Shown piece after piece: positions 1 to 64,000 of a stretch of 64,000 bases of DNA. Source of the DNA: Bacteroidota bacterium. GTDB lineage: Bacteria; Bacteroidota; Bacteroidia; B-17B0; Aurantibacillaceae. The notes below the pieces were generated by a model. That model was not told where the DNA came from. It searched no databases and saw only the letters and a list, made by a program, of their open reading frames with translations. Each line of letters starts with the position of its first letter. Positions within the stretch are counted from its first letter, which is position 1. A program made the translations under genes and the position numbers. The stretch spans positions 310,001 to 374,000 of the forward strand of contig JAJNDK010000003.1 of the NCBI GenBank assembly GCA_021156365.1, written 5' to 3'.

Positions 1-1747
1 TCAGTCCTGCTGTTTCTTCATTCCCTGTTTTTGCATTGCTCATATTGGGAGAATTGTCAGATCCGGTAGTATTCTTCACAGGCACAGGATCTGGCTTCGG
101 CTCGTTCCCAGTGGTGGTGATAGTGTTTACCACTTTTGCCGTATCGGGTTTTGAAGTGAAATTAATATCGATCACCTGTTCGTTATATCCGCTGAGGGAA
201 GTAAGGTCCAGTACTTTTTCCTGGTCGTTCTGTCCTTCGTGCCTGTATACGATCCTGTACTTCTCACCGGCCGGAAGGTTCACCAGGTATTTGCCATTCG
301 TGGCATTGGAGCTGATGTTCGCATAATTCGCATTTTTATTTTCAATCTCCACATGTACTTTTCCTTCCACCGGAATACCGTCCAGTGTAACAGTTCCTTT
401 CAACAAAGCAAGATACGGTGTGAGGCCTATCAGTCCCGGGGAGATCCGGTAGATATCCTGCAATCCTTGTCCTTCCACCTTCCCGGAGGAGTAGTACCCG
501 GTTTTTCCATCGGCCGTCAATACATAATAAATATCATCATCGGGCGAATTGATCGGGTAGCCCATGTTCTCCGCATCGGACCAGGTAGAATCGTTGAAGT
601 TGTGCACCGTACGAAAGATATCATAGCCACCCATGCTGTTCTTTCCTTTGCTGCTGTACAATAAGATCCTGTTATCCGGGTGAATAAATGGTGCGTCATC
701 ATCATATGCGGTATTGACCTTGTCACCCATATTCACAGCAGGTCCCCAGGTTCCGTCAGGCTGCATCCGGGAGTAATAAATATCTTTTCCTCCAAATCCT
801 CCGCCCCGCTCGCTGGAGAAATAAAGTATTTTTCCATCCGAAGAAAGCGAACAGCTGCCTTCCCACGAGGAAGAGTTTACATCGCCGCTCAGGCGTTCAG
901 GAACAGACCAGTCAGCACCCGTGAGCGAGCTCATATACAGATCACCGCCATTGTTGCCATCATCTTTATAGATAAAAAGCTTTTGTGCATCGGGAGAAAG
1001 TGCTACTGCCGCATCGTTCGATATACTGTTAATAGTAGGGCCTATCTCTTTGGGCTCAACGAATTTTCCATTGTCGTCTTTGTGCGTAATAAAAACATCT
1101 TCGTAATAAATGCCGAAGGGGTCCGGCTGATTGACGCCATTTTGCAGGCCACCCAGACTTTTTTTACCAACATAGGTGTAGATCATCACAGACTCATCAG
1201 AGGAGATCACCGGCACATACTCGGATGCTTCCGTGTTAAGAGGCACACCTATATTGGTGATAGTAGCCGGCAGCGGGTTGGCGACCAGTTTTTTTCCGTT
1301 GTTGCAATAGTCAACCAGCAGCTGCAATTGTTTTTGCGTGGCGGGTTTGATCGCCTTGTTCTTCGTTTTATATAGCTCGATCAGCTGAAGCGCCTCGTCA
1401 AATTTGTAATTGAGGTGATTGGCTTTGGCGAGATCAAATTCAATTTCAGATGTCTTTTTGTTTTTTTCGTATACCTCTGTCAGGTATTTCAACGCCTCCC
1501 CGTGTTTGTCGCTCCTGTATAAGCCACAGAGACCATTCACGTATTTGAGATAAAGCTCGTTTGGGTGATTTTTCAGCAATTGCTCATAAATAGGAATGGC
1601 TATTACATAATGTCCTTCCTCGAATAAAACATGCGCCCTTTCCATGGAATCACGTTCTGTTTTCCTCCATTTACTCGTATTCATCTTGTTTTGGGCGAAT
1701 ATGCCAATAGAAAAAGTAAGGAAGAGGAACATGTAGAATTTCAGCAT
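1..1747 (-). CDS. PorE-like TPR/PD40 protein, C-terminus cut by window edge
   Basis: Partial gene; 582 codons stay open to the left edge. Residues 1-19 form a signal peptide ending FAQ. TPR-like helices follow (about 30-140), then a PD40/WD40-type propeller (about 165-435) with repeated blades such as ILYFSSERGGGFGGKDIY and ILLYSSKGKNSMGGYDIFR, then a carboxypeptidase-regulatory-like beta domain near 450-520 and a Pro/Thr/Asn-rich linker at the edge. This order matches PorE of the type IX secretion system, which ends in an OmpA-like peptidoglycan-binding domain; that part would lie outside the window, so it is inferred. It starts 34 bases after batE ends and may be cotranscribed with it. The adhesin-linked protein at 43767-45356 is a paralogue without the linker. 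The domain architecture is clear; a role in secretion is inferred. Confidence 0.85.
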   Translation of the reverse strand, partial: MLKFYMFLFLTFSIGIFAQNKMNTSKWRKTERDSMERAHVLFEEGHYVIAIPIYEQLLKNHPNELYLKYVNGLCGLYRSDKHGEALKYLTEVYEKNKKTSEIEFDLAKANHLNYKFDEALQLIELYKTKNKAIKPATQKQLQLLVDYCNNGKKLVANPLPATITNIGVPLNTEASEYVPVISSDESVMIYTYVGKKSLGGLQNGVNQPDPFGIYYEDVFITHKDDNGKFVEPKEIGPTINSISNDAAVALSPDAQKLFIYKDDGNNGGDLYMSSLTGADWSVPERLSGDVNSSSWEGSCSLSSDGKILYFSSERGGGFGGKDIYYSRMQPDGTWGPAVNMGDKVNTAYDDDAPFIHPDNRILLYSSKGKNSMGGYDIFRTVHNFNDSTWSDAENMGYPINSPDDDIYYVLTADGKTGYYSSGKVEGQGLQDIYRISPGLIGLTPYLALLKGTVTLDGIPVEGKVHVEIENKNANYANISSNATNGKYLVNLPAGEKYRIVYRHEGQNDQEKVLDLTSLSGYNEQVIDINFTSKPDTAKVVNTITTTGNEPKPDPVPVKNTTGSDNSPNMSNAKTGNEETAGL

Positions 1748-1781
1748 AGACAGGGGTTTTCAGCCAAAGATAAAGGGAATT

Positions 1782-2591
1782 TTAGAAAACTCCAATATCT
1801 TTTGTAGGCACCCAGCCTTCATTGCCATTCTCCAGCAACACGGAGGTCCACTCGTCGTTGGTAACAAGGATCTCCACTTTTGTGCCTTCGTGCAGCACAA
1901 ACTGTGATTTGGCATTCGCAGTAGGGGAGTTGAGTACCTGCACTTCCGACGCGAGTACAATGGCCTGCGTTTGACGGGTAACCGCATTGAGTGCAAGAAA
2001 ACCGATAATGAATGCAACTACACAGGCAACGAGACTGAAGGAACCCAGCCAGAAAAAGATCCGTCTCACACCCACAGAGATCGAGAGCCGGAAGCCTGCA
2101 AACAGCAGTAATGAGAACGCAAGCGTGCAGATAGTGATCCAGGCCCAGCCGGTGGTACTGAACAGGTTAAGAACGCCTGCTTCGATATTTTTTGCGAAAT
2201 AATTTTCTTTTTGCTCGATCGTGTCTTTTTTTCGCTTGTTAGCGATCGTGAGGTTGTGCTTCACATCTTCATCAGCCGGGTTCAGCTTATGTGCCAGCTC
2301 GTAATTATAGATGGCTTTACCCAATTCGTTATTTTTGTAATAGGCATTGGCCAGGTTGTAATACAGGGCAGCAGAAGTTTCGCCGGAACCCACTATCTTT
2401 TCATAATCGCTGATGCTGTTTTTGTATTCTCCCTTTTCATAGGCCTTTGCAGCGCTTTTCGATAAGTCGCTGTTGTCTGCGAAGAGGCTGAAAGCAAACA
2501 GCAGGAATACAGACAGGAAGCTACCGGTCTTGCCCGGTGCAGGCAGAAGACGTAAAATGCTGGTCAATATGGTATCAGGCTTTTGCTTCAT
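1782..2591 (-). CDS. batE: BatE: TPR and SH3-like membrane protein
   Basis: 269 residues. An N-terminal hydrophobic signal/anchor (about 24-38) is followed by TPR repeats (about 45-115, with SAALYYNLANAYYKNNELG), two membrane segments (about 145-165 and 180-200) and a C-terminal SH3-like domain (about 212-266) ending near EGWVPTKDIG. This TPR-TM-TM-SH3 layout is that of BatE from the Bacteroides aerotolerance operon. The start codon lies inside the end of batD (17-base overlap), so translation is probably coupled. No batA, batB or batC is nearby, so the D-E pair is detached from the classical operon. The molecular role of BatE is poorly defined; it is thought to act with the VWA-domain proteins BatA/BatB at the membrane. 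Confidence 0.88.
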   Translation of the reverse strand: MKQKPDTILTSILRLLPAPGKTGSFLSVFLLFAFSLFADNSDLSKSAAKAYEKGEYKNSISDYEKIVGSGETSAALYYNLANAYYKNNELGKAIYNYELAHKLNPADEDVKHNLTIANKRKKDTIEQKENYFAKNIEAGVLNLFSTTGWAWITICTLAFSLLLFAGFRLSISVGVRRIFFWLGSFSLVACVVAFIIGFLALNAVTRQTQAIVLASEVQVLNSPTANAKSQFVLHEGTKVEILVTNDEWTSVLLENGNEGWVPTKDIGVF

Positions 2592-4425
2592 CCTCGATAT
2601 TCTCTATCAGTTGTATGGTATTGTTGTAAACAGTATGAATGTCGGCAGATACCGCGGAAGGTGCATAACGCGCCACTTCACAGTCGCTGAGTGTATCGTT
2701 CAGTTTCCCGATGGTATCATTGCTTACCTGGCGTTTTTGCAATTGTGCCTGGATGTTCTCTTTGCTAAGCTCCGAAACGGGTATGTTCAGCTTATCGCTC
2801 AGGTATCTGTTCAATGCAATGGATACTTCCTGGTAGAAACCGTCTTTATTGTTTTGTGCTTTGTATTTTTCTGCTGTTGCCAGTTGCTTCCGTGCAAGCT
2901 TTGCTGCTTTCCGTTCTTTTACAGCCACTATATTGCTGTTCCGCTTTTCGAAATTTTTCCGCATCACGAGGAAACCTGCAAAAGCAACAAGAGAAAGACC
3001 GCAGAGCGAATAGTGTTTCCAGGAAGAGAAGAAAAGATCGCCTTTGGGTTTCAGCCGCAGCTCGCCGGTTTTGATATAGCGGATGTCATTTTCTTTTTCT
3101 TCTACAGCTGTTTTGGAAGGGCTCATCACGGTAGCGCTGCTTTCACCGTTCGGATCGGGGCTCACGCTTATGTGAAATTCAGCGGCAGGGACATCGATGT
3201 ATGTTTTTTTCTCCGGATCAAAATAGCTGAAGCCAAGATCTTTTATAGTAAACTCACCTGCCCTGCGTGGGATCAGCAGGAAGTCGTAGGTTTTTGTTCC
3301 GCTCAGACTGCCACCTTCCGAATAGTTTTCGCTGAGCTTCGGATCGAAGGTTTCGAAGCCATCCGGGAAGCTGATCTTCGGAGCATCGGTAAGTTTCAGG
3401 TTCCCTTTACCTGAAATGCTTAGCTTCAGGTTAATGCTTTCGTTGGCCTTCACTTTTTCTTTGGAGATCTCCGCTTTCATATTGAAGCTGCCCACAGCGC
3501 CGCTGAAATTCTCTGGTTTCCCTGCTTCCGGCAATGGTTTCACGTCGATGGTGATCCCCTTGCTTTTGGCTTTGATCAGCACATCTTCGTAACCGCCGCC
3601 CATCATTTGTTCGAAGATGTTGGTAGGCTGCCTGCTGCTTCTTTGTCGTACGATGCAATCCACTTCCATGGGCTCTATCGTCAGCTGACCTGCCCGCTGC
3701 GGGAAGAGGTAGGATTTGGTGAACTCTGCCACATAATACTGGATCCCGTCCATATTCTCTGTTTGCAACGCTATCTGTTTGTTCTTATTGTCTTCGTTCT
3801 GGCTCCAGAAGCCATTGAACACCGGCATTTTATAATTCTGGAAGCCGCGCAGATTAAGGCGGGAATATACTTTTTGCGTTACAACGATCTGCTCGCCGAG
3901 GTAGCAGGATTTTTTGCTGACGAAGGTCCTTACAAAAAGATCGTCATCTGTTTTGCCGGACGCGTATTGCCCGGAAGTGTTGGTTTGTGTTTGCGGGCTT
4001 GTGCTGCCTCCGGCCTGGTTGGGTTGTGTGCCTTTTACTTCTATTGGAATGCTGTTCGATTCCAGCTTGTTCCCGTTCACAACAATGCTTGCAGGTCCGA
4101 TGGTGAATTTGCCTTCTTTTTTTGGTGCAAGGATATAGGTAAGACTCAGGGACTGAGACATAGAGCCGTTGATGATCTGCATGCTGGTGGACTGGTTGGG
4201 TCCGGAAAACAGATCAAAATCACTGAAGTTAGGAGCTTTAAAATTGGAGCCGGAAGAATTGATGGTAAAGGTCAGCTGGAACACTTCACCCACAGCCAGC
4301 TTGTTCTTGCTGACCTGTGCCGTGAATTTCTGTGCAAAAACAGTAGTTGCCGTAAAGAACAGCAGGAGGACAAAACACACGTTTTTCCAACTACAGCAGG
4401 CTTTTGTATGCGTTGTTCTGTTCAT
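2575..4425 (-). CDS. batD: BatD family protein
   Basis: 616 residues. A signal peptide ends near VFAQ (about 32). Several immunoglobulin-like beta domains follow; the first opens with the family-typical run KNKLAVGEVFQLTFTIN, and later ones contain the repeated KKEGKFTIGPA/RRAGEFTIKDL pattern of BatD. A single membrane segment lies near 470-490, followed by a cytoplasmic helical tail. The length fits BatD, an exported membrane-anchored member of the Bacteroides aerotolerance system that works with BatA/B (VWA) and BatE. Its final codons overlap the batE start. A TAnnTTTG-type -7 element about 60 bases upstream could drive the operon. On the opposite strand it carries long open frames that are only shadows. 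Confidence 0.9.
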   Translation of the reverse strand: MNRTTHTKACCSWKNVCFVLLLFFTATTVFAQKFTAQVSKNKLAVGEVFQLTFTINSSGSNFKAPNFSDFDLFSGPNQSTSMQIINGSMSQSLSLTYILAPKKEGKFTIGPASIVVNGNKLESNSIPIEVKGTQPNQAGGSTSPQTQTNTSGQYASGKTDDDLFVRTFVSKKSCYLGEQIVVTQKVYSRLNLRGFQNYKMPVFNGFWSQNEDNKNKQIALQTENMDGIQYYVAEFTKSYLFPQRAGQLTIEPMEVDCIVRQRSSRQPTNIFEQMMGGGYEDVLIKAKSKGITIDVKPLPEAGKPENFSGAVGSFNMKAEISKEKVKANESINLKLSISGKGNLKLTDAPKISFPDGFETFDPKLSENYSEGGSLSGTKTYDFLLIPRRAGEFTIKDLGFSYFDPEKKTYIDVPAAEFHISVSPDPNGESSATVMSPSKTAVEEKENDIRYIKTGELRLKPKGDLFFSSWKHYSLCGLSLVAFAGFLVMRKNFEKRNSNIVAVKERKAAKLARKQLATAEKYKAQNNKDGFYQEVSIALNRYLSDKLNIPVSELSKENIQAQLQKRQVSNDTIGKLNDTLSDCEVARYAPSAVSADIHTVYNNTIQLIENIEDEAKA

Positions 4426-4486
4426 CGTTTAGGGAACCTAAAAATACATATTAGCGGGCTATTCGTATGTTAAAAAAAATTAAAGG

Positions 4487-4494
4487 CAAATTTA
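4487..4494 (-). promoter_or_regulatory. candidate -7 element (TAAATTTG) for batDE
   Basis: On the minus strand the octamer TAAATTTG fits the Bacteroidota consensus TAnnTTTG and lies about 60 bases upstream of the batD start. I see no good -33 TTTG at the expected spacing, so it is only a candidate. Confidence 0.35.
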
Positions 4495-4540
4495 AAAGAA
4501 ATACTGAATTGAAGGTCGCTTCTACGGAGCTTTTGAAAAC

Positions 4541-4694
4541 AGCCGCAGATTTCCGCAGATTCCGCAGATATAATTTGAAGGATTGAGGTTTCGAAACTAT
4601 GGCCCAAATGTAACGCGGAGTGATCCATGAAATTATCGCTGATTCCCTTAATAAAGTATTTAAAAATCCGCGTAATCTGCGGAAATCTGCGGCT
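4541..4694. repeat. Dispersed inverted repeat, 'GCAGAT' family, copy 1
   Basis: The left arm (4541-4569) is built from repeated CCGCAGATT units. The right arm (4666-4694) is its near-exact reverse complement over about 28 bases. About 96 bases separate them in the batD-PAP2 gap (4426-4776). Related arms occur at 13189-13211, 22480-22634 and 52351-52510, all between genes. Apart from this element and the candidate batD promoter I see nothing else in the gap. Confidence 0.85.
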
Positions 4695-4776
4695 GGCCAG
4701 CTAAGTTCTGGCTCCGCAGGAGCTCATAAAGCCTGCTATATATAATATGGCAAATTATAGGTAAATTCGCAGGGTT

Positions 4777-5451
4777 TTGAAAACACTCTGGAAAAATAAT
4801 ACACTCTTTTATTTTGCTTTTGCATTGTTTGCGGTAGCTGGCATCTGTATTATTTTCAATACCGATAAATTTGAGCTGCATCTCGCCATCAATAGTATAG
4901 TGGGAAACCCATTCCTGAATAATTTTTTTAAATACATCACCTTTGTGGGCGACGGGCTTTTCCTGGTTATCGTTGCTGTAGTACTTTTATTCTTTAATGT
5001 GAAGAACTCACTCTTTCTGCTATTGTCCTATGCGCTCTCGGGAGGCACCACGCAGCTCCTGAAGGCTTTTGCGTTCAGGGATGTGGACCGGCCTTACCTG
5101 TTTTACAGTTTTTATGATTTTAAGTTTACCCTTGTGGAAGGAGTGGATATGGCCAGCAACCGCAGCTTTCCTTCCGGGCATTCTACCTCGGCTCTGTGTC
5201 TTTTCTTTTGCCTGAGTTTTCTGAGCAGGCACAAAGGACTGCAGCTTTTGTTCTTTGTGCTTGGTATTATCACTGCTTTTTCACGTGTATATCTCTCGCA
5301 GCATTTTTTCGAAGACATCTATGCAGGCAGTATGATCGGGGTTGTGCTCAGCTCATTGGTTGCATGGTTCCTTTACATATCGGCTTTTGATAAAAAAACA
5401 CTTCGCCTGCAACGGCCGGTTTATAAACTATTTAGCAAACAAAATGGATAG
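4777..5451 (+). CDS. PAP2-family membrane phosphatase
   Basis: 224 residues with about six membrane helices and the three PAP2 signature blocks: K...RP (KAFAFRDVDRP near 92-102), PSGH (in FPSGHSTSALCLFF near 131) and SR-x5-H-x3-D (SRVYLSQHFFED near 170-181), which supply the catalytic histidines and phosphate-binding residues. It should remove phosphate from a lipid phosphate or pyrophosphate at the outer face of the inner membrane. The first block has eight rather than six residues between K and RP. The only reasonable start is TTG. Its last codons overlap the glycosyltransferase start (ATGGATAG), so the two are coupled. Undecaprenyl phosphate recycling or lipid A dephosphorylation would both fit; the substrate cannot be read from sequence. 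Confidence 0.85.
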   Translation: MKTLWKNNTLFYFAFALFAVAGICIIFNTDKFELHLAINSIVGNPFLNNFFKYITFVGDGLFLVIVAVVLLFFNVKNSLFLLLSYALSGGTTQLLKAFAFRDVDRPYLFYSFYDFKFTLVEGVDMASNRSFPSGHSTSALCLFFCLSFLSRHKGLQLLFFVLGIITAFSRVYLSQHFFEDIYAGSMIGVVLSSLVAWFLYISAFDKKTLRLQRPVYKLFSKQNG

Positions 5452-7177
5452 GTCACATTTACGCAATATCCTGTTGATCGCGCTGGGCGGTATTCTCCTG
5501 TTCCTTCCTTTTTTGGGATCAGTGCATTTGTTCGACTGGGACGAGATCAATTTTGCGGAGTGCGCACGCGAAATGTTAGTGACCAAAAATTATTCGCAGG
5601 TACAGATCAACTTTCAGCCATTCTGGGAAAAACCACCGCTCTTCATCTGGATGCAGGCGCTGAGCATGAATGTATTCGGTGTGAACGAATTTGCGGCCCG
5701 CCTCCCGAATGCGATCTGCGGTATTATTACTCTGTTAGTGATCTATTCGATCGGGCGAAAATTGTTTTCGGAGAAATTCGGTTTGCTCTGGACGCTTGTA
5801 TATGCAGGTTCTTTCCTGAGCTTCTTTTATTTTAAATCCGGCATCATCGATCCCTGGTTCAATCTGTTTATTTTCCTGGGTGTGCATTATGCCATCATCC
5901 ATACCAACAATCCTGTGGGCAGGAGTGGAGCGGTCAGTGCATTGTTATCCGGTGCTTTCATTGGACTTTCGGTTCTCACCAAAGGTCCGGTGGGTTTGCT
6001 TATTTTCGGTTTGACGGCAGGCGTTTTTGCTTTGATGAAACGTTTCAAAGGTCTCACACAGTTCCGGTATTTGCTTTTGTTCACGCTTTCCTTCCTTGTG
6101 TTTGGCTTCGGCTGGTTCTTAGTGGAAATACTGAAAGGCAATGTTGCCATTGTAAAAGAATTTCTCGAATACCAGGTACGTCTCTTTAATACCAAGGATT
6201 CGGGGCATGGCGGATTTTTGCTGTATCATTTCGTGATCCTGTTGGGAGGCTGTTTCCCGGCTTCTGTTTTTTTCCTGCAATCACATCGTCGTTCGGAAAG
6301 CGATACACCTTATCAGAAACATTTCAAGCGCTGGATGCTCGTCCTGTTCTGGGTAGTACTGATCCTGTTCACCATTGTGAAGACCAAGATCGTTCATTAC
6401 TCCAGTATGTGCTGGTTCCCGCTTACCTTCCTTTCTGCATACAGCATTCACAAGCTGATCGCAGGAGAATTCAATATGAAAAAATGGGTGTGGTACACCG
6501 GCATTACACTTACCCTTGTGCTTGGACTTGTATTTACACTTATTCCTTTTATCGATGTAATAAAACCATACCTGATCAATTCGGGCCTGATCGGTGACAA
6601 GTTTGCTGTGAAAAATCTTGAAGCGGATGGGAATTGGATGGGTTTTGAATGGATCCCCGGTTTGCTGTTCCTGGTTGGTTCCGTGTTTATTTTTATAAAG
6701 CTGTATGGCCGGCCGAAAGTAAAAATGATCCCCTTGTTGTTCGGGCTTTCTTTGTTTGCAGCTTTCTCTGTCAGTGCGCTCATCGTTCCGAAGGTGGAGC
6801 TGTATTCGCAGGGAGCAGCTATTGATTTTTATCAGTCGCTGAAAGGAAAAGATGTTTATCTCGAGACATCCGGCTTTAAAAGCTATGCCTATTTATTCTA
6901 TGCAGAGAAACGCCCGGAACAGAATACACCTGAGATGATGGCCTTTGCGAAGCAATTGGGAGAGCGCGAAGCCAAAGAAGGCATCCACGATCCGCATATA
7001 TCGTTTGCACGCTATTGTGTGATCTATATGAGCGATGCCGACACGATCCGGAAGGATGCTTACATGGCGGCGAAATTTATGGATGCAGAGAATTTGTTGC
7101 AAACACGGCCAAAATATAAAAAGCTTTACGAAAAGAACGGCTTTGTGTTTGTGAAACGCGAGGCAGACATCAAATAA
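5444..7177 (+). CDS. ArnT/PMT-like membrane glycosyltransferase (GT39/GT83 type)
   Basis: 577 residues from the ATG at 5444, which overlaps the PAP2 stop; an in-frame ATG at 5342 would run 110 bases into that gene and is rejected. The first extracytoplasmic loop carries the family signature DWDEINFAECAREML (about 26-40), whose acidic residues are the expected catalytic site. About ten to twelve hydrophobic helices follow, then a soluble C-terminal domain (about 450-577). Relatives transfer a sugar from a polyprenyl phosphate carrier to lipid A, protein or glycan on the periplasmic side. Pairing with a PAP2 phosphatase suggests use of a lipid-linked donor and recycling of the carrier. Acceptor and sugar are unknown. 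Confidence 0.85.
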   Translation: MDRSHLRNILLIALGGILLFLPFLGSVHLFDWDEINFAECAREMLVTKNYSQVQINFQPFWEKPPLFIWMQALSMNVFGVNEFAARLPNAICGIITLLVIYSIGRKLFSEKFGLLWTLVYAGSFLSFFYFKSGIIDPWFNLFIFLGVHYAIIHTNNPVGRSGAVSALLSGAFIGLSVLTKGPVGLLIFGLTAGVFALMKRFKGLTQFRYLLLFTLSFLVFGFGWFLVEILKGNVAIVKEFLEYQVRLFNTKDSGHGGFLLYHFVILLGGCFPASVFFLQSHRRSESDTPYQKHFKRWMLVLFWVVLILFTIVKTKIVHYSSMCWFPLTFLSAYSIHKLIAGEFNMKKWVWYTGITLTLVLGLVFTLIPFIDVIKPYLINSGLIGDKFAVKNLEADGNWMGFEWIPGLLFLVGSVFIFIKLYGRPKVKMIPLLFGLSLFAAFSVSALIVPKVELYSQGAAIDFYQSLKGKDVYLETSGFKSYAYLFYAEKRPEQNTPEMMAFAKQLGEREAKEGIHDPHISFARYCVIYMSDADTIRKDAYMAAKFMDAENLLQTRPKYKKLYEKNGFVFVKREADIK

Positions 7178-7185
7178 CACATCCC

Positions 7186-8442
7186 ATGAGTTTCCTGGAA
7201 TCTTTACGCAGCTACAGGAGGATCGAAAAACCGGTCCTGTTTGTTATTGTTACGGAATTTTTTATCCAGCTCATCAATATTACCTTCATGAACATGCAGC
7301 CCTTGTTCCTTGCTGCCGAAGGATACCGGGATGATGAGATCGCAGGGCTTACTGCTACCCGTTTTGCAGGTGTACTCATTCTTGCTTTGCCCCTGGGCGC
7401 TTTGATCCGCGGGAAAAAAGTGAAGAATCTTTTTATGATCTCTGCCGTGTTGGTTCCCCTGTTTGCATTGTGCAATATTTATATGGCAGGTTTTCACAGC
7501 AAAGTGCTGATCCATGTTTTACAATTCCTGTGGGGCGCTTCTTTCACCTTTATGCAGATCCCGGTGATCCCCTTTATCATGCGGAATTGTAAAAAGGAAA
7601 ACCATACCGCCGGTATTGCGCTGAGCTATTCCACGTACAGCTTTGCGGGTATCATCAGCGGCGTTCTTATTTATGTGCTCGACCTGATCGATCCTGTTTT
7701 TTTCAATGAGAAAATGGTGCTGCTTATTTTTTCACTCACCGGTTTCTTTGGTGTATGGATGATGAGCAAGGTGAAGATCCAGGAGAAGACCGTGGAGAAA
7801 AAAGCGAAGCATCCATCCAAAGGAAGGTATGATTGGGCGATCATTATCCGTGCGCTGATGCCCACACTCATCATAGCTATCGGGGCGGGACTCACTATTC
7901 CTTTTATCAGCCTGTTCTTTAATAAAGTGCATGGCTTCGACAAAGGTGATTTCTCTGTCATCAGTGCGATCGCAGCCATACTGGTGGCCTGGGCAGCGCT
8001 GATGGTACCTTCTATCAAAACAAGCGTCGGGTATAAAGTTGCCATTCCTACCACGCAGTCGCTGGCTGTGATGTCGCTGGTTGCATTGGCCACCACCGGG
8101 CTCTATAACCAGTACCCGGTTGCGGCAGCGATCGCTGTGATCTGTTATGTCCTGCGGCAGCCGCTGATGAATGTGGCGGGTCCGATGACCACGGAGATCG
8201 TAATGAACTATGTAGGCAGGAAGAACCAGGAAATGGTAAGCGCATTGATCTCTGCGATCTGGAGCGGGAGTTTTTTTCTCAGTGGTCTGATCGTAACCAT
8301 TCTGCTGGCACACGAGGTATCGTATGTGAATATTTTCCTGATCACGGCGGCTTTGTATGCAGTGGGCGTGGTGTGGTATTATTTCCTGATACTTGATTAC
8401 AACCGGAAAGAAAAAGCGGGATTGATAGAAGCAGACGAATAA
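7186..8442 (+). CDS. MFS transporter
   Basis: 418 residues with about twelve hydrophobic helices in two halves joined by a charged cytoplasmic loop (about 198-222, rich in Lys). The loop between helices 2 and 3 (RGKKVKN) resembles the basic MFS motif A. It begins 8 bases after the glycosyltransferase and ends 9 bases before the next gene, so it belongs to the same operon. Substrate cannot be read; membership of a glycolipid-type operon makes export of an envelope component possible, but drug or metabolite transport is equally open. Confidence 0.75.
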   Translation: MSFLESLRSYRRIEKPVLFVIVTEFFIQLINITFMNMQPLFLAAEGYRDDEIAGLTATRFAGVLILALPLGALIRGKKVKNLFMISAVLVPLFALCNIYMAGFHSKVLIHVLQFLWGASFTFMQIPVIPFIMRNCKKENHTAGIALSYSTYSFAGIISGVLIYVLDLIDPVFFNEKMVLLIFSLTGFFGVWMMSKVKIQEKTVEKKAKHPSKGRYDWAIIIRALMPTLIIAIGAGLTIPFISLFFNKVHGFDKGDFSVISAIAAILVAWAALMVPSIKTSVGYKVAIPTTQSLAVMSLVALATTGLYNQYPVAAAIAVICYVLRQPLMNVAGPMTTEIVMNYVGRKNQEMVSALISAIWSGSFFLSGLIVTILLAHEVSYVNIFLITAALYAVGVVWYYFLILDYNRKEKAGLIEADE

Positions 8443-8451
8443 TTTATTCAA

Positions 8452-8943
8452 ATGGAAACAAAAGAAGAAAAAGTGTTTAAAACAAAAACCGGGTATTGTC
8501 ACATTTTACCGGACAGGATCGTTTTGACAAGAAGCGGAATTGTTGGTGAAGTTGCGAACGTAACGGTCGGAAATAAAATGGCACGTATACTCACGGTCTA
8601 TGGCATTCTTTCGTTTTATTTATTCTACCTTGCTTTTGAAAGTTATAGCAGCGAGCGCTATGTATCGACCGTGTTTATAGCGGTTATCGGATGTCTTTTT
8701 GTATACGGCATGTTGAACAGCCTGAACAATTCCGCAACACCTGTGATAGAAAGGAAAAAAATAAGAGCAGTAAAATTCAGGAAGGGTGTACCCGGCCTTA
8801 GCCGCTCACGTTTTGAGATCCGTTTTGAAGAGGAGAACGGGAATATAAAAAAGCGGTTGATCATGCTTCCGGGCTCTATGAGCAGCGGGGAAGACGAGGC
8901 AAGGAAAGCTGTTGAATTATTCAGGAGTGAAGGGATGTTGTAA
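8452..8943 (+). CDS. Small membrane protein of unknown function
   Basis: 163 residues, not recognised. The N-terminal 40 residues are polar and beta-rich. Two adjacent membrane segments (about 43-61 and 68-86) follow, then a basic cytoplasmic-type C-terminal domain (about 97-163) with strands and a closing helix. The layout resembles PH-like membrane domains, in which a hairpin of helices sits between soluble strands. Last gene of the PAP2-glycosyltransferase-MFS operon (9-base gap) and followed by a probable terminator. Confidence 0.7.
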   Translation: METKEEKVFKTKTGYCHILPDRIVLTRSGIVGEVANVTVGNKMARILTVYGILSFYLFYLAFESYSSERYVSTVFIAVIGCLFVYGMLNSLNNSATPVIERKKIRAVKFRKGVPGLSRSRFEIRFEEENGNIKKRLIMLPGSMSSGEDEARKAVELFRSEGML

Positions 8944-8977
8944 TGGAATGTAGCGCTGGCCTGCTAAACTGAAAGCT

Positions 8978-9000
8978 GCTTTCCCGGGAAGCGTTTTTTT
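8978..9000 (+). terminator. Probable intrinsic terminator of the 4777-8943 operon
   Basis: A GC-rich inverted repeat around TTCCCGGGAA is followed directly by eight T residues, 35 bases after the stop codon. The loop is tight, so the exact stem is uncertain. Confidence 0.6.
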
Positions 9001-9028
9001 TGTTCTTACGAATAGAGAGCTGGAAAAG

Positions 9029-9243
9029 TTAACCGCGAAGAGCGCAAAGGGAACGCACGCAAAGGAACGCAAAGTTTTTTTAAAGGTTGTGAATATTTAT
9101 GGTTCGCGCAAAGATCCAACAACCTTATATACTCTTATAGTTTCCACTGAGCTTATCGAAGTGTGCCTTATATGGTTTAAAAAGGCTGGCTAATTTAACC
9201 CCTCTGCGGCCTTTGCGTATACCTTCGCGCTCTTTGCGGTTAA
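9029..9243. repeat. Dispersed inverted repeat, 'GCGCAAAG' family, copy 1
   Basis: The left arm (9029-9076) starts TTAACCGCGAAGAGCGCAAA and continues with CGCAAAGG units. The right arm (9199-9243) is its reverse complement, ending CTCTTTGCGGTTAA. Between the arms lies a short palindrome-like stretch (9145-9163, CACTGAGCTTATCGAAGTG). A partial copy is present at 36655-36680 and a solo end (TTTGTGGTTAAAT) at 22683-22695. From 9244 to 9449 I see only low-complexity 'GCATCTTAC' repeats near 9305-9345. Confidence 0.85.
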
Positions 9244-9449
9244 ATCGAAACACTTGGTCCGTAAAGACGCAAAGTTCGCAGGATCTCATTGTTTAACGAA
9301 ATGCATCCTGCATCTTACATCTTATGTCCGGCAGCTGCATCTTACTTCCCGCATTTCCCGCTGTTCACATACTTAAAACCGACGTTTGCACCATTTAAAA
9401 TCCCTGTGCCTTATTAATGAGTACTTTCACCGAAAATCAATATCTTATC

Positions 9450-12400
9450 ATGAAAAAACTCTTACTGTCCCTTGCGCTCATCAGCGCTGCCTGTTTTACT
9501 TCCAAATCCCAGTCGCTCGATTTCGACGGGATGGATGACCACATTGTGATCCCGACTTCCACCGGCATCAATGGCCGGTTTGCAGCAAATACGATCACGG
9601 TGGAAGGCTGGTATTATATCCGGGCGGAAAATTTCGGGGCACCTATGCTGATCGGGGAGTCCTATTTAGGCGACGGTACTATTAAATTTTGTGTGTACCA
9701 GGATGGAGAAACCATCCGGGGCGGATTTCACGATTTCGGCTGGCATCAGACCGATGGCGTACCCGTTGTCTATAATACATGGCAACATATTGCCTGTACC
9801 TACGACCAGACAAGTATAAACCTGTATATCAACGGAACGCTTGTAGCCACCCTGGCTTATTCAAACCCTTTACCCACCGGAACAGAAGAGTGGCGCATCG
9901 GGGCAAGATGGGATGGCGCGAACTATTTTGACGGACAAATGGACGAAGTGCGTGTATGGAACATAGCCCGCACACAATCCCAGATCCAGAACAGTATGGG
10001 TTGTGTACTGACAGGTACAGAACCTGGTTTGGTTGCGTATTACGATTTTAGTGAAGGTGTGCCGAATGCTGATAATACCGCTTTGACAGCAGTTACAGAT
10101 GTCACTGCCAATTCGATCGACGGAACGCTTAACAACTTCGCCTTGAACGGAAGCAGCTCCAACTGGATACCGAATGCTGATCTTTCTGACGTATCCGTAA
10201 CGATCCGGGTGGATCATCCTACTATTCCTTCCGGGAGTACGGATCCTATCACAGCCACTGCTTACCCTGTTAACGGCGGCGATGCGGCAACTTACCAATG
10301 GCTGCTGAACGGCGTTCCTGTAATGGGGGAAACAAATGCTGTTTTTACATCAGCTCCTTCCACCTTTTTAAATAATCAGCTTTCCTGTATCCTTACCTCC
10401 AACGCTACCTGTATCTCCACAAACAATGTTGATACGAGTAATGTGATAACAGTTTCCAACTGGGGCAATGCGCAGTCGCTTTCTTTTGATGGCAACAACG
10501 ATTTTGTGAGTATTCCTTACGCGGTGCCGGTTACGGAAACCACCTTCGAGTTCTGGTTCAAAACATCCGATCCCAATTCAGGTTTGTTTAGCGTTGTGCA
10601 GCCCGGTGGTGGCAATGACAGGGATATCTATCTGACTTCGGGGAATATTAATGTATATATGTGGGACGGCGGTCCTACCGAAACGATCAGCAGCACCGGC
10701 ATAAATTACGCAGATGGCAACTGGCATCACCTGGCCCATGTGATGGGTGCTTCCGTTGGCGGACAAAAACTGTATATGGATGGAGTGTTGGTAGCAAGCG
10801 GAAGTTACGCCACCTCCGGTTTTAACTGGAACACGCATGTATTTGTAGGATACGGTGCAGGCCGTTTTCTTAATGGTCAGATAGACGAACTGCATATATG
10901 GGAAGTCACACGTACACAATCCCAGATCCAAAACAGTATGGGCTGTTCATTCGGCACTCCCCAGGCAGGCCTGATCGCTGATTATGATTTTAACCAGGGT
11001 GTGGCAAACGCCGATAATAGCGGTGTAGATACACTGATAAACGGCGCGGCGGATTCGCTCCACGGAACACTGATCAACTTTACGGCATTAAACAACAGCA
11101 TCTCTAACTGGACAGATGATGCCAATGCTTCCAATGTAGCAGTAACGATCCGTGTAAATCCGTCTACTGTTCCTGCAGGGAGCAATGACCCGGTAACTGC
11201 AACTGCAGTTGCTGTCAATGGCGGAGACGCTCCAAGCTACCAATGGTTGCTGAACGGAGTTCCTGTGAACGGAGAAACGAATGCTGTGTTCACTTCCAAC
11301 TCCAATACATTTTTAAACAACCAGCTTTCCTGTATCCTTACATCCAATGCAACCTGTGTTGCACCAGACAATGTGGATACCAGTAATGTGGTAACGGTTT
11401 CCAACTGGGGCACTGCACAATCACTTGCTTTCGATGGGATCGATGATTACGTGAGTATTCCTTTCGCGGTACCGTTTACAGAAACCACGTATGAATTCTG
11501 GTTTAAAACATCCGACCCTGATGCAGCTTTGTTCAGTGTTGTACAGTTTATGGATCACGACCGGGATCTTTATTTGTCCTCGGGGAATATTAATGCATAT
11601 ATAGTGGACAACAGCAATACGGAAACGATCAGCAGCACCGGTATGAATTATGCGGATAATACCTGGCATCACCTTGCCTATGTGATAGGCGCTTCCATTG
11701 GCGGCCAAAAAGTGTATGTGGATGGAGTGGAAGTGGCAAGCGGGAGTTTTACCACCTCGGGCAATCAGTCAACCAACTATGTGTTTTTAGGATTTTCACC
11801 GGAAGCGGATAACGTTTACCTGAGAGGTCAGCTGGACGAATTGCATACCTGGAATGTAGCGCTTACCCAGGCGGAGATCCAGTCGCATATGAATTGTAAA
11901 TATACAAGCGGTGTAAACAACCTGGGTTTAAACCTTGATTTTGATGAAGGGGTTGCAAACGCCGATAATTATGGAGTTGACACGCTGGGCTTGTATCCTT
12001 TTTCTCCTTTTTTAGCTGCCGGAACACTTTTCAACTTTGCATTGAACGGACCTGTTTCCAACTGGACCGATGGTGTGAGCTCAGATCCGATCCCGACTCT
12101 TAGCCTCAGTGGCAATATGCAGGTTTGCGCCGGATCTGTTAATGTATTAACGGCTAACGGTACTGCTTCCTCTTACACCTGGAGTGCAAGTGCAGGCAGT
12201 GCTACCACTAGTAGTGTTAGTGTTAGTCCTACCGATACCACTACCTATACGGTCATGGTAAGCAACGGTGCGTGCCAGCTTGTGCTTACAGACAGTATTA
12301 CATTGAATACTTTAGAGAATCCTGTTGTAACTGCTAATGCTGCAATTGTATGTGCCAATGACAGTACTACACTTACTGCAAATGTAACCGGTGGAACAGC

Positions 12401-13007
12401 GCCTTACAATTATGAATGGGATAACAGCGACGAAACGCAGTCAATAATTGCCGGAGACGGTACTTACACTGTAATAGTGTCGGATGATAACGGATGCTCT
12501 GACACTACAACAGTAAGTGTAACTACTTACCCTGCCCTGGATGTTACAACCACTTTAAGCGGGATCACTATTACTTCAAATGAAGCTACAGCAACATACC
12601 AGTGGCTGGATTGTGATAATGTATATGCTCTGATCCCTGCTGCAACCAATCAAAGCTTCACCGCTGCGGCCAATGGCAATTACGCGGTGAGTGTAAGCCT
12701 GAACGGATGCCCGGATACTTCTGCCTGTGTGAATATCAATTCAGTCGGGATCAGTCAGATTGACCAGGGATCATCATTCACGGTATTCCCGAATCCGGCA
12801 AATGGAATAGTGAACATTAAATTTAATGGAACGAACAGGGAAGTATTGAATATTTCATTGGAAAATGCACTTGGACAAACTGTTTATACCTCGGAGGTAC
12901 AACAGGCTGATCAAACAATTGATGTCCACGCTTTCCAGGGTGGTGTGTACAGTGTTAAAGTAAGATCTGCAAACGGGATCAGTACGAAGCTGATCATCAT
13001 CGAATAA
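9450..13007 (+). CDS. Triple-LamG secreted protein with T9SS type A tail
   Basis: 1185 residues from the ATG at 9450, chosen because it gives a clean signal peptide (MKKLLLSLALISAACF, cut after KSQ); the in-frame ATG at 9417 adds 11 polar residues. Three LamG/concanavalin-like domains (about 20-200, 335-510, 650-830) each open with SLxFDGxxDxVxIP. The first two are followed by an Ig-like linker with YQWLLNGVPV. More Ig-like domains (about 885-1100) lead to a type A sorting domain (about 1110-1185, VFPNPANGIVNIKF through a final KLIIIE). The protein should be secreted and anchored by the type IX system, probably binding glycans or surfaces. The middle has a 945-base DNA repeat. It stands alone and is closed by a terminator. 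Confidence 0.88.
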   Translation: MKKLLLSLALISAACFTSKSQSLDFDGMDDHIVIPTSTGINGRFAANTITVEGWYYIRAENFGAPMLIGESYLGDGTIKFCVYQDGETIRGGFHDFGWHQTDGVPVVYNTWQHIACTYDQTSINLYINGTLVATLAYSNPLPTGTEEWRIGARWDGANYFDGQMDEVRVWNIARTQSQIQNSMGCVLTGTEPGLVAYYDFSEGVPNADNTALTAVTDVTANSIDGTLNNFALNGSSSNWIPNADLSDVSVTIRVDHPTIPSGSTDPITATAYPVNGGDAATYQWLLNGVPVMGETNAVFTSAPSTFLNNQLSCILTSNATCISTNNVDTSNVITVSNWGNAQSLSFDGNNDFVSIPYAVPVTETTFEFWFKTSDPNSGLFSVVQPGGGNDRDIYLTSGNINVYMWDGGPTETISSTGINYADGNWHHLAHVMGASVGGQKLYMDGVLVASGSYATSGFNWNTHVFVGYGAGRFLNGQIDELHIWEVTRTQSQIQNSMGCSFGTPQAGLIADYDFNQGVANADNSGVDTLINGAADSLHGTLINFTALNNSISNWTDDANASNVAVTIRVNPSTVPAGSNDPVTATAVAVNGGDAPSYQWLLNGVPVNGETNAVFTSNSNTFLNNQLSCILTSNATCVAPDNVDTSNVVTVSNWGTAQSLAFDGIDDYVSIPFAVPFTETTYEFWFKTSDPDAALFSVVQFMDHDRDLYLSSGNINAYIVDNSNTETISSTGMNYADNTWHHLAYVIGASIGGQKVYVDGVEVASGSFTTSGNQSTNYVFLGFSPEADNVYLRGQLDELHTWNVALTQAEIQSHMNCKYTSGVNNLGLNLDFDEGVANADNYGVDTLGLYPFSPFLAAGTLFNFALNGPVSNWTDGVSSDPIPTLSLSGNMQVCAGSVNVLTANGTASSYTWSASAGSATTSSVSVSPTDTTTYTVMVSNGACQLVLTDSITLNTLENPVVTANAAIVCANDSTTLTANVTGGTAPYNYEWDNSDETQSIIAGDGTYTVIVSDDNGCSDTTTVSVTTYPALDVTTTLSGITITSNEATATYQWLDCDNVYALIPAATNQSFTAAANGNYAVSVSLNGCPDTSACVNINSVGISQIDQGSSFTVFPNPANGIVNIKFNGTNREVLNISLENALGQTVYTSEVQQADQTIDVHAFQGGVYSVKVRSANGISTKLIIIE
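10197..12085 (+). repeat. 945-base tandem duplication inside the LamG gene
   Basis: The segment beginning GTAACGATCCG at 10197 recurs in frame at 11142 (period 945 bases, 315 codons). Each unit covers one Ig-like linker plus one LamG domain; the match is highest in the linker (10197-10445 against 11142-11405) and lower in the LamG part. An older third LamG copy precedes them. Confidence 0.8.
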
Positions 13008-13029
13008 TAAAGAATTGTATGAATTTAAG

Positions 13030-13060
13030 AACTGCCTTCGGAAACGGGGGCAGTTTTTTT
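13030..13060 (+). terminator. Intrinsic terminator of the LamG gene
   Basis: Stem AACTGCC (13030-13036) and GGCAGTT (13049-13055) with a 12-base loop and a T tract running to 13060, 23 bases after the stop codon. Confidence 0.9.
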
Positions 13061-13120
13061 GTTTAGCAAGGTTGACACGGAATGAGTTTTAAACACCAGG
13101 AGTGCGGATATATGTGTCCC

Positions 13121-13211
13121 GCATCCCGATAGCCCGGGAGCAGAGAGCGCAGAGTTTTTGAAGGTGTATTTGGTAATAAATCTGTATCATCTGCGCAAAT
13201 CCGCGGCTGGC
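13121..13211. repeat. Remnants of two dispersed repeats
   Basis: 13121-13146 is a shortened copy of the palindrome found whole at 36728-36745: GCATCCCGATAG is followed directly by CCCGGGAGCAGAG. 13189-13211 (ATCTGCGCAAATCCGCGG and following bases) is a single arm of the 'GCAGAT' family. Together they fill most of the gap between the LamG gene and the LytTR regulator (13061-13295), where I see nothing else. Confidence 0.7.
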
Positions 13212-13295
13212 TGAGCAACACCTTTCAATCTTCGTGTCCTACAGGTGCGTGTGATCATCACTGCGGACAAAAAACTGATGGCCGCAAATCCATGT

Positions 13296-14048
13296 TTATT
13301 CCCTCATCTTTATCAATTCCAGCAATTCCTGTTTCTTTCTTCTCGATACTTCCTGCTCACAGGTATTGGCAATGGTAAGCATGCAGGGTTCGCCCTTGCT
13401 GTAAGAGGTAATGTACTGAATGTTCACGATGCAGCTTTTATTGGCGCGGAAAAAATGTTCGTGCCGGTTTAGCATCTCCTCGTATTCACCAAGGTGTTTC
13501 GAAGAGATATACTTTTCCCGGTTATTGGTGTAAATGATCGTGTAGTTGCGGTCGCTTTCCATATGGGTAATCTGTCCGAGGCTCAGGAATACAACCTGGT
13601 CGCGGGTATGAAGAGTGATCTTTTTGTCTCCTTCTTCCATGTTGTGGATGGCGTTCAGGATCTGGTTGCGCTGGAGCTCCTTTCCCAGGACCCTTTTTTC
13701 GAGGCGTTCCACGGCATTCCGGAGCTCTTCCACCTCAATGGGTTTTAGCAGGTAGTGAAGTGCGCTGAGCCGGATAGCTTCCAGTGCATATTTGTCGTAG
13801 CTTGTTACAAATATCACATCAAAAGGAATATCCTTTACTTTTTTCAGAAGGCTGAAGCCATTTCCGCCGGGCATCTGGATATCCAGGAAAACAGCATCAG
13901 GCCGCAGGTTTTCGATCAGTATCTTTGCATCCGTTACATTGAGTGCCTCGCCTATTACCGTTACCTGCGGGCAGAATTTCTGCAGGAGGTTCTTCAGCAC
14001 CTGGTTGCTGTCCTCTTCATCATCTACTAATATAACACGTATTTCCAT
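13296..14048 (-). CDS. LytTR-family response regulator
   Basis: 250 residues. The receiver domain (1-120) has the acidic pair D9/D10, phosphoacceptor D56 (in VFLDIQMPG), T82 and K102 (in YLLKPI). The LytTR DNA-binding domain (about 140-245) contains ITHMESDRNYTIIYT and a strand-rich end. It starts four bases after the end of the histidine kinase gene, so the two form one operon and almost certainly a two-component pair. Such regulators control exported or surface functions in many Bacteroidota. Its targets are not shown; the nearest candidates are the divergent exported operon at 16002-17875 and the LamG protein. Confidence 0.92.
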   Translation of the reverse strand: MEIRVILVDDEEDSNQVLKNLLQKFCPQVTVIGEALNVTDAKILIENLRPDAVFLDIQMPGGNGFSLLKKVKDIPFDVIFVTSYDKYALEAIRLSALHYLLKPIEVEELRNAVERLEKRVLGKELQRNQILNAIHNMEEGDKKITLHTRDQVVFLSLGQITHMESDRNYTIIYTNNREKYISSKHLGEYEEMLNRHEHFFRANKSCIVNIQYITSYSKGEPCMLTIANTCEQEVSRRKKQELLELIKMRE

Positions 14049-14052
14049 ATTC

Positions 14053-15882
14053 TTATACCGGCAGGTGGATCTCTACTCTTGTTCCGCACGCATCACCGCT
14101 TTCATTTTTCAGATCGATGATCTCAATGTGTACCGGCTGCCCGCCTGATACCTGCAGCAGCTCAATTCGTTTTCGCGTAAAGCTGGTCCCGCTTGACTGA
14201 TGTTCTTCATTTGTTTTTCGCCGGGCCGCTTCTGTTCTCCCGACTCCGTTATCTTCAACGCTTATTTTCAGATAGGGCTCTTCCAGCGCGAAGCGGATGG
14301 TAAGCAATCCCTGCACCGAACGATCGAGGTGCATGATGCCGTGCCAGATCGCATTCTCTACGAACGGCTGTACAAGCATGGAAGGAATGCGGATCTCCAT
14401 CGCCGGGATCTGCTCTGCGCACTCGATCGTATAATCGAAACGGTTCCGGAAGCGTCGTTGCTCCAGGTCGATGTATACATGAAGCAATTCCAGCTCATCT
14501 TTCAGTGTTATATCGCCCTGCTCCGAATTCATAAGCACCTGCCGGATGAGCCGGCTGAAGCGTGCCAGGTAATCATAGGCATACTGGGTTTCATTCGTCA
14601 GGATATAATGTTGGATACTGTTCAGCGCGTTGAAAATAAAATGCGGATTCATTTGTGCGCGGATGGCCTGCTGCTCGAATTCTGCTTTGTCTCTCGCAAG
14701 CTTCAGCTTTTGCTGTTTTTTGCGCGCTTTGTTACGGTACACGATCAGTATTACCAGGAGGGCAAAGAAGAGGCAGCCCGTAATAGCAACGATGATATAC
14801 AGCCGGTTCCGTTCATTGATGACGAGGGCGGTCCGCTCTTTTTCTTTCAGCAGGCTGATCTCTTTATCTTTTTCCTTGTCTTCGAACCCGCTGATCATCC
14901 GGGCCAGCTCATCATTCCGCATCTGTGTGGCAATGCTGTCTTTGAGTTTCGTAAATTCGCCGAAATAGAAAAAAGCGGTTTTAAAATCTTCTTTTCCTTT
15001 GCAGGCGTTCACGAGGTTTTCATAGGCATATAGTTCGCTCTCGGTGTTGCCGTTTTGCCTGGCCAGCTCCAGTCCTTCCCTGCTGAGCTTTATCGCTTTT
15101 TCATACTCCTGTTTTGCCGTGTAGATCTGTCCCAGCCCGATAAGGATCAGATCGTCGTAGTTGCCGTCCGTTTCTTTTGCCACTTCCTGCGCGGCGAGGT
15201 AATATTCAAGGGCTTTGTTGTAATTGCCCATTTCATAGTACGTTTCGCCGAGATTGGTCTGGTGCGAAATGATGTCAAGCTTGTTGATGACAGCCCGGGG
15301 CGCTTCTATTGCATACTGCAATCCTTCCCCGAAGCAGGCAATAGCTTTGGCATAATCGTTTTTGGCTTTGTAGCACATGCCGAGGCTGCCCAGCGTGGTT
15401 TGCGAAGCGCTCTTGTAATCAAACGGATTTTTTTTAAGAAGGTCGAGCTTCTTGTTGTAGTACTTTATGGCATCATCTATCCGGCCCAACGCATAATAGC
15501 TGTTGCCGATATTGTGGTACGACATAGCAATACCCTTGATGCTTTTAATTTCTTCATAGATGGCGAGGCCAGCCAGCCGGCATTCCAGCGCTTTATTGTA
15601 CTGCAGTTGCAGATCGTACATTTCGCCTTCTGTCATCAGTGCACCTGCCTCGCCACGGCGGAAATTTATTTTCCGGGCAAGCTGCCTGGCTTTTTGTGCA
15701 TATATGTGCGCACTGTCGGGATTCAGTCCCTTGTATACAGCCGCAATCTCTATCATCGCCATCACTCTTAAAGTATCCGCTTCTGCAGCATACAGCTTTC
15801 GTTTCAGGCTGTCCGTTTTTTGTGCAGTGGAGCACAGGCAAAGACAGAGACAGCACAAAAGCAGGAGAGAGGATCGGGTCAT
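14053..15882 (-). CDS. TPR-containing LytS-type histidine kinase
   Basis: 609 residues. Signal peptide (1-20, ending STAQ), about six TPR repeats in the periplasm (about 30-310), a coiled coil, one membrane helix (about 355-378), then a His_kinase/LytS module. The phospho-accepting histidine lies near residue 412 in MNPHFIFNALNSI. The ATP-binding N box is PFVENAIWHG, and the glycine box is VEDNGVGR. This class is typical of Bacteroidota and senses an unknown periplasmic cue through the TPR region. It partners with the LytTR regulator immediately downstream. Its start lies about 100 bases from the divergent 15987/16002 start, so the gap holds two outward promoters. Confidence 0.9.
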   Translation of the reverse strand: MTRSSLLLLCCLCLCLCSTAQKTDSLKRKLYAAEADTLRVMAMIEIAAVYKGLNPDSAHIYAQKARQLARKINFRRGEAGALMTEGEMYDLQLQYNKALECRLAGLAIYEEIKSIKGIAMSYHNIGNSYYALGRIDDAIKYYNKKLDLLKKNPFDYKSASQTTLGSLGMCYKAKNDYAKAIACFGEGLQYAIEAPRAVINKLDIISHQTNLGETYYEMGNYNKALEYYLAAQEVAKETDGNYDDLILIGLGQIYTAKQEYEKAIKLSREGLELARQNGNTESELYAYENLVNACKGKEDFKTAFFYFGEFTKLKDSIATQMRNDELARMISGFEDKEKDKEISLLKEKERTALVINERNRLYIIVAITGCLFFALLVILIVYRNKARKKQQKLKLARDKAEFEQQAIRAQMNPHFIFNALNSIQHYILTNETQYAYDYLARFSRLIRQVLMNSEQGDITLKDELELLHVYIDLEQRRFRNRFDYTIECAEQIPAMEIRIPSMLVQPFVENAIWHGIMHLDRSVQGLLTIRFALEEPYLKISVEDNGVGRTEAARRKTNEEHQSSGTSFTRKRIELLQVSGGQPVHIEIIDLKNESGDACGTRVEIHLPV

Positions 15883-15968
15883 GCAGTAAAAGTATTAATT
15901 TATTTAGCCGCGGATCTGCCCTGTGCAAAAAACTTATCCCGTGGCAAAGATGTTCCCTGCCTGCATTC

Positions 15969-15976
15969 TACTTTTG
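15969..15976 (+). promoter_or_regulatory. candidate -7 element (TACTTTTG) for the 16002 operon
   Basis: Exact fit to TAnnTTTG, 26 bases before the ATG at 16002. A transcript from here would begin about at 15983, which favours the ATG at 16002 over the one at 15987. No convincing -33 element. Confidence 0.4.
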
Positions 15977-16001
15977 ATCCGAACAAATGAAAAACAAAGG
16001 C

Positions 16002-16766
16002 ATGAAAAATAAAAAACCAAAAACACACTGCGCATCTGCCGCATTTCTGCCCCGGATCACCGGCTGGCTGGGCTTTTCCATTGTGTGCATTTCGGGAAGC
16101 ATGTACGCACAGGAAACAAGCGGGCTTTATGCTTCCCAATCTCACCGTGAAGAAGCGGTCGTAAGTGCGACAACGGAGCAACAACCGAACCCGCTTCTAA
16201 CCGGCGTATTGATCGGCAATTCTGCAGGGCTCCCGGAAAACAAAGAAAACGATCCTGCTGCAAAAAAGAACTTTCTGTTCCGCTCGGATGATCCGTATAA
16301 AGGAACAGGACCCGGTGATGCCGCCAATTATACAGGCGAAGGAAAAACAGCTGTGCTGAAATCAATTATTGTACCCGGCTGGGGGCTGTATGCAGCTTCG
16401 CAGAGACCTTTGTCCTGGATCAATCTTCCGGTTTGTTACGGCTTGGTAGGATACGGCGTGTACCAGATGACGGCCGGTTCGGAAAAGCAATACCAAAAGT
16501 ACATGGATCTTCGTGTTCCGGGAGAGATGGACAAGCAGTTTGATAAATCCAACACCACTTTTGTAACCGGTATAGGAGTCACCTGTGCAGGCGCATTGCT
16601 GTGGATCCGGCAGGTGATCGTGACCTCTAACTGGGCAAAGAAAAATGAGTTCTACCGCAAACGGGCGAAGATCTGGAATGAGAACCTTGCGTTCACGCTT
16701 GCTCCGGTACCAATGAAGAAACAGGCTACCGGCTTTTGTTTATCTGCAACCTTAAAACTGAATTAA
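16002..16766 (+). CDS. Exported protein with DUF5683-like membrane domain
   Basis: 254 residues from the ATG at 16002; the ATG at 15987 adds MKNKG. A hydrophobic signal stretch (about 18-38) ends near MYAQ. A polar Pro/Asn/Glu-rich region follows to about 110, then a hydrophobic domain with VLKSIIVPGWGLYAASQ, two membrane segments and a QYxKYMDLR helix. The pattern 'K-S-x-x-x-P-G-x-G-x-Y' followed by paired hydrophobic helices is that of DUF5683 proteins of Bacteroidota, whose role is unknown. First of three genes (next starts 1 base later), all exported, divergent from the LytS kinase. Assignment to DUF5683 is tentative. Confidence 0.7.
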   Translation: MKNKKPKTHCASAAFLPRITGWLGFSIVCISGSMYAQETSGLYASQSHREEAVVSATTEQQPNPLLTGVLIGNSAGLPENKENDPAAKKNFLFRSDDPYKGTGPGDAANYTGEGKTAVLKSIIVPGWGLYAASQRPLSWINLPVCYGLVGYGVYQMTAGSEKQYQKYMDLRVPGEMDKQFDKSNTTFVTGIGVTCAGALLWIRQVIVTSNWAKKNEFYRKRAKIWNENLAFTLAPVPMKKQATGFCLSATLKLN

Positions 16767-16767
16767 T

Positions 16768-17286
16768 ATGAAAGCATACCTGTTACTACTCACCCTTATA
16801 TTCAGCCTTCAGGGCTGTAAAAAATACGAGCGCGCCAATCCATACGACAAAAAGGTGGAGGAGCGGAAATTTGCACTGGCTTTTTCTCATAAGATCGTCA
16901 AGGAATCGATTCTTACAGATGGCAAGCTACAGGATAACGAAACGGTCTACTATACCATCACCCTGAAGAACACCGGACCGGATGTAGCTTACCTGACGTC
17001 CTGCTATGTTACACAGGGCGGGCCCGATGGAGACTACCAGGCTCATCCGCGGGAAGACGGAGCTATCATCGAATTCACGGGCGGAAATCCGTTTGACCTC
17101 AATGGCTTCTGCGATGTGAACGCAGAGATCACACCGCTGTACAATAAGATCGGGAGCATTGATTATACCGCAAAGATCTACGCTTTCTCTTCATCGCAGC
17201 CGGGGCGCACGATCACACTTACCTTTCATGCCTTCGATCAGAACAATAAGGAATATACATACGATTTTACTATAACAACCATTTAA
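16768..17286 (+). CDS. Putative lipoprotein of unknown function
   Basis: 172 residues. A short signal peptide ends in the lipobox FSLQGC (Cys17), followed by KK. The mature part (about 35-172) reads as one beta-sandwich: alternating strands with YYTITLKNTGPDVAYLTSC and a closing YTYDFTITT, resembling bacterial immunoglobulin-like or CARDB-like folds that describe additive binding domains. No catalytic motif seen. Second gene of the exported operon, one base after the DUF5683-like gene and ten before the next. Function not recognised. Confidence 0.7.
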   Translation: MKAYLLLLTLIFSLQGCKKYERANPYDKKVEERKFALAFSHKIVKESILTDGKLQDNETVYYTITLKNTGPDVAYLTSCYVTQGGPDGDYQAHPREDGAIIEFTGGNPFDLNGFCDVNAEITPLYNKIGSIDYTAKIYAFSSSQPGRTITLTFHAFDQNNKEYTYDFTITTI

Positions 17287-17296
17287 ACCACTGAAT

Positions 17297-17875
17297 ATGA
17301 AAAACAGTCTATTACTTCTGTTGTCGCTTTTCACCGTCCTGACTATGCGTGCACAGTTCTATGCAGGCGACAGCCTGAAAACGATCAGCGCCTGCGACTG
17401 CAATAAAAAACTCAATAAGCTGGATGTGAAGTTCCGCCTGCCCGGTAACATCCGGGATTACGATGTATTCAGGATCCTGCTGGTGGACGAAGCCAATATC
17501 CCTTCTTCCTTCGGCTCTTACGGAAGCAAATACATCTGGGGCGTTACCTACGATGCCAAGTCTTTTTCACCGAAGCAGCGAATGAATTTCAACCTGCTCG
17601 ATCCATCGGTGTATCCCGTGCGGACCACTCCTGAAGAGAAAGGATTGTTCAGGGGTAGCCAGGGCTACGACTACGAAAGTTTTTGTTACAGGACAGGAGG
17701 CGAAGAGATCAAAATGAAGTTTATTGTTGTTGGTTTTAAAGTGATCGATCATTCGATCGAATACACGGTGAACCAGTCAACGAAAACGATCACCGGTAAG
17801 CTGAACAAACATTATGATTCAGGCACGGTGATAGGGAACTCAGAGTCGATCGTGGTGAAGCAGCTGAAAATGTAA
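17297..17875 (+). CDS. Exported protein of unknown function
   Basis: 192 residues with a signal peptide (MKNSLLLLLSLFTVLTMRAQ). The mature protein begins with a CDCNK cluster and is strand-rich throughout; no repeats, membrane segments or catalytic motifs are visible. It ends the 16002 operon and is closed by a strong terminator 40 bases later. I do not recognise the family. Shared orientation and tight spacing suggest that the three proteins form one periplasmic or outer-membrane assembly, possibly under the neighbouring LytS/LytTR pair. Confidence 0.7.
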   Translation: MKNSLLLLLSLFTVLTMRAQFYAGDSLKTISACDCNKKLNKLDVKFRLPGNIRDYDVFRILLVDEANIPSSFGSYGSKYIWGVTYDAKSFSPKQRMNFNLLDPSVYPVRTTPEEKGLFRGSQGYDYESFCYRTGGEEIKMKFIVVGFKVIDHSIEYTVNQSTKTITGKLNKHYDSGTVIGNSESIVVKQLKM

Positions 17876-17914
17876 GAATAACACTTTTAAATCAAACAAT
17901 AGCTGACCTCAAAG

Positions 17915-17958
17915 GGCCGGCGCTGATTTCCTTTACGCAGGAAAGGCGCCGGTTTTTT
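17915..17958 (+). terminator. Intrinsic terminator of the 16002-17875 operon
   Basis: Long stem: CCGGCGC (17917-17923) and TTTCCT (17927-17932) pair with AGGAAA (17939-17944) and GGCGCCGG (17945-17952), followed by six T residues. Confidence 0.92.
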
Positions 17959-18022
17959 GCTTTCTGTATTTCATAGCAGGAGCGACCGGTTCCTTCAGGA
18001 AATTATTGCTGAACCCAATTCT

Positions 18023-18373
18023 CTATTTATCCGGGTGGCAGTCAAAATAAATTTCTTTGATGTTCGGATCTTTCGCATAATAACGCAGGAGATACTTTTC
18101 TCAGGCGTATTTTAAAGGATAGGCAGGAAAGAATTCCTCCGCGCGATATAGTACTCCATTTACTTTGTATGTGTATCGCACATTGTAACCACCTTTGTTC
18201 CGTCCTGCCACAGTATCTATAACAGCGACTGTATATCTTCCATCCTGGTCTAACTGTTTGTTTTCTTTCTGCAATCGGTTTGCAACCATAAAGAATATAC
18301 TGACCGCAAATAAAAACACTACGGTTAAAACCAAAGGCATAATAGATTTAGTATTGTCCCCACTTGATGGCAT
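18023..18373 (-). pseudogene. Small membrane protein gene with in-frame TGA at 18101-18103
   Basis: A 90-codon frame starts at 18373 with one membrane helix (about 12-32) and a strand-rich domain (about 45-90, YTVAVIDTVAGRNKGGYNVR). It meets TGA at 18101-18103, but the same frame continues for 25 sense codons (EKYLLRYYAKDPNIKEIYFD then CHPDK) to TAG at 18023. That extension has the look of the family's normal end, in which a short '(K/R)YLV(R/K)Y...P..' strand closes the domain. The TGA therefore looks like a nonsense change in an otherwise continuous gene of about 115 residues, rather than its natural end. It follows the M1 peptidase by four bases. A sequencing error or a recent mutation would both explain it; readthrough is less likely. 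Confidence 0.7.
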
Positions 18374-18377
18374 ATGC

Positions 18378-21300
18378 TTAAAACGCCCTGTTCACCCCGA
18401 TCATCCAGCGGAACTGCAGGTAATCTTTTTCCGCGTACGGCAAACGATTGATGAACACCGGAAAATCCGCACGGATCGTGAGTGGTTTCACAGTTTGTAA
18501 TTTCCACCAGCGCTGGATCGTTACGGCTAAGCCTGCTCCTGCATCAGCCATTACATTCGATACCGCCACGTTCTCGTTCGTATAATTGGTATTGATCACA
18601 CCGGCATCGGCAAAAAGATAGGGTGTGATCTTAAAGGTATTTTTGATGATCGCTTTTCCAAGACCGATCGCACGGTCGAACTCGATCTCCATGCTTGCGG
18701 ATGCGCCGGATAGTCCTTTGTAATTGTAATGCGGCACACCGTTCACATCGCCGCTGTATAGCAGGTAACCCATATACCCACGCAGGTTGAGCCCACCGCC
18801 GGCTGCGAAATTAGTGGTCTTCTCACCGAAAGCGAAAGGAGGGAAGATGCCCATTGCACGCGTATATTTATTATCCATCAGCTCTTCCGGGTTGGCACCT
18901 GCTGCATACAATTGCGATTCGATCGGGATGTTGGTACCTGTTCCTAATTGTCCGAAGAGACGGGTGTTCAGGCCAATCGGGCCCAATTTTGTTTTCGTGA
19001 TCCAGGATCCGTTCAGTGCAGAGAAATCATAATCACTGAAGAGGAAAGGCGTGCGCAGTGTCAGGTTCCATTTCCCGCTGCCGCCGCGGTATGCGTAATC
19101 ATGATCGAAGTTCAGGTTCAGGCTGTTGTTCAGCTTACCCGGGATCCAGTGATTTTTGTAGATCAGGTAGCTAAGATCGTAGTCGATATCGCGCAACATG
19201 GTTTTCAGCTGAACGAAGAAGCGGTATTTTTCATTATTGCTTTTCTTTTCGAAGCCTACCCATCCCGAGCTCAGTCCGTCCAGTTCGCGCAGACTGGCAC
19301 TGAACCAGGTCTTCATGAACTTGTCGGTGGGTGTGCGGTAATTAACAAGGAAGGAAACAAAATCATGGTCGTTGATATGCTCGTTCTCTAAATAACTTTG
19401 CCCGTATCCTAAGCTGAGCCATACGGTGGCATCAAAGGTGTTTTTATAGCCGAGGTAACTTCCGTTGGCATGCGCTCCTAATTTGATCCCGTCCAGTCCA
19501 TTGTACCACAGGGCAGGGCGGACGAACATTTCATAGTTATTGCGGTCCGGCAGGTTATAGATCTTCGAATCGAAATTGAAGGTCACTTTTTTGTTGCTCG
19601 AATTGTTCACCATATTTATATCGGCCATGCGATGCGATGTATCGATCTCCACCCGTTCGATACCGCCCGGAATTGTAACGGTGGCGGTGTAGCTGGTTTT
19701 CACTTTGTCCCAGCCGATCCAACGTGGAAGCACCGTTGATTTTGTGCTTTTCTCGAACCAGGTATTCGGAATGTAAAAGCTTTTGTTACTGGAGTCTTTG
19801 GAGAACACAGTGAAATCGATTGGCATTTGCATACGCCCTTTACGTTTGAAAGTGATCTCGTAATCATTTGTCTTACGTACATGTTTGATCTTCGTTACGG
19901 CGTAGTCGATGGTCTTGGTGGTTTCCATCCATTGGTCGAAGAACCAGTTCAGGTCTGCTTTAGAAGTGGCTGTAACCGAATTGCGAAAATCTTCCGGGTA
20001 GGGATGACAGAATTTCCACTGGTTGAAATAATTTTTCATAGCTACTACAAACAAACTGTCGCCCAATACATATTTCAGGTTGTAGAGCATCGTAGCTGTT
20101 TTGGTATACACCTGGCTGTAGCCGCCACCATGACGGATCCCTCCGTTAAAGCCATCGCTGTGTGTGTTCAATGTTACTTCTTCACCATTGATCACCGAGC
20201 GGTAATAACCCCAGAAAGCATCTGTTTCGCGGACGATGCTGGGCTTCGTATAATTGTTCACATATTTCGATTTGCTCGGATACGTAATATCGTACTTCCC
20301 TTCGATGTTCTCCCAGGTGTCGGCCGTATAGAACTGTGTGAAACCTTCATCCATACAGGCGCGGTAGGTTTCGTTGCTGCCCACCATACCGAAGAACCAG
20401 TTGTGCGAAAGCTCGTGAATGAACAGTCCGCGGAAGTCAGGATCGTAGCCACCGTTCAGCGCGATCATCGGGTACTCCATGCCGTCCTGTGCATCGGCCG
20501 AGATCATTTTCGGGTAACCGTACATTCCGATGTTCTTCGAATTGGTCTCTATGATCTTTGCCACATACTTCGCTGCATTCTGCCACCCCGCTGCATGTGA
20601 TTCCTGCACCAAAGCAATACAACGTATATTCCCGTAATGCGCTTCACCGATCCGGTATGTTGGATCGAAGGTATAAGCCACATCGTGTACATTGAGCGCA
20701 GAGAATTTCCAGGTCTTGGTGGTGCCGTCAGGCTTTACCATTTCATCTGCAGGCGTGTTCCAGCCTTTCTTTTTGTAATTGGAAATATCCAGCTTCTCTC
20801 TTAACTCTATCGGCAATACTTCCGGCTCGTTCGTCATCACACCGGTCCCGTCGAGTATGTAATTGTTCGGTGTGGTAATCTCCACATGAAAAGCTCCGAA
20901 ATCGCCATAGAACTCATGATCCATGTGCTGTTCGGTATCCCAGCCGAATTTTTTATCGTAGACCGAAATGCGTGGGTACCAGTGTACCATATCGTAATGT
21001 TTGTAAGTACCGGAATTAAAGATCTTCATCCGGTTACGGATCGCTTCCTTGTCGAAATAAGTTTTGAAATCCATGCTGAGGCTGATGGAGTCGCCTGGTT
21101 TCAGTGGTGTTTCAAGGTATACTTTCAGGATGGTATTGTCCTGTTCCGTTTTTAATGCAGTACCCTTGCTTTGCACATTGCTCACTTCGATGCCTTTGTT
21201 CTCTTCGCGGTATTTGCTGAATTTCAGATGGTAATTGTTGTTCTTATACAGGTCGGCGAGGTATGAATCTTTGTTGTTCGCATTCGTATACAAATGAAAG

Positions 21301-21548
21301 AACACAAAGCTCAGTTCGTCGGGAGAGTTGTTCCAATAGGTAAGCTCTTCCGTACCGCTCACGATGTCGGTCTTGTCGTCCACATTCGCTTTCAGGTTGT
21401 AGAACACATCCTGCTGCCAGTAGGCCTCATGCGGTTTGCGGTTCTTCCAGTAATACTGATTTTTTGCCGAGCGGTATTGTGCAAATTCGTTCTGCGCAGT
21501 GGCAAAAAAAGAAAAGGCGATGAAGGAGAGGAAGAGTAATTTATTCAT
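18378..21548 (-). CDS. M1-family metallopeptidase with C-terminal barrel-like region
   Basis: 1056 residues. Signal peptide ends FFATAQ. Residues about 30-580 form an aminopeptidase N-like unit: substrate motif DGMEYPM (the GAMEN/GGMEYP equivalent) near 355, zinc motif HELSH near 379, and the third ligand Glu in CMDEGFTQF 18 residues after the second His. From about 640 to the end the sequence becomes a long run of amphipathic strands with frequent Tyr/Trp/Asn, typical of an outer-membrane beta barrel. The product may be an envelope-anchored peptidase. M1 enzymes with such extensions occur in Bacteroidota. The small interrupted gene lies 4 bases downstream. Catalytic residues are all present. 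Confidence 0.88.
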   Translation of the reverse strand: MNKLLFLSFIAFSFFATAQNEFAQYRSAKNQYYWKNRKPHEAYWQQDVFYNLKANVDDKTDIVSGTEELTYWNNSPDELSFVFFHLYTNANNKDSYLADLYKNNNYHLKFSKYREENKGIEVSNVQSKGTALKTEQDNTILKVYLETPLKPGDSISLSMDFKTYFDKEAIRNRMKIFNSGTYKHYDMVHWYPRISVYDKKFGWDTEQHMDHEFYGDFGAFHVEITTPNNYILDGTGVMTNEPEVLPIELREKLDISNYKKKGWNTPADEMVKPDGTTKTWKFSALNVHDVAYTFDPTYRIGEAHYGNIRCIALVQESHAAGWQNAAKYVAKIIETNSKNIGMYGYPKMISADAQDGMEYPMIALNGGYDPDFRGLFIHELSHNWFFGMVGSNETYRACMDEGFTQFYTADTWENIEGKYDITYPSKSKYVNNYTKPSIVRETDAFWGYYRSVINGEEVTLNTHSDGFNGGIRHGGGYSQVYTKTATMLYNLKYVLGDSLFVVAMKNYFNQWKFCHPYPEDFRNSVTATSKADLNWFFDQWMETTKTIDYAVTKIKHVRKTNDYEITFKRKGRMQMPIDFTVFSKDSSNKSFYIPNTWFEKSTKSTVLPRWIGWDKVKTSYTATVTIPGGIERVEIDTSHRMADINMVNNSSNKKVTFNFDSKIYNLPDRNNYEMFVRPALWYNGLDGIKLGAHANGSYLGYKNTFDATVWLSLGYGQSYLENEHINDHDFVSFLVNYRTPTDKFMKTWFSASLRELDGLSSGWVGFEKKSNNEKYRFFVQLKTMLRDIDYDLSYLIYKNHWIPGKLNNSLNLNFDHDYAYRGGSGKWNLTLRTPFLFSDYDFSALNGSWITKTKLGPIGLNTRLFGQLGTGTNIPIESQLYAAGANPEELMDNKYTRAMGIFPPFAFGEKTTNFAAGGGLNLRGYMGYLLYSGDVNGVPHYNYKGLSGASASMEIEFDRAIGLGKAIIKNTFKITPYLFADAGVINTNYTNENVAVSNVMADAGAGLAVTIQRWWKLQTVKPLTIRADFPVFINRLPYAEKDYLQFRWMIGVNRAF

Positions 21549-21585
21549 GTTCCTGTTTTTGTTGTAAATATATTATTTTGTACAC

Positions 21586-21704
21586 TGTCAGTTCGAGTGG
21601 TTTTTGTGTGCATTCAACACAAAAAATGTATCGAGAACGTTTCGGGATAAGCCCTCCGTAATCGTCTCGATACATTCCTGGGTACCGGAACACTCGACGT
21701 GACA
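21586..21704. repeat. Nested dispersed inverted repeat, 'TTCGAGTG/TCTCGATAC' family
   Basis: The outer arms TGTCAGTTCGAGTG (21586-21599) and CACTCGACGTGACA (21691-21704) enclose inner arms AATGTATCGAGAAC (21625-21638) and GTCTCGATACATT (21664-21676), giving two stacked stems. It fills the gap between the M1 peptidase start and the end of the 21731 gene. Similar elements are common between genes in Bacteroidota. It could act as a bidirectional terminator. Confidence 0.85.
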
Positions 21705-21730
21705 TTTCGGAGGGAGACTAAAAGTATACA

Positions 21731-22369
21731 TCAATGTTTTTTTAATTCGTATTTAAGCTCTTTGAAGACCCGGTTGGCTTCGGTATCCGACAGCTGTATC
21801 CCGAACTTCACCAGTTTGGCTGCATAGCTGAAGCTCAGCCGCTCGCCGCCCATCACCCAGAAAGACTCCTGCATCTGCACAAAAAAATCGCCGCGGTTGG
21901 GATTCACTACTTCAAGGTCATTCACCAGGGAGGGAACAAACTCACGGATCTTTCCGCGTTTGTTGATCTCGCGTTGATAGAACATTTTTCCGTTTTTGAT
22001 CCACAGTTTTTCCCGGCCGTATTTCCGGAAGAAAAAGGTCTTTGCCACCTTGTATTCGAAATAAGCCCAGAAACCCAGCAATGCGATCATCCAGAGGCGC
22101 GCATTCTGTGTTTTTTTAATGTCTTTTTCGATTTTCGGGAGCAGCTCTGTTTTCTTCTTGTAAAAGGCTTCGTTGTACTGCATGTGATAAAAATCCCCCT
22201 CTCTCGAAAAATTGATATACATGGAAATGTAAAACACACCGCTCACAGTCCAGAGCATAAGCCAGATGAACATCAGGTTCAGTTTCCACTTTTTGTCCGT
22301 CGGGAGGATCACAAGGCTGAATACATTGTCTTTGTTCAGAATACTTACACGGTCACTAATAACTTGCAT
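21731..22369 (-). CDS. Membrane protein of unknown function, PH-like layout
   Basis: 212 residues. Two membrane helices (about 30-52 and 90-110) are separated by a charged helical loop. The C-terminal half (about 112-212) alternates strands and ends in a helix (DTEANRVFKELKYEL), a pattern seen in bacterial PH-like domains. No signal peptide, no catalytic motif. It stands alone between two repeat-filled gaps. Same broad architecture as the small protein at 8452-8943, with no obvious sequence identity. Function not recognised. Confidence 0.7.
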   Translation of the reverse strand: MQVISDRVSILNKDNVFSLVILPTDKKWKLNLMFIWLMLWTVSGVFYISMYINFSREGDFYHMQYNEAFYKKKTELLPKIEKDIKKTQNARLWMIALLGFWAYFEYKVAKTFFFRKYGREKLWIKNGKMFYQREINKRGKIREFVPSLVNDLEVVNPNRGDFFVQMQESFWVMGGERLSFSYAAKLVKFGIQLSDTEANRVFKELKYELKKH

Positions 22370-22479
22370 ACGAAGGAAAATGGTATAAAAGTGCTAAAAT
22401 ACTGAATTTTGCTGTCATTTTATAACCGCAAAAACGGAAGGAATGTATTCGTTTGAATATAACTGTTCTTAAAATACCA

Positions 22480-22634
22480 GACACAGATTCCGCGGATTCC
22501 ACCGATTTTCTGTTTTGCTATGCAGAAAACTATTATTTGCGGCAAATTGACGCAGATTTGCAGCTTTGATGGATAAAAAATCCTTCGGAATTTATCGTCA
22601 AATCTTTATCTGTGTAATCCGTGGAATCTGTGTC
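22480..22634. repeat. Dispersed inverted repeat, 'GCAGAT' family, copy 2 (CACAGATT variant)
   Basis: Left arm 22480-22503 (GACACAGATTCCGCGGATT...) and right arm 22612-22634 (GTGTAATCCGTGGAATCTGT...) are reverse complements over about 23 bases. Internal smaller arms AAATTGACGCAGATTTG and CGTCAAATCTTTATCTG lie at 22544-22615. The element fills most of 22370-22685; a solo end of the 'GCGCAAAG' family follows at 22675-22695. Confidence 0.85.
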
Positions 22635-22685
22635 CGTTTTTATGGTTGACTTTAGTTTAGGACAGGTTTTTTCTTTGCGGACTTT

Positions 22686-23312
22686 GTGGTTAAATTTCCC
22701 GATATTCCTTTTAAAACTACAATTTTGAATGTACATTTGTTTTTGTTGGAAAAGAGGACAAAATACACAATTCAGTTGAGTGGAAAGGCTGATCCGGCTC
22801 TCTTGGGCAAAGGCTGCTGGATAGCGGTTTTGCATGCAGAACGGATACCGCCGCACATTGGCCTCGTGTTCAATGGACTGTATTGTTCGCTGAATATAAA
22901 GGGCAAAGAAAAGGATGTGGAAATACCAGTGCTGCTGCGCAAGATCGGCAGCCAGCAGATCAGCACCCTCTTTGTGAAGCTGGTACCGCACCCGGTGTTC
23001 AGCGTGGATTTCCTGCACGAGCATTTTAAGCTGGAACTGGAGAAGTATGAGAGAGTTTCGGTCGACACAACATGTTTTGCTCCCGTACGTTCTTTCATGC
23101 AGGAAAATTATCTGCTCCGGTCCGATGCGCTAAACTACCTGTACGAGTTGTTCCCGGCATTGTACAGGGAAAAGATGATCAGTGATGCCTTCGGGCTGCA
23201 CCTCGGGGAAGAGAAGGAGTTTCACCTGGAACCATACACCGCGCAGGAGATCGAAGATAAGCTGAACGGGATAGAGCAGGTATCCAAACAAACGGAAAAA
23301 TCGATGCAATGA
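22686..23312 (+). CDS. Protein of unknown function, coupled to GNAT gene
   Basis: 208 residues from the GTG at 22686, but this codon sits inside a repeat end (TTTGTGGTTAAAT), so a TTG start at about 22725-22773 is as likely; there is no ATG near the beginning. The N-terminal half is strand-rich (IQLSGKADPALLGKG, LHAERIPPHIGLVFNGLYC). The C-terminal half is helical, acidic and Lys-rich. Not recognised and no signal peptide. The last codon overlaps the acetyltransferase start (ATGA), so the two are translated together. A TACATTTG motif at 22732-22739 fits a -7 element and, if used, would require the later start. Confidence 0.65.
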   Translation: MVKFPDIPFKTTILNVHLFLLEKRTKYTIQLSGKADPALLGKGCWIAVLHAERIPPHIGLVFNGLYCSLNIKGKEKDVEIPVLLRKIGSQQISTLFVKLVPHPVFSVDFLHEHFKLELEKYERVSVDTTCFAPVRSFMQENYLLRSDALNYLYELFPALYREKMISDAFGLHLGEEKEFHLEPYTAQEIEDKLNGIEQVSKQTEKSMQ

Positions 23313-23851
23313 TCAATATACGCGGCACATACACCACCCTGCGGGCGCCTGAGCAGAGCGACCTGGAGACATTGTATAAATGGGAGAACGACACCGGCGT
23401 GTGGCAGGTGAGCAATACCCTTGCACCTTTTTCCCGTTTCGTACTGGAGCAATACCTCGTAAGCGCACACCTCGATATTTATACCAACAAACAGGTCCGC
23501 CTGATGATCTGTGCAGAGCAGGAAGAAACCGTGGGTTGTATCGACCTCTATGATTTTGATCCGCACCATGGCAGGGCAGGTATCGGCATTGTGATCGCGA
23601 ACGAATACCGCACCAAGGGCTATGCCGATGATTCACTGAAAACCCTGATCGCTTATGCATTCAATACACTCTGCCTGAACCAGCTGTTCTGCTCGATCGG
23701 CGCTACCAATGAAACCAGCCTGAAACTGTTCGAAAAGAATGGCTTCAAAAAAATAGGACTAAAAAAAGAATGGCTGAGGACCGCTCCCAATTCATTCGAG
23801 GATGAGTGGAGCCTGCAGCTCCTGAACCCTGACAGAAAGGGCAAAGCGTGA
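23309..23851 (+). CDS. GNAT acetyltransferase (RimJ/RimL/SpeG-like)
   Basis: 180 residues spanning a full GNAT fold. Strands and helices open with MINIRGTYTTLRAPEQSDLE; the central beta strand GRAGIGIVI is followed by the acetyl-CoA pyrophosphate loop R-T-K-G-Y-A, then NETSLKLFEKNGFKKIG, the usual end of the fold. Such enzymes move an acetyl group from acetyl-CoA to a protein N-terminus, polyamine or small amine. The closest look is to RimJ/RimL and spermidine acetyltransferases. It overlaps the gene before (ATGA) and the cytochrome after (TGATG), an odd partner that offers no obvious substrate. Confidence 0.85.
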   Translation: MINIRGTYTTLRAPEQSDLETLYKWENDTGVWQVSNTLAPFSRFVLEQYLVSAHLDIYTNKQVRLMICAEQEETVGCIDLYDFDPHHGRAGIGIVIANEYRTKGYADDSLKTLIAYAFNTLCLNQLFCSIGATNETSLKLFEKNGFKKIGLKKEWLRTAPNSFEDEWSLQLLNPDRKGKA

Positions 23852-25950
23852 TGCGAAAAAAATATATAGTAGCCTGTTTGCTGGCGCTGTTGGCCGTGTT
23901 ATATAATTGCGGAGACACCAAAGCCCCTGAAAATACCATACCGGCTGATCCCGATAGCTATCGGGAAGACACGCTTGTTTACCTGAACCATTCCGACACG
24001 GCAAAATATGTGGGCATGAAAACCTGTATGCTCTGCCACCAGGGAATTCACAGTACCTTCGAAAATACAGGAATGGGCAAGTCCTTCGAGCATGCCAACA
24101 AAGACAAGTCAGCCGGGGATTATAAGCATTCGCTTATCTATGATAAAGCTTCTGATTTTTATTACAAAGCCTATTGGGAGGGTGACTCGATGAAGATCCT
24201 CGAGTTCAGGCTCGATAAAAAAGATACGGTTTATAAACGCCTCGAGACGGTTAACTTCATTATCGGTTCGGGGCAGCATACCAATTCACACATGCAGAGT
24301 GTGAACGGATATTTCAACCAGATGCCGATGACTTTTTACACCCAGCAGGGAAAATGGGATCTGCCGCCGGGCTTTGAGAATGGGCACAACACGCGATTCA
24401 GCCGGAAGATCGGACTGGAATGTATGAGCTGCCATAATTCCTATCCCGAATTTGTGGAAGGCTCCGAGAATAAATACAAATCCGTTCCCGAAGGCATCAC
24501 CTGCGAACGCTGTCACGGGCCGGGAAGTATCCATGTGGAAGAAAGGCAAACCGGATCGAAAGTGGATACTTCGAAGTACATTGATTACACGATCGTAAAT
24601 CCTGCCAAGCTAAGCATCGATGCGCAGTTCGATATCTGCCAGCGCTGTCACCTGCAGGGGAACGCCATTGTAAAAGAAGGAAGATCCTTTTATGATTTTA
24701 AGCCCGGCATGAAGCTCAGTGATCATATTTCCGTGTTCCTGCCGAAGTATAAAAATGCAGATGATGAATTTATCATGGCCTCACATGCCGATCGCCTCAA
24801 ACAAAGCGCCTGTTTTATTAAGTCCTATGAAAAGGCGTTGAGCTCTCCTGCGGCCAATAAGCTAAAACCTTACAAAGATGCGATGACCTGCATTACCTGT
24901 CACAACCCGCATCTGAGCGTACGTGAAACCAACCCGAATGTGTTCAACGATGCCTGCATGTCCTGTCATCACAAAGGAGGTAAATCGGAACTAAGCTGTA
25001 CGGATAAGAATGTAATGGCAGCAGCCAATGCGGCTCCGGGCCATGCACCTGCCAGTCTCAGCAATTGCACTTCCTGCCATATGCCACGCTCGGGCTCTAT
25101 CGATATTCCGCATGTGACGGTGCATGATCATTATATCCGGAAACCGGTGAAAAAGACTGCATCGAAAAAAGACAAGCAGGCGCTGAAAGAATTTATCGGG
25201 CTCTATGCCATCAATGAAAAAAATCCGGATGCACTTACAAAAGCACGTGCATATCTAAACCAGTACGAGAAATTCGAAATGAAAGCGTATTATCTTGATT
25301 CGGCAAGAGCCTTGCTGAAGGACAAAAGCACGGACGACATCCTGAAAAACATAGAAGCCCTGGTACAATTGTATTTCCTCCAGGGCAATTATGCAAAGAT
25401 TGGCAGCTATGTGAATGCGATAGGAGCAGAGACCTTATTGAAACAACGGCTGACTAAAAAATCATGGAGCAATGAAAATGGCTGGACTTGCTATCGTATC
25501 GGGGAAGCTTATATGGAGCTCAACCAGCAGAAGCAGGCACTGGCGTTTTATTTGAAAGCAAATGAGCTGGCTCCTTACAACCCGGATTTCAAAGACAAGC
25601 TTGCAGGATGTTGTGCACAGTCGGGAGATATTGTTTCGGCAGAAAAATATTACAAGGAAGCCCTGGCAGAGAACCCGAAGTTCACCAACGCCCTGGCGAA
25701 TTACGGATTCCTCTGCATTTCCACCGGCAGACCGTTGGATGCGGAAAAGCTGTATGCCAAAGGATTGGTACTGGATCCGGACCATGAAACACTGCTGATG
25801 AACCAGGCCGCTTTGTATGCTTACAAAGGTGATTATAAAAATGCGATCGCGTATGTGAACAAGGTGATCAAAAAATACCCGAAGAATCCGCAGGCACCAA
25901 TGATCCTGAAACAATTGCAGGACATGGCGAAGAAGCAGGGTGTGCTCTGA
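23851..25950 (+). CDS. Seven-haem cytochrome c lipoprotein with TPR tail
   Basis: 699 residues from the ATG at 23851 (a GTG one codon earlier is possible). A signal peptide ends near LYNC, a loose lipobox. Seven CxxCH haem sites lie near residues 58 (CMLCH), 191 (CMSCH), 217 (CERCH), 262 (CQRCH), 346 (CITCH), 369 (CMSCH) and 405 (CTSCH), in a layout like the cytochrome c554/NrfA-related multihaem proteins. Residues about 450-690 are TPR repeats. The product should be a periplasm- or surface-facing electron carrier with a protein-binding tail. An 18-base dispersed palindrome lies within its linker (23949-23966). Overlap with the GNAT gene implies cotranscription. Natural electron partners are unknown. 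Confidence 0.87.
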   Translation: MRKKYIVACLLALLAVLYNCGDTKAPENTIPADPDSYREDTLVYLNHSDTAKYVGMKTCMLCHQGIHSTFENTGMGKSFEHANKDKSAGDYKHSLIYDKASDFYYKAYWEGDSMKILEFRLDKKDTVYKRLETVNFIIGSGQHTNSHMQSVNGYFNQMPMTFYTQQGKWDLPPGFENGHNTRFSRKIGLECMSCHNSYPEFVEGSENKYKSVPEGITCERCHGPGSIHVEERQTGSKVDTSKYIDYTIVNPAKLSIDAQFDICQRCHLQGNAIVKEGRSFYDFKPGMKLSDHISVFLPKYKNADDEFIMASHADRLKQSACFIKSYEKALSSPAANKLKPYKDAMTCITCHNPHLSVRETNPNVFNDACMSCHHKGGKSELSCTDKNVMAAANAAPGHAPASLSNCTSCHMPRSGSIDIPHVTVHDHYIRKPVKKTASKKDKQALKEFIGLYAINEKNPDALTKARAYLNQYEKFEMKAYYLDSARALLKDKSTDDILKNIEALVQLYFLQGNYAKIGSYVNAIGAETLLKQRLTKKSWSNENGWTCYRIGEAYMELNQQKQALAFYLKANELAPYNPDFKDKLAGCCAQSGDIVSAEKYYKEALAENPKFTNALANYGFLCISTGRPLDAEKLYAKGLVLDPDHETLLMNQAALYAYKGDYKNAIAYVNKVIKKYPKNPQAPMILKQLQDMAKKQGVL
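23949..23966. repeat. Dispersed palindrome TCCCGATAGCTATCGGGA, copy inside coding sequence
   Basis: Perfect 18-base palindrome encoding part of the linker (PDSYRE) just after the lipid-attachment region of the multihaem cytochrome. A second intact copy is at 36728-36745 and a shortened one at 13121-13146, both between genes. Confidence 0.9.
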
Positions 25951-26043
25951 TCGGTCAAAAAATCATTTCTATTTCACTAAGCCATTGTGCATTTTCACTA
26001 AGTACAGCTGTTTTTTGTTTTAAACTTTGCTGAATTTAGGAAC

Positions 26044-28089
26044 ATGAAGACAATCACCTTTTTCTTTGTGCTTTTTTTTCTGAACGGCTTTATATCCCGG
26101 GGGCAGAACCTGCCGGATACTCTTAAACCAGGGTATCTTTCTGAAGAACAAATGATCTTCCATCCTTTTTATAAAGGTGTGCAGATGATAGAAGTCGATC
26201 ACGTTGGGTATTGGCACATGGGAGCTTTGCTTGAACCGCCAATGGATATGGCTTATTATGAGCCACCCCCACCCCCCAATGAATATTATTTTCGGGATAC
26301 CGGTGGCGCGATAATTAAAGCGTTCAATACAACAGAAAATCTGCAGAAGCTTACGGAGCGATTCAAAAGGATCCCTATATATAAAAAGAACAAGGTTGTC
26401 CGTCATGCAGGTCGTGAAGATGCAGCTTTGGGAACCGGGGGGTATAGTTCCGATAAATTTTATTTTTTCGAAGGGTTTTACAAAGTGTATGGTGATCCCT
26501 TTATGGAACCTGTTCCGTGGACGATGCGGTGGGAAATGGATAACACCGGACCCTCCGATCGGACAGCTTCTTTCGGTCGTCTGAAAGGGCTGATCGATTC
26601 GCTGGGTAACATACGCATTCCAATAGAATATGAAGAGATCTTTCCGCTAAGAAAAAACCTGCTGGTGAAGAAAAAAGGCAAATGGGGCATACTTGATAAA
26701 AGGAGTAAAGTGTTGCTTCCGCTTGAGTACGATGAATGCGAATATGTGTCCGAGAACCTCGTGTTTTTCCGCAAGGATGGTAAAATATGGAAATTGTATA
26801 TAGTGAAGCAGGCAAAGCTTGTTGATATGAATGGCTATAACATTATTCAAAATGCGTATAACCTGGATAAGCAACCACTCACTATGGTTGTTTCCGATGG
26901 AAAAGTCGGTTTCCTGGATAGCACCTTTGCCGAAGCCATTCCTTTGATCTATGATGCATACGATAACCGGGGATACAAAGGCATAGTTCGCGCATTGAAG
27001 GACAAGAAGTGGGGCTTTATGACCCAACAGGGAAAAGAAGTACTTCCGTTTATTTACGATGATGCCACACGCTTTGAAAAAGATGGTATTGCAGTCGTGA
27101 AGCTGAACGGAGTTTATTGTGGGATCAACACAAAAGGGGAAGTGGTGAAATCTAAAATGTCTTCTATGCTGAGTACCTGGCCCGGCCTGAAAGGCCAGTA
27201 TATCTGTTACCGCGAAAATTTATATGGTGTTTTCGACAGCGCCGGTTTTGTGACCCCACTGATCCATCATCGCATCAAAAAGCTTCCCGGCAAGCCTTTC
27301 TATGCAATAACGGATAATGAAAAGACCGGCCTCATGGACAGTCTTGGCAACCTGGTGGTGCCTTTTCGGTATGATGAGATTGATGCTGCCAATGGAAAGA
27401 TACTGATCAGGAACCGTTATAAATATGGTTATATGAATAATGCTTTTTCCCTTGTCATCCCTTGTGAATATGATAATATCGTGGCAGATACCTATGGTCT
27501 TATCGTGCACAAAAACGAAAGGACCGGAATGCTGGATACATCAGGACAGGTGCTGCTGCCTGTTGAGTATGACTGGATACAGGTGTACCCTGGAAAAGCG
27601 CATAGGATCGTAAAGAAAGGCGAACGAATGGGATACATCGATTCCTGTGGCAAAATAATACTTCCCGTTCAATACGAATGGCTGGATGTTATGCAGAATG
27701 GACTGATCCTGTTCAAGCAAAACGGAAAAGCAGGTTTCATAAGTATCGAAGGAAAACTGGTGGTAGACCCGGTATACGAGGAAGCCCGTCCATTCGAAAT
27801 GGAAGTGACCTGCGTCAAAAAAGAAGGGAAGTGGGGCTTTATCGATAAAAAAGGGAAAGTGCTGACAGAATTTAAATACAATACAGTTCCGTATGGATGG
27901 CGCGGAAACAAATACATAGAAGTCCGGCAGAATGGCAAATCAGGAGTGATCGACAATACAGGAAAAGAAATTATTCCCTGCATCTACGACAGCTTTTATC
28001 AGTATGACGAAAAAGGGGATATCCTCGTTTTTAAGCTGGATGATACATATGTATTGGTGAATGCAAAAGGGAAGCGGGTGAAGAAATAG
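26044..28089 (+). CDS. WG-repeat protein
   Basis: 681 residues. Signal peptide ends SRGQ (about 22). Residues 40-180 form a unique domain with a Pro run (YYEPPPPPNEYYF). From about 195 to the end about twelve WG/KWG repeats follow, each like 'KxGKWGILDKRSKVLLPLEYD', with pairs of short strands and the motif G-(F/Y/I)-(I/M/L)-D. WG repeats occur in exported proteins of many Bacteroidota; no biochemical role is established. No T9SS tail is visible, so it is probably periplasmic or surface exposed by another route. It is monocistronic and convergent with the serine hydrolase (10-base gap). Confidence 0.88.
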   Translation: MKTITFFFVLFFLNGFISRGQNLPDTLKPGYLSEEQMIFHPFYKGVQMIEVDHVGYWHMGALLEPPMDMAYYEPPPPPNEYYFRDTGGAIIKAFNTTENLQKLTERFKRIPIYKKNKVVRHAGREDAALGTGGYSSDKFYFFEGFYKVYGDPFMEPVPWTMRWEMDNTGPSDRTASFGRLKGLIDSLGNIRIPIEYEEIFPLRKNLLVKKKGKWGILDKRSKVLLPLEYDECEYVSENLVFFRKDGKIWKLYIVKQAKLVDMNGYNIIQNAYNLDKQPLTMVVSDGKVGFLDSTFAEAIPLIYDAYDNRGYKGIVRALKDKKWGFMTQQGKEVLPFIYDDATRFEKDGIAVVKLNGVYCGINTKGEVVKSKMSSMLSTWPGLKGQYICYRENLYGVFDSAGFVTPLIHHRIKKLPGKPFYAITDNEKTGLMDSLGNLVVPFRYDEIDAANGKILIRNRYKYGYMNNAFSLVIPCEYDNIVADTYGLIVHKNERTGMLDTSGQVLLPVEYDWIQVYPGKAHRIVKKGERMGYIDSCGKIILPVQYEWLDVMQNGLILFKQNGKAGFISIEGKLVVDPVYEEARPFEMEVTCVKKEGKWGFIDKKGKVLTEFKYNTVPYGWRGNKYIEVRQNGKSGVIDNTGKEIIPCIYDSFYQYDEKGDILVFKLDDTYVLVNAKGKRVKK

Positions 28090-28099
28090 CAGTTAAAAA

Positions 28100-29266
28100 T
28101 TACTCTTCCTTCTCATCTGCGATAGGAACTACCACTTTTCCATCGATCGCATTAAACACCTTCCAGGTATCGTACACCGCTCGATTGAGGCGGTTGCTTA
28201 AAATAATGATCGTTACGTTGTCTTTCAATCGTCTTTGCAAGGCAGTGCGGTAGCCATGCCACCATCCGTTGTGATAAACGATCTTTTCGGTTTTGTTTTC
28301 AGCGAGAAAATTCTTCATTCTCCACCCGTAACCGTAATTGCCTAATTTGCGTTCGGAACTGTAAGGAGTGAGCGCTGTATCGACATAGCTCTGTGCGATC
28401 AGCTTACCGGAGAAATAGGCTTCTTCGAACAGGAAGAGATCCCCGGTGGTGGTATAAATTCCCTTATCGCCCCACACACAATCGAAGCGATCTCCTTCCA
28501 CCTCGCGCATGGAAAAAGTGTAGCCCTTTGCCAGCAGCTTGTTGTTGTTCAGCTCATCGGCAAACCAGGTGTTTCTCATGGCGCATTTCTCAAAAATGTT
28601 TTTTTTCACTAAGTCTTTGAAAGAGCTGCCACTTGCTTTTTCTGCGATGAGTGCCAGCAGCATGTAATTGGTGTTGCAATAATTGAATTGCTGGTTTGCT
28701 TTTAAATAGGGCTTTGGCACATCCCGGCAGATCAGTTCATATACATCTGTATTGTTCAGTTTTTTGTTTGGATTACATTCCTGTTCTGCACAGAAATAAA
28801 TATAATTGAACAGGCCCGACCGGTGATTGAGCAGGTGCTGCACTTTGATTCCCTCATACGGAAAATCAGGCAGGTACCTGCGCACATCGTTTTGCAGGTC
28901 TATCTTCCCTTCCTGCACCAGCTGCAGCGTGAGGCAGGCCGTAATAGTTTTGGAAACGGAAGCCAGCTGGAAAAGAGAGGAATCGCAAAGTGCTTGTTTG
29001 GTCTGTGTGTTGGCCGTTCCATAACTTTTCTTGAGCAGGGGGATCCCATTCTCGGCGATCAGTACGTTACCATTGAATTCGTTCCTTGCAAACAGGTTGG
29101 CAAATAAGGTGTCCAATCGCCAGGCTTTTTCGGTTTGTGCTTTGGAAAGAACAATTGTTTCTGGCAGAGAATCGGAGGTGGCAAGGGGACTGGTTTCGAC
29201 CACAGCATTTTCCCCGCAGCTCATCAGAAAAACAACACAACAACCAAAGACCCATCGACACTTCAT
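28100..29266 (-). CDS. Serine hydrolase, beta-lactamase/class C esterase fold (lipoprotein)
   Basis: 388 residues. The signal peptide ends in a lipobox (FLMSC, Cys17). Catalytic motifs of the penicillin-binding/class C fold are present: S-x-x-K as SVSK (Ser103), Y-x-N as YCN (near 192) and H-x-G-like HNGWWHG near 333 replacing the KTG box. Such proteins are usually esterases or D-amino-acid peptidases of the envelope rather than antibiotic-degrading enzymes; nothing here argues for resistance. Its short upstream region is shared with the TonB-dependent receptor, which runs the other way. Confidence 0.87.
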   Translation of the reverse strand: MKCRWVFGCCVVFLMSCGENAVVETSPLATSDSLPETIVLSKAQTEKAWRLDTLFANLFARNEFNGNVLIAENGIPLLKKSYGTANTQTKQALCDSSLFQLASVSKTITACLTLQLVQEGKIDLQNDVRRYLPDFPYEGIKVQHLLNHRSGLFNYIYFCAEQECNPNKKLNNTDVYELICRDVPKPYLKANQQFNYCNTNYMLLALIAEKASGSSFKDLVKKNIFEKCAMRNTWFADELNNNKLLAKGYTFSMREVEGDRFDCVWGDKGIYTTTGDLFLFEEAYFSGKLIAQSYVDTALTPYSSERKLGNYGYGWRMKNFLAENKTEKIVYHNGWWHGYRTALQRRLKDNVTIIILSNRLNRAVYDTWKVFNAIDGKVVVPIADEKEE

Positions 29267-29417
29267 AGTTCCAAAAATCAGTTTGCAAAGAAAACATTTT
29301 TAGGGCAGAAGATCGCCGGTTGGCAGGACTTTTTAACATTTCGTTTGTACAAATCGACCATTTGCAAATTCATTCCTGCCACTTATCCAAAAAATCCCGA
29401 AAACAGCTGAAAATTGC

Positions 29418-29425
29418 TAAATTTG
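29418..29425 (+). promoter_or_regulatory. candidate -7 element (TAAATTTG) for the TonB-dependent receptor
   Basis: Exact TAnnTTTG match 24 bases before the start codon at 29449. No clear -33 element at standard spacing, and no cobalamin riboswitch box in the 182 bases between the divergent genes. Confidence 0.35.
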
Positions 29426-29448
29426 TCGACTCTGGAGAAAATCAAATT

Positions 29449-31779
29449 ATGAAGCGGATCCGTACGATTTTAATACTTGTTTTAAGCATTGCGGCAGGTG
29501 CTCAACTGATGGCACAATCAACTGCCAATGTGAGAGGTTTTGTATACACAAAAGACGACGGCGAGCCCGTGCTGTTTACGAATGTATACATGAAAGGCAC
29601 CACCATCGGTGCTTCCACCGATATCAACGGATTTTTCTCCATTACCAAAGTACCTCCCGGCACTTATACCCTCGTTATCTCTTACCTGGGTTATGATACG
29701 TTGACGGAAAGCGTAACAGTGAAAGCGGGCGATATCACCAATAAAAAATTCTATCTCACCAAAGGCGCTGTGCAGTTGGAGGAGATCACCTTCTCTGCCG
29801 ATCAGCAGGCAAAGCTCGAGGATACAAAAGTTTCGGTGAACAAGATCGATCCGAAAGTGATCACCAAGCTGCCGAGTATTGGTGAGCCTGACCTTGCGCA
29901 ATACATGCAGGTATTACCCGGTGTTGTTTTCACAGGTGATCAGGGTGGTCAGTTGTACATCCGTGGGGGAACGCCGGTTCAGAACAAAGTATTGCTGGAC
30001 GGGATGATCGTCTACAATCCTTTTCACTCCATCGGTTTGTTCTCCGTATTTGACAATGATATTATCCGGAATGCAGATGTATACACCGGAGGATTCGGTG
30101 CAGAGTATGGAGGAAGGATCTCTTCCATCATGGATATCACTACGCGCGATGGAAATAAAAAACATTTCGAAGGAAAAATATCTGCCTCTACTTTTGGTGT
30201 AAAACTATTGGTGGAAGGTCCTTTGATGAAACTAAAAGAAAGTGGTAAAGGAAGCATTTCCTATCTCCTGTCCGGCAAGCAGAGTTACCTGCCGCAGACT
30301 TCAAAAGTTATTTACAAATATGCAGACACCAGCGGATTGCCTTTCGGTTTCACGGACCTGTACGGAAAAATTTCCTTCAATGCCAGCAACGGAAGTAAGC
30401 TCAATGTGTTCGGATATAATTTCAGGGATTTTGTACGCTACCCGGATATTGCCAATTTCAGCTGGAACTCTTATGGCGGCGGTGCTAACTTCATTGTGAT
30501 TCCACCCAGCTCGAGCACACTCGTAGAAGGGAATTTTGCTTATTCCAAATACGCGATCATGGCGGTGGAACATGGCGATACAACCAAAACAAGCGATATC
30601 AATGGCTTTAACCTCGGACTGAAGTTCACGAATTTCGTGGGCAAGGATGAAGTGAAGTATGGTTTTGAAATGATCGGTTTTAAAACCGGTTTCAAATTCA
30701 CAAACGAATACGGGCTCGTGATCCCGCAGGAAGAAAATACAACAGAGATAGCAGCCTTTGTGAAATACAAACACGTATCGAAAAATAAAAAACTTGTACT
30801 GGAGCCGAGCTTCCGCATTCATTATTATGCTTCTCTCTCCGATCTTTCGCCGGAGCCTCGTTTATCCGTAAAGTTCAATGCGAAGAAAACACTGCGCTTT
30901 AAAATGGCAGGGGGCATGTACTCACAAAACCTGATCGCTGCCAATTCGGACAGAGACGTGGTGAATCTTTTTTACGGCTTCCTTTCCGGTCCTGACCGCC
31001 TGCAAAGTACTTACACTCCGGGCCCGGGACAAGAACCGAGAGAGCTGAATACAAAATTGCAGAAATCCATACATGCGATCGGCGGTGTGGAGTTCGACCT
31101 CTTCAAAAACATCGAGATAAACGTGGAAGTGTACCAGAAATGGTTCAACCACCTTACCAATGTTAACAGAGACAAGCTGTATGAGGATGATGTGGCACAC
31201 ACCACGTTCCCCGATGCACAGAAAAAAGATTTCATCGTGGAAACCGGCTGGGCACGCGGATTGGATTTTGTAGTGAAGTACGATAAAAAACGTTTCTATG
31301 TATGGGTAACCTATTCACTCGGCTACAACAAGCGTTGGGATGGTATCCGTGAGTACAACCCGATCTGGGACAGGAGACACAATATCAACGTAGTTACGTC
31401 CTACACCTTTGGCAAGAAAAAACGCTGGGAAGCAAATGCCCGCTGGAACTACGGAAGCGGTTTCCCTTTCACACAAACAGCAGGCTATTATCCGAAGCTG
31501 AACCTGAACGGAAGCATCGATGTGGATTATACCGGCTCCAACCCTCCTGTGAGTTATATTCCGGGGGAGCTGAATGCCGGTCGCCTGCCACAGTATCACC
31601 GTCTGGATGTAGGTGTGAAATTCAAATATGCCTTCACGGAGAAAGTATTGATGGAACTGAACCTGGGTGCGTCCAATGTATACAACAGGGCAAATATCTT
31701 TTATTTCGACCGTATCACACAAACACGTAAGAACCAGTTACCGATCCTGCCTAACTTAACATTCAGCCTTACATTCTAA
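29449..31779 (+). CDS. TonB-dependent outer-membrane receptor
   Basis: 776 residues from the ATG at 29449, which gives a proper signal peptide (MKRIRTILILVLSIAAGAQLMAQ); an in-frame ATG at 29320 lies in non-coding-like sequence. A CarboxypepD-regulatory-like domain (about 24-105) is followed by a plug (about 125-235: DLAQYMQVLPGVVFTGD, IRGGTPVQNKVLLDG, GGFGAEYGGRISS) and a beta barrel to a C-terminal aromatic strand (LTFSLTF). No SusD partner is adjacent. Its stop overlaps the start of a cobalamin adenosyltransferase (TAATG), so a corrinoid substrate is possible, but co-location alone is weak proof. Confidence 0.88.
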   Translation: MKRIRTILILVLSIAAGAQLMAQSTANVRGFVYTKDDGEPVLFTNVYMKGTTIGASTDINGFFSITKVPPGTYTLVISYLGYDTLTESVTVKAGDITNKKFYLTKGAVQLEEITFSADQQAKLEDTKVSVNKIDPKVITKLPSIGEPDLAQYMQVLPGVVFTGDQGGQLYIRGGTPVQNKVLLDGMIVYNPFHSIGLFSVFDNDIIRNADVYTGGFGAEYGGRISSIMDITTRDGNKKHFEGKISASTFGVKLLVEGPLMKLKESGKGSISYLLSGKQSYLPQTSKVIYKYADTSGLPFGFTDLYGKISFNASNGSKLNVFGYNFRDFVRYPDIANFSWNSYGGGANFIVIPPSSSTLVEGNFAYSKYAIMAVEHGDTTKTSDINGFNLGLKFTNFVGKDEVKYGFEMIGFKTGFKFTNEYGLVIPQEENTTEIAAFVKYKHVSKNKKLVLEPSFRIHYYASLSDLSPEPRLSVKFNAKKTLRFKMAGGMYSQNLIAANSDRDVVNLFYGFLSGPDRLQSTYTPGPGQEPRELNTKLQKSIHAIGGVEFDLFKNIEINVEVYQKWFNHLTNVNRDKLYEDDVAHTTFPDAQKKDFIVETGWARGLDFVVKYDKKRFYVWVTYSLGYNKRWDGIREYNPIWDRRHNINVVTSYTFGKKKRWEANARWNYGSGFPFTQTAGYYPKLNLNGSIDVDYTGSNPPVSYIPGELNAGRLPQYHRLDVGVKFKYAFTEKVLMELNLGASNVYNRANIFYFDRITQTRKNQLPILPNLTFSLTF

Positions 31780-32333
31780 TGGCATTTAAAGTATATACCA
31801 AAACAGGAGATAAAGGACAAACGTCCTTATTGGGCGGCACACGTCTGCCCAAACATCATATCCGGATAGAGGCATATGGCACGGTGGATGAGCTGAATTC
31901 GTATATCGGTCTGGTACGCGATCAGGCGATCGATGCCCATTCCAAAGCCGTGCTGATCGAGATCCAGGATCGTTTGTTCACCTTAGGTTCTTTGCTGGCA
32001 GCCGATCCGAAGAAAAATAAAATGAAGCTGCCGGAAGTATCGGAAGAAGATGTGACCTACCTGGAGAAAGAGATCGATAAGATGGATGAAGTGCTGCCGG
32101 AGATGAAACATTTTGTATTGCCGGGCGGGCACACCACTGTTTCCTTTTGCCACATTGCCCGTTGTGTATGCAGGCGTGCTGAACGTGCAACATTAAAACT
32201 TTCCGAAAATGAAGAAGTGGGAGAGATCATCATCAAATACCTGAACCGTTTATCGGATTACCTGTTTGTGCTTTCGCGCAAATTAGCGATGGATTCGAAT
32301 GCGGAGGAAATTCCCTGGAAACCGCGGGTGTAG
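31779..32333 (+). CDS. PduO-type ATP:cob(I)alamin adenosyltransferase
   Basis: 184 residues, the usual size. The conserved N-terminal ATP motif is KVYTKTGDKGQTSLLGG, followed by RIEAYGTVDELNSYIG; the C-terminal half has RCVCRRAER and YLNRLSDYLFVLSR, both family signatures for the ATP and corrinoid site. It converts cob(I)alamin and ATP to adenosylcobalamin for enzymes such as methylmalonyl-CoA mutase. Translation is coupled to the TonB-dependent receptor through a one-base overlap. No riboswitch is visible. Confidence 0.93.
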   Translation: MAFKVYTKTGDKGQTSLLGGTRLPKHHIRIEAYGTVDELNSYIGLVRDQAIDAHSKAVLIEIQDRLFTLGSLLAADPKKNKMKLPEVSEEDVTYLEKEIDKMDEVLPEMKHFVLPGGHTTVSFCHIARCVCRRAERATLKLSENEEVGEIIIKYLNRLSDYLFVLSRKLAMDSNAEEIPWKPRV

Positions 32334-32364
32334 TCAATTGTGCCGATAGCTTTGGGAGTAGTGA

Positions 32365-32383
32365 TTTGATAATTTGAAGATGT
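32365..32383. repeat. Dispersed 'ATTTGATAATTTGAA' repeat, left copy
   Basis: ATTTGATAATTTGAAGATG between the convergent genes 31779-32333 and 32396-33163. A reverse-oriented relative (TTTCAAATCATCAAATT) lies at 33137-33153, at the other end of the following gene. Confidence 0.6.
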
Positions 32384-32395
32384 GGATCTGCGAGA

Positions 32396-33163
32396 TTAAT
32401 CATCAGATAGTTTCGAAAAATTGAAGCTTTCCCTGAATCCGCCATTTTTAATGAATCCGTCGAACTCTTTATCAGATACACTCAAAACAGGGCTAATCAT
32501 GTATTTTTCAACAACCTGCACATTGGCGAATTGAGTTTTGTCTATTGCATTGACAAAGCTTAACATAAGTCCATTTTCTCCGGTTATTTTTAGTCGAACT
32601 ATCTGCCAGTCCTTTTTGCTGATACATTTATTCAGATAATAATAACCATCTGAATATTTTAGTTTGTCTTTCTTACCTAAATCAAGCAATGTATCTGTAA
32701 TATTCCTGTGAAAAATGATATAGTTGCCTCGTTGCTCTGCTGAATTTGAATGTTGAAGATATATTCCGGAAGTATCTATTTTTGTAAGGTCATACACTTC
32801 ATAATAGTGAATAAAGCAATAGATCACTTTATTTTCAATGTGAAGCATGGCAGTCACGAAATGCATGCTATCCTGATTTATTTTTTCAGGAGTGAAATAG
32901 CGATCATTATAGCAAACAGGTTTTGCAGCAAAAGCGCTGTCTTCATATATGTAATTCCCTTCAAGGGAAGGATCAATTGTTTTCAAAGATGCAGAACCTC
33001 CCGGCATATCCCGATCAAAATGAAAGTTAGAGCAAGCCTGCAGGAGGAATAAGACAATAGAAATAAAAAGGAGAATATTGAACCTTCTATATATGATCGA
33101 AAAAGGCTTAATTTTTATTATCCAGGAGTGAATTTTCAAATCATCAAATTGGCCCATTTTCAA
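32396..33163 (-). CDS. Putative lipoprotein of unknown function, AT-rich
   Basis: 255 residues. The only upstream ATG codons (33163 and 33157) lie in or beside a dispersed repeat, so the first dozen residues may be repeat-derived. A hydrophobic stretch (about 29-44) ends in the lipobox LLQAC. The mature part is polar and strand-rich with no recognised motif. The gene is visibly more AT-rich than its neighbours and is bracketed by inverted copies of an AT-rich repeat, which suggests separate origin. The POT transporter ends 4 bases upstream of it, so it could be cotranscribed. Confidence 0.65.
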   Translation of the reverse strand: MKMGQFDDLKIHSWIIKIKPFSIIYRRFNILLFISIVLFLLQACSNFHFDRDMPGGSASLKTIDPSLEGNYIYEDSAFAAKPVCYNDRYFTPEKINQDSMHFVTAMLHIENKVIYCFIHYYEVYDLTKIDTSGIYLQHSNSAEQRGNYIIFHRNITDTLLDLGKKDKLKYSDGYYYLNKCISKKDWQIVRLKITGENGLMLSFVNAIDKTQFANVQVVEKYMISPVLSVSDKEFDGFIKNGGFRESFNFSKLSDD

Positions 33164-33167
33164 ATTG

Positions 33168-34721
33168 TTATTTCACTCCTCCCATTAATTTTTTGATCCA
33201 ATAGGAAGCTGCGATAATAACTACGCCAATGATCAGTGAGTATATCGCCAGCTGACCATATCCTTCGGTATATACCATCAGCTTTTCGTAATTGTTGGAA
33301 TTCTCGGAAGCCCTGGCAATACCTGCTCCTAACAAACCCGCAAAGTATTGTCCGTAAGCGCTGGCAAGGAACCACATGCCCATTACCACTGCCTGAAGCT
33401 TGTGAGGTGAAAGCTTTGTCATCACCGACATACCAATAGGCGATAAGGCAAGCTCTCCGAATGTGATCACCAGCCAACCGGTAGTAAAGAGATTGAGAGA
33501 ACTGACGCCATTCGCATCCGTAAAAAAGCGGGCATCGTAAAAGATAAAGAAACCACCGGCAAGGAATATAAATGCCAGTCCGAATTTCACGATCGTATTC
33601 GGTTCTATTTTTTTCTTGTTCATCCAGAGCCAGAGCAAACCCAAACCGGATGCAAAAAGAATAACAAAAAGGGAATTGGCAGAATTGTTGACACCGTTGG
33701 GATCCAGCTCCACACCTAATAGTTTGTTGTCGAGGTTGTGTGCGGCAAACAGGCTGAGCGATCCGCCGCTTTGTTCGAAAAAGGCCCAGAAGAAAATAGA
33801 GAAGATCATAAAGAGAATGGCTGCCACTAATTTCTTATTTACTTCCCAGGAGAAATTCCGCATTTCATACAGGATATACACTAAGGAAGCAGGCCCGATG
33901 ATGTACATGAAAATATCCGTGTATTCAGTTTTGGCCACCATCAGCATGATCACAGGGATGATAGCCAGGGAACCAATGAAGGTAAGGACTTCGTAGAGCT
34001 TCCGTTTTGAATCCTTAAGGTGCAACAAAGGCGATTTACCAATACTCGCCAGGCTTTTTTGTGTATTCGTGAAGGTGAGCAAACTGACGATCATCACAAT
34101 GGCCGCTAAACCGAAAGCAACATTCCAGCGAAGCTCAGCAGGAACGAGTCCTGCGAACAATGTTCCGTTGGCAATGGCAATACAGAGGTATCCTCCGATC
34201 AGCGCACCGAGGTTCACACCCATGTAGAAGAAAGAGAAACCTGCGTCGGTGCGTGGATCACCTTCTTTGTAAAGCCTTCCGACGATAGTGGAAATATTGG
34301 GCTTAAAAAATCCGGTACCAACAATGTTGAAACCGATACCTAAGAAGAACAATTCTTTGGGAGCAAGTGCAAGCACGATACTTCCGACGATCATCAGGAT
34401 GCCGCCCCAAAACAGTGATTTACGGTAACCCAGGATTTTATCGGCAAACAAACCACCAATGAACGTGAAAGCATAAACGAAAGCCTGTGTGGCACCGTAT
34501 TGCAGGTTGGCCGTTTCTTCCTTCATGGTAAGCTCGTTCACCATAAAGATCACGAGCATACCACGCATTCCATAGAAACTGAAACGTTCCCACATTTCGC
34601 TGAAGAACAAGTGCCACAATTGTTTCGGGTACTTGCCTTTGAAATTCTGGATGCGTTCTAATTCTGCCTGATCCGAAGACGGATCATTGGAAGTATCCGG
34701 AACGGCTTTACCTGACTCCAT
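33168..34721 (-). CDS. POT-family proton-coupled peptide transporter
   Basis: 517 residues with 12-14 membrane helices. The POT signature ExxERFSFYGMRGML is at the end of helix 1 (EMWERFSFYG, near 43), and the second family block GFFKPNISTIVGRLY follows helix 4; FFYMGVNLGALIG is also typical. It should import di- and tripeptides with protons. The cytoplasmic N-terminus is long and acidic. Its start lies inside the last 14 bases of the next POT gene upstream, so the two are translated together. Amino acid identity to that neighbour is moderate, which suggests an old duplication or different substrate ranges. Confidence 0.92.
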   Translation of the reverse strand: MESGKAVPDTSNDPSSDQAELERIQNFKGKYPKQLWHLFFSEMWERFSFYGMRGMLVIFMVNELTMKEETANLQYGATQAFVYAFTFIGGLFADKILGYRKSLFWGGILMIVGSIVLALAPKELFFLGIGFNIVGTGFFKPNISTIVGRLYKEGDPRTDAGFSFFYMGVNLGALIGGYLCIAIANGTLFAGLVPAELRWNVAFGLAAIVMIVSLLTFTNTQKSLASIGKSPLLHLKDSKRKLYEVLTFIGSLAIIPVIMLMVAKTEYTDIFMYIIGPASLVYILYEMRNFSWEVNKKLVAAILFMIFSIFFWAFFEQSGGSLSLFAAHNLDNKLLGVELDPNGVNNSANSLFVILFASGLGLLWLWMNKKKIEPNTIVKFGLAFIFLAGGFFIFYDARFFTDANGVSSLNLFTTGWLVITFGELALSPIGMSVMTKLSPHKLQAVVMGMWFLASAYGQYFAGLLGAGIARASENSNNYEKLMVYTEGYGQLAIYSLIIGVVIIAASYWIKKLMGGVK

Positions 34722-36420
34722 GCATCATTTTTTTCAGGAAAGGTGTCAGTGCCATCAGGATCAACGAAGCAACCCCGCAAAGAATAACAAATACCATGAA
34801 AAACTGGAACAGGTTGTGGATCTCAAAACCGGCAAATACCGGGTAGGAAGCACTGATATGAGCTTTATCCAGCATAGCCAGCTGCTCTGCAGAAGGAGTT
34901 ACCGTCTTGTTGAGAACGGATTCCAGGTCGATGCCCATCTTTGTGGCTGCATCGTATTTATCGCCGGTTGCAGGAAGGATCGCTCCAAGGGTACCTGCAA
35001 GTGCATAACCTGCAGCATTCGACAGGAAGAACACTCCGTATAACAAAGAAGCAAAACGTTTCGGGGATAATTTACCCACCAGTGAAAGACCGATAGGAGA
35101 TAAACAGAGCTCCCCGAAGGTCTGGATCAGGTATAATAAGATCAGCCATTTCACAGCCAGTAATCCGCTATTGCCAAGGTCCTGTACGTTGAATGCAATG
35201 ATCAGGTAGCTCAATGCGATCAGTGCCAAACCTATCGCTTGTTTCATCGGGGAAATAGGCTCACGGTTCTTAGCGCGCATTTTGTCCCACATCATACTGA
35301 AAGGAACAGCGAATAACACAACGAAGAGACCGTTAAAGATCTGCACCATGGATGCAGGCATTTGCCAGCCAAAGAAATTCCGGTCGGTTTGATTGTCTGC
35401 AATAAAGGTAAGTGAGGAACCGGCCTGCTCGAATGCGGCCCAGAAGAAAATAACGAAGAAGGATACAATATAGATCACGATGATCCGTTGGCGTTCAACT
35501 TTCGTGAGTGAAGTATCGGAAATGATCAGCCCGGCGAGTGTCAGACCACTTGAATAAATGATAGGGTAAATAATTGTCTTTACAAAATTATCGCCGCCCA
35601 TCATCCAGCGGATCCCGAAGAAGAGACAGATAAAAGCAATAACCGCAGTGATCAGTGCTTTAGTTGAGAAAACAGCTTTTTGTGCTTCGCCTTCTTCAAA
35701 ATCATTGTTGTCATTTTTAGATGGCAGACCACCGATTGGTTTACCTTCAGGTGTTACCACATATTTGTTTTTCAGGAAGTAGAAGATCAGTGTACCCAGT
35801 ACCATCGCAATTGCTGCGGCCAGGAAACCCCATTTGAAAGCATGTACATTACGGATCATAGAGAAAGTACCGTCAGGTTGTAATACCTGGTCTTTCACAT
35901 CCCCGATAAGCGGACACAGCCACTGGCTGAACAAGGCACCAAGGTTGATACCCATATAGAAGATCGTGAAGGCAGAATCCAGCTTGCTTTTTTCCGTTTT
36001 CGGATACAGGCTGCCTACCATCGAAGAAATATTCGGTTTGAAGAATCCGTTACCAAATACGATAATACCCAATGCTGCCCAGGTAAGGCTGGTAGCTGTT
36101 CCTACACTGCCTTCAAACGTAGAAGCGGCAGTAAACAACAATACCTGGCCGATAGCCATCATCGAACCACCCAATAGGATACAGTTCCTGTTACCCAGGA
36201 AACGATCGGCAATAAAACCTCCTAACATCGGGGTCAGGTAACACAGACCAAGAAAACCACCATAGATAAGAGAGGTATCTTCTTCTTTCATCATTAAAGC
36301 ATTCACCATGAATAAGGTGAGGATAGCTCTCATTCCATAGAAGTTGAAACGTTCCCACATTTCCGTCCCGAACAATACCCAAAGACCCTTTGGATGTTTT
36401 TTTTCTGCTGTGCTACTCAT
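34708..36420 (-). CDS. POT-family proton-coupled peptide transporter
   Basis: 570 residues, 12-14 membrane helices. Signature EMWERFNFYGMRAIL near residue 20 and GFFKPNISSMVGSLY near 130; FYMGINLGALFSQWLCP follows. A longer extracytoplasmic insert precedes helix 13 (about 470-515, with an Ala/Thr/Lys-rich stretch), absent from its neighbour. First gene of the pair; its tail overlaps the second transporter by 14 bases. Together they give the cell two peptide importers, in keeping with the secreted M1 peptidase encoded elsewhere in the window. Confidence 0.92.
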   Translation of the reverse strand: MSSTAEKKHPKGLWVLFGTEMWERFNFYGMRAILTLFMVNALMMKEEDTSLIYGGFLGLCYLTPMLGGFIADRFLGNRNCILLGGSMMAIGQVLLFTAASTFEGSVGTATSLTWAALGIIVFGNGFFKPNISSMVGSLYPKTEKSKLDSAFTIFYMGINLGALFSQWLCPLIGDVKDQVLQPDGTFSMIRNVHAFKWGFLAAAIAMVLGTLIFYFLKNKYVVTPEGKPIGGLPSKNDNNDFEEGEAQKAVFSTKALITAVIAFICLFFGIRWMMGGDNFVKTIIYPIIYSSGLTLAGLIISDTSLTKVERQRIIVIYIVSFFVIFFWAAFEQAGSSLTFIADNQTDRNFFGWQMPASMVQIFNGLFVVLFAVPFSMMWDKMRAKNREPISPMKQAIGLALIALSYLIIAFNVQDLGNSGLLAVKWLILLYLIQTFGELCLSPIGLSLVGKLSPKRFASLLYGVFFLSNAAGYALAGTLGAILPATGDKYDAATKMGIDLESVLNKTVTPSAEQLAMLDKAHISASYPVFAGFEIHNLFQFFMVFVILCGVASLILMALTPFLKKMMHGVR

Positions 36421-36654
36421 AATTTTAACGTATAATTTAACTGATTAAGGTTATTATAAGTCGCTAAAATACTCATTTTATCGTATAATCGGCTTTTCCA
36501 ATCCTACAATAATTAAGGGACATAAATAATGGTTGAAACGCTATAAAACAGGGATAAAATGGGCTTATTTTTCCACGAAAATCTTTTTTTTTGGAATATT
36601 TGCGCGCCCGGGACCTCTTCTAACTGTAAAAATACACTACACCGGAAGATTTAT

Positions 36655-36745
36655 CGCGCAGAGACGCTAAGAGCGCAAAGAAAATAATTAACTAAGACCA
36701 ATCTGCCAAAATATTTGCGACCTCTGCTCCCGATAGCTATCGGGA
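36655..36745. repeat. Dispersed repeats in the gap 36421-36764
   Basis: 36655-36680 is a partial copy of the 'GCGCAAAG' family (CGCGCAGAGACGCTAAGAGC followed by GCAAAG). 36728-36745 is the perfect palindrome TCCCGATAGCTATCGGGA, with outer GCTC/GAGC arms. The rest of the gap is AT-rich and should hold the POT operon promoter, though I see no TAnnTTTG there. Confidence 0.8.
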
Positions 36746-36764
36746 TGCGAGCAACAGGGTTTAT

Positions 36765-39700
36765 CTAAAAGTAATTATTGCTGTACCCCGCGCGTTTCCT
36801 GTTCTTGGTACGGATCTGTTGGAGTATTTCATCGATCAGCTCTTTTTCCTTGTCGCCCTTTTCTATTTCTTTCTGCTCCATGTTCAGCATATCATAGGTG
36901 ATCACCGATTTCTCATCGGCCGGAAAAACACCTGCTACATGAATAAAGAAATTACTGTCTTCTTTCTTTTTCAATTTATAGAAATAAGCAAAGCCGCTTT
37001 TGTTTTTGATATGCACAGGGCGTTTCTCAATGAAGAGCACCGTGTCTTCTGCCGGGTTCAGCTTCATATCGCCGAACAGGAGTGCATAGGCAAAATCTTT
37101 CTGGTTCAGGTATTTTTTATCGAAGAGGTTTTCCTTGTTGTATTTTTTCAGGCGCTGATACCAGTAGGCTCTCGAGTCTTCCGAAGAGCTGAGTTTTTTT
37201 ACAATGGAATCGGGAAAGCTCATGCCCTCGTTCATCAGGTAAGAGAGTATAGTGCTTTTTGTACGCCGGTCATTCAGGTTCTGTATCTTTTCTATCAATG
37301 CCCGTGCATGGCTTTCTTCCCGGAAAGGATAGATCAGGATAGAAAAGGCATAGAGGTCTTCATTACCCAGGAATGATTTGTTCCGGTCCTTCTCGCTTCT
37401 GAAAACTTCCGGTTCTGCCGGATCTTTCTGTGTGTCGGCATAGGCATCATTGCCGTTGAAATTGAAAGTGGATTTGTTATCTTCTTTCTCGATGCTGAAT
37501 TGTCTTTTCAGCTCATCCTTACATTCTTTGTAAAGAAAAGGCTTGTAATCTGCATAGGCCTCTTTGCCCAGCACTTTTTTGTATACTGCCCAGGCCAGCA
37601 ATTTATGGATGGCTGATTTATATTCGGAGTAGCGGGTAAGATCGAGTAATTTAGGATACAGCTGTTTGGTGAGGGCGAGCGTATCAAAATACGGATACAA
37701 AATATCCATGGCATTCTGGCTGCTTTCCAGTGGTGGGGTATCGTTGATCAGGAGCTCCAACAGGGTTTTGGTGGCGGCTTCCGTTTTCAGGTCGCCGAGA
37801 GTTTGCAGCACTATTATCTGCAGCTCGGTAGAGTCGGTATAGCTTTCATAGAGTTTTTTCAGCTCGGTTGCAATGTTCGGACTTTTGCTGTAGCCTAGTC
37901 CGCGGATGATATTGATCTTTGAATTCAGGCTGAGTGCACTGAAACCCGGGTTCCGGATATTGCGCAGGATAATGCTGTCGTCGGAAGCATAAAAATCCAC
38001 ATCATGTGCTTCAATGGCATTTTTAGCGCCTAATTGTGTAGGCTTGTCTTTGCTGTAGATATCTGCAAAGAACTCATTCGCTTTGGAAACATATATGCCC
38101 GATCCGATCAGGGTATCGGCAGGAGTGAAGCTCTTCATGAACTCGGTCACGAAATTGCTGTGCTGTTTGCTGCTGTCGGTGTTACTGCGCAGTACATAGA
38201 TAACATCGCCTTTCAGGATCACCCGCATGTTTATTACCTGGCTGGTATTGGTGTCTGCATAACAAAACCACGCCTGCTGCAGCCCGGGCTGTATGGATAT
38301 TTTTTTGTTTTTCAGTACCAGCTCTTTCCCGTAGGCATATTTCTCCGCGCGCCGTACCCAGAAAGAATCCGCACTTTCCACATTACTGTATTTCGAAAAA
38401 CGATTGGCTTCCACCATCACACACTCCGAAGTGTTGGGCGAATAATAATAATGCGTGCGGGAGAAAAAATACTTTTTCGGCTCCGGCTCTTTCTTCGTGC
38501 TCTTTGGTTTTTTCTCTTCATAAGCCGAAAGGTATTTCTTTTCGGTATTTACCAGCGGAAAGGTGTTCACCCTGAAAAAAAGCGTGGAATCCGTATAAGT
38601 GCTCAGTGGCAGCGGATTCTGCATATCCGACAACTGAAGGGAGCCGAAGAATTTTTCCGTGTTCTTGTCTTTGGCAGAGCTGAGCAGCAGGTAATAAAAA
38701 GGTTGGGCAATTACGATCCTGCCCTGGAATTCCTTATTGTCATTTGTCGCTGTGAATTGCAGAGTAGGATAACTTGTTTTCGGAAGTATTTTTTTCGAAA
38801 CGAGCTTCATGCTTTGTTCCTTGCAAAAATTCTCAGCAAGGATATTTAATTCAAAGGTGTCTTCCTCCAGGTATTTAAAATCATGGTAAGCTGAGCGAAT
38901 GAACGTGTATTGCTTATTGTTCTCGTCATAGCCGTTCGCAATAAAATGTGCGAATGTACGGTAGCTGTAGTCCTTGCTTTGTTGTGTCTGGATCTTTGCC
39001 GGCATGTATACCGAGGCACCATAGTTAGGGAACTGATGGGTTTTGAACGATTTGCTTTTTACATCGTAGAAGCGTGCAGAGTTGAGAAAACGCTGGGCTT
39101 CCTCCCCTTTAGCATATTCCCCGTTCCCGTTCACTTTCACAATGATGAGCTGCGAAGGCGCAAATACGATCCGGTAATACTGGTAGTCTCCGCGCTTGGT
39201 GATGTTCTCAATGTCGTAACCGTTCCAGCCGTTGTTGGTGGTGAAAGGTGTTTTCTTCAGGATCTTTCCGGGGATATTCTCGAACAACAAGCTGTCAAGT
39301 TTTTTCATGTAGTCGGCCGGTTTGCTTCCGAGCAGGGAAGAATAATTCTGCACGGTCATGACCATATAAAAACAGCCATTGGCCATATCAGGGAAGAGGT
39401 AATACTTATAGGACTTTGTCTTCGCTACTTCAAACATAGGACCCGGCACTTCCACTGTAAATAAACTATCCGGATCGGTGTAGGAAGTAAAGGAAACCGG
39501 GTATTTCATTTTTTCCACTTCCTCCTTGTATTTACTTTCGAGGCCGCTGTTCAGAAATATCGGCCGGACTTTATAGCCTTTTTTCGTAAGCAGGTTGATC
39601 ACGCCTTTCTCACCGGGCAGATGCGCTGCACCGACACCCGTGAACAAGGTTTTGTTGCGCATGATACTGTCCATGTTCTTCACCATGGTCTCGTTGCGCA

Positions 39701-40436
39701 GCTCCAGCATGTATTTATTGTAATTTTTGGAAGGGTAAAAAACCCTCGAGATCGAATCCATGTAATCGAGGTCGCCTTTGCGGTAAGAATCTTCTATCAG
39801 GTCGGAGTAGGAAGAGCCTTTCAGTAATTTGTTTTTCTTGTAATAGCTGATCTGGTCTTCCTCGTTCTCATCGATGCTCTCGGATGCTTTGTCCACTAAC
39901 ATTTGCGATTCTTTGTAGTTTTCGAGGCTGGCAATGGCTTTGCCGTATTTTCTTCCGCTCTGCAGAATGAAAAGGTCGAGGTAGGTGTTCTCTTCGAAAT
40001 TATCCTGACCGTCTCTTTTCCTGTATAGCAAGCTGTTTACGATCTGCGGATAATATTTCAGTACCCCTTTCAGATCTTTGTTCGTAGGGATATTGAGAAA
40101 AAAACAGTTTTTGTAAAAAGAGCCGGAGCTTTGCGGATTACTTTTGCTGATATCGAGATCGTTCTGTGGCTCGCCGTACAATTCGTTCATCCAGTTCTCC
40201 GGGTTGGTTTCCAGTCCTACCACATCCACATTTTTGATCGCAATGAAAAAAGAATCGCTCAGGTGAAAAGCCACCTTATTGCTCACGTGCATCGTTCCAT
40301 ACAGGTAGCTTGGTTTGCTGAGCCCCTTACCGCTGATCTCCCAGAAAAGCGAATTGTATTTCTTCCCGGATTGCGAAAAGCCCGTGAGAAAGAACAGGAA
40401 AAGAAGGAAGGAAAAAACTGTGTGTTTACGTGTCAT
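36765..40436 (-). CDS. Giant TraB/GumN-fold protein with HEAT-like region
   Basis: 1223 residues from the ATG at 40436 (40445 is also possible); a further start at 40553 would overlap the next gene. The signal peptide ends near TGFSQ. Residues about 25-290 carry TraB/GumN signatures: SYLYGTMHV near the start and GVGAAHLPGEKGVINLL near 268. The family is thought to be a zinc-dependent hydrolase related to Tiki proteases and erythromycin-esterase-like folds. The following 900 residues are unusual: two beta-rich segments with similar short runs, then HEAT-like helices (about 835-905) and a helical tail. Typical TraB/GumN proteins are about 300 residues, so this is a large extension of unknown role. 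Confidence 0.82.
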   Translation of the reverse strand: MTRKHTVFSFLLFLFFLTGFSQSGKKYNSLFWEISGKGLSKPSYLYGTMHVSNKVAFHLSDSFFIAIKNVDVVGLETNPENWMNELYGEPQNDLDISKSNPQSSGSFYKNCFFLNIPTNKDLKGVLKYYPQIVNSLLYRKRDGQDNFEENTYLDLFILQSGRKYGKAIASLENYKESQMLVDKASESIDENEEDQISYYKKNKLLKGSSYSDLIEDSYRKGDLDYMDSISRVFYPSKNYNKYMLELRNETMVKNMDSIMRNKTLFTGVGAAHLPGEKGVINLLTKKGYKVRPIFLNSGLESKYKEEVEKMKYPVSFTSYTDPDSLFTVEVPGPMFEVAKTKSYKYYLFPDMANGCFYMVMTVQNYSSLLGSKPADYMKKLDSLLFENIPGKILKKTPFTTNNGWNGYDIENITKRGDYQYYRIVFAPSQLIIVKVNGNGEYAKGEEAQRFLNSARFYDVKSKSFKTHQFPNYGASVYMPAKIQTQQSKDYSYRTFAHFIANGYDENNKQYTFIRSAYHDFKYLEEDTFELNILAENFCKEQSMKLVSKKILPKTSYPTLQFTATNDNKEFQGRIVIAQPFYYLLLSSAKDKNTEKFFGSLQLSDMQNPLPLSTYTDSTLFFRVNTFPLVNTEKKYLSAYEEKKPKSTKKEPEPKKYFFSRTHYYYSPNTSECVMVEANRFSKYSNVESADSFWVRRAEKYAYGKELVLKNKKISIQPGLQQAWFCYADTNTSQVINMRVILKGDVIYVLRSNTDSSKQHSNFVTEFMKSFTPADTLIGSGIYVSKANEFFADIYSKDKPTQLGAKNAIEAHDVDFYASDDSIILRNIRNPGFSALSLNSKINIIRGLGYSKSPNIATELKKLYESYTDSTELQIIVLQTLGDLKTEAATKTLLELLINDTPPLESSQNAMDILYPYFDTLALTKQLYPKLLDLTRYSEYKSAIHKLLAWAVYKKVLGKEAYADYKPFLYKECKDELKRQFSIEKEDNKSTFNFNGNDAYADTQKDPAEPEVFRSEKDRNKSFLGNEDLYAFSILIYPFREESHARALIEKIQNLNDRRTKSTILSYLMNEGMSFPDSIVKKLSSSEDSRAYWYQRLKKYNKENLFDKKYLNQKDFAYALLFGDMKLNPAEDTVLFIEKRPVHIKNKSGFAYFYKLKKKEDSNFFIHVAGVFPADEKSVITYDMLNMEQKEIEKGDKEKELIDEILQQIRTKNRKRAGYSNNYF

Positions 40437-40501
40437 GTGTCGCATTAAGCAGGTTGTAGAATAACGATGTAATGTAGAATTTATTTTTGAAAAAAGGAAG
40501 T

Positions 40502-40987
40502 TTAAAGCCCTGCGCTTTTCAACCGTTCTACGATCGCAAACACTGCCGGGCACACCAATGTGTTATTAAAAGTTAAATCCAGGAGCTGGTACATTTTCTT
40601 CCGGTCGGTGTGCGGGTACTCCCTGCAGGCTGTGGGGCGCGACTCATAGACGAGGCAGTAGTTCTCCGCATCGAGGAAAGGACAGGGAGCCGAGTTCAAT
40701 ACATAGTCTTTGTCCTTGTCGAGATGCAGGTATTTATCGATAAAAGCGGAGGGGCTCATGCGCAAATGCCTGGCCACACTTTCAATGTCTTTTTGCCGGA
40801 AAATAGGGCTGGTGGTTTTGCAGCAATTGGCGCAGGTGAGGCAATCGATCTGCTCAAAGGCTTCTTCATGCGCTGCGTGGAAGGCATCGTCAAGCTTACG
40901 GGGATTCGCTTTTTTTAGTTTGGAAAGAAATTGTTTGTTTTGATCTTTTCCTGTGATAGCCCGATGTCTGAAAGCTTTCAGATCCAT
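40502..40987 (-). CDS. YkgJ-family cysteine-cluster protein
   Basis: 161 residues. The cysteine cluster CLTCANCC (near 53-60) and later APCPFLDAENYCLVYESRP with TACREYP match the YkgJ-type zinc- or iron-binding domain (PF03692). Members bind a metal or iron-sulfur cluster; their roles are mostly unknown. It sits between the FtsB-like gene (2-base gap) and the TraB-like gene (65 bases). Confidence 0.88.
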   Translation of the reverse strand: MDLKAFRHRAITGKDQNKQFLSKLKKANPRKLDDAFHAAHEEAFEQIDCLTCANCCKTTSPIFRQKDIESVARHLRMSPSAFIDKYLHLDKDKDYVLNSAPCPFLDAENYCLVYESRPTACREYPHTDRKKMYQLLDLTFNNTLVCPAVFAIVERLKSAGL

Positions 40988-40989
40988 TT

Positions 40990-41277
40990 TTACTTTTTAA
41001 CGATAACAAAAACATCCTCATTGTCTTTTTTCATCAGGTAGTTCTCGCGTGCAAATTTCTCCAGGTTGGTCGAATCGGTTTGCAGCTCCGTGATCTCTTT
41101 TTTAGTATCGGTAATAGCTTTGATATAATAATCACGTTCGGATTCCAGCTTCTTCACTTTGCTGCTGAGGTCCATCTGCGTGGCAAAATCATTCTTGTCG
41201 AAAAAACTGAGCCACACAATAAGTGCCACTACAGTGATGACATATTTATTTTTTATGATGGAGAAAAATACTTTCAT
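40990..41277 (-). CDS. FtsB/DivIC septum-formation initiator
   Basis: 95 residues. A short cytoplasmic tail is followed by one membrane helix (about 12-25), a coiled coil (about 35-70, SSKVKKLESERDYYIKAI) and the small conserved C-terminal part FARENYLMKKDNEDVFVI, which is the hallmark of FtsB/DivIC. It links the divisome to peptidoglycan synthesis at the septum. Divergent from the L,D-transpeptidase, with a 51-base gap holding both promoters. Confidence 0.9.
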   Translation of the reverse strand: MKVFFSIIKNKYVITVVALIVWLSFFDKNDFATQMDLSSKVKKLESERDYYIKAITDTKKEITELQTDSTNLEKFARENYLMKKDNEDVFVIVKK

Positions 41278-41328
41278 TTTGCAGCAGAATTCTATACCTT
41301 AGTTCCTACCTGTAAAAGTACGCCGCTT

Positions 41329-42099
41329 ATGCTCTCTATTCCTGCCTCCGCGCCAAAGTTTTCAAAAAAGATCCTGTTAACATCTATATTCCTGCTGGTA
41401 TCAGTTGGTACGTATGCCCAGTCCAGCCTCAAAACGACCCAGATGACCTACAAGCGGGTGAAATCAGCCTATACGGAGAAATGGGACGGAATGAAAAAAA
41501 AGCTCGAAACCGCAGGTATCAGTGCATCTAATTATGAAGTGCTGATCCGCGTATTTAAACAGGAAAAAACACTGGAGATCTGGACGAAGAACAAGATCGA
41601 CAAAACCTACACACACCTGCTCGACTATGCGATCTGTGAATCGTCCGGAGAACTGGGGCCCAAAAGACAGGAGGGTGATGGCCAGGTGCCGGAAGGTTTT
41701 TACACGATCGACCTTTTTAATCCCACCAGCAATTATTATTTGTCTATGCGGGTAAGTTATCCCAATGGGTCGGATGCAAAAAAAGGCAAAAGGCCCCTGG
41801 GTGGTGCCATCATGATCCACGGCAACTGTGTGACGATCGGCTGCATCCCGATCACCGATGACAAAATAAAAGAGCTGTACATCCTTTGCCTCGAAAGCAA
41901 GGCTGCCGGCAATACGGTGAAAGTAGATTCCTATCCCTGCAAACTGACTGAGGAGAATATCACGAAGTTGAGTGCAAGCTTCCCGAAAGAGACCATCGAT
42001 TTCTGGAAGAACCTGAAGACAGGTTATGATCTGTTTGAAAAGAACAAAAGCAGATATTCGGTGAGTGTGGATAGCAAAGGGAATTATGTGTTTAAGTAA
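41329..42099 (+). CDS. YafK-type L,D-transpeptidase (YkuD domain)
   Basis: 256 residues from the ATG at 41329, which gives a signal peptide ending near TYAQ; an in-frame ATG at 41080 reads backwards through the FtsB gene and is rejected. The catalytic motif is IMIHGNCVTIGCIPI: His near 163 and nucleophilic Cys near 172, with GDGQVPEGFYTI upstream as usual for the YkuD fold. The close resemblance is to YafK/DpaA-like proteins, which cut or make bonds on meso-diaminopimelate in peptidoglycan. Pairing with FtsB suggests an envelope role. Confidence 0.88.
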   Translation: MLSIPASAPKFSKKILLTSIFLLVSVGTYAQSSLKTTQMTYKRVKSAYTEKWDGMKKKLETAGISASNYEVLIRVFKQEKTLEIWTKNKIDKTYTHLLDYAICESSGELGPKRQEGDGQVPEGFYTIDLFNPTSNYYLSMRVSYPNGSDAKKGKRPLGGAIMIHGNCVTIGCIPITDDKIKELYILCLESKAAGNTVKVDSYPCKLTEENITKLSASFPKETIDFWKNLKTGYDLFEKNKSRYSVSVDSKGNYVFK

Positions 42100-42105
42100 A
42101 ACGAG

Positions 42106-42765
42106 ATGAGAAAAGATAAACTACAACGCATTTTTGCCGTCTTCTTATATCTGGTTGCGTTTCACGCATTGGGACAAACGGTCACAGATACCTGTTCTGA
42201 AAAACCTTTTATTAAGAAGAGGAACTATACGAAGGAAGAACTTAGTAATAAAAAAACTCTTTTTTACAGAGATGCACTGTCGCCTCATCCTTTTTTCTCA
42301 TACATACATTATGAAACCAATGGAGACTGCAATTCAGAAGGAGTTGAAATAGCAAATCACGAGTGGAAAGGTGATACGCTCCGGATCTACACATTCTGGT
42401 GTCATGCAGGAGATCCCGGGGGTTGGGAGTGGGGCGGAAGAATCATGGAATACAAATGGGATTGTGCGAACAAAAAGCTTCTGAAGATCGATGCGCGGCT
42501 CTATATCGAAATGTCCGGTATGCCCGGAGGTATGCCGCTTGCGGGGGGAGAAACAGATCCCGAAATAATGCAGCAACGCAAAGCATTCAAACAGGATATG
42601 GCTAAACAATACAAAGCACGTTTTGTCAGCGGGAAAGAGGCAACCGCTTTGGTAAACAGGGCCCGTGAATTTCTCAAAACAGATATCGACGAGGCGACCA
42701 AACACTGGAAGAAAGCTTATGGTCCGGATGGGGGTGCTGGAAGTGGCTTTGGCTACAGAAAATAG
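42106..42765 (+). CDS. Exported protein of unknown function
   Basis: 219 residues. Signal peptide ends HALGQ (about 24). The mature protein has an early strand-rich part (LRIYTFWCHAGDPGGWEWG near 85-105) and a helical end. It starts six bases after the L,D-transpeptidase and ends 3 bases before the convergent PorP/SprF gene, with no terminator between. I do not recognise it; cotranscription suggests an envelope role. Confidence 0.7.
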   Translation: MRKDKLQRIFAVFLYLVAFHALGQTVTDTCSEKPFIKKRNYTKEELSNKKTLFYRDALSPHPFFSYIHYETNGDCNSEGVEIANHEWKGDTLRIYTFWCHAGDPGGWEWGGRIMEYKWDCANKKLLKIDARLYIEMSGMPGGMPLAGGETDPEIMQQRKAFKQDMAKQYKARFVSGKEATALVNRAREFLKTDIDEATKHWKKAYGPDGGAGSGFGYRK

Positions 42766-42768
42766 ATC

Positions 42769-43770
42769 TTAGAATTTCGGGCAGGAGATCAATACCTTTT
42801 TCGATTTGCGACTGCGTTTGGCGATCTCGTAAATAATAGAGATCTCATGCGATCCTGTAGAGTTCCCAAGCAATTTATGCAAGGTGAGATCATAGCTGTA
42901 TGCGATCCGCATGTCGAAACTTTTGATGTCGGCGCCGATCAGCACACACAAAGCATCATGGTTCGGGAAAGCCGGCTTATAATGTTTCAATGGCAAACCA
43001 CGGTACCACAATCCTAAGTTGAGTGGAAAATGTACATAATAGATCCCGATATCCAGCTGATCGTATTTTTGCTGATGACGGTAGTTAAAGGAGGGAGCTA
43101 CATATTTCAACAGTCGGTTCCCCTTTTTTTCCTGCACAAAACGATAACCGCCATGCAGGGAAAACAATACCGGCAATTTAGTTGTTCCATCGGTAATGCT
43201 TGTATTTGGCGAATTGATATGGCTGGCCGCAAAGCCCGCCCAGTATTCCGTTGAGTTCAACAGCACACCTGCATTCACGTTTACAAATCCAACCCTTGGA
43301 ACAATATTCACCGCGTCGTTGGAAACCGCAGGAGCGTTCGGACTGAGCTGATCGTTGAACACGAGCTTGCTGTAATCGATGGACTTCGTAACATAGTTGA
43401 ACTGTATGCCTCCACGCAGCTCCTGGAATTTATTCAGCTTGAGATGGTAGGCATACGAAGCACCGATGTTGGTAGTCGTGAACCGGGAGCTGCCGGCCAC
43501 ATCTCTCCATAGCTGAATACCAAAGCCGCTGTTCAGGTCAATAAGGTTGTAGTCGTAGGAGATACTGTAGGTCTGGTAGGCTTTCGATAAACCAAGCCAC
43601 TGGTTCCGGTAATTGCCAATAAAACGATGCTCGTAAGTAACGCCGGTATATGCAGGGTTCAGGTAAATGGGATTGGCATAGAACTGCGTGAACTGAGGAT
43701 CCTGCGCCACCAGGCCCCCTGCATTCAACAGGAATAATACGATCAGCTTATATACTATTTTCTTGCTCAC
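42769..43770 (-). CDS. PorP/SprF family outer-membrane protein
   Basis: 333 residues. Signal peptide ends GGLVAQ. The opening DPQFTQFYANPIYLNPAYTG and the closing SCPKF are the two ends that define PorP/SprF. Between them are about 14 amphipathic strands. In the type IX system these barrels associate with the secretion and gliding machinery; SprF is required for export of adhesins with type B tails such as SprB. It is the last gene of the adhesin-TPR/PD40-SprF operon (4-base overlap), so it is very probably the dedicated partner of the PKD adhesin. Confidence 0.93.
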   Translation of the reverse strand: MSKKIVYKLIVLFLLNAGGLVAQDPQFTQFYANPIYLNPAYTGVTYEHRFIGNYRNQWLGLSKAYQTYSISYDYNLIDLNSGFGIQLWRDVAGSSRFTTTNIGASYAYHLKLNKFQELRGGIQFNYVTKSIDYSKLVFNDQLSPNAPAVSNDAVNIVPRVGFVNVNAGVLLNSTEYWAGFAASHINSPNTSITDGTTKLPVLFSLHGGYRFVQEKKGNRLLKYVAPSFNYRHQQKYDQLDIGIYYVHFPLNLGLWYRGLPLKHYKPAFPNHDALCVLIGADIKSFDMRIAYSYDLTLHKLLGNSTGSHEISIIYEIAKRSRKSKKVLISCPKF

Positions 43771-45356
43771 TTCTTTTTCAGGCTTATTTTTAATTCGGCA
43801 TGCTCTTCGGCAGACTCCACATCTTCCACCAAAGGATGGATCTCGAGGATACTGGTCTCATAGCCTTTTGCATCGGCAATGACCTTATAGCTGTAATACG
43901 GGTTCACTACGAAAACAAATTTACCGCTATTGGCTGCAGACGTATACACACCTTCCACCTTGTTTGTTTCCGAATTGATCAGTGTAACTTTGGCGCTCAC
44001 GGGCTTGTTGTCGGCCACATCCACGCTCAGTCCTTTTTGTATTTTAATATCCGCCTCGCTGTAGCGCATATCGATGAAATAAATATCCTCGCTTTCGTAT
44101 CCGGCTTCCGCGGGATTTTCATTCAGGGAGGAATAATAACCATGTCTGCCATCCGCGCTCAATACAAAGAAAATATCGTCGCCCACCGTATTGATCGGGA
44201 AGCCTAAATTTTCAGGAGGGGCGAATTGATTGTCTTCACTGATCGTAGTTTTGTATACATCGTATTCGCCCATCGTTTCATGCCCTTTGCTGCTGAAATA
44301 AAGTGTGGTGCCGTCTATATGCAGGAAAGGTGCATCTTCATCATAGGCTGTGTTTACATTCGCCCCTAAGTTCCAGGGCAGGCTCCATTTACCGTTTGGC
44401 AGACGTACGGTACGATAGATGTCTTTTCCGCCGAACCCGCCTGGCCGGTCGCTCGAAAAATAAATGATATTGTTCTCGATGTTAAAAGTAGCACTGAATT
44501 CTTTGGCTTCGGAGTTGATCTCTACACCGTATTTTATTAGCGGCCCCCAGCCTTTTTCACTTTGCTCGGTATGGTAGAGGTCTCCGCTCGATCCGTCTTC
44601 GGTGGTGCGGTAAACGATCATCTGCTGCAGGTCGGCTGATATTGCCACGCAGGCGTCATGTGTTTCACTGTTCACCGGTGCACCAATGTCCACGGGCGTT
44701 TTCCAGGTCCCGTCCGTCATCTCGGTCATGTAAATGTCTTCGTAATATTTGCCCCATGCATCCGTTTTATCGCCCACACCGCCCGGTCTCCTCGAAGTGA
44801 AATAAAGGATGCGCTCATCAGTGGAAATAAGCGGAACATATTCATCATAGGGAGTATTGATAGCAGTCCCCATATTCTTTATCGCTGCTTTATGCGGATG
44901 CGACATCATATCGGCAGCACGCCTGGATATACTGATCAGGCGGTCGACCTCCATGTCTTTTATGTCGCGTTTCTTTTCAGGTGTTTTTTTGTATTGCAGG
45001 TAATGCTCGATGGCCTCGTCGAAACGATGGGTGAGATGATACAGCCTGCCTTCATAATATTGTACTTCCGCTTTTGTGCTTTTATCTGCCCGGCGCAGGT
45101 AAAACAATACGGAATCCGGCATTTGTTTCAGCCTGAATTTACTCACAGCCAGGTTGAAATTGATCGTTTCGTTCAACGAATCCTGCTTCCAGATGGACAT
45201 GTATTTGCTTTCCGCATTTTTAAAATCATCCGTTTCGAAGTACAGGTCGGCTTCTTTCAGGGCATTTTTAAAAGCCTTGCTGCGCTTCACCTGTGCGTTC
45301 ATTCCGGTAGTGATACTCCATAAAATGACCAAAATATACCAATTCCTTTTTTTCAT
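43767..45356 (-). CDS. PorE-like TPR/PD40 protein without OmpA domain
   Basis: 529 residues. Signal peptide ends GMNAQ. TPR-like helices (about 25-130), then PD40 propeller blades (about 165-430: ILYFTSRRPGGVGDK, IIYFSSDRPGGFGGKDIY, LYFSSKGHETMGEYDVYK) and a carboxypeptidase-regulatory-like domain (about 440-528). PorE has an additional OmpA-like end that this protein lacks. It overlaps the PorP/SprF start by 4 bases and follows the adhesin by 6, so all three are one transcript. It is a paralogue of the edge protein at 1-1747. Confidence 0.88.
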   Translation of the reverse strand: MKKRNWYILVILWSITTGMNAQVKRSKAFKNALKEADLYFETDDFKNAESKYMSIWKQDSLNETINFNLAVSKFRLKQMPDSVLFYLRRADKSTKAEVQYYEGRLYHLTHRFDEAIEHYLQYKKTPEKKRDIKDMEVDRLISISRRAADMMSHPHKAAIKNMGTAINTPYDEYVPLISTDERILYFTSRRPGGVGDKTDAWGKYYEDIYMTEMTDGTWKTPVDIGAPVNSETHDACVAISADLQQMIVYRTTEDGSSGDLYHTEQSEKGWGPLIKYGVEINSEAKEFSATFNIENNIIYFSSDRPGGFGGKDIYRTVRLPNGKWSLPWNLGANVNTAYDEDAPFLHIDGTTLYFSSKGHETMGEYDVYKTTISEDNQFAPPENLGFPINTVGDDIFFVLSADGRHGYYSSLNENPAEAGYESEDIYFIDMRYSEADIKIQKGLSVDVADNKPVSAKVTLINSETNKVEGVYTSAANSGKFVFVVNPYYSYKVIADAKGYETSILEIHPLVEDVESAEEHAELKISLKKK

Positions 45357-45362
45357 AAATCC

Positions 45363-48300
45363 TTATGGCTTCAGCAATAATACGTCTCCTGCTTTATTAA
45401 AATTTTTATCGTCTACGGTTGTTGCAACAATTTTCCAAATGTACACATCCTGCGTACACATCTTACCTTTATAATACCCATCCCATCCTTTTTTTAGATC
45501 AGTTGTTTGAAAAAGCAATTCACCCCAGCGGCTGTAGATCAACAGTTCGTATTTTTTTACACCGCGGATCACCGGGTGAAAGATATCGTTGTTGGCAGCA
45601 TAGGCATCATATATCCCGTCTTCGCTCCCGCCGTTAGGATTGGGTGTAAAGGCATTCGGGATCGTGAAGCTGCTTTGCTCTTCCACTTTTATCCTTGGGC
45701 TGAATACGAAGGTATCCACACATCCATGGGTATTGGTAACGATCTGCGTGATCTGGAATTCTCCTGCTTCCTGATATACGTGACTTGGATCGGAGCTTGT
45801 TTCCAATGCGGTATTATCGCCGAAATTATAGATATAGCTAAGAGCTGTACCATCCGGGCTCACACTGATGTTGGTACAAAATACCTGGTCGGTAGCGGCA
45901 TTTACCGAAACGGGATTTGCAATGAAAGCAGCCTGTGGCAGATCATAAACCGTTACACTGTCTATTCCCACTAATGTGTCAGAACCACCGTCGCCGAACA
46001 CAATGAGGGTAACATCATACACTCCGGCAGCGTTGTACGTATGAGTCGGATTTTGCTGATTGGAAGTATTGCCATCACCGAATTTCCAGAGATAATTGTT
46101 CTCGTATTGGGAAAGACTTTGGAAACTGACTTCCAGCGAACGGCATCCTTCTTTTGTCCCTTTGAATCCTGCAACAGGGATCGGGGGAATGATCTCTACC
46201 ACCTGCGTAGTACTATCGCGGCAGAATGGGCTGCTCATTACAAGAGAGATCGTATAGGTTCCCCAGGTACCATAATCATGGCTTACAGGGAAGGTGAGTG
46301 ACGAGGTTTGTGTATCTCCGTAATCCCATGAGCTGGTGAACGCACCGGCATTGGGCGTGGTGTTGTTGATGGCGACTACCGTAGCCGGGTACAATTGCGA
46401 AGTAGGTGTGGCAGAGAAAGCTGCCTGCGGTGTCGGGAAAATGGAATAGGTATGATCGAAATCATCCGTACATCCGAAAGCGGAGGTAGCCGTTAAAACA
46501 ACATGTGCGAAAGTAGTTCCCGGTCCATTGTTAGTATAGCTGTGGCTTGGGCTTGTTGCCGTGGTAGTCGTGAAATCATCGAGGTCCCAGAAATAAGTGG
46601 CTGCACCCTGGGAGAGATTGAAGAATTGAACGTTTACCGGCGAGCAGATAGGAGTATCGGCACTGAAGCTCGCTACTACCATAGGGTGTACGGTGATGGA
46701 AGAACTGATACTGTCCTTACAGCCAAAGCTGTTCTCCACCACTAATTTTACAGGATACACTACATCAAGGCTTACGGAGGTGTTATCAAAATCATGTACC
46801 GGCGAAACAGCACTTGAGCCGGGAGTTCCGTCACCGAAGCTCCAGGTATTTATCGTATTTCCGACAGAAGTATTGTTCAATGTAACATTCAGTGCAGGAC
46901 AACCGATGCTCTGGCTTGGATTGAAATTGGCCAGTGGTTTCGGATTGATCACCACAGGCACTACAATGGTATCTTTACAATTGAAAGCATTGGAAGCGAT
47001 CAGCTGCACATCATAGGTGAGCTGTACGCTGTTGTCGTTTGCAAACAAATGCGTCGGGTTGATGCTGGTGGAAGTTTGTGTGTCATCAAAATCCCAGGCA
47101 TAAGAAGTAGCGCCCTGTGAATTGTTGTTAAAAGTCACATTACCCGGAGGGCAGGTAGGAACGATGGTAGTGAAGTCGCTTACTACTTCCGGGTGAACAG
47201 TGATCGATGTACTGATGCTGTCCTTGCAGCCAAAAGTGTTTTCCAGTACCAGTTTCACCGGGTAAATGGCATTGCTGCTGGTAGAAAGATTTTGGAATGT
47301 ATGAGCAGGTGAGGTGACATTAGTGGTATCCGACCCGTCACCGAAATTCCAGATATAGGTAGCCGTTCCATTGGACGTATTGGTAAAGCTTACATCCAGC
47401 GCCGGACAGCCCGAAGTGACAGAGGCCACAAACGCGGCAACCGGTTTCGGATTGATCGTGATCTGCAAAGTCGTTGTGTCGCGGCAATTGAAAGAATTGG
47501 AAGCAATTAACTGTGCGGTATACGATAGCTGCACACTCACATCATGTGCATACAGATGCGATGGATTGCTGGCTGCTGACAACTGTGTATCACCGAATGC
47601 CCAGGCATAGGAGGAGGCGCCCTGCGAGGTATTACTGAACACCACATTTCCGGGTGGGCAGGGAGGCACATCGGCAGTGAAATCACTTATCACGCGTGGA
47701 TGTATCGTAATGTTTTGAGTTACACTGTCCTTACAGCCATAACTGTTTTCGGCTACCAGCTTCAATGGATATACAACGCCGGCAGTAGTGGAGAGATTAT
47801 CAAAGGTATGTGAAGTAGATGTTAGCGTGGAGGTAGGCGAGCCGTCACCGAAATTCCAGAGATAATTCGTAGCGCCTACAGATGTATTCACTAAGTTCAC
47901 ATCGAGCGTAGGGCAGCCCGTAGTTTGTGAAGTAGTGAAGCTGGCACTTGGTCTTGGATTTACGACCACCACACCCTGCGTAGTATCCTTACAATTGAAT
48001 GCATTGGTTGCGATCAGCTGAACAGTGAAGCTAAGCGGGGTCAGGCCCGGATTGCTGTAGTTATGAGTAGGTGCGGTGCCTGTGGTCTGCGTTCCGTCCC
48101 CAAGATCCCATTCGTATAACACGGCCCCGGCCACGGCAGGAAAACTTACTGACAGAACACTGCAGCCTGTATCAGGCACCATCGTAAAACCAAAAAGCGG
48201 TTCGGGATTTATATTCACCGGGCTTACCAATGTATCTCTGCAGCCATGAACGCTCGTTGCGATGAGCGTAACACTGTAGGTTTGGATAAAAGAAGTGGCA

Positions 48301-50399
48301 TTCACAAATGTATAATCCGGATCCGTGGCCGTGCTTGTTCCCTGGCCCAGGCCGAAGTTCCAGTCGTAGGAAACAGCCCCGAGACTGGCATTGGTAAAGC
48401 TTACCGGTACGGGTGCACAGCCGGCAATGGAAGAGTGATTAAAATTAGCCTGCGGTTTCCCGAATACTTCTACGCTGTCGATGACTGTATCTCTGCAACC
48501 GAAAGCAGTGATGGCGATCAGCTGTACATAGTAGGTGGTGTCGGTCACACTGTTCGTAAGGATAGCGGCCGGATCCGTAGCTGTGGAAGTAGAACCATTC
48601 CCGAAGCTCCAGTCATAGCTCGCAGCACCGCTCGATCCGTTGGTGAATGTAACCGTATGAGGGGAACATCCGCTTGCGGGACTCAGCGTGAAAGATGCTA
48701 CCGGCAAAGGATTGATCGTTACCGGTTTGGTAATGCTATCGCTGCAATGTGCTGTATGTACTACCAGCTCTACATTAAATGTTCCGGATCCCGTGTAGGC
48801 GTGTGAAGGGTTTTGAATAGTGGAAGAACCCGTATCGTCAAAATCCCAATCCCAGGTGGTGACCGGATCTGCCGGCAGGGCAATGCTCGCATCACTGAAG
48901 GCAACCACACTGTTCACACAGGCATTGGCTACCGCAAAATCTGCATCCGGCGATTGGTATACACGGACGACCTGCGTGGATGTATGCACACAGGTATTGG
49001 CTGCGGTGACCTGCAGGCTCACTGTGTACGTGCCTACTGTGTATGTTTGCACAGGCGGAGTTGGTGAAGTGGAGTTATTGCTGTTCCCGAAGTTCCAGTT
49101 CCAGGATACCGCATCGGTGGATGCATCCGTAAACCCTACCGTAATATTATCACACATGCCGGAAGGCGCCATCACAAAGGACGAGACCGGTCTGGGCAGG
49201 ATGTTTACAACCACTCTGTCCGTATCCGAGCAGGAAGAAGCGGATCCGAAAATGAACGCAACGATCGTGATCGTATAGGTCCCGGCCGTATTATAAGTAT
49301 GTGTTCGTGGGCCGAAACCGGTAGTGGAAAAGCCCGGCGCATCTCCGAAATTCCAGCCATAAGAATAACCCAGGGAGCTTGTATTATTGAAGGTAAGTGT
49401 GGAACCTGCACAGGCAGTGGTTACCGGTGCCGTCACACCTGCTGTCGGAGGATTCACGATACTTACCGTGATCGTTACATCATCTATCCCGCAACGGTTA
49501 CTGTCGAGCAAAGTAATGTTGTAGTTACCCGTAGCAGGATAAGCAACGGTCAATGGGAAAGTAGGTGGCCAGGGTGCCCAGTCAATAATGGAGTCATGCC
49601 CCAGACCCCAGTAATCACCGAGGTTCCAGTATTCATAGCGTTGATCCACATTTCCCTGCGGAACACAATTCCGGTTGGTGGTATTGGTAAATGTAAATGC
49701 ATTATCGGGCCAGCAGCGGATGTATTGGTCGGCATTGATATCTGCAATATCCACATCATAGATCTGGATCGGGTTGAACTGTGCACTTGTAGGGGTACCG
49801 AAGCTACAATAGTTCTGCGCAGTGAGTGTCACTACTGTCTGACAGTTCACCGTTCCCTGCAGGTAGGTGTGAGAGATCGTCTGTCCTGCGTTTGTTTCAT
49901 TGAATGTTTGAGTCGGGCTGCCGTCGCCGAAGTTCCAGGTAAAAGTAGTGGTGGCCGAAACGTCTGTGCTGGCATTTGAAAATTGAAGCGCTGCCGGAGC
50001 ACAGGTAGTGGTTACTCCGCCGATAGGGATCTGGATCGAAGCATTCACCGGTTTTTCCATTACCACCAAACCCGTCACCACACAGGCCGGAGCCGATGTG
50101 GTAAGCGTAACAATGAAAGTGTCGATTGCTGCTGTATAATTATGAGGAACGATCGTATTTGCATTCAGGCTGGCCCCGGTCGTTGTTCCCGAAGCGTCTC
50201 CCCAGTCGATGGTATAACTGGTGATGGCCGTAGGCAGGGCAAAATTCAATGTATATGCTCCTCCTGAACAACTGATCCAGATGGGATTAGCAGAGGGCGC
50301 TCCTAAACCGTCATAAATTTGCGGGCATTGCCCGTAAAATTTCCCGGCAAATAATAAGAGAACAGAAAGGAGTGTATATTTAATAGTAGTACTCTTCAC
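45363..50399 (-). CDS. PKD-repeat adhesin with T9SS type B (CHU_C) tail
   Basis: 1678 residues. Signal peptide ends KFYGQ. About 17 PKD-like domains follow, marked by W-x-F/L-G-D-G motifs such as FTWNFGDGSP, SYDWSFGNGS and NYLWNFGDGSP. Between about 880 and 1340 they form a two-domain super-repeat. The last 90 residues (IPNAFTPNPNGG... YELLIYSRWGELLF... YIWKIVATT) are the gliding-motility-associated C-terminal domain that directs export as type B cargo. It should be carried to the cell surface and act as an adhesin. Translational coupling to the TPR/PD40 and SprF-like genes is the usual organisation of such modules. DNA repeats within it could recombine. Confidence 0.93.
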   Translation of the reverse strand: MKSTTIKYTLLSVLLLFAGKFYGQCPQIYDGLGAPSANPIWISCSGGAYTLNFALPTAITSYTIDWGDASGTTTGASLNANTIVPHNYTAAIDTFIVTLTTSAPACVVTGLVVMEKPVNASIQIPIGGVTTTCAPAALQFSNASTDVSATTTFTWNFGDGSPTQTFNETNAGQTISHTYLQGTVNCQTVVTLTAQNYCSFGTPTSAQFNPIQIYDVDIADINADQYIRCWPDNAFTFTNTTNRNCVPQGNVDQRYEYWNLGDYWGLGHDSIIDWAPWPPTFPLTVAYPATGNYNITLLDSNRCGIDDVTITVSIVNPPTAGVTAPVTTACAGSTLTFNNTSSLGYSYGWNFGDAPGFSTTGFGPRTHTYNTAGTYTITIVAFIFGSASSCSDTDRVVVNILPRPVSSFVMAPSGMCDNITVGFTDASTDAVSWNWNFGNSNNSTSPTPPVQTYTVGTYTVSLQVTAANTCVHTSTQVVRVYQSPDADFAVANACVNSVVAFSDASIALPADPVTTWDWDFDDTGSSTIQNPSHAYTGSGTFNVELVVHTAHCSDSITKPVTINPLPVASFTLSPASGCSPHTVTFTNGSSGAASYDWSFGNGSTSTATDPAAILTNSVTDTTYYVQLIAITAFGCRDTVIDSVEVFGKPQANFNHSSIAGCAPVPVSFTNASLGAVSYDWNFGLGQGTSTATDPDYTFVNATSFIQTYSVTLIATSVHGCRDTLVSPVNINPEPLFGFTMVPDTGCSVLSVSFPAVAGAVLYEWDLGDGTQTTGTAPTHNYSNPGLTPLSFTVQLIATNAFNCKDTTQGVVVVNPRPSASFTTSQTTGCPTLDVNLVNTSVGATNYLWNFGDGSPTSTLTSTSHTFDNLSTTAGVVYPLKLVAENSYGCKDSVTQNITIHPRVISDFTADVPPCPPGNVVFSNTSQGASSYAWAFGDTQLSAASNPSHLYAHDVSVQLSYTAQLIASNSFNCRDTTTLQITINPKPVAAFVASVTSGCPALDVSFTNTSNGTATYIWNFGDGSDTTNVTSPAHTFQNLSTSSNAIYPVKLVLENTFGCKDSISTSITVHPEVVSDFTTIVPTCPPGNVTFNNNSQGATSYAWDFDDTQTSTSINPTHLFANDNSVQLTYDVQLIASNAFNCKDTIVVPVVINPKPLANFNPSQSIGCPALNVTLNNTSVGNTINTWSFGDGTPGSSAVSPVHDFDNTSVSLDVVYPVKLVVENSFGCKDSISSSITVHPMVVASFSADTPICSPVNVQFFNLSQGAATYFWDLDDFTTTTATSPSHSYTNNGPGTTFAHVVLTATSAFGCTDDFDHTYSIFPTPQAAFSATPTSQLYPATVVAINNTTPNAGAFTSSWDYGDTQTSSLTFPVSHDYGTWGTYTISLVMSSPFCRDSTTQVVEIIPPIPVAGFKGTKEGCRSLEVSFQSLSQYENNYLWKFGDGNTSNQQNPTHTYNAAGVYDVTLIVFGDGGSDTLVGIDSVTVYDLPQAAFIANPVSVNAATDQVFCTNISVSPDGTALSYIYNFGDNTALETSSDPSHVYQEAGEFQITQIVTNTHGCVDTFVFSPRIKVEEQSSFTIPNAFTPNPNGGSEDGIYDAYAANNDIFHPVIRGVKKYELLIYSRWGELLFQTTDLKKGWDGYYKGKMCTQDVYIWKIVATTVDDKNFNKAGDVLLLKP

Positions 50400-50524
50400 A
50401 GATCAAAAATCAACTCATGAAAGGTAGTGATTTTTCCTGAAAATCCGACGACTGTTCGTAAAATCTTATCCTTAATTTTAACAGGAAAATCAGGTCGGAA
50501 TTTAACGAAAAAATAATATGGATT

Positions 50525-51562
50525 TTAGCGGAGATCCCGCCACCAGGCTGAAGAGGGGTACTTGTCGTCGATTATCACAGGTTCGCCGATCCGGGGACTG
50601 GTCGTTTTCATACCCAGCTCAGCTGCTTTTTTTACCAGCCTTTCTATTGGTTCGTTCCAGGGGTGAAAAGCCAGTGCAAATTTTCCCCAATGCACCGGGA
50701 AAAGCACCTTTGCTTTCAGATCCAAAGCAGCCTGCACGGTTTCTTCCGGCTTCATATGAATGTAAGGCCACCAATCATTGTACTGACCTGTTTCCAGCAT
50801 CACGATATCGAAGGGTCCGTGTTTTTCTCCGATCTCTTTGAAATGCTTTGCATAACCACTGTCGGCGCCAATAAAGAAACGGTGTTCTTTTGTTTTCAAC
50901 ACAAAAGCCGACCAGAGGGTTTTGGCGCGGGTAAAACCTCTGCCCGAAAAATGCCGGGCCGGAACTGCGCTCAGCTCCATGCCATCGGGCAGTGCATGCG
51001 TATCGCCCCAGGCAAATTCCGTAATGTTTTTTTCGTCAAAACCCCAGTATCTCAGATGCGAGCCCACACCTAAGGAAGTATAAATATGTCTGACTTTTGT
51101 TTTCAGTTGCAGGACCGTTTTGTAATCGAGGTGATCGTAATGATCGTGTGTGAGGATCAGTACATCGATCTCGGGGAGGTCGTCTGTCGAATACACATTG
51201 CTGCCCTTGAATGCTTTTACCGAAAAGGAAAAAGGCGAAGCATGCCCGCTGAAAACAGGATCGATCAGTATATTTTTATTGTCGGCTTTGATGAGGTAAG
51301 AAGAATGCCCGAACCAAACGATTACCGGTTTTCCGGAAGGCAGGTTTTTGAGATCCGTTTTTACGGAAGGGACCGGAGAAGGTGGTTCTGTATTTTTGGG
51401 CTTATTGAAAAAAGCCATGGAAATTTTGAAGATAGAAACGCCTTCCTCCATTTGCCTTGTCGGAACAGGGTTCTGGAATGCACCGTTTTTATAGAGTGGC
51501 GATTGTTGTATCTTTTCGAGATCCCTGCCGAAAGGTTTTTTACCGAAGGTTTTGAATAACAT
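50525..51562 (-). CDS. MBL-fold metallo-hydrolase (UlaG/NAPE-PLD-like)
   Basis: 345 residues. The metal-binding motif HDHYDH (in LILTHDHYDHLDY) near 138-143, an upstream FGHSSYLI strand and later PARHFSGRG, FIGADSGYAKHF and LFPVHWGKFAL, which supply the remaining ligands, match the UlaG/N-acyl-phosphatidylethanolamine phospholipase D branch of metallo-beta-lactamases. No signal peptide is obvious; the N-terminus is basic. Substrate not determined. It is not a beta-lactamase of the resistance type. Confidence 0.88.
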   Translation of the reverse strand: MLFKTFGKKPFGRDLEKIQQSPLYKNGAFQNPVPTRQMEEGVSIFKISMAFFNKPKNTEPPSPVPSVKTDLKNLPSGKPVIVWFGHSSYLIKADNKNILIDPVFSGHASPFSFSVKAFKGSNVYSTDDLPEIDVLILTHDHYDHLDYKTVLQLKTKVRHIYTSLGVGSHLRYWGFDEKNITEFAWGDTHALPDGMELSAVPARHFSGRGFTRAKTLWSAFVLKTKEHRFFIGADSGYAKHFKEIGEKHGPFDIVMLETGQYNDWWPYIHMKPEETVQAALDLKAKVLFPVHWGKFALAFHPWNEPIERLVKKAAELGMKTTSPRIGEPVIIDDKYPSSAWWRDLR

Positions 51563-51724
51563 AATGGATGTTCTTTTGTGAAAACAGGATCAAAAGTAGA
51601 TGAAATCCGATCTTCTTAAAGTACAAAATATCCTAAACGCAGGCGAACTGTGGAACAGGAACGGTGAATGGTAATAGTGTTGTAATAATAAACCCGAAAC
51701 CCCAAATAGTAAACGCGAAATAAG

Positions 51725-52309
51725 TTAACCGTGCATGGTTTCCTTCTTGCTGTAGTTCTTCATGATACCCGCCTCGAAGTCCAGCCACTGTTGCCAGCGG
51801 GCATTCACATCCTCATAAGGAGAACCGTATTTGCGTGCAAAGCCAATGAACATCGTGTAATGGGTGGCTTCGCTGATCATCAGTTCATAATAAAATCCTT
51901 TCAGATCTTCGTCCCTGATGTTTTCCGAAAGCATCCGGAAACGCTCGCAGCTCCGTGCTTCGATCATAGCAGCGAACAACAGGCGATCGATCAGCGCGAT
52001 TTCCCGTTTGTGGCCTTTGCGCATGAAAGCATACAGCTCACCTGCATACTCATCCCGGCGTTCCCTGCCCAGCACCAGTCCGCGTTCTTTGATCTTCTGA
52101 TGCACCATTTCAAAATGCGTGAGCTCTTCCTTGGCAAGAGCCAGCATGGCATCTACCATATCGGTGTGCTCCGGATAATTCACCACCAGCCAGATCGCAT
52201 TACTGGCGGCTTTTTGTTCACAGAACGCGTGATCTGTCAATATTTCCGAAATATTGCCTTCTACCATTTTTACCCAACGGGGATCCGTTTCCAGTTTTAA
52301 TCCGAGCAT
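51725..52309 (-). CDS. MiaE-like tRNA hydroxylase (diiron ferritin-like)
   Basis: 194 residues from the ATG at 52309; the ATG at 52366 adds 19 residues unlike the family. Ferritin-like helices carry the diiron ligands Glu in HAFCEQKAA, E-x2-H in KEELTHFEMVH, and E-x2-H in SEATHYTMF. The layout matches MiaE-type enzymes that hydroxylate modified adenosine at position 37 of tRNA in an oxygen-dependent step. The preceding gap holds a 'GCAGAT' inverted repeat. Confidence 0.88.
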   Translation of the reverse strand: MLGLKLETDPRWVKMVEGNISEILTDHAFCEQKAASNAIWLVVNYPEHTDMVDAMLALAKEELTHFEMVHQKIKERGLVLGRERRDEYAGELYAFMRKGHKREIALIDRLLFAAMIEARSCERFRMLSENIRDEDLKGFYYELMISEATHYTMFIGFARKYGSPYEDVNARWQQWLDFEAGIMKNYSKKETMHG

Positions 52310-52350
52310 GTGAACGATTTTGGTGCAAAAATACGAAAGTCCTGGGAATA

Positions 52351-52510
52351 CAGACGCAGATTGCACGGATTACGCAGATTTGTTGTGGTAAATTCAGCTG
52401 CGGATTTCGCGGTTTTTTTTGTGCTTATGTTGAATGGAACGCAAACCCAGCGACAAATTGCAGTGTTATAATTTCTCCATCTATCTGCGAAATCTGCGTA
52501 AATCTGCGGC
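52351..52510. repeat. Dispersed inverted repeat, 'GCAGAT' family, copy 3
   Basis: Left arm 52351-52380 (CAGACGCAGATTGCACGGAT followed by TACGCAGATT) and right arm 52481-52510 (CTATCTGCGAAATCTGCGTA followed by AATCTGCGGC) are imperfect reverse complements. The element lies between the MiaE-like gene and the divergent GH3 gene. Confidence 0.83.
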
Positions 52511-52644
52511 AAAAGCTCTTTCCGGATCTTTGTAACTCTCTGCCGTGAGGCAGGTCTGCGCCCAAACTCATCAACGCACGCCTGTTAACAACAAAAAAAC
52601 CGGCACGATATTTACCGCTCTCATATCCGCTAAATTCGTGGGGT

Positions 52645-55596
52645 ATGCGTAAACTGGTTTATTTCATTAGTATCTTTGTTTTTTCTCTCATCTGTACTTC
52701 TTTTGTGCTCGTTCAACAGCCGAAAGAAGAAAAACCTCCTTTCTGGGCCATGGAGTCCAAATGGGTGGATTCTGTTTTTAAAACACTGAGCCCGGATGAA
52801 CGTATCGCCCAGCTCTTCATGGTAGCTGCCTATTCCAATAAGGATGCGAAACACGCAAAAGAAACCCGCGAGCTGATCGAAAAATACAATATCGGTGGAT
52901 TGATCTTCATGCAGGGCGGGCCCGTGCGTGAGGCCAAGCTGAACAACTATTACCAGACGAAAGCCAAAACACCTTTGCTTATCAGCATCGACGGTGAGTG
53001 GGGACTTGCCATGCGTCTCGACAGTACACCGCAGTATCCGCGTCAGATGACACTTGGAGCTATCCGGAACGATTCGCTTATTTACCAGATGGGAAAACAG
53101 ATCGCAAGCGAATGTAAGCTGATGGGCATTCATGTGAATTTTGCTCCCGTGGCGGATGTCAACAATAACCCGGAGAACCCGGTGATCTCTATGCGTTCCT
53201 TCGGCGAGGACAAATATGCAGTGGCCCGCAAATCGTATATGTACATGGCCGGTATGCAGGACAATGGCGTGATGGCTTCCGGCAAACATTTCCCGGGCCA
53301 TGGCGATACGGACAGTGATTCGCACAAAACACTTCCTACTATCCCGCACAGCATAGAGCGTCTCGATTCACTGGAGCTGTATCCTTTCAAAGAACTATTT
53401 GCCAAAGACCTCGCCAGTGTGATGGTGGCGCATCTCAATATCCCTGCCCTCGACACAACAACGAATCGCGCGAGCACCTTATCGAAAAATGTAGTGACAG
53501 ACCTGCTGAAAAACAAAATGCAATACAAAGGTCTCATCTTCACGGATGCGCTCAACATGAAAGGCGCGAGCAAATATGTAGCACCCGGCCTGATGGAAGC
53601 AAAGGCTTTGGTAGCCGGAAATGATGTACTGCTTTTCTCCGAAAATGTTCCGCTGGCAATCACTGAAATTAAAAAAGCGATCGCTGCCGGAGAGATCACT
53701 CAAGAGGAAATTGACGGGCGCTGCAAAAAAATACTGAAAGCGAAATTCTGGTGCGGGCTCGACAAAAAACAATTCGTGCGCAACAAAACGATCTACAAAG
53801 ACCTGAACACGGTTGCTTCCGAACAACTGCGTACAAAGCTGGCAGAGGCTTCCGTAACGGTACTGCACAACCATGACAACTATCTGCCGATCAGGAAAAC
53901 GGACACGCTGCGTATCGCCGAAGTATCGATAGGGGCAGAAGATCCCGATGTATTGTTCAACTCCCTTTCGGGCTATGCAACGACCAATCATTTCGGATTG
54001 TCTTATAAGCTGAAAGCAAATGATCGTGATACTTTGTTGGCGCGCTTGAAGAATTACAATCTCGTGGTGCTCAGTATCAACAAAACCAATAACAAACCGG
54101 CAGAGAATTTCGGACTCACTCCCGAAGCCCTGGAGCTGATCGATCTGATCATTACCCGTAACAAAACGATCACGGTGCTTTTCTCCAATCCCTACATTTT
54201 AGGAAAGATCGGCGGTCTTGAAAATAACCTCGCTGTAGTAGAAGCGTATGAATACAATCGGTTTTCGCAGAAAGCAGTAGCGGATGTGTTGTTCGGTGCT
54301 ATCGGTGCCAATGCGAAACTGCCTGTGAGCAGCGGGATCTACCGCCTCAACTCGGGGATCGAAACAACACCGGTTCGCGAACGAATTCCGCTCAAAGAAG
54401 AGACCGGGATCAATAAAAAAAAACTTCAGTCCATAGACAGCATCGCCCTGCAGGGCATAAAAGATGAGTGTTACCCGGGCTGCCAGATCGTAGCGATGCG
54501 TTACGGGCAGGTCTTCTACCAGAAATCATTCGGCAAATATACCTATGAAGGAAAAGAAAAAGTAACAGACTCTTCCGTTTACGATCTCGCCTCTGTTACC
54601 AAGATCACCGCTTCTGCCCTCATCCTGATGAAAATGGTGGAAGAGAAAAAAGTGGACCCCGACAAAACATTAGGAACGTATCTGCCCGGGCTGAAAGGAA
54701 CGAACAAGGAGAATATTGTCATCCGCCAGATGCTTACTCATCAGGCGGGTTTCCCGGCATGGATCCCTTTTTTTCTTCGCACGCTTACCAAAACGAACGA
54801 ATTCAAACCCGGCTATTACAGCACAAAAAAATCGGATGACTTTCCTACACAGGTAGCAGAGAATATGTATATCCGGAAAGGCTACACCGATTCCATCTAC
54901 AAACGAATTAATGAAGCGGAGCTCGAAAAACAGGGAGAATATGTATACAGCGATCTCGGTTATTATTACATAAAAAAAATAGCAGAGTCGCAGTACGACA
55001 AACCCTACAATGAGCTGCTGCGCGAAAAATTCTACCAGCCCATGAATGTGCAGCTGAGCTACCAACCGCTGGAAGTGTTTAATATAAAACGTATCGTGCC
55101 TACGGAGAACGATCTCAAATTCAGGAAACAATTGCTGCGCGGTTATGTGCACGACCAGGGGGCTGCCATGATGGGCGGAGTGGCAGGACATGCAGGTTTA
55201 TTCGGCACGGCAAAGGATGTAGCGGAAGTGATGCAGATGCTGATGAACGAAGGATTTTACAACGGCACCCAGTTTATTTCCAAAGAAGTGGTGAACGCAT
55301 TCACCCGCGAGTGCTGGTTTTGTCCAACGAACCGCCGCGGACTCTGCTTCGATAAACCTGAGCCCACCGACACGAAAGAAAGTCCCGTTACACATGAATG
55401 CTCCCTGCAAAGCTTCGGGCACAGCGGTTACACCGGCACCTTTGCCTGGGCCGATCCGGAGAACGGTTTGGTTTATGTCTTCCTTTCCAACCGTGTGTAT
55501 CCGGATGCAGAGCACAATAAATTAGCGAAGAGCGGCATCCGTGGCAAGATCCATAAATTACTGTACGAGGCAATGGCGGGTACGGAGGTGAAATAA
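52645..55596 (+). CDS. GH3 (NagZ-like) and serine hydrolase fusion
   Basis: 983 residues. Signal anchor at 1-24. Residues about 30-390 form a GH3 N-terminal domain with the NagZ loop KHFPGHGDTDSDSH (near 213-226) and nucleophile Asp near 300 in FTDALNMKG. A second GH3-like domain follows to about 590. Residues about 600-983 form a class C serine hydrolase with SVTK (Ser near 651), YSD (near 767, replacing YSN) and HSG (near 925). Together these suggest removal of N-acetylglucosamine from peptidoglycan fragments and cleavage of a nearby ester or peptide bond in one polypeptide. Fusions of this order occur in Bacteroidota. Activity on murein is inferred, not shown. Confidence 0.9.
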   Translation: MRKLVYFISIFVFSLICTSFVLVQQPKEEKPPFWAMESKWVDSVFKTLSPDERIAQLFMVAAYSNKDAKHAKETRELIEKYNIGGLIFMQGGPVREAKLNNYYQTKAKTPLLISIDGEWGLAMRLDSTPQYPRQMTLGAIRNDSLIYQMGKQIASECKLMGIHVNFAPVADVNNNPENPVISMRSFGEDKYAVARKSYMYMAGMQDNGVMASGKHFPGHGDTDSDSHKTLPTIPHSIERLDSLELYPFKELFAKDLASVMVAHLNIPALDTTTNRASTLSKNVVTDLLKNKMQYKGLIFTDALNMKGASKYVAPGLMEAKALVAGNDVLLFSENVPLAITEIKKAIAAGEITQEEIDGRCKKILKAKFWCGLDKKQFVRNKTIYKDLNTVASEQLRTKLAEASVTVLHNHDNYLPIRKTDTLRIAEVSIGAEDPDVLFNSLSGYATTNHFGLSYKLKANDRDTLLARLKNYNLVVLSINKTNNKPAENFGLTPEALELIDLIITRNKTITVLFSNPYILGKIGGLENNLAVVEAYEYNRFSQKAVADVLFGAIGANAKLPVSSGIYRLNSGIETTPVRERIPLKEETGINKKKLQSIDSIALQGIKDECYPGCQIVAMRYGQVFYQKSFGKYTYEGKEKVTDSSVYDLASVTKITASALILMKMVEEKKVDPDKTLGTYLPGLKGTNKENIVIRQMLTHQAGFPAWIPFFLRTLTKTNEFKPGYYSTKKSDDFPTQVAENMYIRKGYTDSIYKRINEAELEKQGEYVYSDLGYYYIKKIAESQYDKPYNELLREKFYQPMNVQLSYQPLEVFNIKRIVPTENDLKFRKQLLRGYVHDQGAAMMGGVAGHAGLFGTAKDVAEVMQMLMNEGFYNGTQFISKEVVNAFTRECWFCPTNRRGLCFDKPEPTDTKESPVTHECSLQSFGHSGYTGTFAWADPENGLVYVFLSNRVYPDAEHNKLAKSGIRGKIHKLLYEAMAGTEVK

Positions 55597-55686
55597 AAAT
55601 CCGCACAGGAGTATTAATTCTCGCATAAACAGTAGAATATCCACCTAAGCTTAAACAGATCTGCCCAAAAGCATTCCACCATTTTC

Positions 55687-55760
55687 TTCCGGAGCGCGGC
55701 CCCGTGTATTCCCTCTCCCGCCGGGAGAGGGTGCCCGTGCGAAAGGGTGAGGGTCATTTA
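55687..55760. repeat. Dispersed palindromic element (CCCTCTCCC/GGGAGAGGG), copy 1
   Basis: About 74 bases: TTCCGGAGC, then GGCCCCGTG, the palindrome CCCTCTCCCgccGGGAGAGGG and GAAAGGGTGAGGG. Copy 2 in the same orientation is at 57879-57952. The two bracket the genes at 55807-57742. I see nothing else in 55597-55806. Confidence 0.9.
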
Positions 55761-55806
55761 TCCTTTCCTCTTGTTTATCAGATCTAACTATTGGTAGATG
55801 ATATGC

Positions 55807-57087
55807 CTACCTCATAACCACTATTTTCCTTGTTGCCTTTTGATCTTTTGTTGATACTGTTAGGTAATAAACGCCATTTTTTTCAATATGCAGGAGATGA
55901 TCTTTTTTAGTGGAAGCTGAGGAATACACAGATTGTCCTGATTGATTGGTAACTTCAATATGAGTAATAACGGATGAGCTGCTGATATTTAGTTGCCCGT
56001 TCGACGGATTTGGAAAAACAGAAAAGAAGGATTCATCTTTACTGCTTTTTAAATCAATAGTTTCCACATCACCCCAATGCAGCGCATATAAAGTGTCCGA
56101 CGCATTATCGTATTGCAGTTTTATTACATTATCAATTGTAGGAGTAATGGGAGGTAGGGGATAAGCCGGACTGTGAATGACATTTCCGTTACTTACATCA
56201 ATACTGTATAAATTCCAGTTACCCGCTCCGTCTCCGCCCCTGAAAATATATCTTCCGTGATTGGAGTCGAAGGTTGGATACCTTGTTCCTGTTGCCGAAG
56301 CGTCAAGAACCCCGGGAATTGTAGCAATGGTCGTATAGGCGCCGGTCAGAATATCAATGGAAACCAAAGTATGAATAATATTAGGTGATGTTCCTGAAAG
56401 TAGAAGCCCATATAGTTTATTGGTTACGATGTCAAATTGAAAATCTGTATAAAAATAATTGGAAAGCGGGCTGTACAATATATTTCCGGTGTGTATGTCA
56501 ATAGTGAATAGCTTAGCCGTTGTTCCATTCACTCCCTTAATAATATATCTCCCGTTTTGTACGTCTAATGCAGCATATTGTCCTCCGCCCGAAAATCCGG
56601 TTATACCAACAAGGGTATTTATTATGTTTATAGCTCCGGTGGTTTGATCAATAGAAACAAAATAGAAAGGAGGAAAAAAAGGCGCGTTTTTATAGATCCC
56701 GTATAATTTATTCGTAGTAGTATCGTATTGAAGATAAAAAACATCATCCAGAGAATCGCCTGTATTTGGATGTGCTGGGTTGTGAAGTACACTGCCATCT
56801 GTTGCATCAATTGTCATTAAATAAGCGTTGTAAACAGAATCATGCCCTTTGAAAATATACTGGCGTTCTTTACAATTGAATGTTGTATACTGCCAGGTCA
56901 AACCACCATTTGGTATCCAGCGAATATCAGGTATGGGTGCAATTTTATGAAAGCTACCGTTTGAAGGATCCACCGATACGAAAAATTCGGATTTGGTTTG
57001 TGCGGTAAGGACCTTACTGAAAATAATGAATAGGAAAAATGGAAGAAGAAGATTTTTTCTTCGGCGTGGTATGTTTAGTATTCTCAT
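55807..57087 (-). CDS. Secreted propeller-like protein with T9SS type A tail
   Basis: 426 residues from the ATG at 57087; the ATG at 57240 adds 51 residues that read through the neighbouring gene. Signal peptide ends VLTAQ after a basic stretch. Repeats of about 60 residues follow, each like 'TIDxxTGxxxxxxxxxxFxxLQYD' (DATDGSVLH, DQTTGAINII, DIHTGNILY, DVSNGNVIH), which suggest a beta propeller. The last 80 residues (FSVFPNPSNGQLNISSSSVI... to a final KIVVM) form a type A sorting domain. The gene is more AT-rich than its neighbours. Exported by the type IX system; ligand unknown. Confidence 0.85.
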   Translation of the reverse strand: MRILNIPRRRKNLLLPFFLFIIFSKVLTAQTKSEFFVSVDPSNGSFHKIAPIPDIRWIPNGGLTWQYTTFNCKERQYIFKGHDSVYNAYLMTIDATDGSVLHNPAHPNTGDSLDDVFYLQYDTTTNKLYGIYKNAPFFPPFYFVSIDQTTGAINIINTLVGITGFSGGGQYAALDVQNGRYIIKGVNGTTAKLFTIDIHTGNILYSPLSNYFYTDFQFDIVTNKLYGLLLSGTSPNIIHTLVSIDILTGAYTTIATIPGVLDASATGTRYPTFDSNHGRYIFRGGDGAGNWNLYSIDVSNGNVIHSPAYPLPPITPTIDNVIKLQYDNASDTLYALHWGDVETIDLKSSKDESFFSVFPNPSNGQLNISSSSVITHIEVTNQSGQSVYSSASTKKDHLLHIEKNGVYYLTVSTKDQKATRKIVVMR

Positions 57088-57190
57088 AGGTGTTTTTTGT
57101 TGTATTAAAGATAAGATGAAAATTTCAATGCCTTTTCCACCGCATTGATTTTTTTTTCTGCCAGCAGCTGTTTTCAAACCCAGGTATAAT

Positions 57191-57742
57191 TCATTTCGTT
57201 TTCGACACCTGCACATCATCCACCCAAAGCCTTCCTGCACTCAGCACACTCAGCTCGAAGCGGAGTCGTTTCATATCAGCCGGGATCTTGTACAGGTATT
57301 CGTATTGCTGCCATTTTCCGTCGCTTTCGGAGCTTTTCAGCAAGCTAGTATCGGAGCTACGGAAAGCATCTACTCCTGCAGCATGAACAAGGAAAGCACT
57401 TTCCTTGCTTTTGATCCAAAAACTGATCCGGTATTCTTCTCCCGCTTCCACCGGGATTTCCTGTGCAATCCCGGGCGAGAACTTCCCACCCTTATCCGAA
57501 CATTCCCGCACCGTAAACTGTAAGGACTGCTGCCCCTCCTTAAAATCCTTTTTGTTGAAAGTGAAATCGAAATCTCCGCCTGTTGTTTTTGGGGTGTACA
57601 CCAGCCAGTTCACCGGCAATCCGTTCCTCACCTCTTCGAAGCCTCCGTTCAGTCCGGCGTTCGTATCGGGTGCCGATTCGCTCATTTGTTGGCTGCAGCA
57701 GAATAGCGGCAGACTTCCGATAAATAGTTGTATTGTTTTCAT
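57191..57742 (-). CDS. Lipoprotein with carbohydrate-binding-like beta sandwich
   Basis: 183 residues from the ATG at 57742 (57805 adds 21 residues with no signal character). A signal peptide ends in the CC of LPLFCCSQ, a probable lipobox. The mature part (about 30-183) begins NGGFEEVRNGLPVNW and ends LRFELSVLSAGRLWVDDVQV, the usual ends of a CBM4/9/CenC-like jelly-roll domain that binds sugar polymers. No catalytic residues. It precedes the secreted propeller-like gene by about 100 bases and may be cotranscribed. Confidence 0.8.
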   Translation of the reverse strand: MKTIQLFIGSLPLFCCSQQMSESAPDTNAGLNGGFEEVRNGLPVNWLVYTPKTTGGDFDFTFNKKDFKEGQQSLQFTVRECSDKGGKFSPGIAQEIPVEAGEEYRISFWIKSKESAFLVHAAGVDAFRSSDTSLLKSSESDGKWQQYEYLYKIPADMKRLRFELSVLSAGRLWVDDVQVSKTK

Positions 57743-57878
57743 AACCTGGGTTTGGATGCTGCAAAAGTAGAAACAGGCTAAGGAATATTTTTTGATATGG
57801 ATCAAAAAACAAAATAGGATTTGAACGCGAACATACCCTTATTCAAAAACACATCCAACCAAACACCCCAATATCACC

Positions 57879-57952
57879 TTCCGGAGCAAGGCCCCGTGCG
57901 TTCCCTCTCCCGCGGGAGAGGGCTGCCTGTGCGAAAGGGTGAGGGCCACTTA
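57879..57952. repeat. Dispersed palindromic element (CCCTCTCCC/GGGAGAGGG), copy 2
   Basis: Same orientation and about 85 percent identical to the copy at 55687-55760, with the central palindrome reduced to CCCTCTCCCGCGGGAGAGGG. It lies between the lipoprotein gene and the 58067 gene. The rest of 57743-58066 holds only the upstream region of 58067. Confidence 0.9.
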
Positions 57953-58066
57953 CCATCTCACTTTTTCACATTTCTTAAGATTTCCCCCACAACTTTTCCC
58001 CCGCCCTTTTCGTTTTATTACTAACAAACAAAAGGCTACGCCTGGCCGATATAAACACTACACAAA

Positions 58067-58855
58067 ATGAGTACAACAGAAAGCGGTCATGCCAGGAATA
58101 CCGCAAACTTCGAACAGCTCGTTACCATGCTGGCATCTTATGGTAACAATTATTCACCCTCCAGGCCGGAGCTCAGTATAACCGGTCTTCTCGCAATGCT
58201 GCAAAACAGCCGGCAGGCACTCGACGATGTGCGCAATAGCTTCTCCGCCTGGAAAAACGCAACCAATGCAAGAGAAATAGCTTTTGATCCACTTGGCAAA
58301 TTTTCTTCCCGCCTGCTCAATGCATTGATTGCTTCCGGAGCAACAAAGCAAACCGTCAACGACCTGCGCACCCGTGTACGAAAAATGCAGGGTGTCCGTG
58401 CAAAGCCCATCATTCGCCGGTCGGAAGAAGAAGAACAGCCTGCCTCACTTGTTGGCGAAAATGCAAATGCTTCGGAAGAGCAGCAGGAAACAACACCACG
58501 GCACCGTTCCGTTTCGCAGAGAAGCTTCGACAGTCGTATGGATCATTTTGACAGCATGATAGGGCTGCTGTCTATTGAACCGCTTTATGCGCCTAATGAA
58601 CAGGAATTCCAGGTAAATACCCTGCAGGCGCAGTTAGTTCAGCTCAGGACGCTCAATACTGCGGTTATCAATGCAAATGCCGCCCTGTTCAATCATCGTA
58701 TCGCACGGAACAATATATTATACAATGAAACGGATGGAATGCTTGCACTTGTTCGCGGAGCCAAAGCCTATGTCAAAGCGAAGTTCGGACAAGCTTCCCC
58801 GGAATTTGTACAGCTGAGCAGACTTGTTTTTGTAAGAGTCGTTCCAAAACGATGA
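58067..58855 (+). CDS. Unrecognised helical protein with an internal two-fold repeat
   Basis: 262 residues, no signal peptide and no membrane segment. Residues about 13-110 (NFEQLVTMLASYGNNYSPS...) and about 160-258 (HFDSMIGLLSIEPLYAPNE...) align along their whole length: F-E/D-x-L/M, then L-x-S, then Y-x-P, then L-x-A-x-L, then R-x-L, then a conserved AR, then a closing helix. The halves are joined by a charged Glu/Gln/Arg-rich linker (about 118-158). Predicted all-alpha. I do not recognise a named domain. Followed by a strong terminator and preceded by a dispersed palindrome; no partner gene is adjacent. The AN-rich composition sets it apart from its neighbours. Confidence 0.75.
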   Translation: MSTTESGHARNTANFEQLVTMLASYGNNYSPSRPELSITGLLAMLQNSRQALDDVRNSFSAWKNATNAREIAFDPLGKFSSRLLNALIASGATKQTVNDLRTRVRKMQGVRAKPIIRRSEEEEQPASLVGENANASEEQQETTPRHRSVSQRSFDSRMDHFDSMIGLLSIEPLYAPNEQEFQVNTLQAQLVQLRTLNTAVINANAALFNHRIARNNILYNETDGMLALVRGAKAYVKAKFGQASPEFVQLSRLVFVRVVPKR

Positions 58856-58873
58856 GCAAACAATTTTTTACCT

Positions 58874-58904
58874 GAGGGGAACCGGTTATCGGCTCCCCTT
58901 TTTT
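58874..58904 (+). terminator. Intrinsic terminator of the 58067 gene
   Basis: Stem AGGGGA-CCG (58875-58884) pairs with CGG-TCCCCT (58890-58899), followed by a T tract, about 20 bases after the stop. From here to 59250 I see no supported gene or other element. Confidence 0.9.
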
Positions 58905-59250
58905 ATGCCTGCTGCTGAGCATTGTCTTCTTGTTCAGGTAACCTTTGCCTTATTACACACAGAGAGTAATTCAACGCAGGAACACTCCGGTTCCTTTCAC
59001 ACCTGTCTGTTAAGCCCTCAGTCCACATTGTGATTTTTGCAGGATCATTTGTGCGTCATACACCCGCAGTTTTATTTTTTGCACTTCTGGTTTTGAGAAT
59101 TGCACAATCGGCTTGTTCCGTTTCAGGCCATCTTGCGGTCCCTTCACTTGCGTCTGTATTTTCAGCAGGTACTGTCGCTTTTCTTTCACATCCTGCTGCA
59201 ATCTTTGCAGAAGCGACTAAACCCTGAAATAAACACCTTACTTCGTCCAC

Positions 59251-59285
59251 AAAAAACAAGGAGCCCGTTTCCGGACTCCTTAATT
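59251..59285 (-). terminator. Intrinsic terminator of the tail-fibre-like gene
   Basis: On the minus strand, AAGGAGTCCGG pairs with the following GGGCTCCTT and ends in TTTTTT, about 25 bases past the stop at 59309. Confidence 0.85.
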
Positions 59286-59308
59286 AAATAGTAAAAAGGT
59301 GTAAAAGC

Positions 59309-61504
59309 CTATTTATTCTTCACCATACGTTTGCTTTCAATGATCTTGCCATCTGCTACCAAAGTATAGGTATAGATCCCATTGCTCAGGTCGCTGGCAA
59401 AAACATTCAGCATGCCTTTCCCTGCTAATGGTTTAAGATCCGAAGAGTTGATCAGCTTTCCATCCATGTTATAGAACAGGATCTGTGCTTTCTGAACACC
59501 ATCTGTCAGTGTGTAAGAAATAGAGGTCTGCTCCGCAAAAGGGTTCGGAACGTTCTGCTCCAGCACGATAGCCTGGGCATCATTCAGCGTAACGTTCCCG
59601 ACTTTATCAGAAGCACCTGTTCCGTTTTCCGAAATTACGCCGGTCAGATTTTTCACCAACGCTTTTAACTCCTCCACTTCTTTGCGTTGCTCTTTGAAAG
59701 CTTCTACCAACACAGGAATAATACCAACATAGTTCACGGTATTGTATCCCTGACCATCTTCCATTACCAATTGCGGGAACACTTCTTTCAGTTCCTGTGC
59801 AATGAAACCGATCTGTTCACCTTTCGGAAAGTTCTTCTCTTTAAACTCTTCGGTCCGGTACTGGTAAGTGTAGCCCTTGAGCATTGCTAATTTTTCAGAT
59901 ACACTCGTCAGTTGTTTGATATCGTTTTTATACCGTTTGTCGGAAGTCCACATATACTGCGAACCCCAAACCGTTCCGGCAAAATTTACATCACCCTGGA
60001 ACCAGCCTGCCCAATGATTGGGAGCAGTGCCTGTATTGGAAGCGAAGATCCCGTAGCTGTTCGTTCCGCCGCTGGCCGATGTCAGTACTCCGTAGTTGAT
60101 GGATGCACCGCCACTTGCACGGGCTACCACAGCTAAGTTGGTACCCGGATTGGTAGAAGTAGAAAAGAACTGCCCGGCCGTCGTGCTTTGGCTGCCTGCA
60201 TTCCCGGTGGCAACCCCATTCACAGCAACGTTGAGAGGAGCATTGGCAGCGGTGAATTGCCCGCCCATGTTCGTGATATTGCCCGCCGGTTGTGCCTGGT
60301 CGCTGATCCCGTTCACGCCGGTAATGGTTGCTGCTGAACCCGACGAAACAAGGTCCTTATTCACAAAGCTGCCACCGAGTGAGGAGGAAGCAACAGGAAC
60401 GGTGTTTTGTTGCAGCGTGCTGAATTTAGCAGGTAGCGGTGTGAAACAGGCAGCATAACCAAGTCCGATAGCATGCGTGGAAGAAAGTCCCTGCCCCGTG
60501 AAATAGATATTGTGTGTATTCATTGGGATCTCACGTGGATTAAGTAGCTTACCGGGAGCTGTACTTTCATTGCAGTTTTGCCCCAGCTGTATGAAGGTAC
60601 CGATGCCGGTGCTCACTACAGACAAACCATTATTGGCAGCCGGCGTAGAAGAAGGTAATGTACCCCATGTTCCGTTACCCAAAAGCACCTGTGTAGGATT
60701 CCCGGAGAAAGCAAGCTTGCTGAATACAATATCATTCGGATTGCTTCCCTGCATGATCCCCGTCATGATATAATTAGCAGGAAGGCTTGGAACTATTCTG
60801 AGTCGTGCATTTCCCAGCACATCCAGTTTTTGTTGAGGTACGACATCGATCCCGAAGTTTCTCGGGCTGTTGTTGAATCGTGAACGAACGATCATATGGC
60901 CCTGGGCATTCGTTTCGAAATCGGTATAAACACCGAGTACTGCATTATTGTTTTGCACACGCGTCAGTCGCAGTTGTGGCCCGCTGGCAAATAAAATATC
61001 TGCAGCCCGTTTCGGGTTCAGGAGGTTAACACCAAACCGCCTCGTAGATCCGTCTTCCTGCACCAGCACATTCTTGAAGAACTGTGTGCTTGCAGCCGGG
61101 ATAAAAGAAGGAGGATTCGTCACCCACACCTTGGACGAATAATTAACCGGTGCAGCAGGTCCCACACCCACAGAATATCCCTGGTAAAAATCACCAACCG
61201 GGTTGCTGGAACAATGCCCCATGAAATAGCTGTTGGCCGTGATGGTACTGTTTTGCCAGTACAGAGTACTGGAGGCGGTCAGCATAATGCCTCGTTTCCA
61301 GCCCTGTGCATTGGCTGCCAGTGATGTGATAGAAGGGCTTATCTGCAATGGAAAATTGGAAGTAAATGAGCCTGGACCGCCCGGGCCGATACCCACATTA
61401 CCGGTTCTGTAGGTAAGACCCAATGGCGTTGCTGATCCGGCCCATTGAGCCTGGACTAACTGAATGGATAAAACCATCAGTGCAAATAGGAGTAATTTTT
61501 TCAT
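59309..61504 (-). CDS. Secreted tail-fibre-like protein: S74 chaperone domain and T9SS tail
   Basis: 731 residues from the ATG at 61504; 61513 is possible. Signal peptide MKKLLLFALMVLSIQLVQAQ. The body (about 30-505) is low in charge, rich in Asn, Thr, Ser and Gly, and contains VGIG and GxFTAAN repeats. An S74 intramolecular chaperone domain follows (about 515-625): the catalytic Ser lies in SDKRYKNDIK near 520, with the family block GFIAQELKEVFPQLV. A coiled coil precedes the final type A sorting domain (about 650-731). S74 domains cut themselves off after assembling trimers, so this could form a trimeric surface fibre. An upstream 34-base leader is shared with 62588-63328. Confidence 0.9.
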   Translation of the reverse strand: MKKLLLFALMVLSIQLVQAQWAGSATPLGLTYRTGNVGIGPGGPGSFTSNFPLQISPSITSLAANAQGWKRGIMLTASSTLYWQNSTITANSYFMGHCSSNPVGDFYQGYSVGVGPAAPVNYSSKVWVTNPPSFIPAASTQFFKNVLVQEDGSTRRFGVNLLNPKRAADILFASGPQLRLTRVQNNNAVLGVYTDFETNAQGHMIVRSRFNNSPRNFGIDVVPQQKLDVLGNARLRIVPSLPANYIMTGIMQGSNPNDIVFSKLAFSGNPTQVLLGNGTWGTLPSSTPAANNGLSVVSTGIGTFIQLGQNCNESTAPGKLLNPREIPMNTHNIYFTGQGLSSTHAIGLGYAACFTPLPAKFSTLQQNTVPVASSSLGGSFVNKDLVSSGSAATITGVNGISDQAQPAGNITNMGGQFTAANAPLNVAVNGVATGNAGSQSTTAGQFFSTSTNPGTNLAVVARASGGASINYGVLTSASGGTNSYGIFASNTGTAPNHWAGWFQGDVNFAGTVWGSQYMWTSDKRYKNDIKQLTSVSEKLAMLKGYTYQYRTEEFKEKNFPKGEQIGFIAQELKEVFPQLVMEDGQGYNTVNYVGIIPVLVEAFKEQRKEVEELKALVKNLTGVISENGTGASDKVGNVTLNDAQAIVLEQNVPNPFAEQTSISYTLTDGVQKAQILFYNMDGKLINSSDLKPLAGKGMLNVFASDLSNGIYTYTLVADGKIIESKRMVKNK

Positions 61505-61520
61505 GATCTTCATATTTTTT

Positions 61521-61554
61521 TGCCTACTCTGTTTAAGCTTTTCGGCTTCCGCTT
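61521..61554 (-). promoter_or_regulatory. Shared leader motif, copy in front of 61504
   Basis: The 34-base stretch, read on the minus strand as AAGCGGAAGCCGAAAAGCTT then AAACAGAGTAGGCA, ends 16 bases before the start codon. The copy at 63349-63383 has one extra T. Reading frames differ, so the conservation is not in protein; a regulatory RNA or protein-binding site is likely. Confidence 0.75.
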
Positions 61555-61574
61555 CGTTGCTTCTTTTTATCATG

Positions 61575-61618
61575 TAAAAAAGGAGGACCATCTCCTTGCA
61601 GATGCAGGTCCTCCTCCC
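61575..61618 (-). terminator. Intrinsic terminator of the 61625-63328 operon
   Basis: On the minus strand, AGGAGGACC (61615-61607) pairs with GGTCCTCCT (61589-61581), with an inner CATCT/AGATG stem, and runs into TTTTTT. It separates 61625 from the following tail-fibre-like gene. Confidence 0.92.
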
Positions 61619-61624
61619 GAAACA

Positions 61625-62584
61625 TTACTGCTTTATGATCTTGTGGTTATAGTTGAGTGCAGTTCCTGAAATGGTGATAAAATAAAGACCGGGCTTCAGT
61701 TCCTTCAGGTCAATCGATGCATCCGGCTCATACAGCTTGTCTTCCGTCTTTAATAACCTGCCGTTAATGTCCCTCAGCTCTACTTTTATTTTCTCACCCC
61801 TCACCGCATTCGGAATAAGAACAGAAATGAGATCATTCGTTGGATTGGGATAGATAGCGATGTTGGCATTTTTATCCGCAGTTTCCAGCCCATGCTTCTC
61901 TTCTTCTTCTTTCCATGCAGGATCAAACAAACGATACGAGCCTCCGCAACCATCGATGATTACAGATACAGCTCCGGTGCCTGTGAGTATGGAAACAAAA
62001 CCCGGGAGCAATGTAACGGACTGGCCGGCATCGAATTCTGCTAAACCATTGACCGGGCTCACGCTGGATGAAACAGATAAGTAACTGGTTACTTCATAAT
62101 CCTGCGGTGGCAAGGGAGAGAAACCCTGTGTAAGTGTCGCCGCATTGGGGCAGGTCGTATTTACATAATAGTAAAAAGTACTCTGCCAGTCCCAGATAAG
62201 GCCGATGTGCTTACGGATCTCGAATTTCAGCAGCTGTGTCTGGCCTATAGGAGTACCCGGAGGCAGATAGTAGCTTATATTAAACTCGTCGAATTCGGCA
62301 AACGTAAAGACAGACCCGGAATCCCAGGAAGTAAGTCCTACAACAATATCCAGGTTCTGTACAAGATTCGGAGCATCCTGGGTAATAAGGATCTTGTATT
62401 CAGCACCGATGTCGAAATTATCCATACTCAGGTACCCGGAGTTGGTAGTGACTATTCCTACAAGCGGTACGCCGTCATATTGCCAGATACTTACATTCCC
62501 ATTAATGGTTGCAGGATCCGAGACGGCGAATTTTGGCAGACAAACGATCATGATCGCTGTCAGTATTGAAATGATCGTTTTCAT
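61625..62584 (-). CDS. Secreted protein with T9SS type A tail
   Basis: 319 residues. Signal peptide ends FAVSD (about 23). The centre (about 30-225) is strand-rich with acidic and aromatic runs (FDIGAEYKILITQ, LRFEI-like strands) and no known catalytic motif. It ends with a type A sorting domain (about 240-319: IAIYPNPTNDLISVLIP... LNYNHKIIKQ). It lies 3 bases after the short tail-fibre-like gene and ends at a strong terminator, so the two are cotranscribed. Function not recognised. Confidence 0.85.
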   Translation of the reverse strand: MKTIISILTAIMIVCLPKFAVSDPATINGNVSIWQYDGVPLVGIVTTNSGYLSMDNFDIGAEYKILITQDAPNLVQNLDIVVGLTSWDSGSVFTFAEFDEFNISYYLPPGTPIGQTQLLKFEIRKHIGLIWDWQSTFYYYVNTTCPNAATLTQGFSPLPPQDYEVTSYLSVSSSVSPVNGLAEFDAGQSVTLLPGFVSILTGTGAVSVIIDGCGGSYRLFDPAWKEEEEKHGLETADKNANIAIYPNPTNDLISVLIPNAVRGEKIKVELRDINGRLLKTEDKLYEPDASIDLKELKPGLYFITISGTALNYNHKIIKQ

Positions 62585-62587
62585 GAT

Positions 62588-63328
62588 TTATTTTTTTTGT
62601 TTCAGGTCTTTCACTTCTTTTTCCAGACGGATCACATACAGTGTGAGTTCCTCGATCTTTTCCAAAAGCTTCGCATCCATCGAGGCCACGTCCAGCCCAT
62701 TCGTTACCATTTCCTGTGCAGAAGGAACTCCTGGAAGATGTTTGTGCTCGTTCACATAAGCTTCCACTTCGGGCAGCGACAGCATTTTGTAGTTTTTATC
62801 AAACACATAATCCGACCAGTTGCCGGTAGTTTCCACGGCCACTTTCACCTTTTCCGTCAGGATCCCTGTTTCCACATAGAGCTTGTAACCAGCAGGAAGG
62901 CCTATCGTTGCCGGATTCCCGATCAGCACATTACTGTTCACTGTCAGGCCCGCGGTAGGATTGTCGGTTTTGATCCCTACATTTCCGTTGCTGTGTTTCA
63001 GGTAAAGGAAATAATTTCCCGGATTAGGTTGTCCGCTGCCCGGTCTCCAGAAATTCAGGCCGTTAGGTGTACATTCCATTCCCCAGATATTGCTGTTCGA
63101 AGGAGCAGGTCCCAGTGTGATCTGTGGACCACCGTAGGTATTGTTTCCTGTCACAGTAAGGATACCATCCGTCACCTGGAGCTTGGCGCCGGCTGTTACT
63201 GTTGTTGTCCCGATCCCAACGCTTCCCGAACGGTAGGTAGTACCTGTCGTTACGACTGAACCAAGCCATTGAGCCTGTGTTGTCTGGATAGCTATAGCCA
63301 TCGCCGCAAATAGAATTAATTTTTTCAT
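62588..63328 (-). CDS. Secreted tail-fibre-like protein, no S74 domain
   Basis: 246 residues from the ATG at 63328; an in-frame ATG at 63415 runs through the leader. Signal peptide MKKLILFAAMAIAIQTTQAQ, nearly the same as that of 61504. The N-terminal YRSGSVGIGTTT and following Gly/Asn-rich strands match the opening of the longer paralogue. The C-terminal part (about 175-246) has the motif WSDYVFDKNYKMLSLPEV, then HLPGVPSAQEM and a coiled coil LLEKIEELTLYVIRLEKEV. It has neither S74 nor sorting domain, so it may be a shorter fibre subunit or assemble by its coiled coil. Confidence 0.85.
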   Translation of the reverse strand: MKKLILFAAMAIAIQTTQAQWLGSVVTTGTTYRSGSVGIGTTTVTAGAKLQVTDGILTVTGNNTYGGPQITLGPAPSNSNIWGMECTPNGLNFWRPGSGQPNPGNYFLYLKHSNGNVGIKTDNPTAGLTVNSNVLIGNPATIGLPAGYKLYVETGILTEKVKVAVETTGNWSDYVFDKNYKMLSLPEVEAYVNEHKHLPGVPSAQEMVTNGLDVASMDAKLLEKIEELTLYVIRLEKEVKDLKQKK

Positions 63329-63348
63329 GATCTGATTGTGTTTGATTG

Positions 63349-63383
63349 TGCCTACTCTGTTTAAAGCTTTTCGGCTTCCGCTT
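63349..63383 (-). promoter_or_regulatory. Shared leader motif, copy in front of 63328
   Basis: 35-base relative of the element at 61521-61554, with one extra T, ending 20 bases before the start codon. It would lie inside the transcript started from the TATTTTTG element at 63436. Confidence 0.75.
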
Positions 63384-63428
63384 AGCCCTTTTTGTTCCCG
63401 TTTTGCAGAAACCAAAAAAGCATGGCGG

Positions 63429-63436
63429 CAAAAATA
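63429..63436 (-). promoter_or_regulatory. candidate -7 element (TATTTTTG) for 63328
   Basis: On the minus strand TATTTTTG fits TAnnTTTG. Transcription would begin near 63422, giving a leader of about 94 bases that contains the shared 35-base motif. No clear -33 box. Confidence 0.4.
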
Positions 63437-63514
63437 GCTTCGCTAAATAGCTGAATACTAATTAAAACGCAGCGATGTGACGAACCCGGTATAAAATAGT
63501 GACGAACCGGAGGC

Positions 63515-64000
63515 TTAAAATTGGATTTTTTGAAGTTCTCCGACATAGGTTTCACCCACAGCTATTTTTTCGCCACGAACGATCACCTCTTTTTTGCTTT
63601 TTTCCTGTATTTTATCCAGGCGTACAATGCTGGAACGGCTGATACGAAGGTATTCCAGAGGATCCGGCACCAGTTCAAGGAAGCCTCCGATCTTGTAACG
63701 GGTCACAAATTTTTTTGTATCCGTTTGTATTTCAATGTAGTTACCACTTGCTTTTACAAAACAAATATCATTGGTAACGATGCGGATGTGTTTGCCCTGT
63801 TCTTTAAAAACCACATAATTTGTTTTCTTCTTCAGGCGCTTTAACAATTGCCGGAGGAGCTCACGGCTGATATCACGGTTATAGCTCAGGATCCGGAACC
63901 GGAAAAAGAGATACACCATTGCTAAAACAAAAACAAAGACTGCCGCTGCGAACCAGCCAGTTTTCCAGAACGGCGGAGCGATCCGGAATTCAAATTCCCG
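63515..64000 (-). CDS. Membrane-anchored LytTR regulator, N-terminus beyond the window
   Basis: The frame stays open past the right edge. The last 27 residues before the ATG at 63919 (EFRIAPPFWKTGWF, then a run of Ala/Val/Phe) are those of a Y_Y_Y-type domain end followed by one membrane helix; the helix then passes into a cytoplasmic LytTR DNA-binding domain (about 50-130 of the visible part: VVFKEQGKHIRIVTNDICFV, YKIGGFLELVP, RISRSSIVRLDKI). Such proteins normally carry a large extracytoplasmic propeller sensor and bind DNA from the membrane. It lies just upstream of, and in line with, the tail-fibre-like cluster. Regulation of that cluster is an inference. Confidence 0.85.
   Translation of the reverse strand, partial: REFEFRIAPPFWKTGWFAAAVFVFVLAMVYLFFRFRILSYNRDISRELLRQLLKRLKKKTNYVVFKEQGKHIRIVTNDICFVKASGNYIEIQTDTKKFVTRYKIGGFLELVPDPLEYLRISRSSIVRLDKIQEKSKKEVIVRGEKIAVGETYVGELQKIQF

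Follow-up and report, generated by a model that had tools for sequence, protein, structure and literature searches.

A duplicated helical protein family of Bacteroidota and a linker peptide with the exact letters of a turn in the nucleoid protein HU

The gene and its surroundings

The window is the whole stretch of DNA that was analyzed, 64 kb in length, and harbors at 58067..58855 (+) the coding sequence of a duplicated, predicted all-alpha protein of 262 aa, one of four homologous copies in its genome. The ORF coordinates given in the initial annotation are exact. The gene stands alone, with large neighboring ORFs on either side that lie on the opposite strand, and it is followed by a predicted intrinsic terminator (58874..58904, +) that consists of a hairpin at 58874-58900 and a run of six T. 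The hairpin folds with −16 kcal/mol (z −2.81, equaled by 5 of 200 shuffles) and is not among the predictions of a simple consensus terminator scan. Both the monocistronic arrangement and the strong terminator had been proposed before and are retained. The claim that the composition of the gene is unlike that of its neighbors is not: the GC content of its two 790-base bins is 0.475 and 0.471, which falls inside the range of the remaining bins across 52000-63849 (0.386-0.523).

Upstream of the gene, at 57903-57922, lies a perfect palindrome (ccctctcccgcgggagaggg), and a similar GC-rich inverted repeat is found upstream of the paralog L003; the palindrome is possibly an intergenic repeat. Elsewhere in the window, 45363-50399 (−) encodes a very large protein in which many PKD-type repeats can be recognized by eye and whose ending, also judged by eye, presumably resembles type IX secretion sorting domains.

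Fold and internal duplication

The AlphaFold2 model of the window protein, calculated with 43 homologs, has a mean pLDDT of 87.9 and a pTM of 0.76 and takes on two helical halves, in agreement with the earlier all-alpha assignment. The first half (residues 5-108, 58079..58390, +) comprises predicted helices at 5-24, 38-73, 76-89, and 94-108, and the second half (residues 150-258, 58514..58840, +) comprises helices at 154-170, 183-219, 225-240, and 245-251; invariant columns and the repeat support both halves in addition to the model. They are joined by a charged, low-confidence linker (residues 109-149, 58391..58513, +), which is predicted to be disordered or flexible, as the pLDDT in blocks of ten is 46-56 across residues 111-150. 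The linker is the site of the HU-type tag of the relatives and is untagged here according to the alignment and the motif list, with a loss placed on the tree.

The two halves are repeats of one helical domain, as had been noticed in the window sequence, and the proof comes from the family profiles. When the profile of residues 1-115 is compared with that of residues 140-262 (members L032 and L035 left out), 101 columns align with a probability of 97.6% and a score of 69.3, compared to no more than 22.1 when the columns were shuffled 100 times and 13.9 with one half reversed. The window sequence alone gives a marginal signal, with a local score of 41 between its halves that is reached by 37 of 2000 shuffles. 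Across 43 aligned rows, Y29-x-P31, R214, Y219, K233, and Y235 are invariant and Y174-x-P176 is conserved; in the alignment of 50 rows Y29, P31, P173, R211, Y216, K230, and Y232 (L002 numbering) still are. The two-domain family is characterized by both halves, a Y-x-P in each of them, and R214, Y219, K233, and Y235, all of which are present in the window protein.

A multi-copy family without a name

The protein had been regarded as an orphan, which does not hold. Its own genome encodes three paralogs that are 55, 42, and 38% identical to it, and the family is present in 30 of 100 related genomes, with up to seven matches per genome, and in 9 of the 395 genomes of a phylum sample, its own genome included. 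A scan of named genomes with the window protein as query returned zero relatives, and the same scan with nine closer relatives as queries returned 57 loci. These include Pedobacter chitinilyticus, P. jeongneungensis, P. paludis, Hufsiella arboris, and Paradesertivirga mongoliensis as well as metagenome-assembled genomes labeled Chitinophagaceae, Saprospiraceae, and Ignavibacteria. The family is thus multi-copy, patchily distributed, and so far unnamed in Bacteroidota. Alignments were made from 50 distinct members after fragments and near-copies had been dropped. At one locus (L072/L073) the contig of genome G089 is 100% identical over its whole 8610 bases to G028, a genome of another taxonomic family, and this locus may be contamination or a very recent transfer.

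The identity searches support the proposal that this is an uncharacterized family with a single helical domain in duplicate. The window protein reaches no curated cut-off in Pfam or NCBIfam, and neither do the 43 members compared with these collections, among the 25 commonest families listed. The nearest profiles are TMP_3 (PF20155), with 15.4 bits at a gathering cut-off of 41, and the IglI family (NF041244), with 21.2 bits at a curated cut-off of 100; the latter is matched at all by 6 of 43 members (best E 5.1e-5). The HU profile PF00216 gives no match to the window protein at E ≤ 10. PHROGs and PADLOC yielded nothing solid for the family, and no PDB chain was found by sequence below E 0.2. 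Foldseek found no PDB structure at E ≤ 0.001 for the window protein (best E 0.21) and no viral model at E ≤ 0.001 for the paralog L002. The best VIA-align match, the ligand-binding domain of McpS, has a Z of 8.5 over 186 residues at 4.0 Å, where the yardstick for helical bundles is about 13. Structural searches lead to generic helical bundles, and no known adaptor was matched. A phage or plasmid origin was rejected, since plasmids hold no relative of P0001 at E 1e-3, phages hold none at E 0.01, and viral contigs hold no relative of the family member L005.

An HU-type peptide in the linker

A search for paralogs across Bacteroidota, as the initial annotation had suggested, led to the multi-copy family and to a tag in its linker. 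When the family is aligned, the peptide SKLTKADAG surfaces in a linker that is otherwise unconserved. In the slightly laxer form K(L/T)TKAD(A/S)G it is found in the linker of 22 of 50 aligned relatives, and a stricter count of the first set, with its 50 distinct members, gives 20 tagged and 30 untagged. A second set of 61 family ORFs from named genomes, which overlaps the first, contains 10 tagged and 51 untagged ORFs. In Pedobacter chitinilyticus the member at L224 is untagged. The tag is therefore not essential to the family, as it is missing from the window copy and from most members of both sets.

In 21 tagged rows the identity within the motif is 0.94, compared to 0.23 in the eight residues before it and 0.19 in the eight residues after it. 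The codons are free to vary. Identity at third codon positions is 0.562 in the family tags, where codons shuffled among the copies give 0.586; for HU the values are 0.573 observed and 0.558 expected, and for the remaining tagged proteins 0.466 and 0.457. Since third positions are as mixed as shuffled codons, the tag is kept at the protein level and is no copied DNA element, and its origin from an inserted coding repeat was rejected on the same grounds.

On a tree that was built without the linker, the tag state changes at least 11 times, and at least 7 of these changes are forced by well-supported branches; the tag has been gained or lost repeatedly in the family. The window copy, whose linker lacks K(L/T)TKAD(A/S)G, is sister to the tagged paralog L002 (support 99/94) and belongs to a six-member clade with five tagged members (99/95). 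Because it is nested in this way among tagged members, a loss of the tag is most likely, and this made the tag invisible to a reader of the window alone. In the model of L002, the tag (residues 113-120) lies in the predicted flexible linker, where residues 116-119 form a short turn of helix.

Many relatives have a linker tag that equals a stretch of HU letter by letter, and the HU of the window's own genome reads MNKGELIDAIASHSKLTKADAGRALDA here. The place of the tag in the HU profile follows from PF00216 matches, and in the HU structure this stretch is the turn between helices 1 and 2 (α1-α2). The tag itself, as a conserved linker peptide identical to the HU turn, is well supported. The likeness to HU (Bac_DNA_binding, PF00216) ends there: the window protein has neither an HU domain nor the tag, and its tagged relatives carry the turn and no rest of HU.

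Tagged proteins outside the family

A DNA pattern for KLTKAD(A/S)G matches 71 sites in 31 of 60 genomes, with a maximum of nine per genome, whereas the backward pattern matches 0 sites in the same 60 genomes. Another eight-residue stretch of HU, NPQTGKEI, served as a control: 42 of the 60 genomes have a single site each, 42 sites in total, and in all 15 genomes with both an NPQTGKEI site and a PF00216 search the site falls within the HU gene. Unlike NPQTGKEI, which is single-copy per genome and within the HU gene, the tag turn has thus left HU. Three viral contigs also match the tag pattern; in translation these matches look like chance, and the small cluster L188, from a viral contig, is probably chance as well.

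With the tag masked, 102 distinct tagged ORFs fall into 24 clusters. Full HU accounts for 33 ORFs and the two-domain family for 25, and the other 44 are spread over 22 clusters of 1 to 13 members, some of which are probably distant relatives of one another. Among the types are half-domains of HU in tandem, small proteins in which hydrophobic residues alternate and which are tagged in mid-chain or at the C-terminus, and a protein encoded beside a helical + Fn3 gene. The position of the tag varies among the unrelated proteins and is often the very C-terminus. The variant of the tag tracks that of the HU in the same genome weakly, in 40 of 71 cases compared to 29.8 by shuffling (p 0.03, for 19 genomes and ignoring kinship). 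In genomes with a different HU turn, no corresponding lineage-specific tag was found.

Among open-licence PMC texts no paper with SKLTKADAG or KLTKADAG was found, and a literature search returned no paper for DUF6943 or for the combination of HU protein, Bacteroidetes, and short linear motif. To our knowledge, no described system uses the HU turn as a portable tag.

A SWIB-type peptide

A loop of the SWIB domain (PF02201), LKxVFGGK, behaves like the HU-type tag. The pattern (K/R)LKxVFGG(K/R) occurs in the linker of L075/L195, at the C-terminal end of the HU-half protein from L217, in four small cassette proteins, and in two six-helix-like membrane proteins. The SWIB protein of genome G030 has the identical letters (...INADAKLKTVFGGKGQISMFE) and matches PF02201 with E 6.0e-28. 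The likeness is confined to this loop, found in one linker and seven other proteins, whereas the carriers lack the SWIB fold; the window copy is untagged in this respect too. Non-SWIB carriers occur in G009, G015, G021, G032, G049, and G055, and four of these six genomes have a SWIB gene; in G021 and G032 the tag is present and no SWIB gene was found. SWIB sequences from four of the seven SWIB genomes (G009, G015, G030, and G036) vary at the tag positions. HU-type and SWIB-type tags share the frame KLxxxx(A/G)G(K/R). In two genomes a multi-helix predicted membrane protein (L297, L298) contains KLK(L/T)VFGGKGQ near its N-terminus.

Gene context of the tagged proteins

The statement that no partner gene lies nearby stands for the window, where patterns for the HU-type tag and for the HU half-domain have zero matches in six frames over all 64 kb, and falls for the relatives. 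In 5 of 93 distinct family genes (L075, L082, L083, L084, and L217), an HU-half gene follows directly downstream on the same strand. The intergenic gaps are 15, 46, −10, and −31 bases in four of the five cases, which suggests that the family gene and the HU-half gene are coupled. L082 and L083 are not independent, as the two loci, whose genomes belong to different genera, match at 93.5% over 9.1 kb. In L075, L084, and L217 the family protein upstream of the HU-half gene has no HU-type tag in its own linker. The small downstream proteins contain two HU half-domains. They score 40.9 (L075), 31.9 (L084), and 27.2 bits (L082) against PF00216, above its gathering cut-off of 22.4, and these three match positions 1-38 of the profile only, that is, without the DNA-binding arms. 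One HU-half protein was searched against phages and had no relative there.

Many of the other tagged proteins reside in a recurrent cassette that consists of a 249-aa protein (MARQKGIIKLKGKIGDLSFYKTQDG...), two predicted membrane proteins of about 75 and 61 aa, and one to three tagged proteins (L143, at G000:C16:94000-104000, L135-L152, and L277-L294; membrane nature judged by eye). Of the 13 cassette loci scanned, 5 have a tRNA gene in their vicinity. The 249-aa protein has no Pfam match; it was matched on a Marivirga plasmid, with no annotated gene under the match. Among 100 related genomes, 30 contain it, and 15 of these also hold the two-domain family (itself in 30 of 100), where 9 would be expected if the two were independent, a mild excess. 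Of 20 cassette regions that were chosen by the 249-aa protein alone, 17 were viewed, and 9 have a tagged gene while 8 have none, one of the 8 being a contig that ends early. Beside the cassette of the window's own genome, a SymE-like toxin protein is encoded at L143:5308-5829 (−) (PF08845, 33 bits, cut-off 29). An assignment of the tagged set to a defence system was not retained, as no PADLOC model matched seven of its proteins.

Possible role of the tag

Taken alone, the window protein represents yet another helical family without a name, and it is the linker tag that raises interest. The claim of novelty concerns the set of proteins that share the tag and does not extend to the helical fold of the window copy. 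The window copy itself is untagged, and its tagged relatives suggest that HU and SWIB peptides have a use not described before.

The preferred reading, to which a probability of roughly 40% is given, is that of a helical scaffold in which the linker can present part of a nucleoid protein and so offer a docking tag. The window protein would be one of four paralogs of a cytoplasmic scaffold or adaptor family, and the scaffold would consist of two four-helix units and a flexible linker. In many relatives the linker displays the eight-residue peptide of the HU α1-α2 turn, and in other relatives the HU piece is present in trans on the small protein encoded directly downstream; unrelated small proteins carry the HU peptide or the SWIB-domain loop. 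The reader of such a docking tag would be a cellular partner for which HU (and SWIB) is the usual contact on the nucleoid, and docking would bring the helical bundles, or whatever bears the tag, to that partner. Several results speak against this reading: the reader protein was not found in this analysis, many members have no tag, tag variants track HU weakly, genomes with a different HU turn showed no tag to match it, SWIB-type tags occur in G021 and G032 where no SWIB gene was found, and structural searches matched no known adaptor. The untagged window copy may have a scaffold role without docking or may depend on its paralogs. If the docking-tag reading is true, the tag predicts an HU partner that nobody has named.

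Shared peptides on unrelated proteins are familiar from encapsulin cargo peptides, the encapsulation peptides of microcompartments, and leaders derived from Nif11 and nitrile hydratase. As in these, a short conserved peptide sits on flexible parts of otherwise unrelated proteins; the difference is that the peptide here copies a turn of a nucleoid protein and that neither a shell nor a transporter or maturation enzyme turned up.

A bolder reading, put at about a one-in-four chance, is that in bacteria of this Bacteroidota family the tags work in the manner of a password. The HU turn KLTKADAG and the SWIB loop LKxVFGGK would then be exchangeable between unrelated scaffold, membrane, and small accessory proteins, either in cis or in a next-door gene, and a single reader that recognizes HU and SWIB would recruit, guard, or process all of them.

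It is rather unlikely, though worth weighing, that the tag is a substrate site, at which a protease or modifying enzyme that acts on HU and SWIB cuts or modifies the linkers and, in the two-domain family, would thereby separate or mark the halves. The low-confidence linker around the tag, its varied placement in unrelated proteins, often at the C-terminal end, and the frame common to both tags are all consistent with such a site. HU-β is reported to be a substrate of Lon (PMC6098112, PMC3391209). In the first of these studies, Lon is described as cleaving HU-β at 62 sites with no fixed sequence (PMC6098112), so that a strict eight-residue site is unexpected for this protease. The surroundings of the tagged genes revealed no further enzyme that would be a candidate.

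The probability is lower again that the tagged proteins are bait, imitating HU and SWIB as integrated decoys for phage or plasmid attackers of the nucleoid; in doing so they might also set off the cassette's small membrane proteins. Such a role would fit the patchy cassettes with their two small predicted membrane proteins and, in 5 of 13 loci, a tRNA neighbor, and likewise the patchy family loci, one of which is common to different genera. It is weakened by the missing PADLOC models and phage relatives, and the membrane nature of the cassette proteins was judged by eye.

That the window protein is a part of a phage or of a contractile-injection apparatus, such as a tape-measure or a type VI IglI-like protein, is very improbable: the long helices and the weak TMP_3 and IglI scores recall such proteins, but the scores stay far below the cut-offs, relatives in phages, plasmids, and viral contigs are missing, and no tail or secretion gene is among the neighboring window ORFs inspected. 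The least probable explanation, that the tags are functionless relics inherited from ancient HU fusions, would account for the whole HU helix 1 and turn kept in some tagged proteins (PF00216 position 1 to 33-38), but the near-identity of the motif with free codons between flanks of about 20% identity and the forced state changes on the tree are unlike decay; provided that the motif alignment is sound, they refute it as an account of the tags in general.

Helical proteins with an Fn3-like part

Proteins that combine a helical part of a size similar to that of the family with an Fn3-like part (e.g., L145:3199-3804) were compared with the two-domain family by profiles. The probabilities are 0.5% and 6.1% and the score of 22.2 is at shuffle level, so common ancestry is not supported. 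These helical + Fn3-like proteins (L145:3199-3804, L157-L186) occur in 18 of 60 genomes, and one of them has a tagged gene directly downstream. In the window's own genome they give seven matches, one of which is a fragment in a 47-aa frame.
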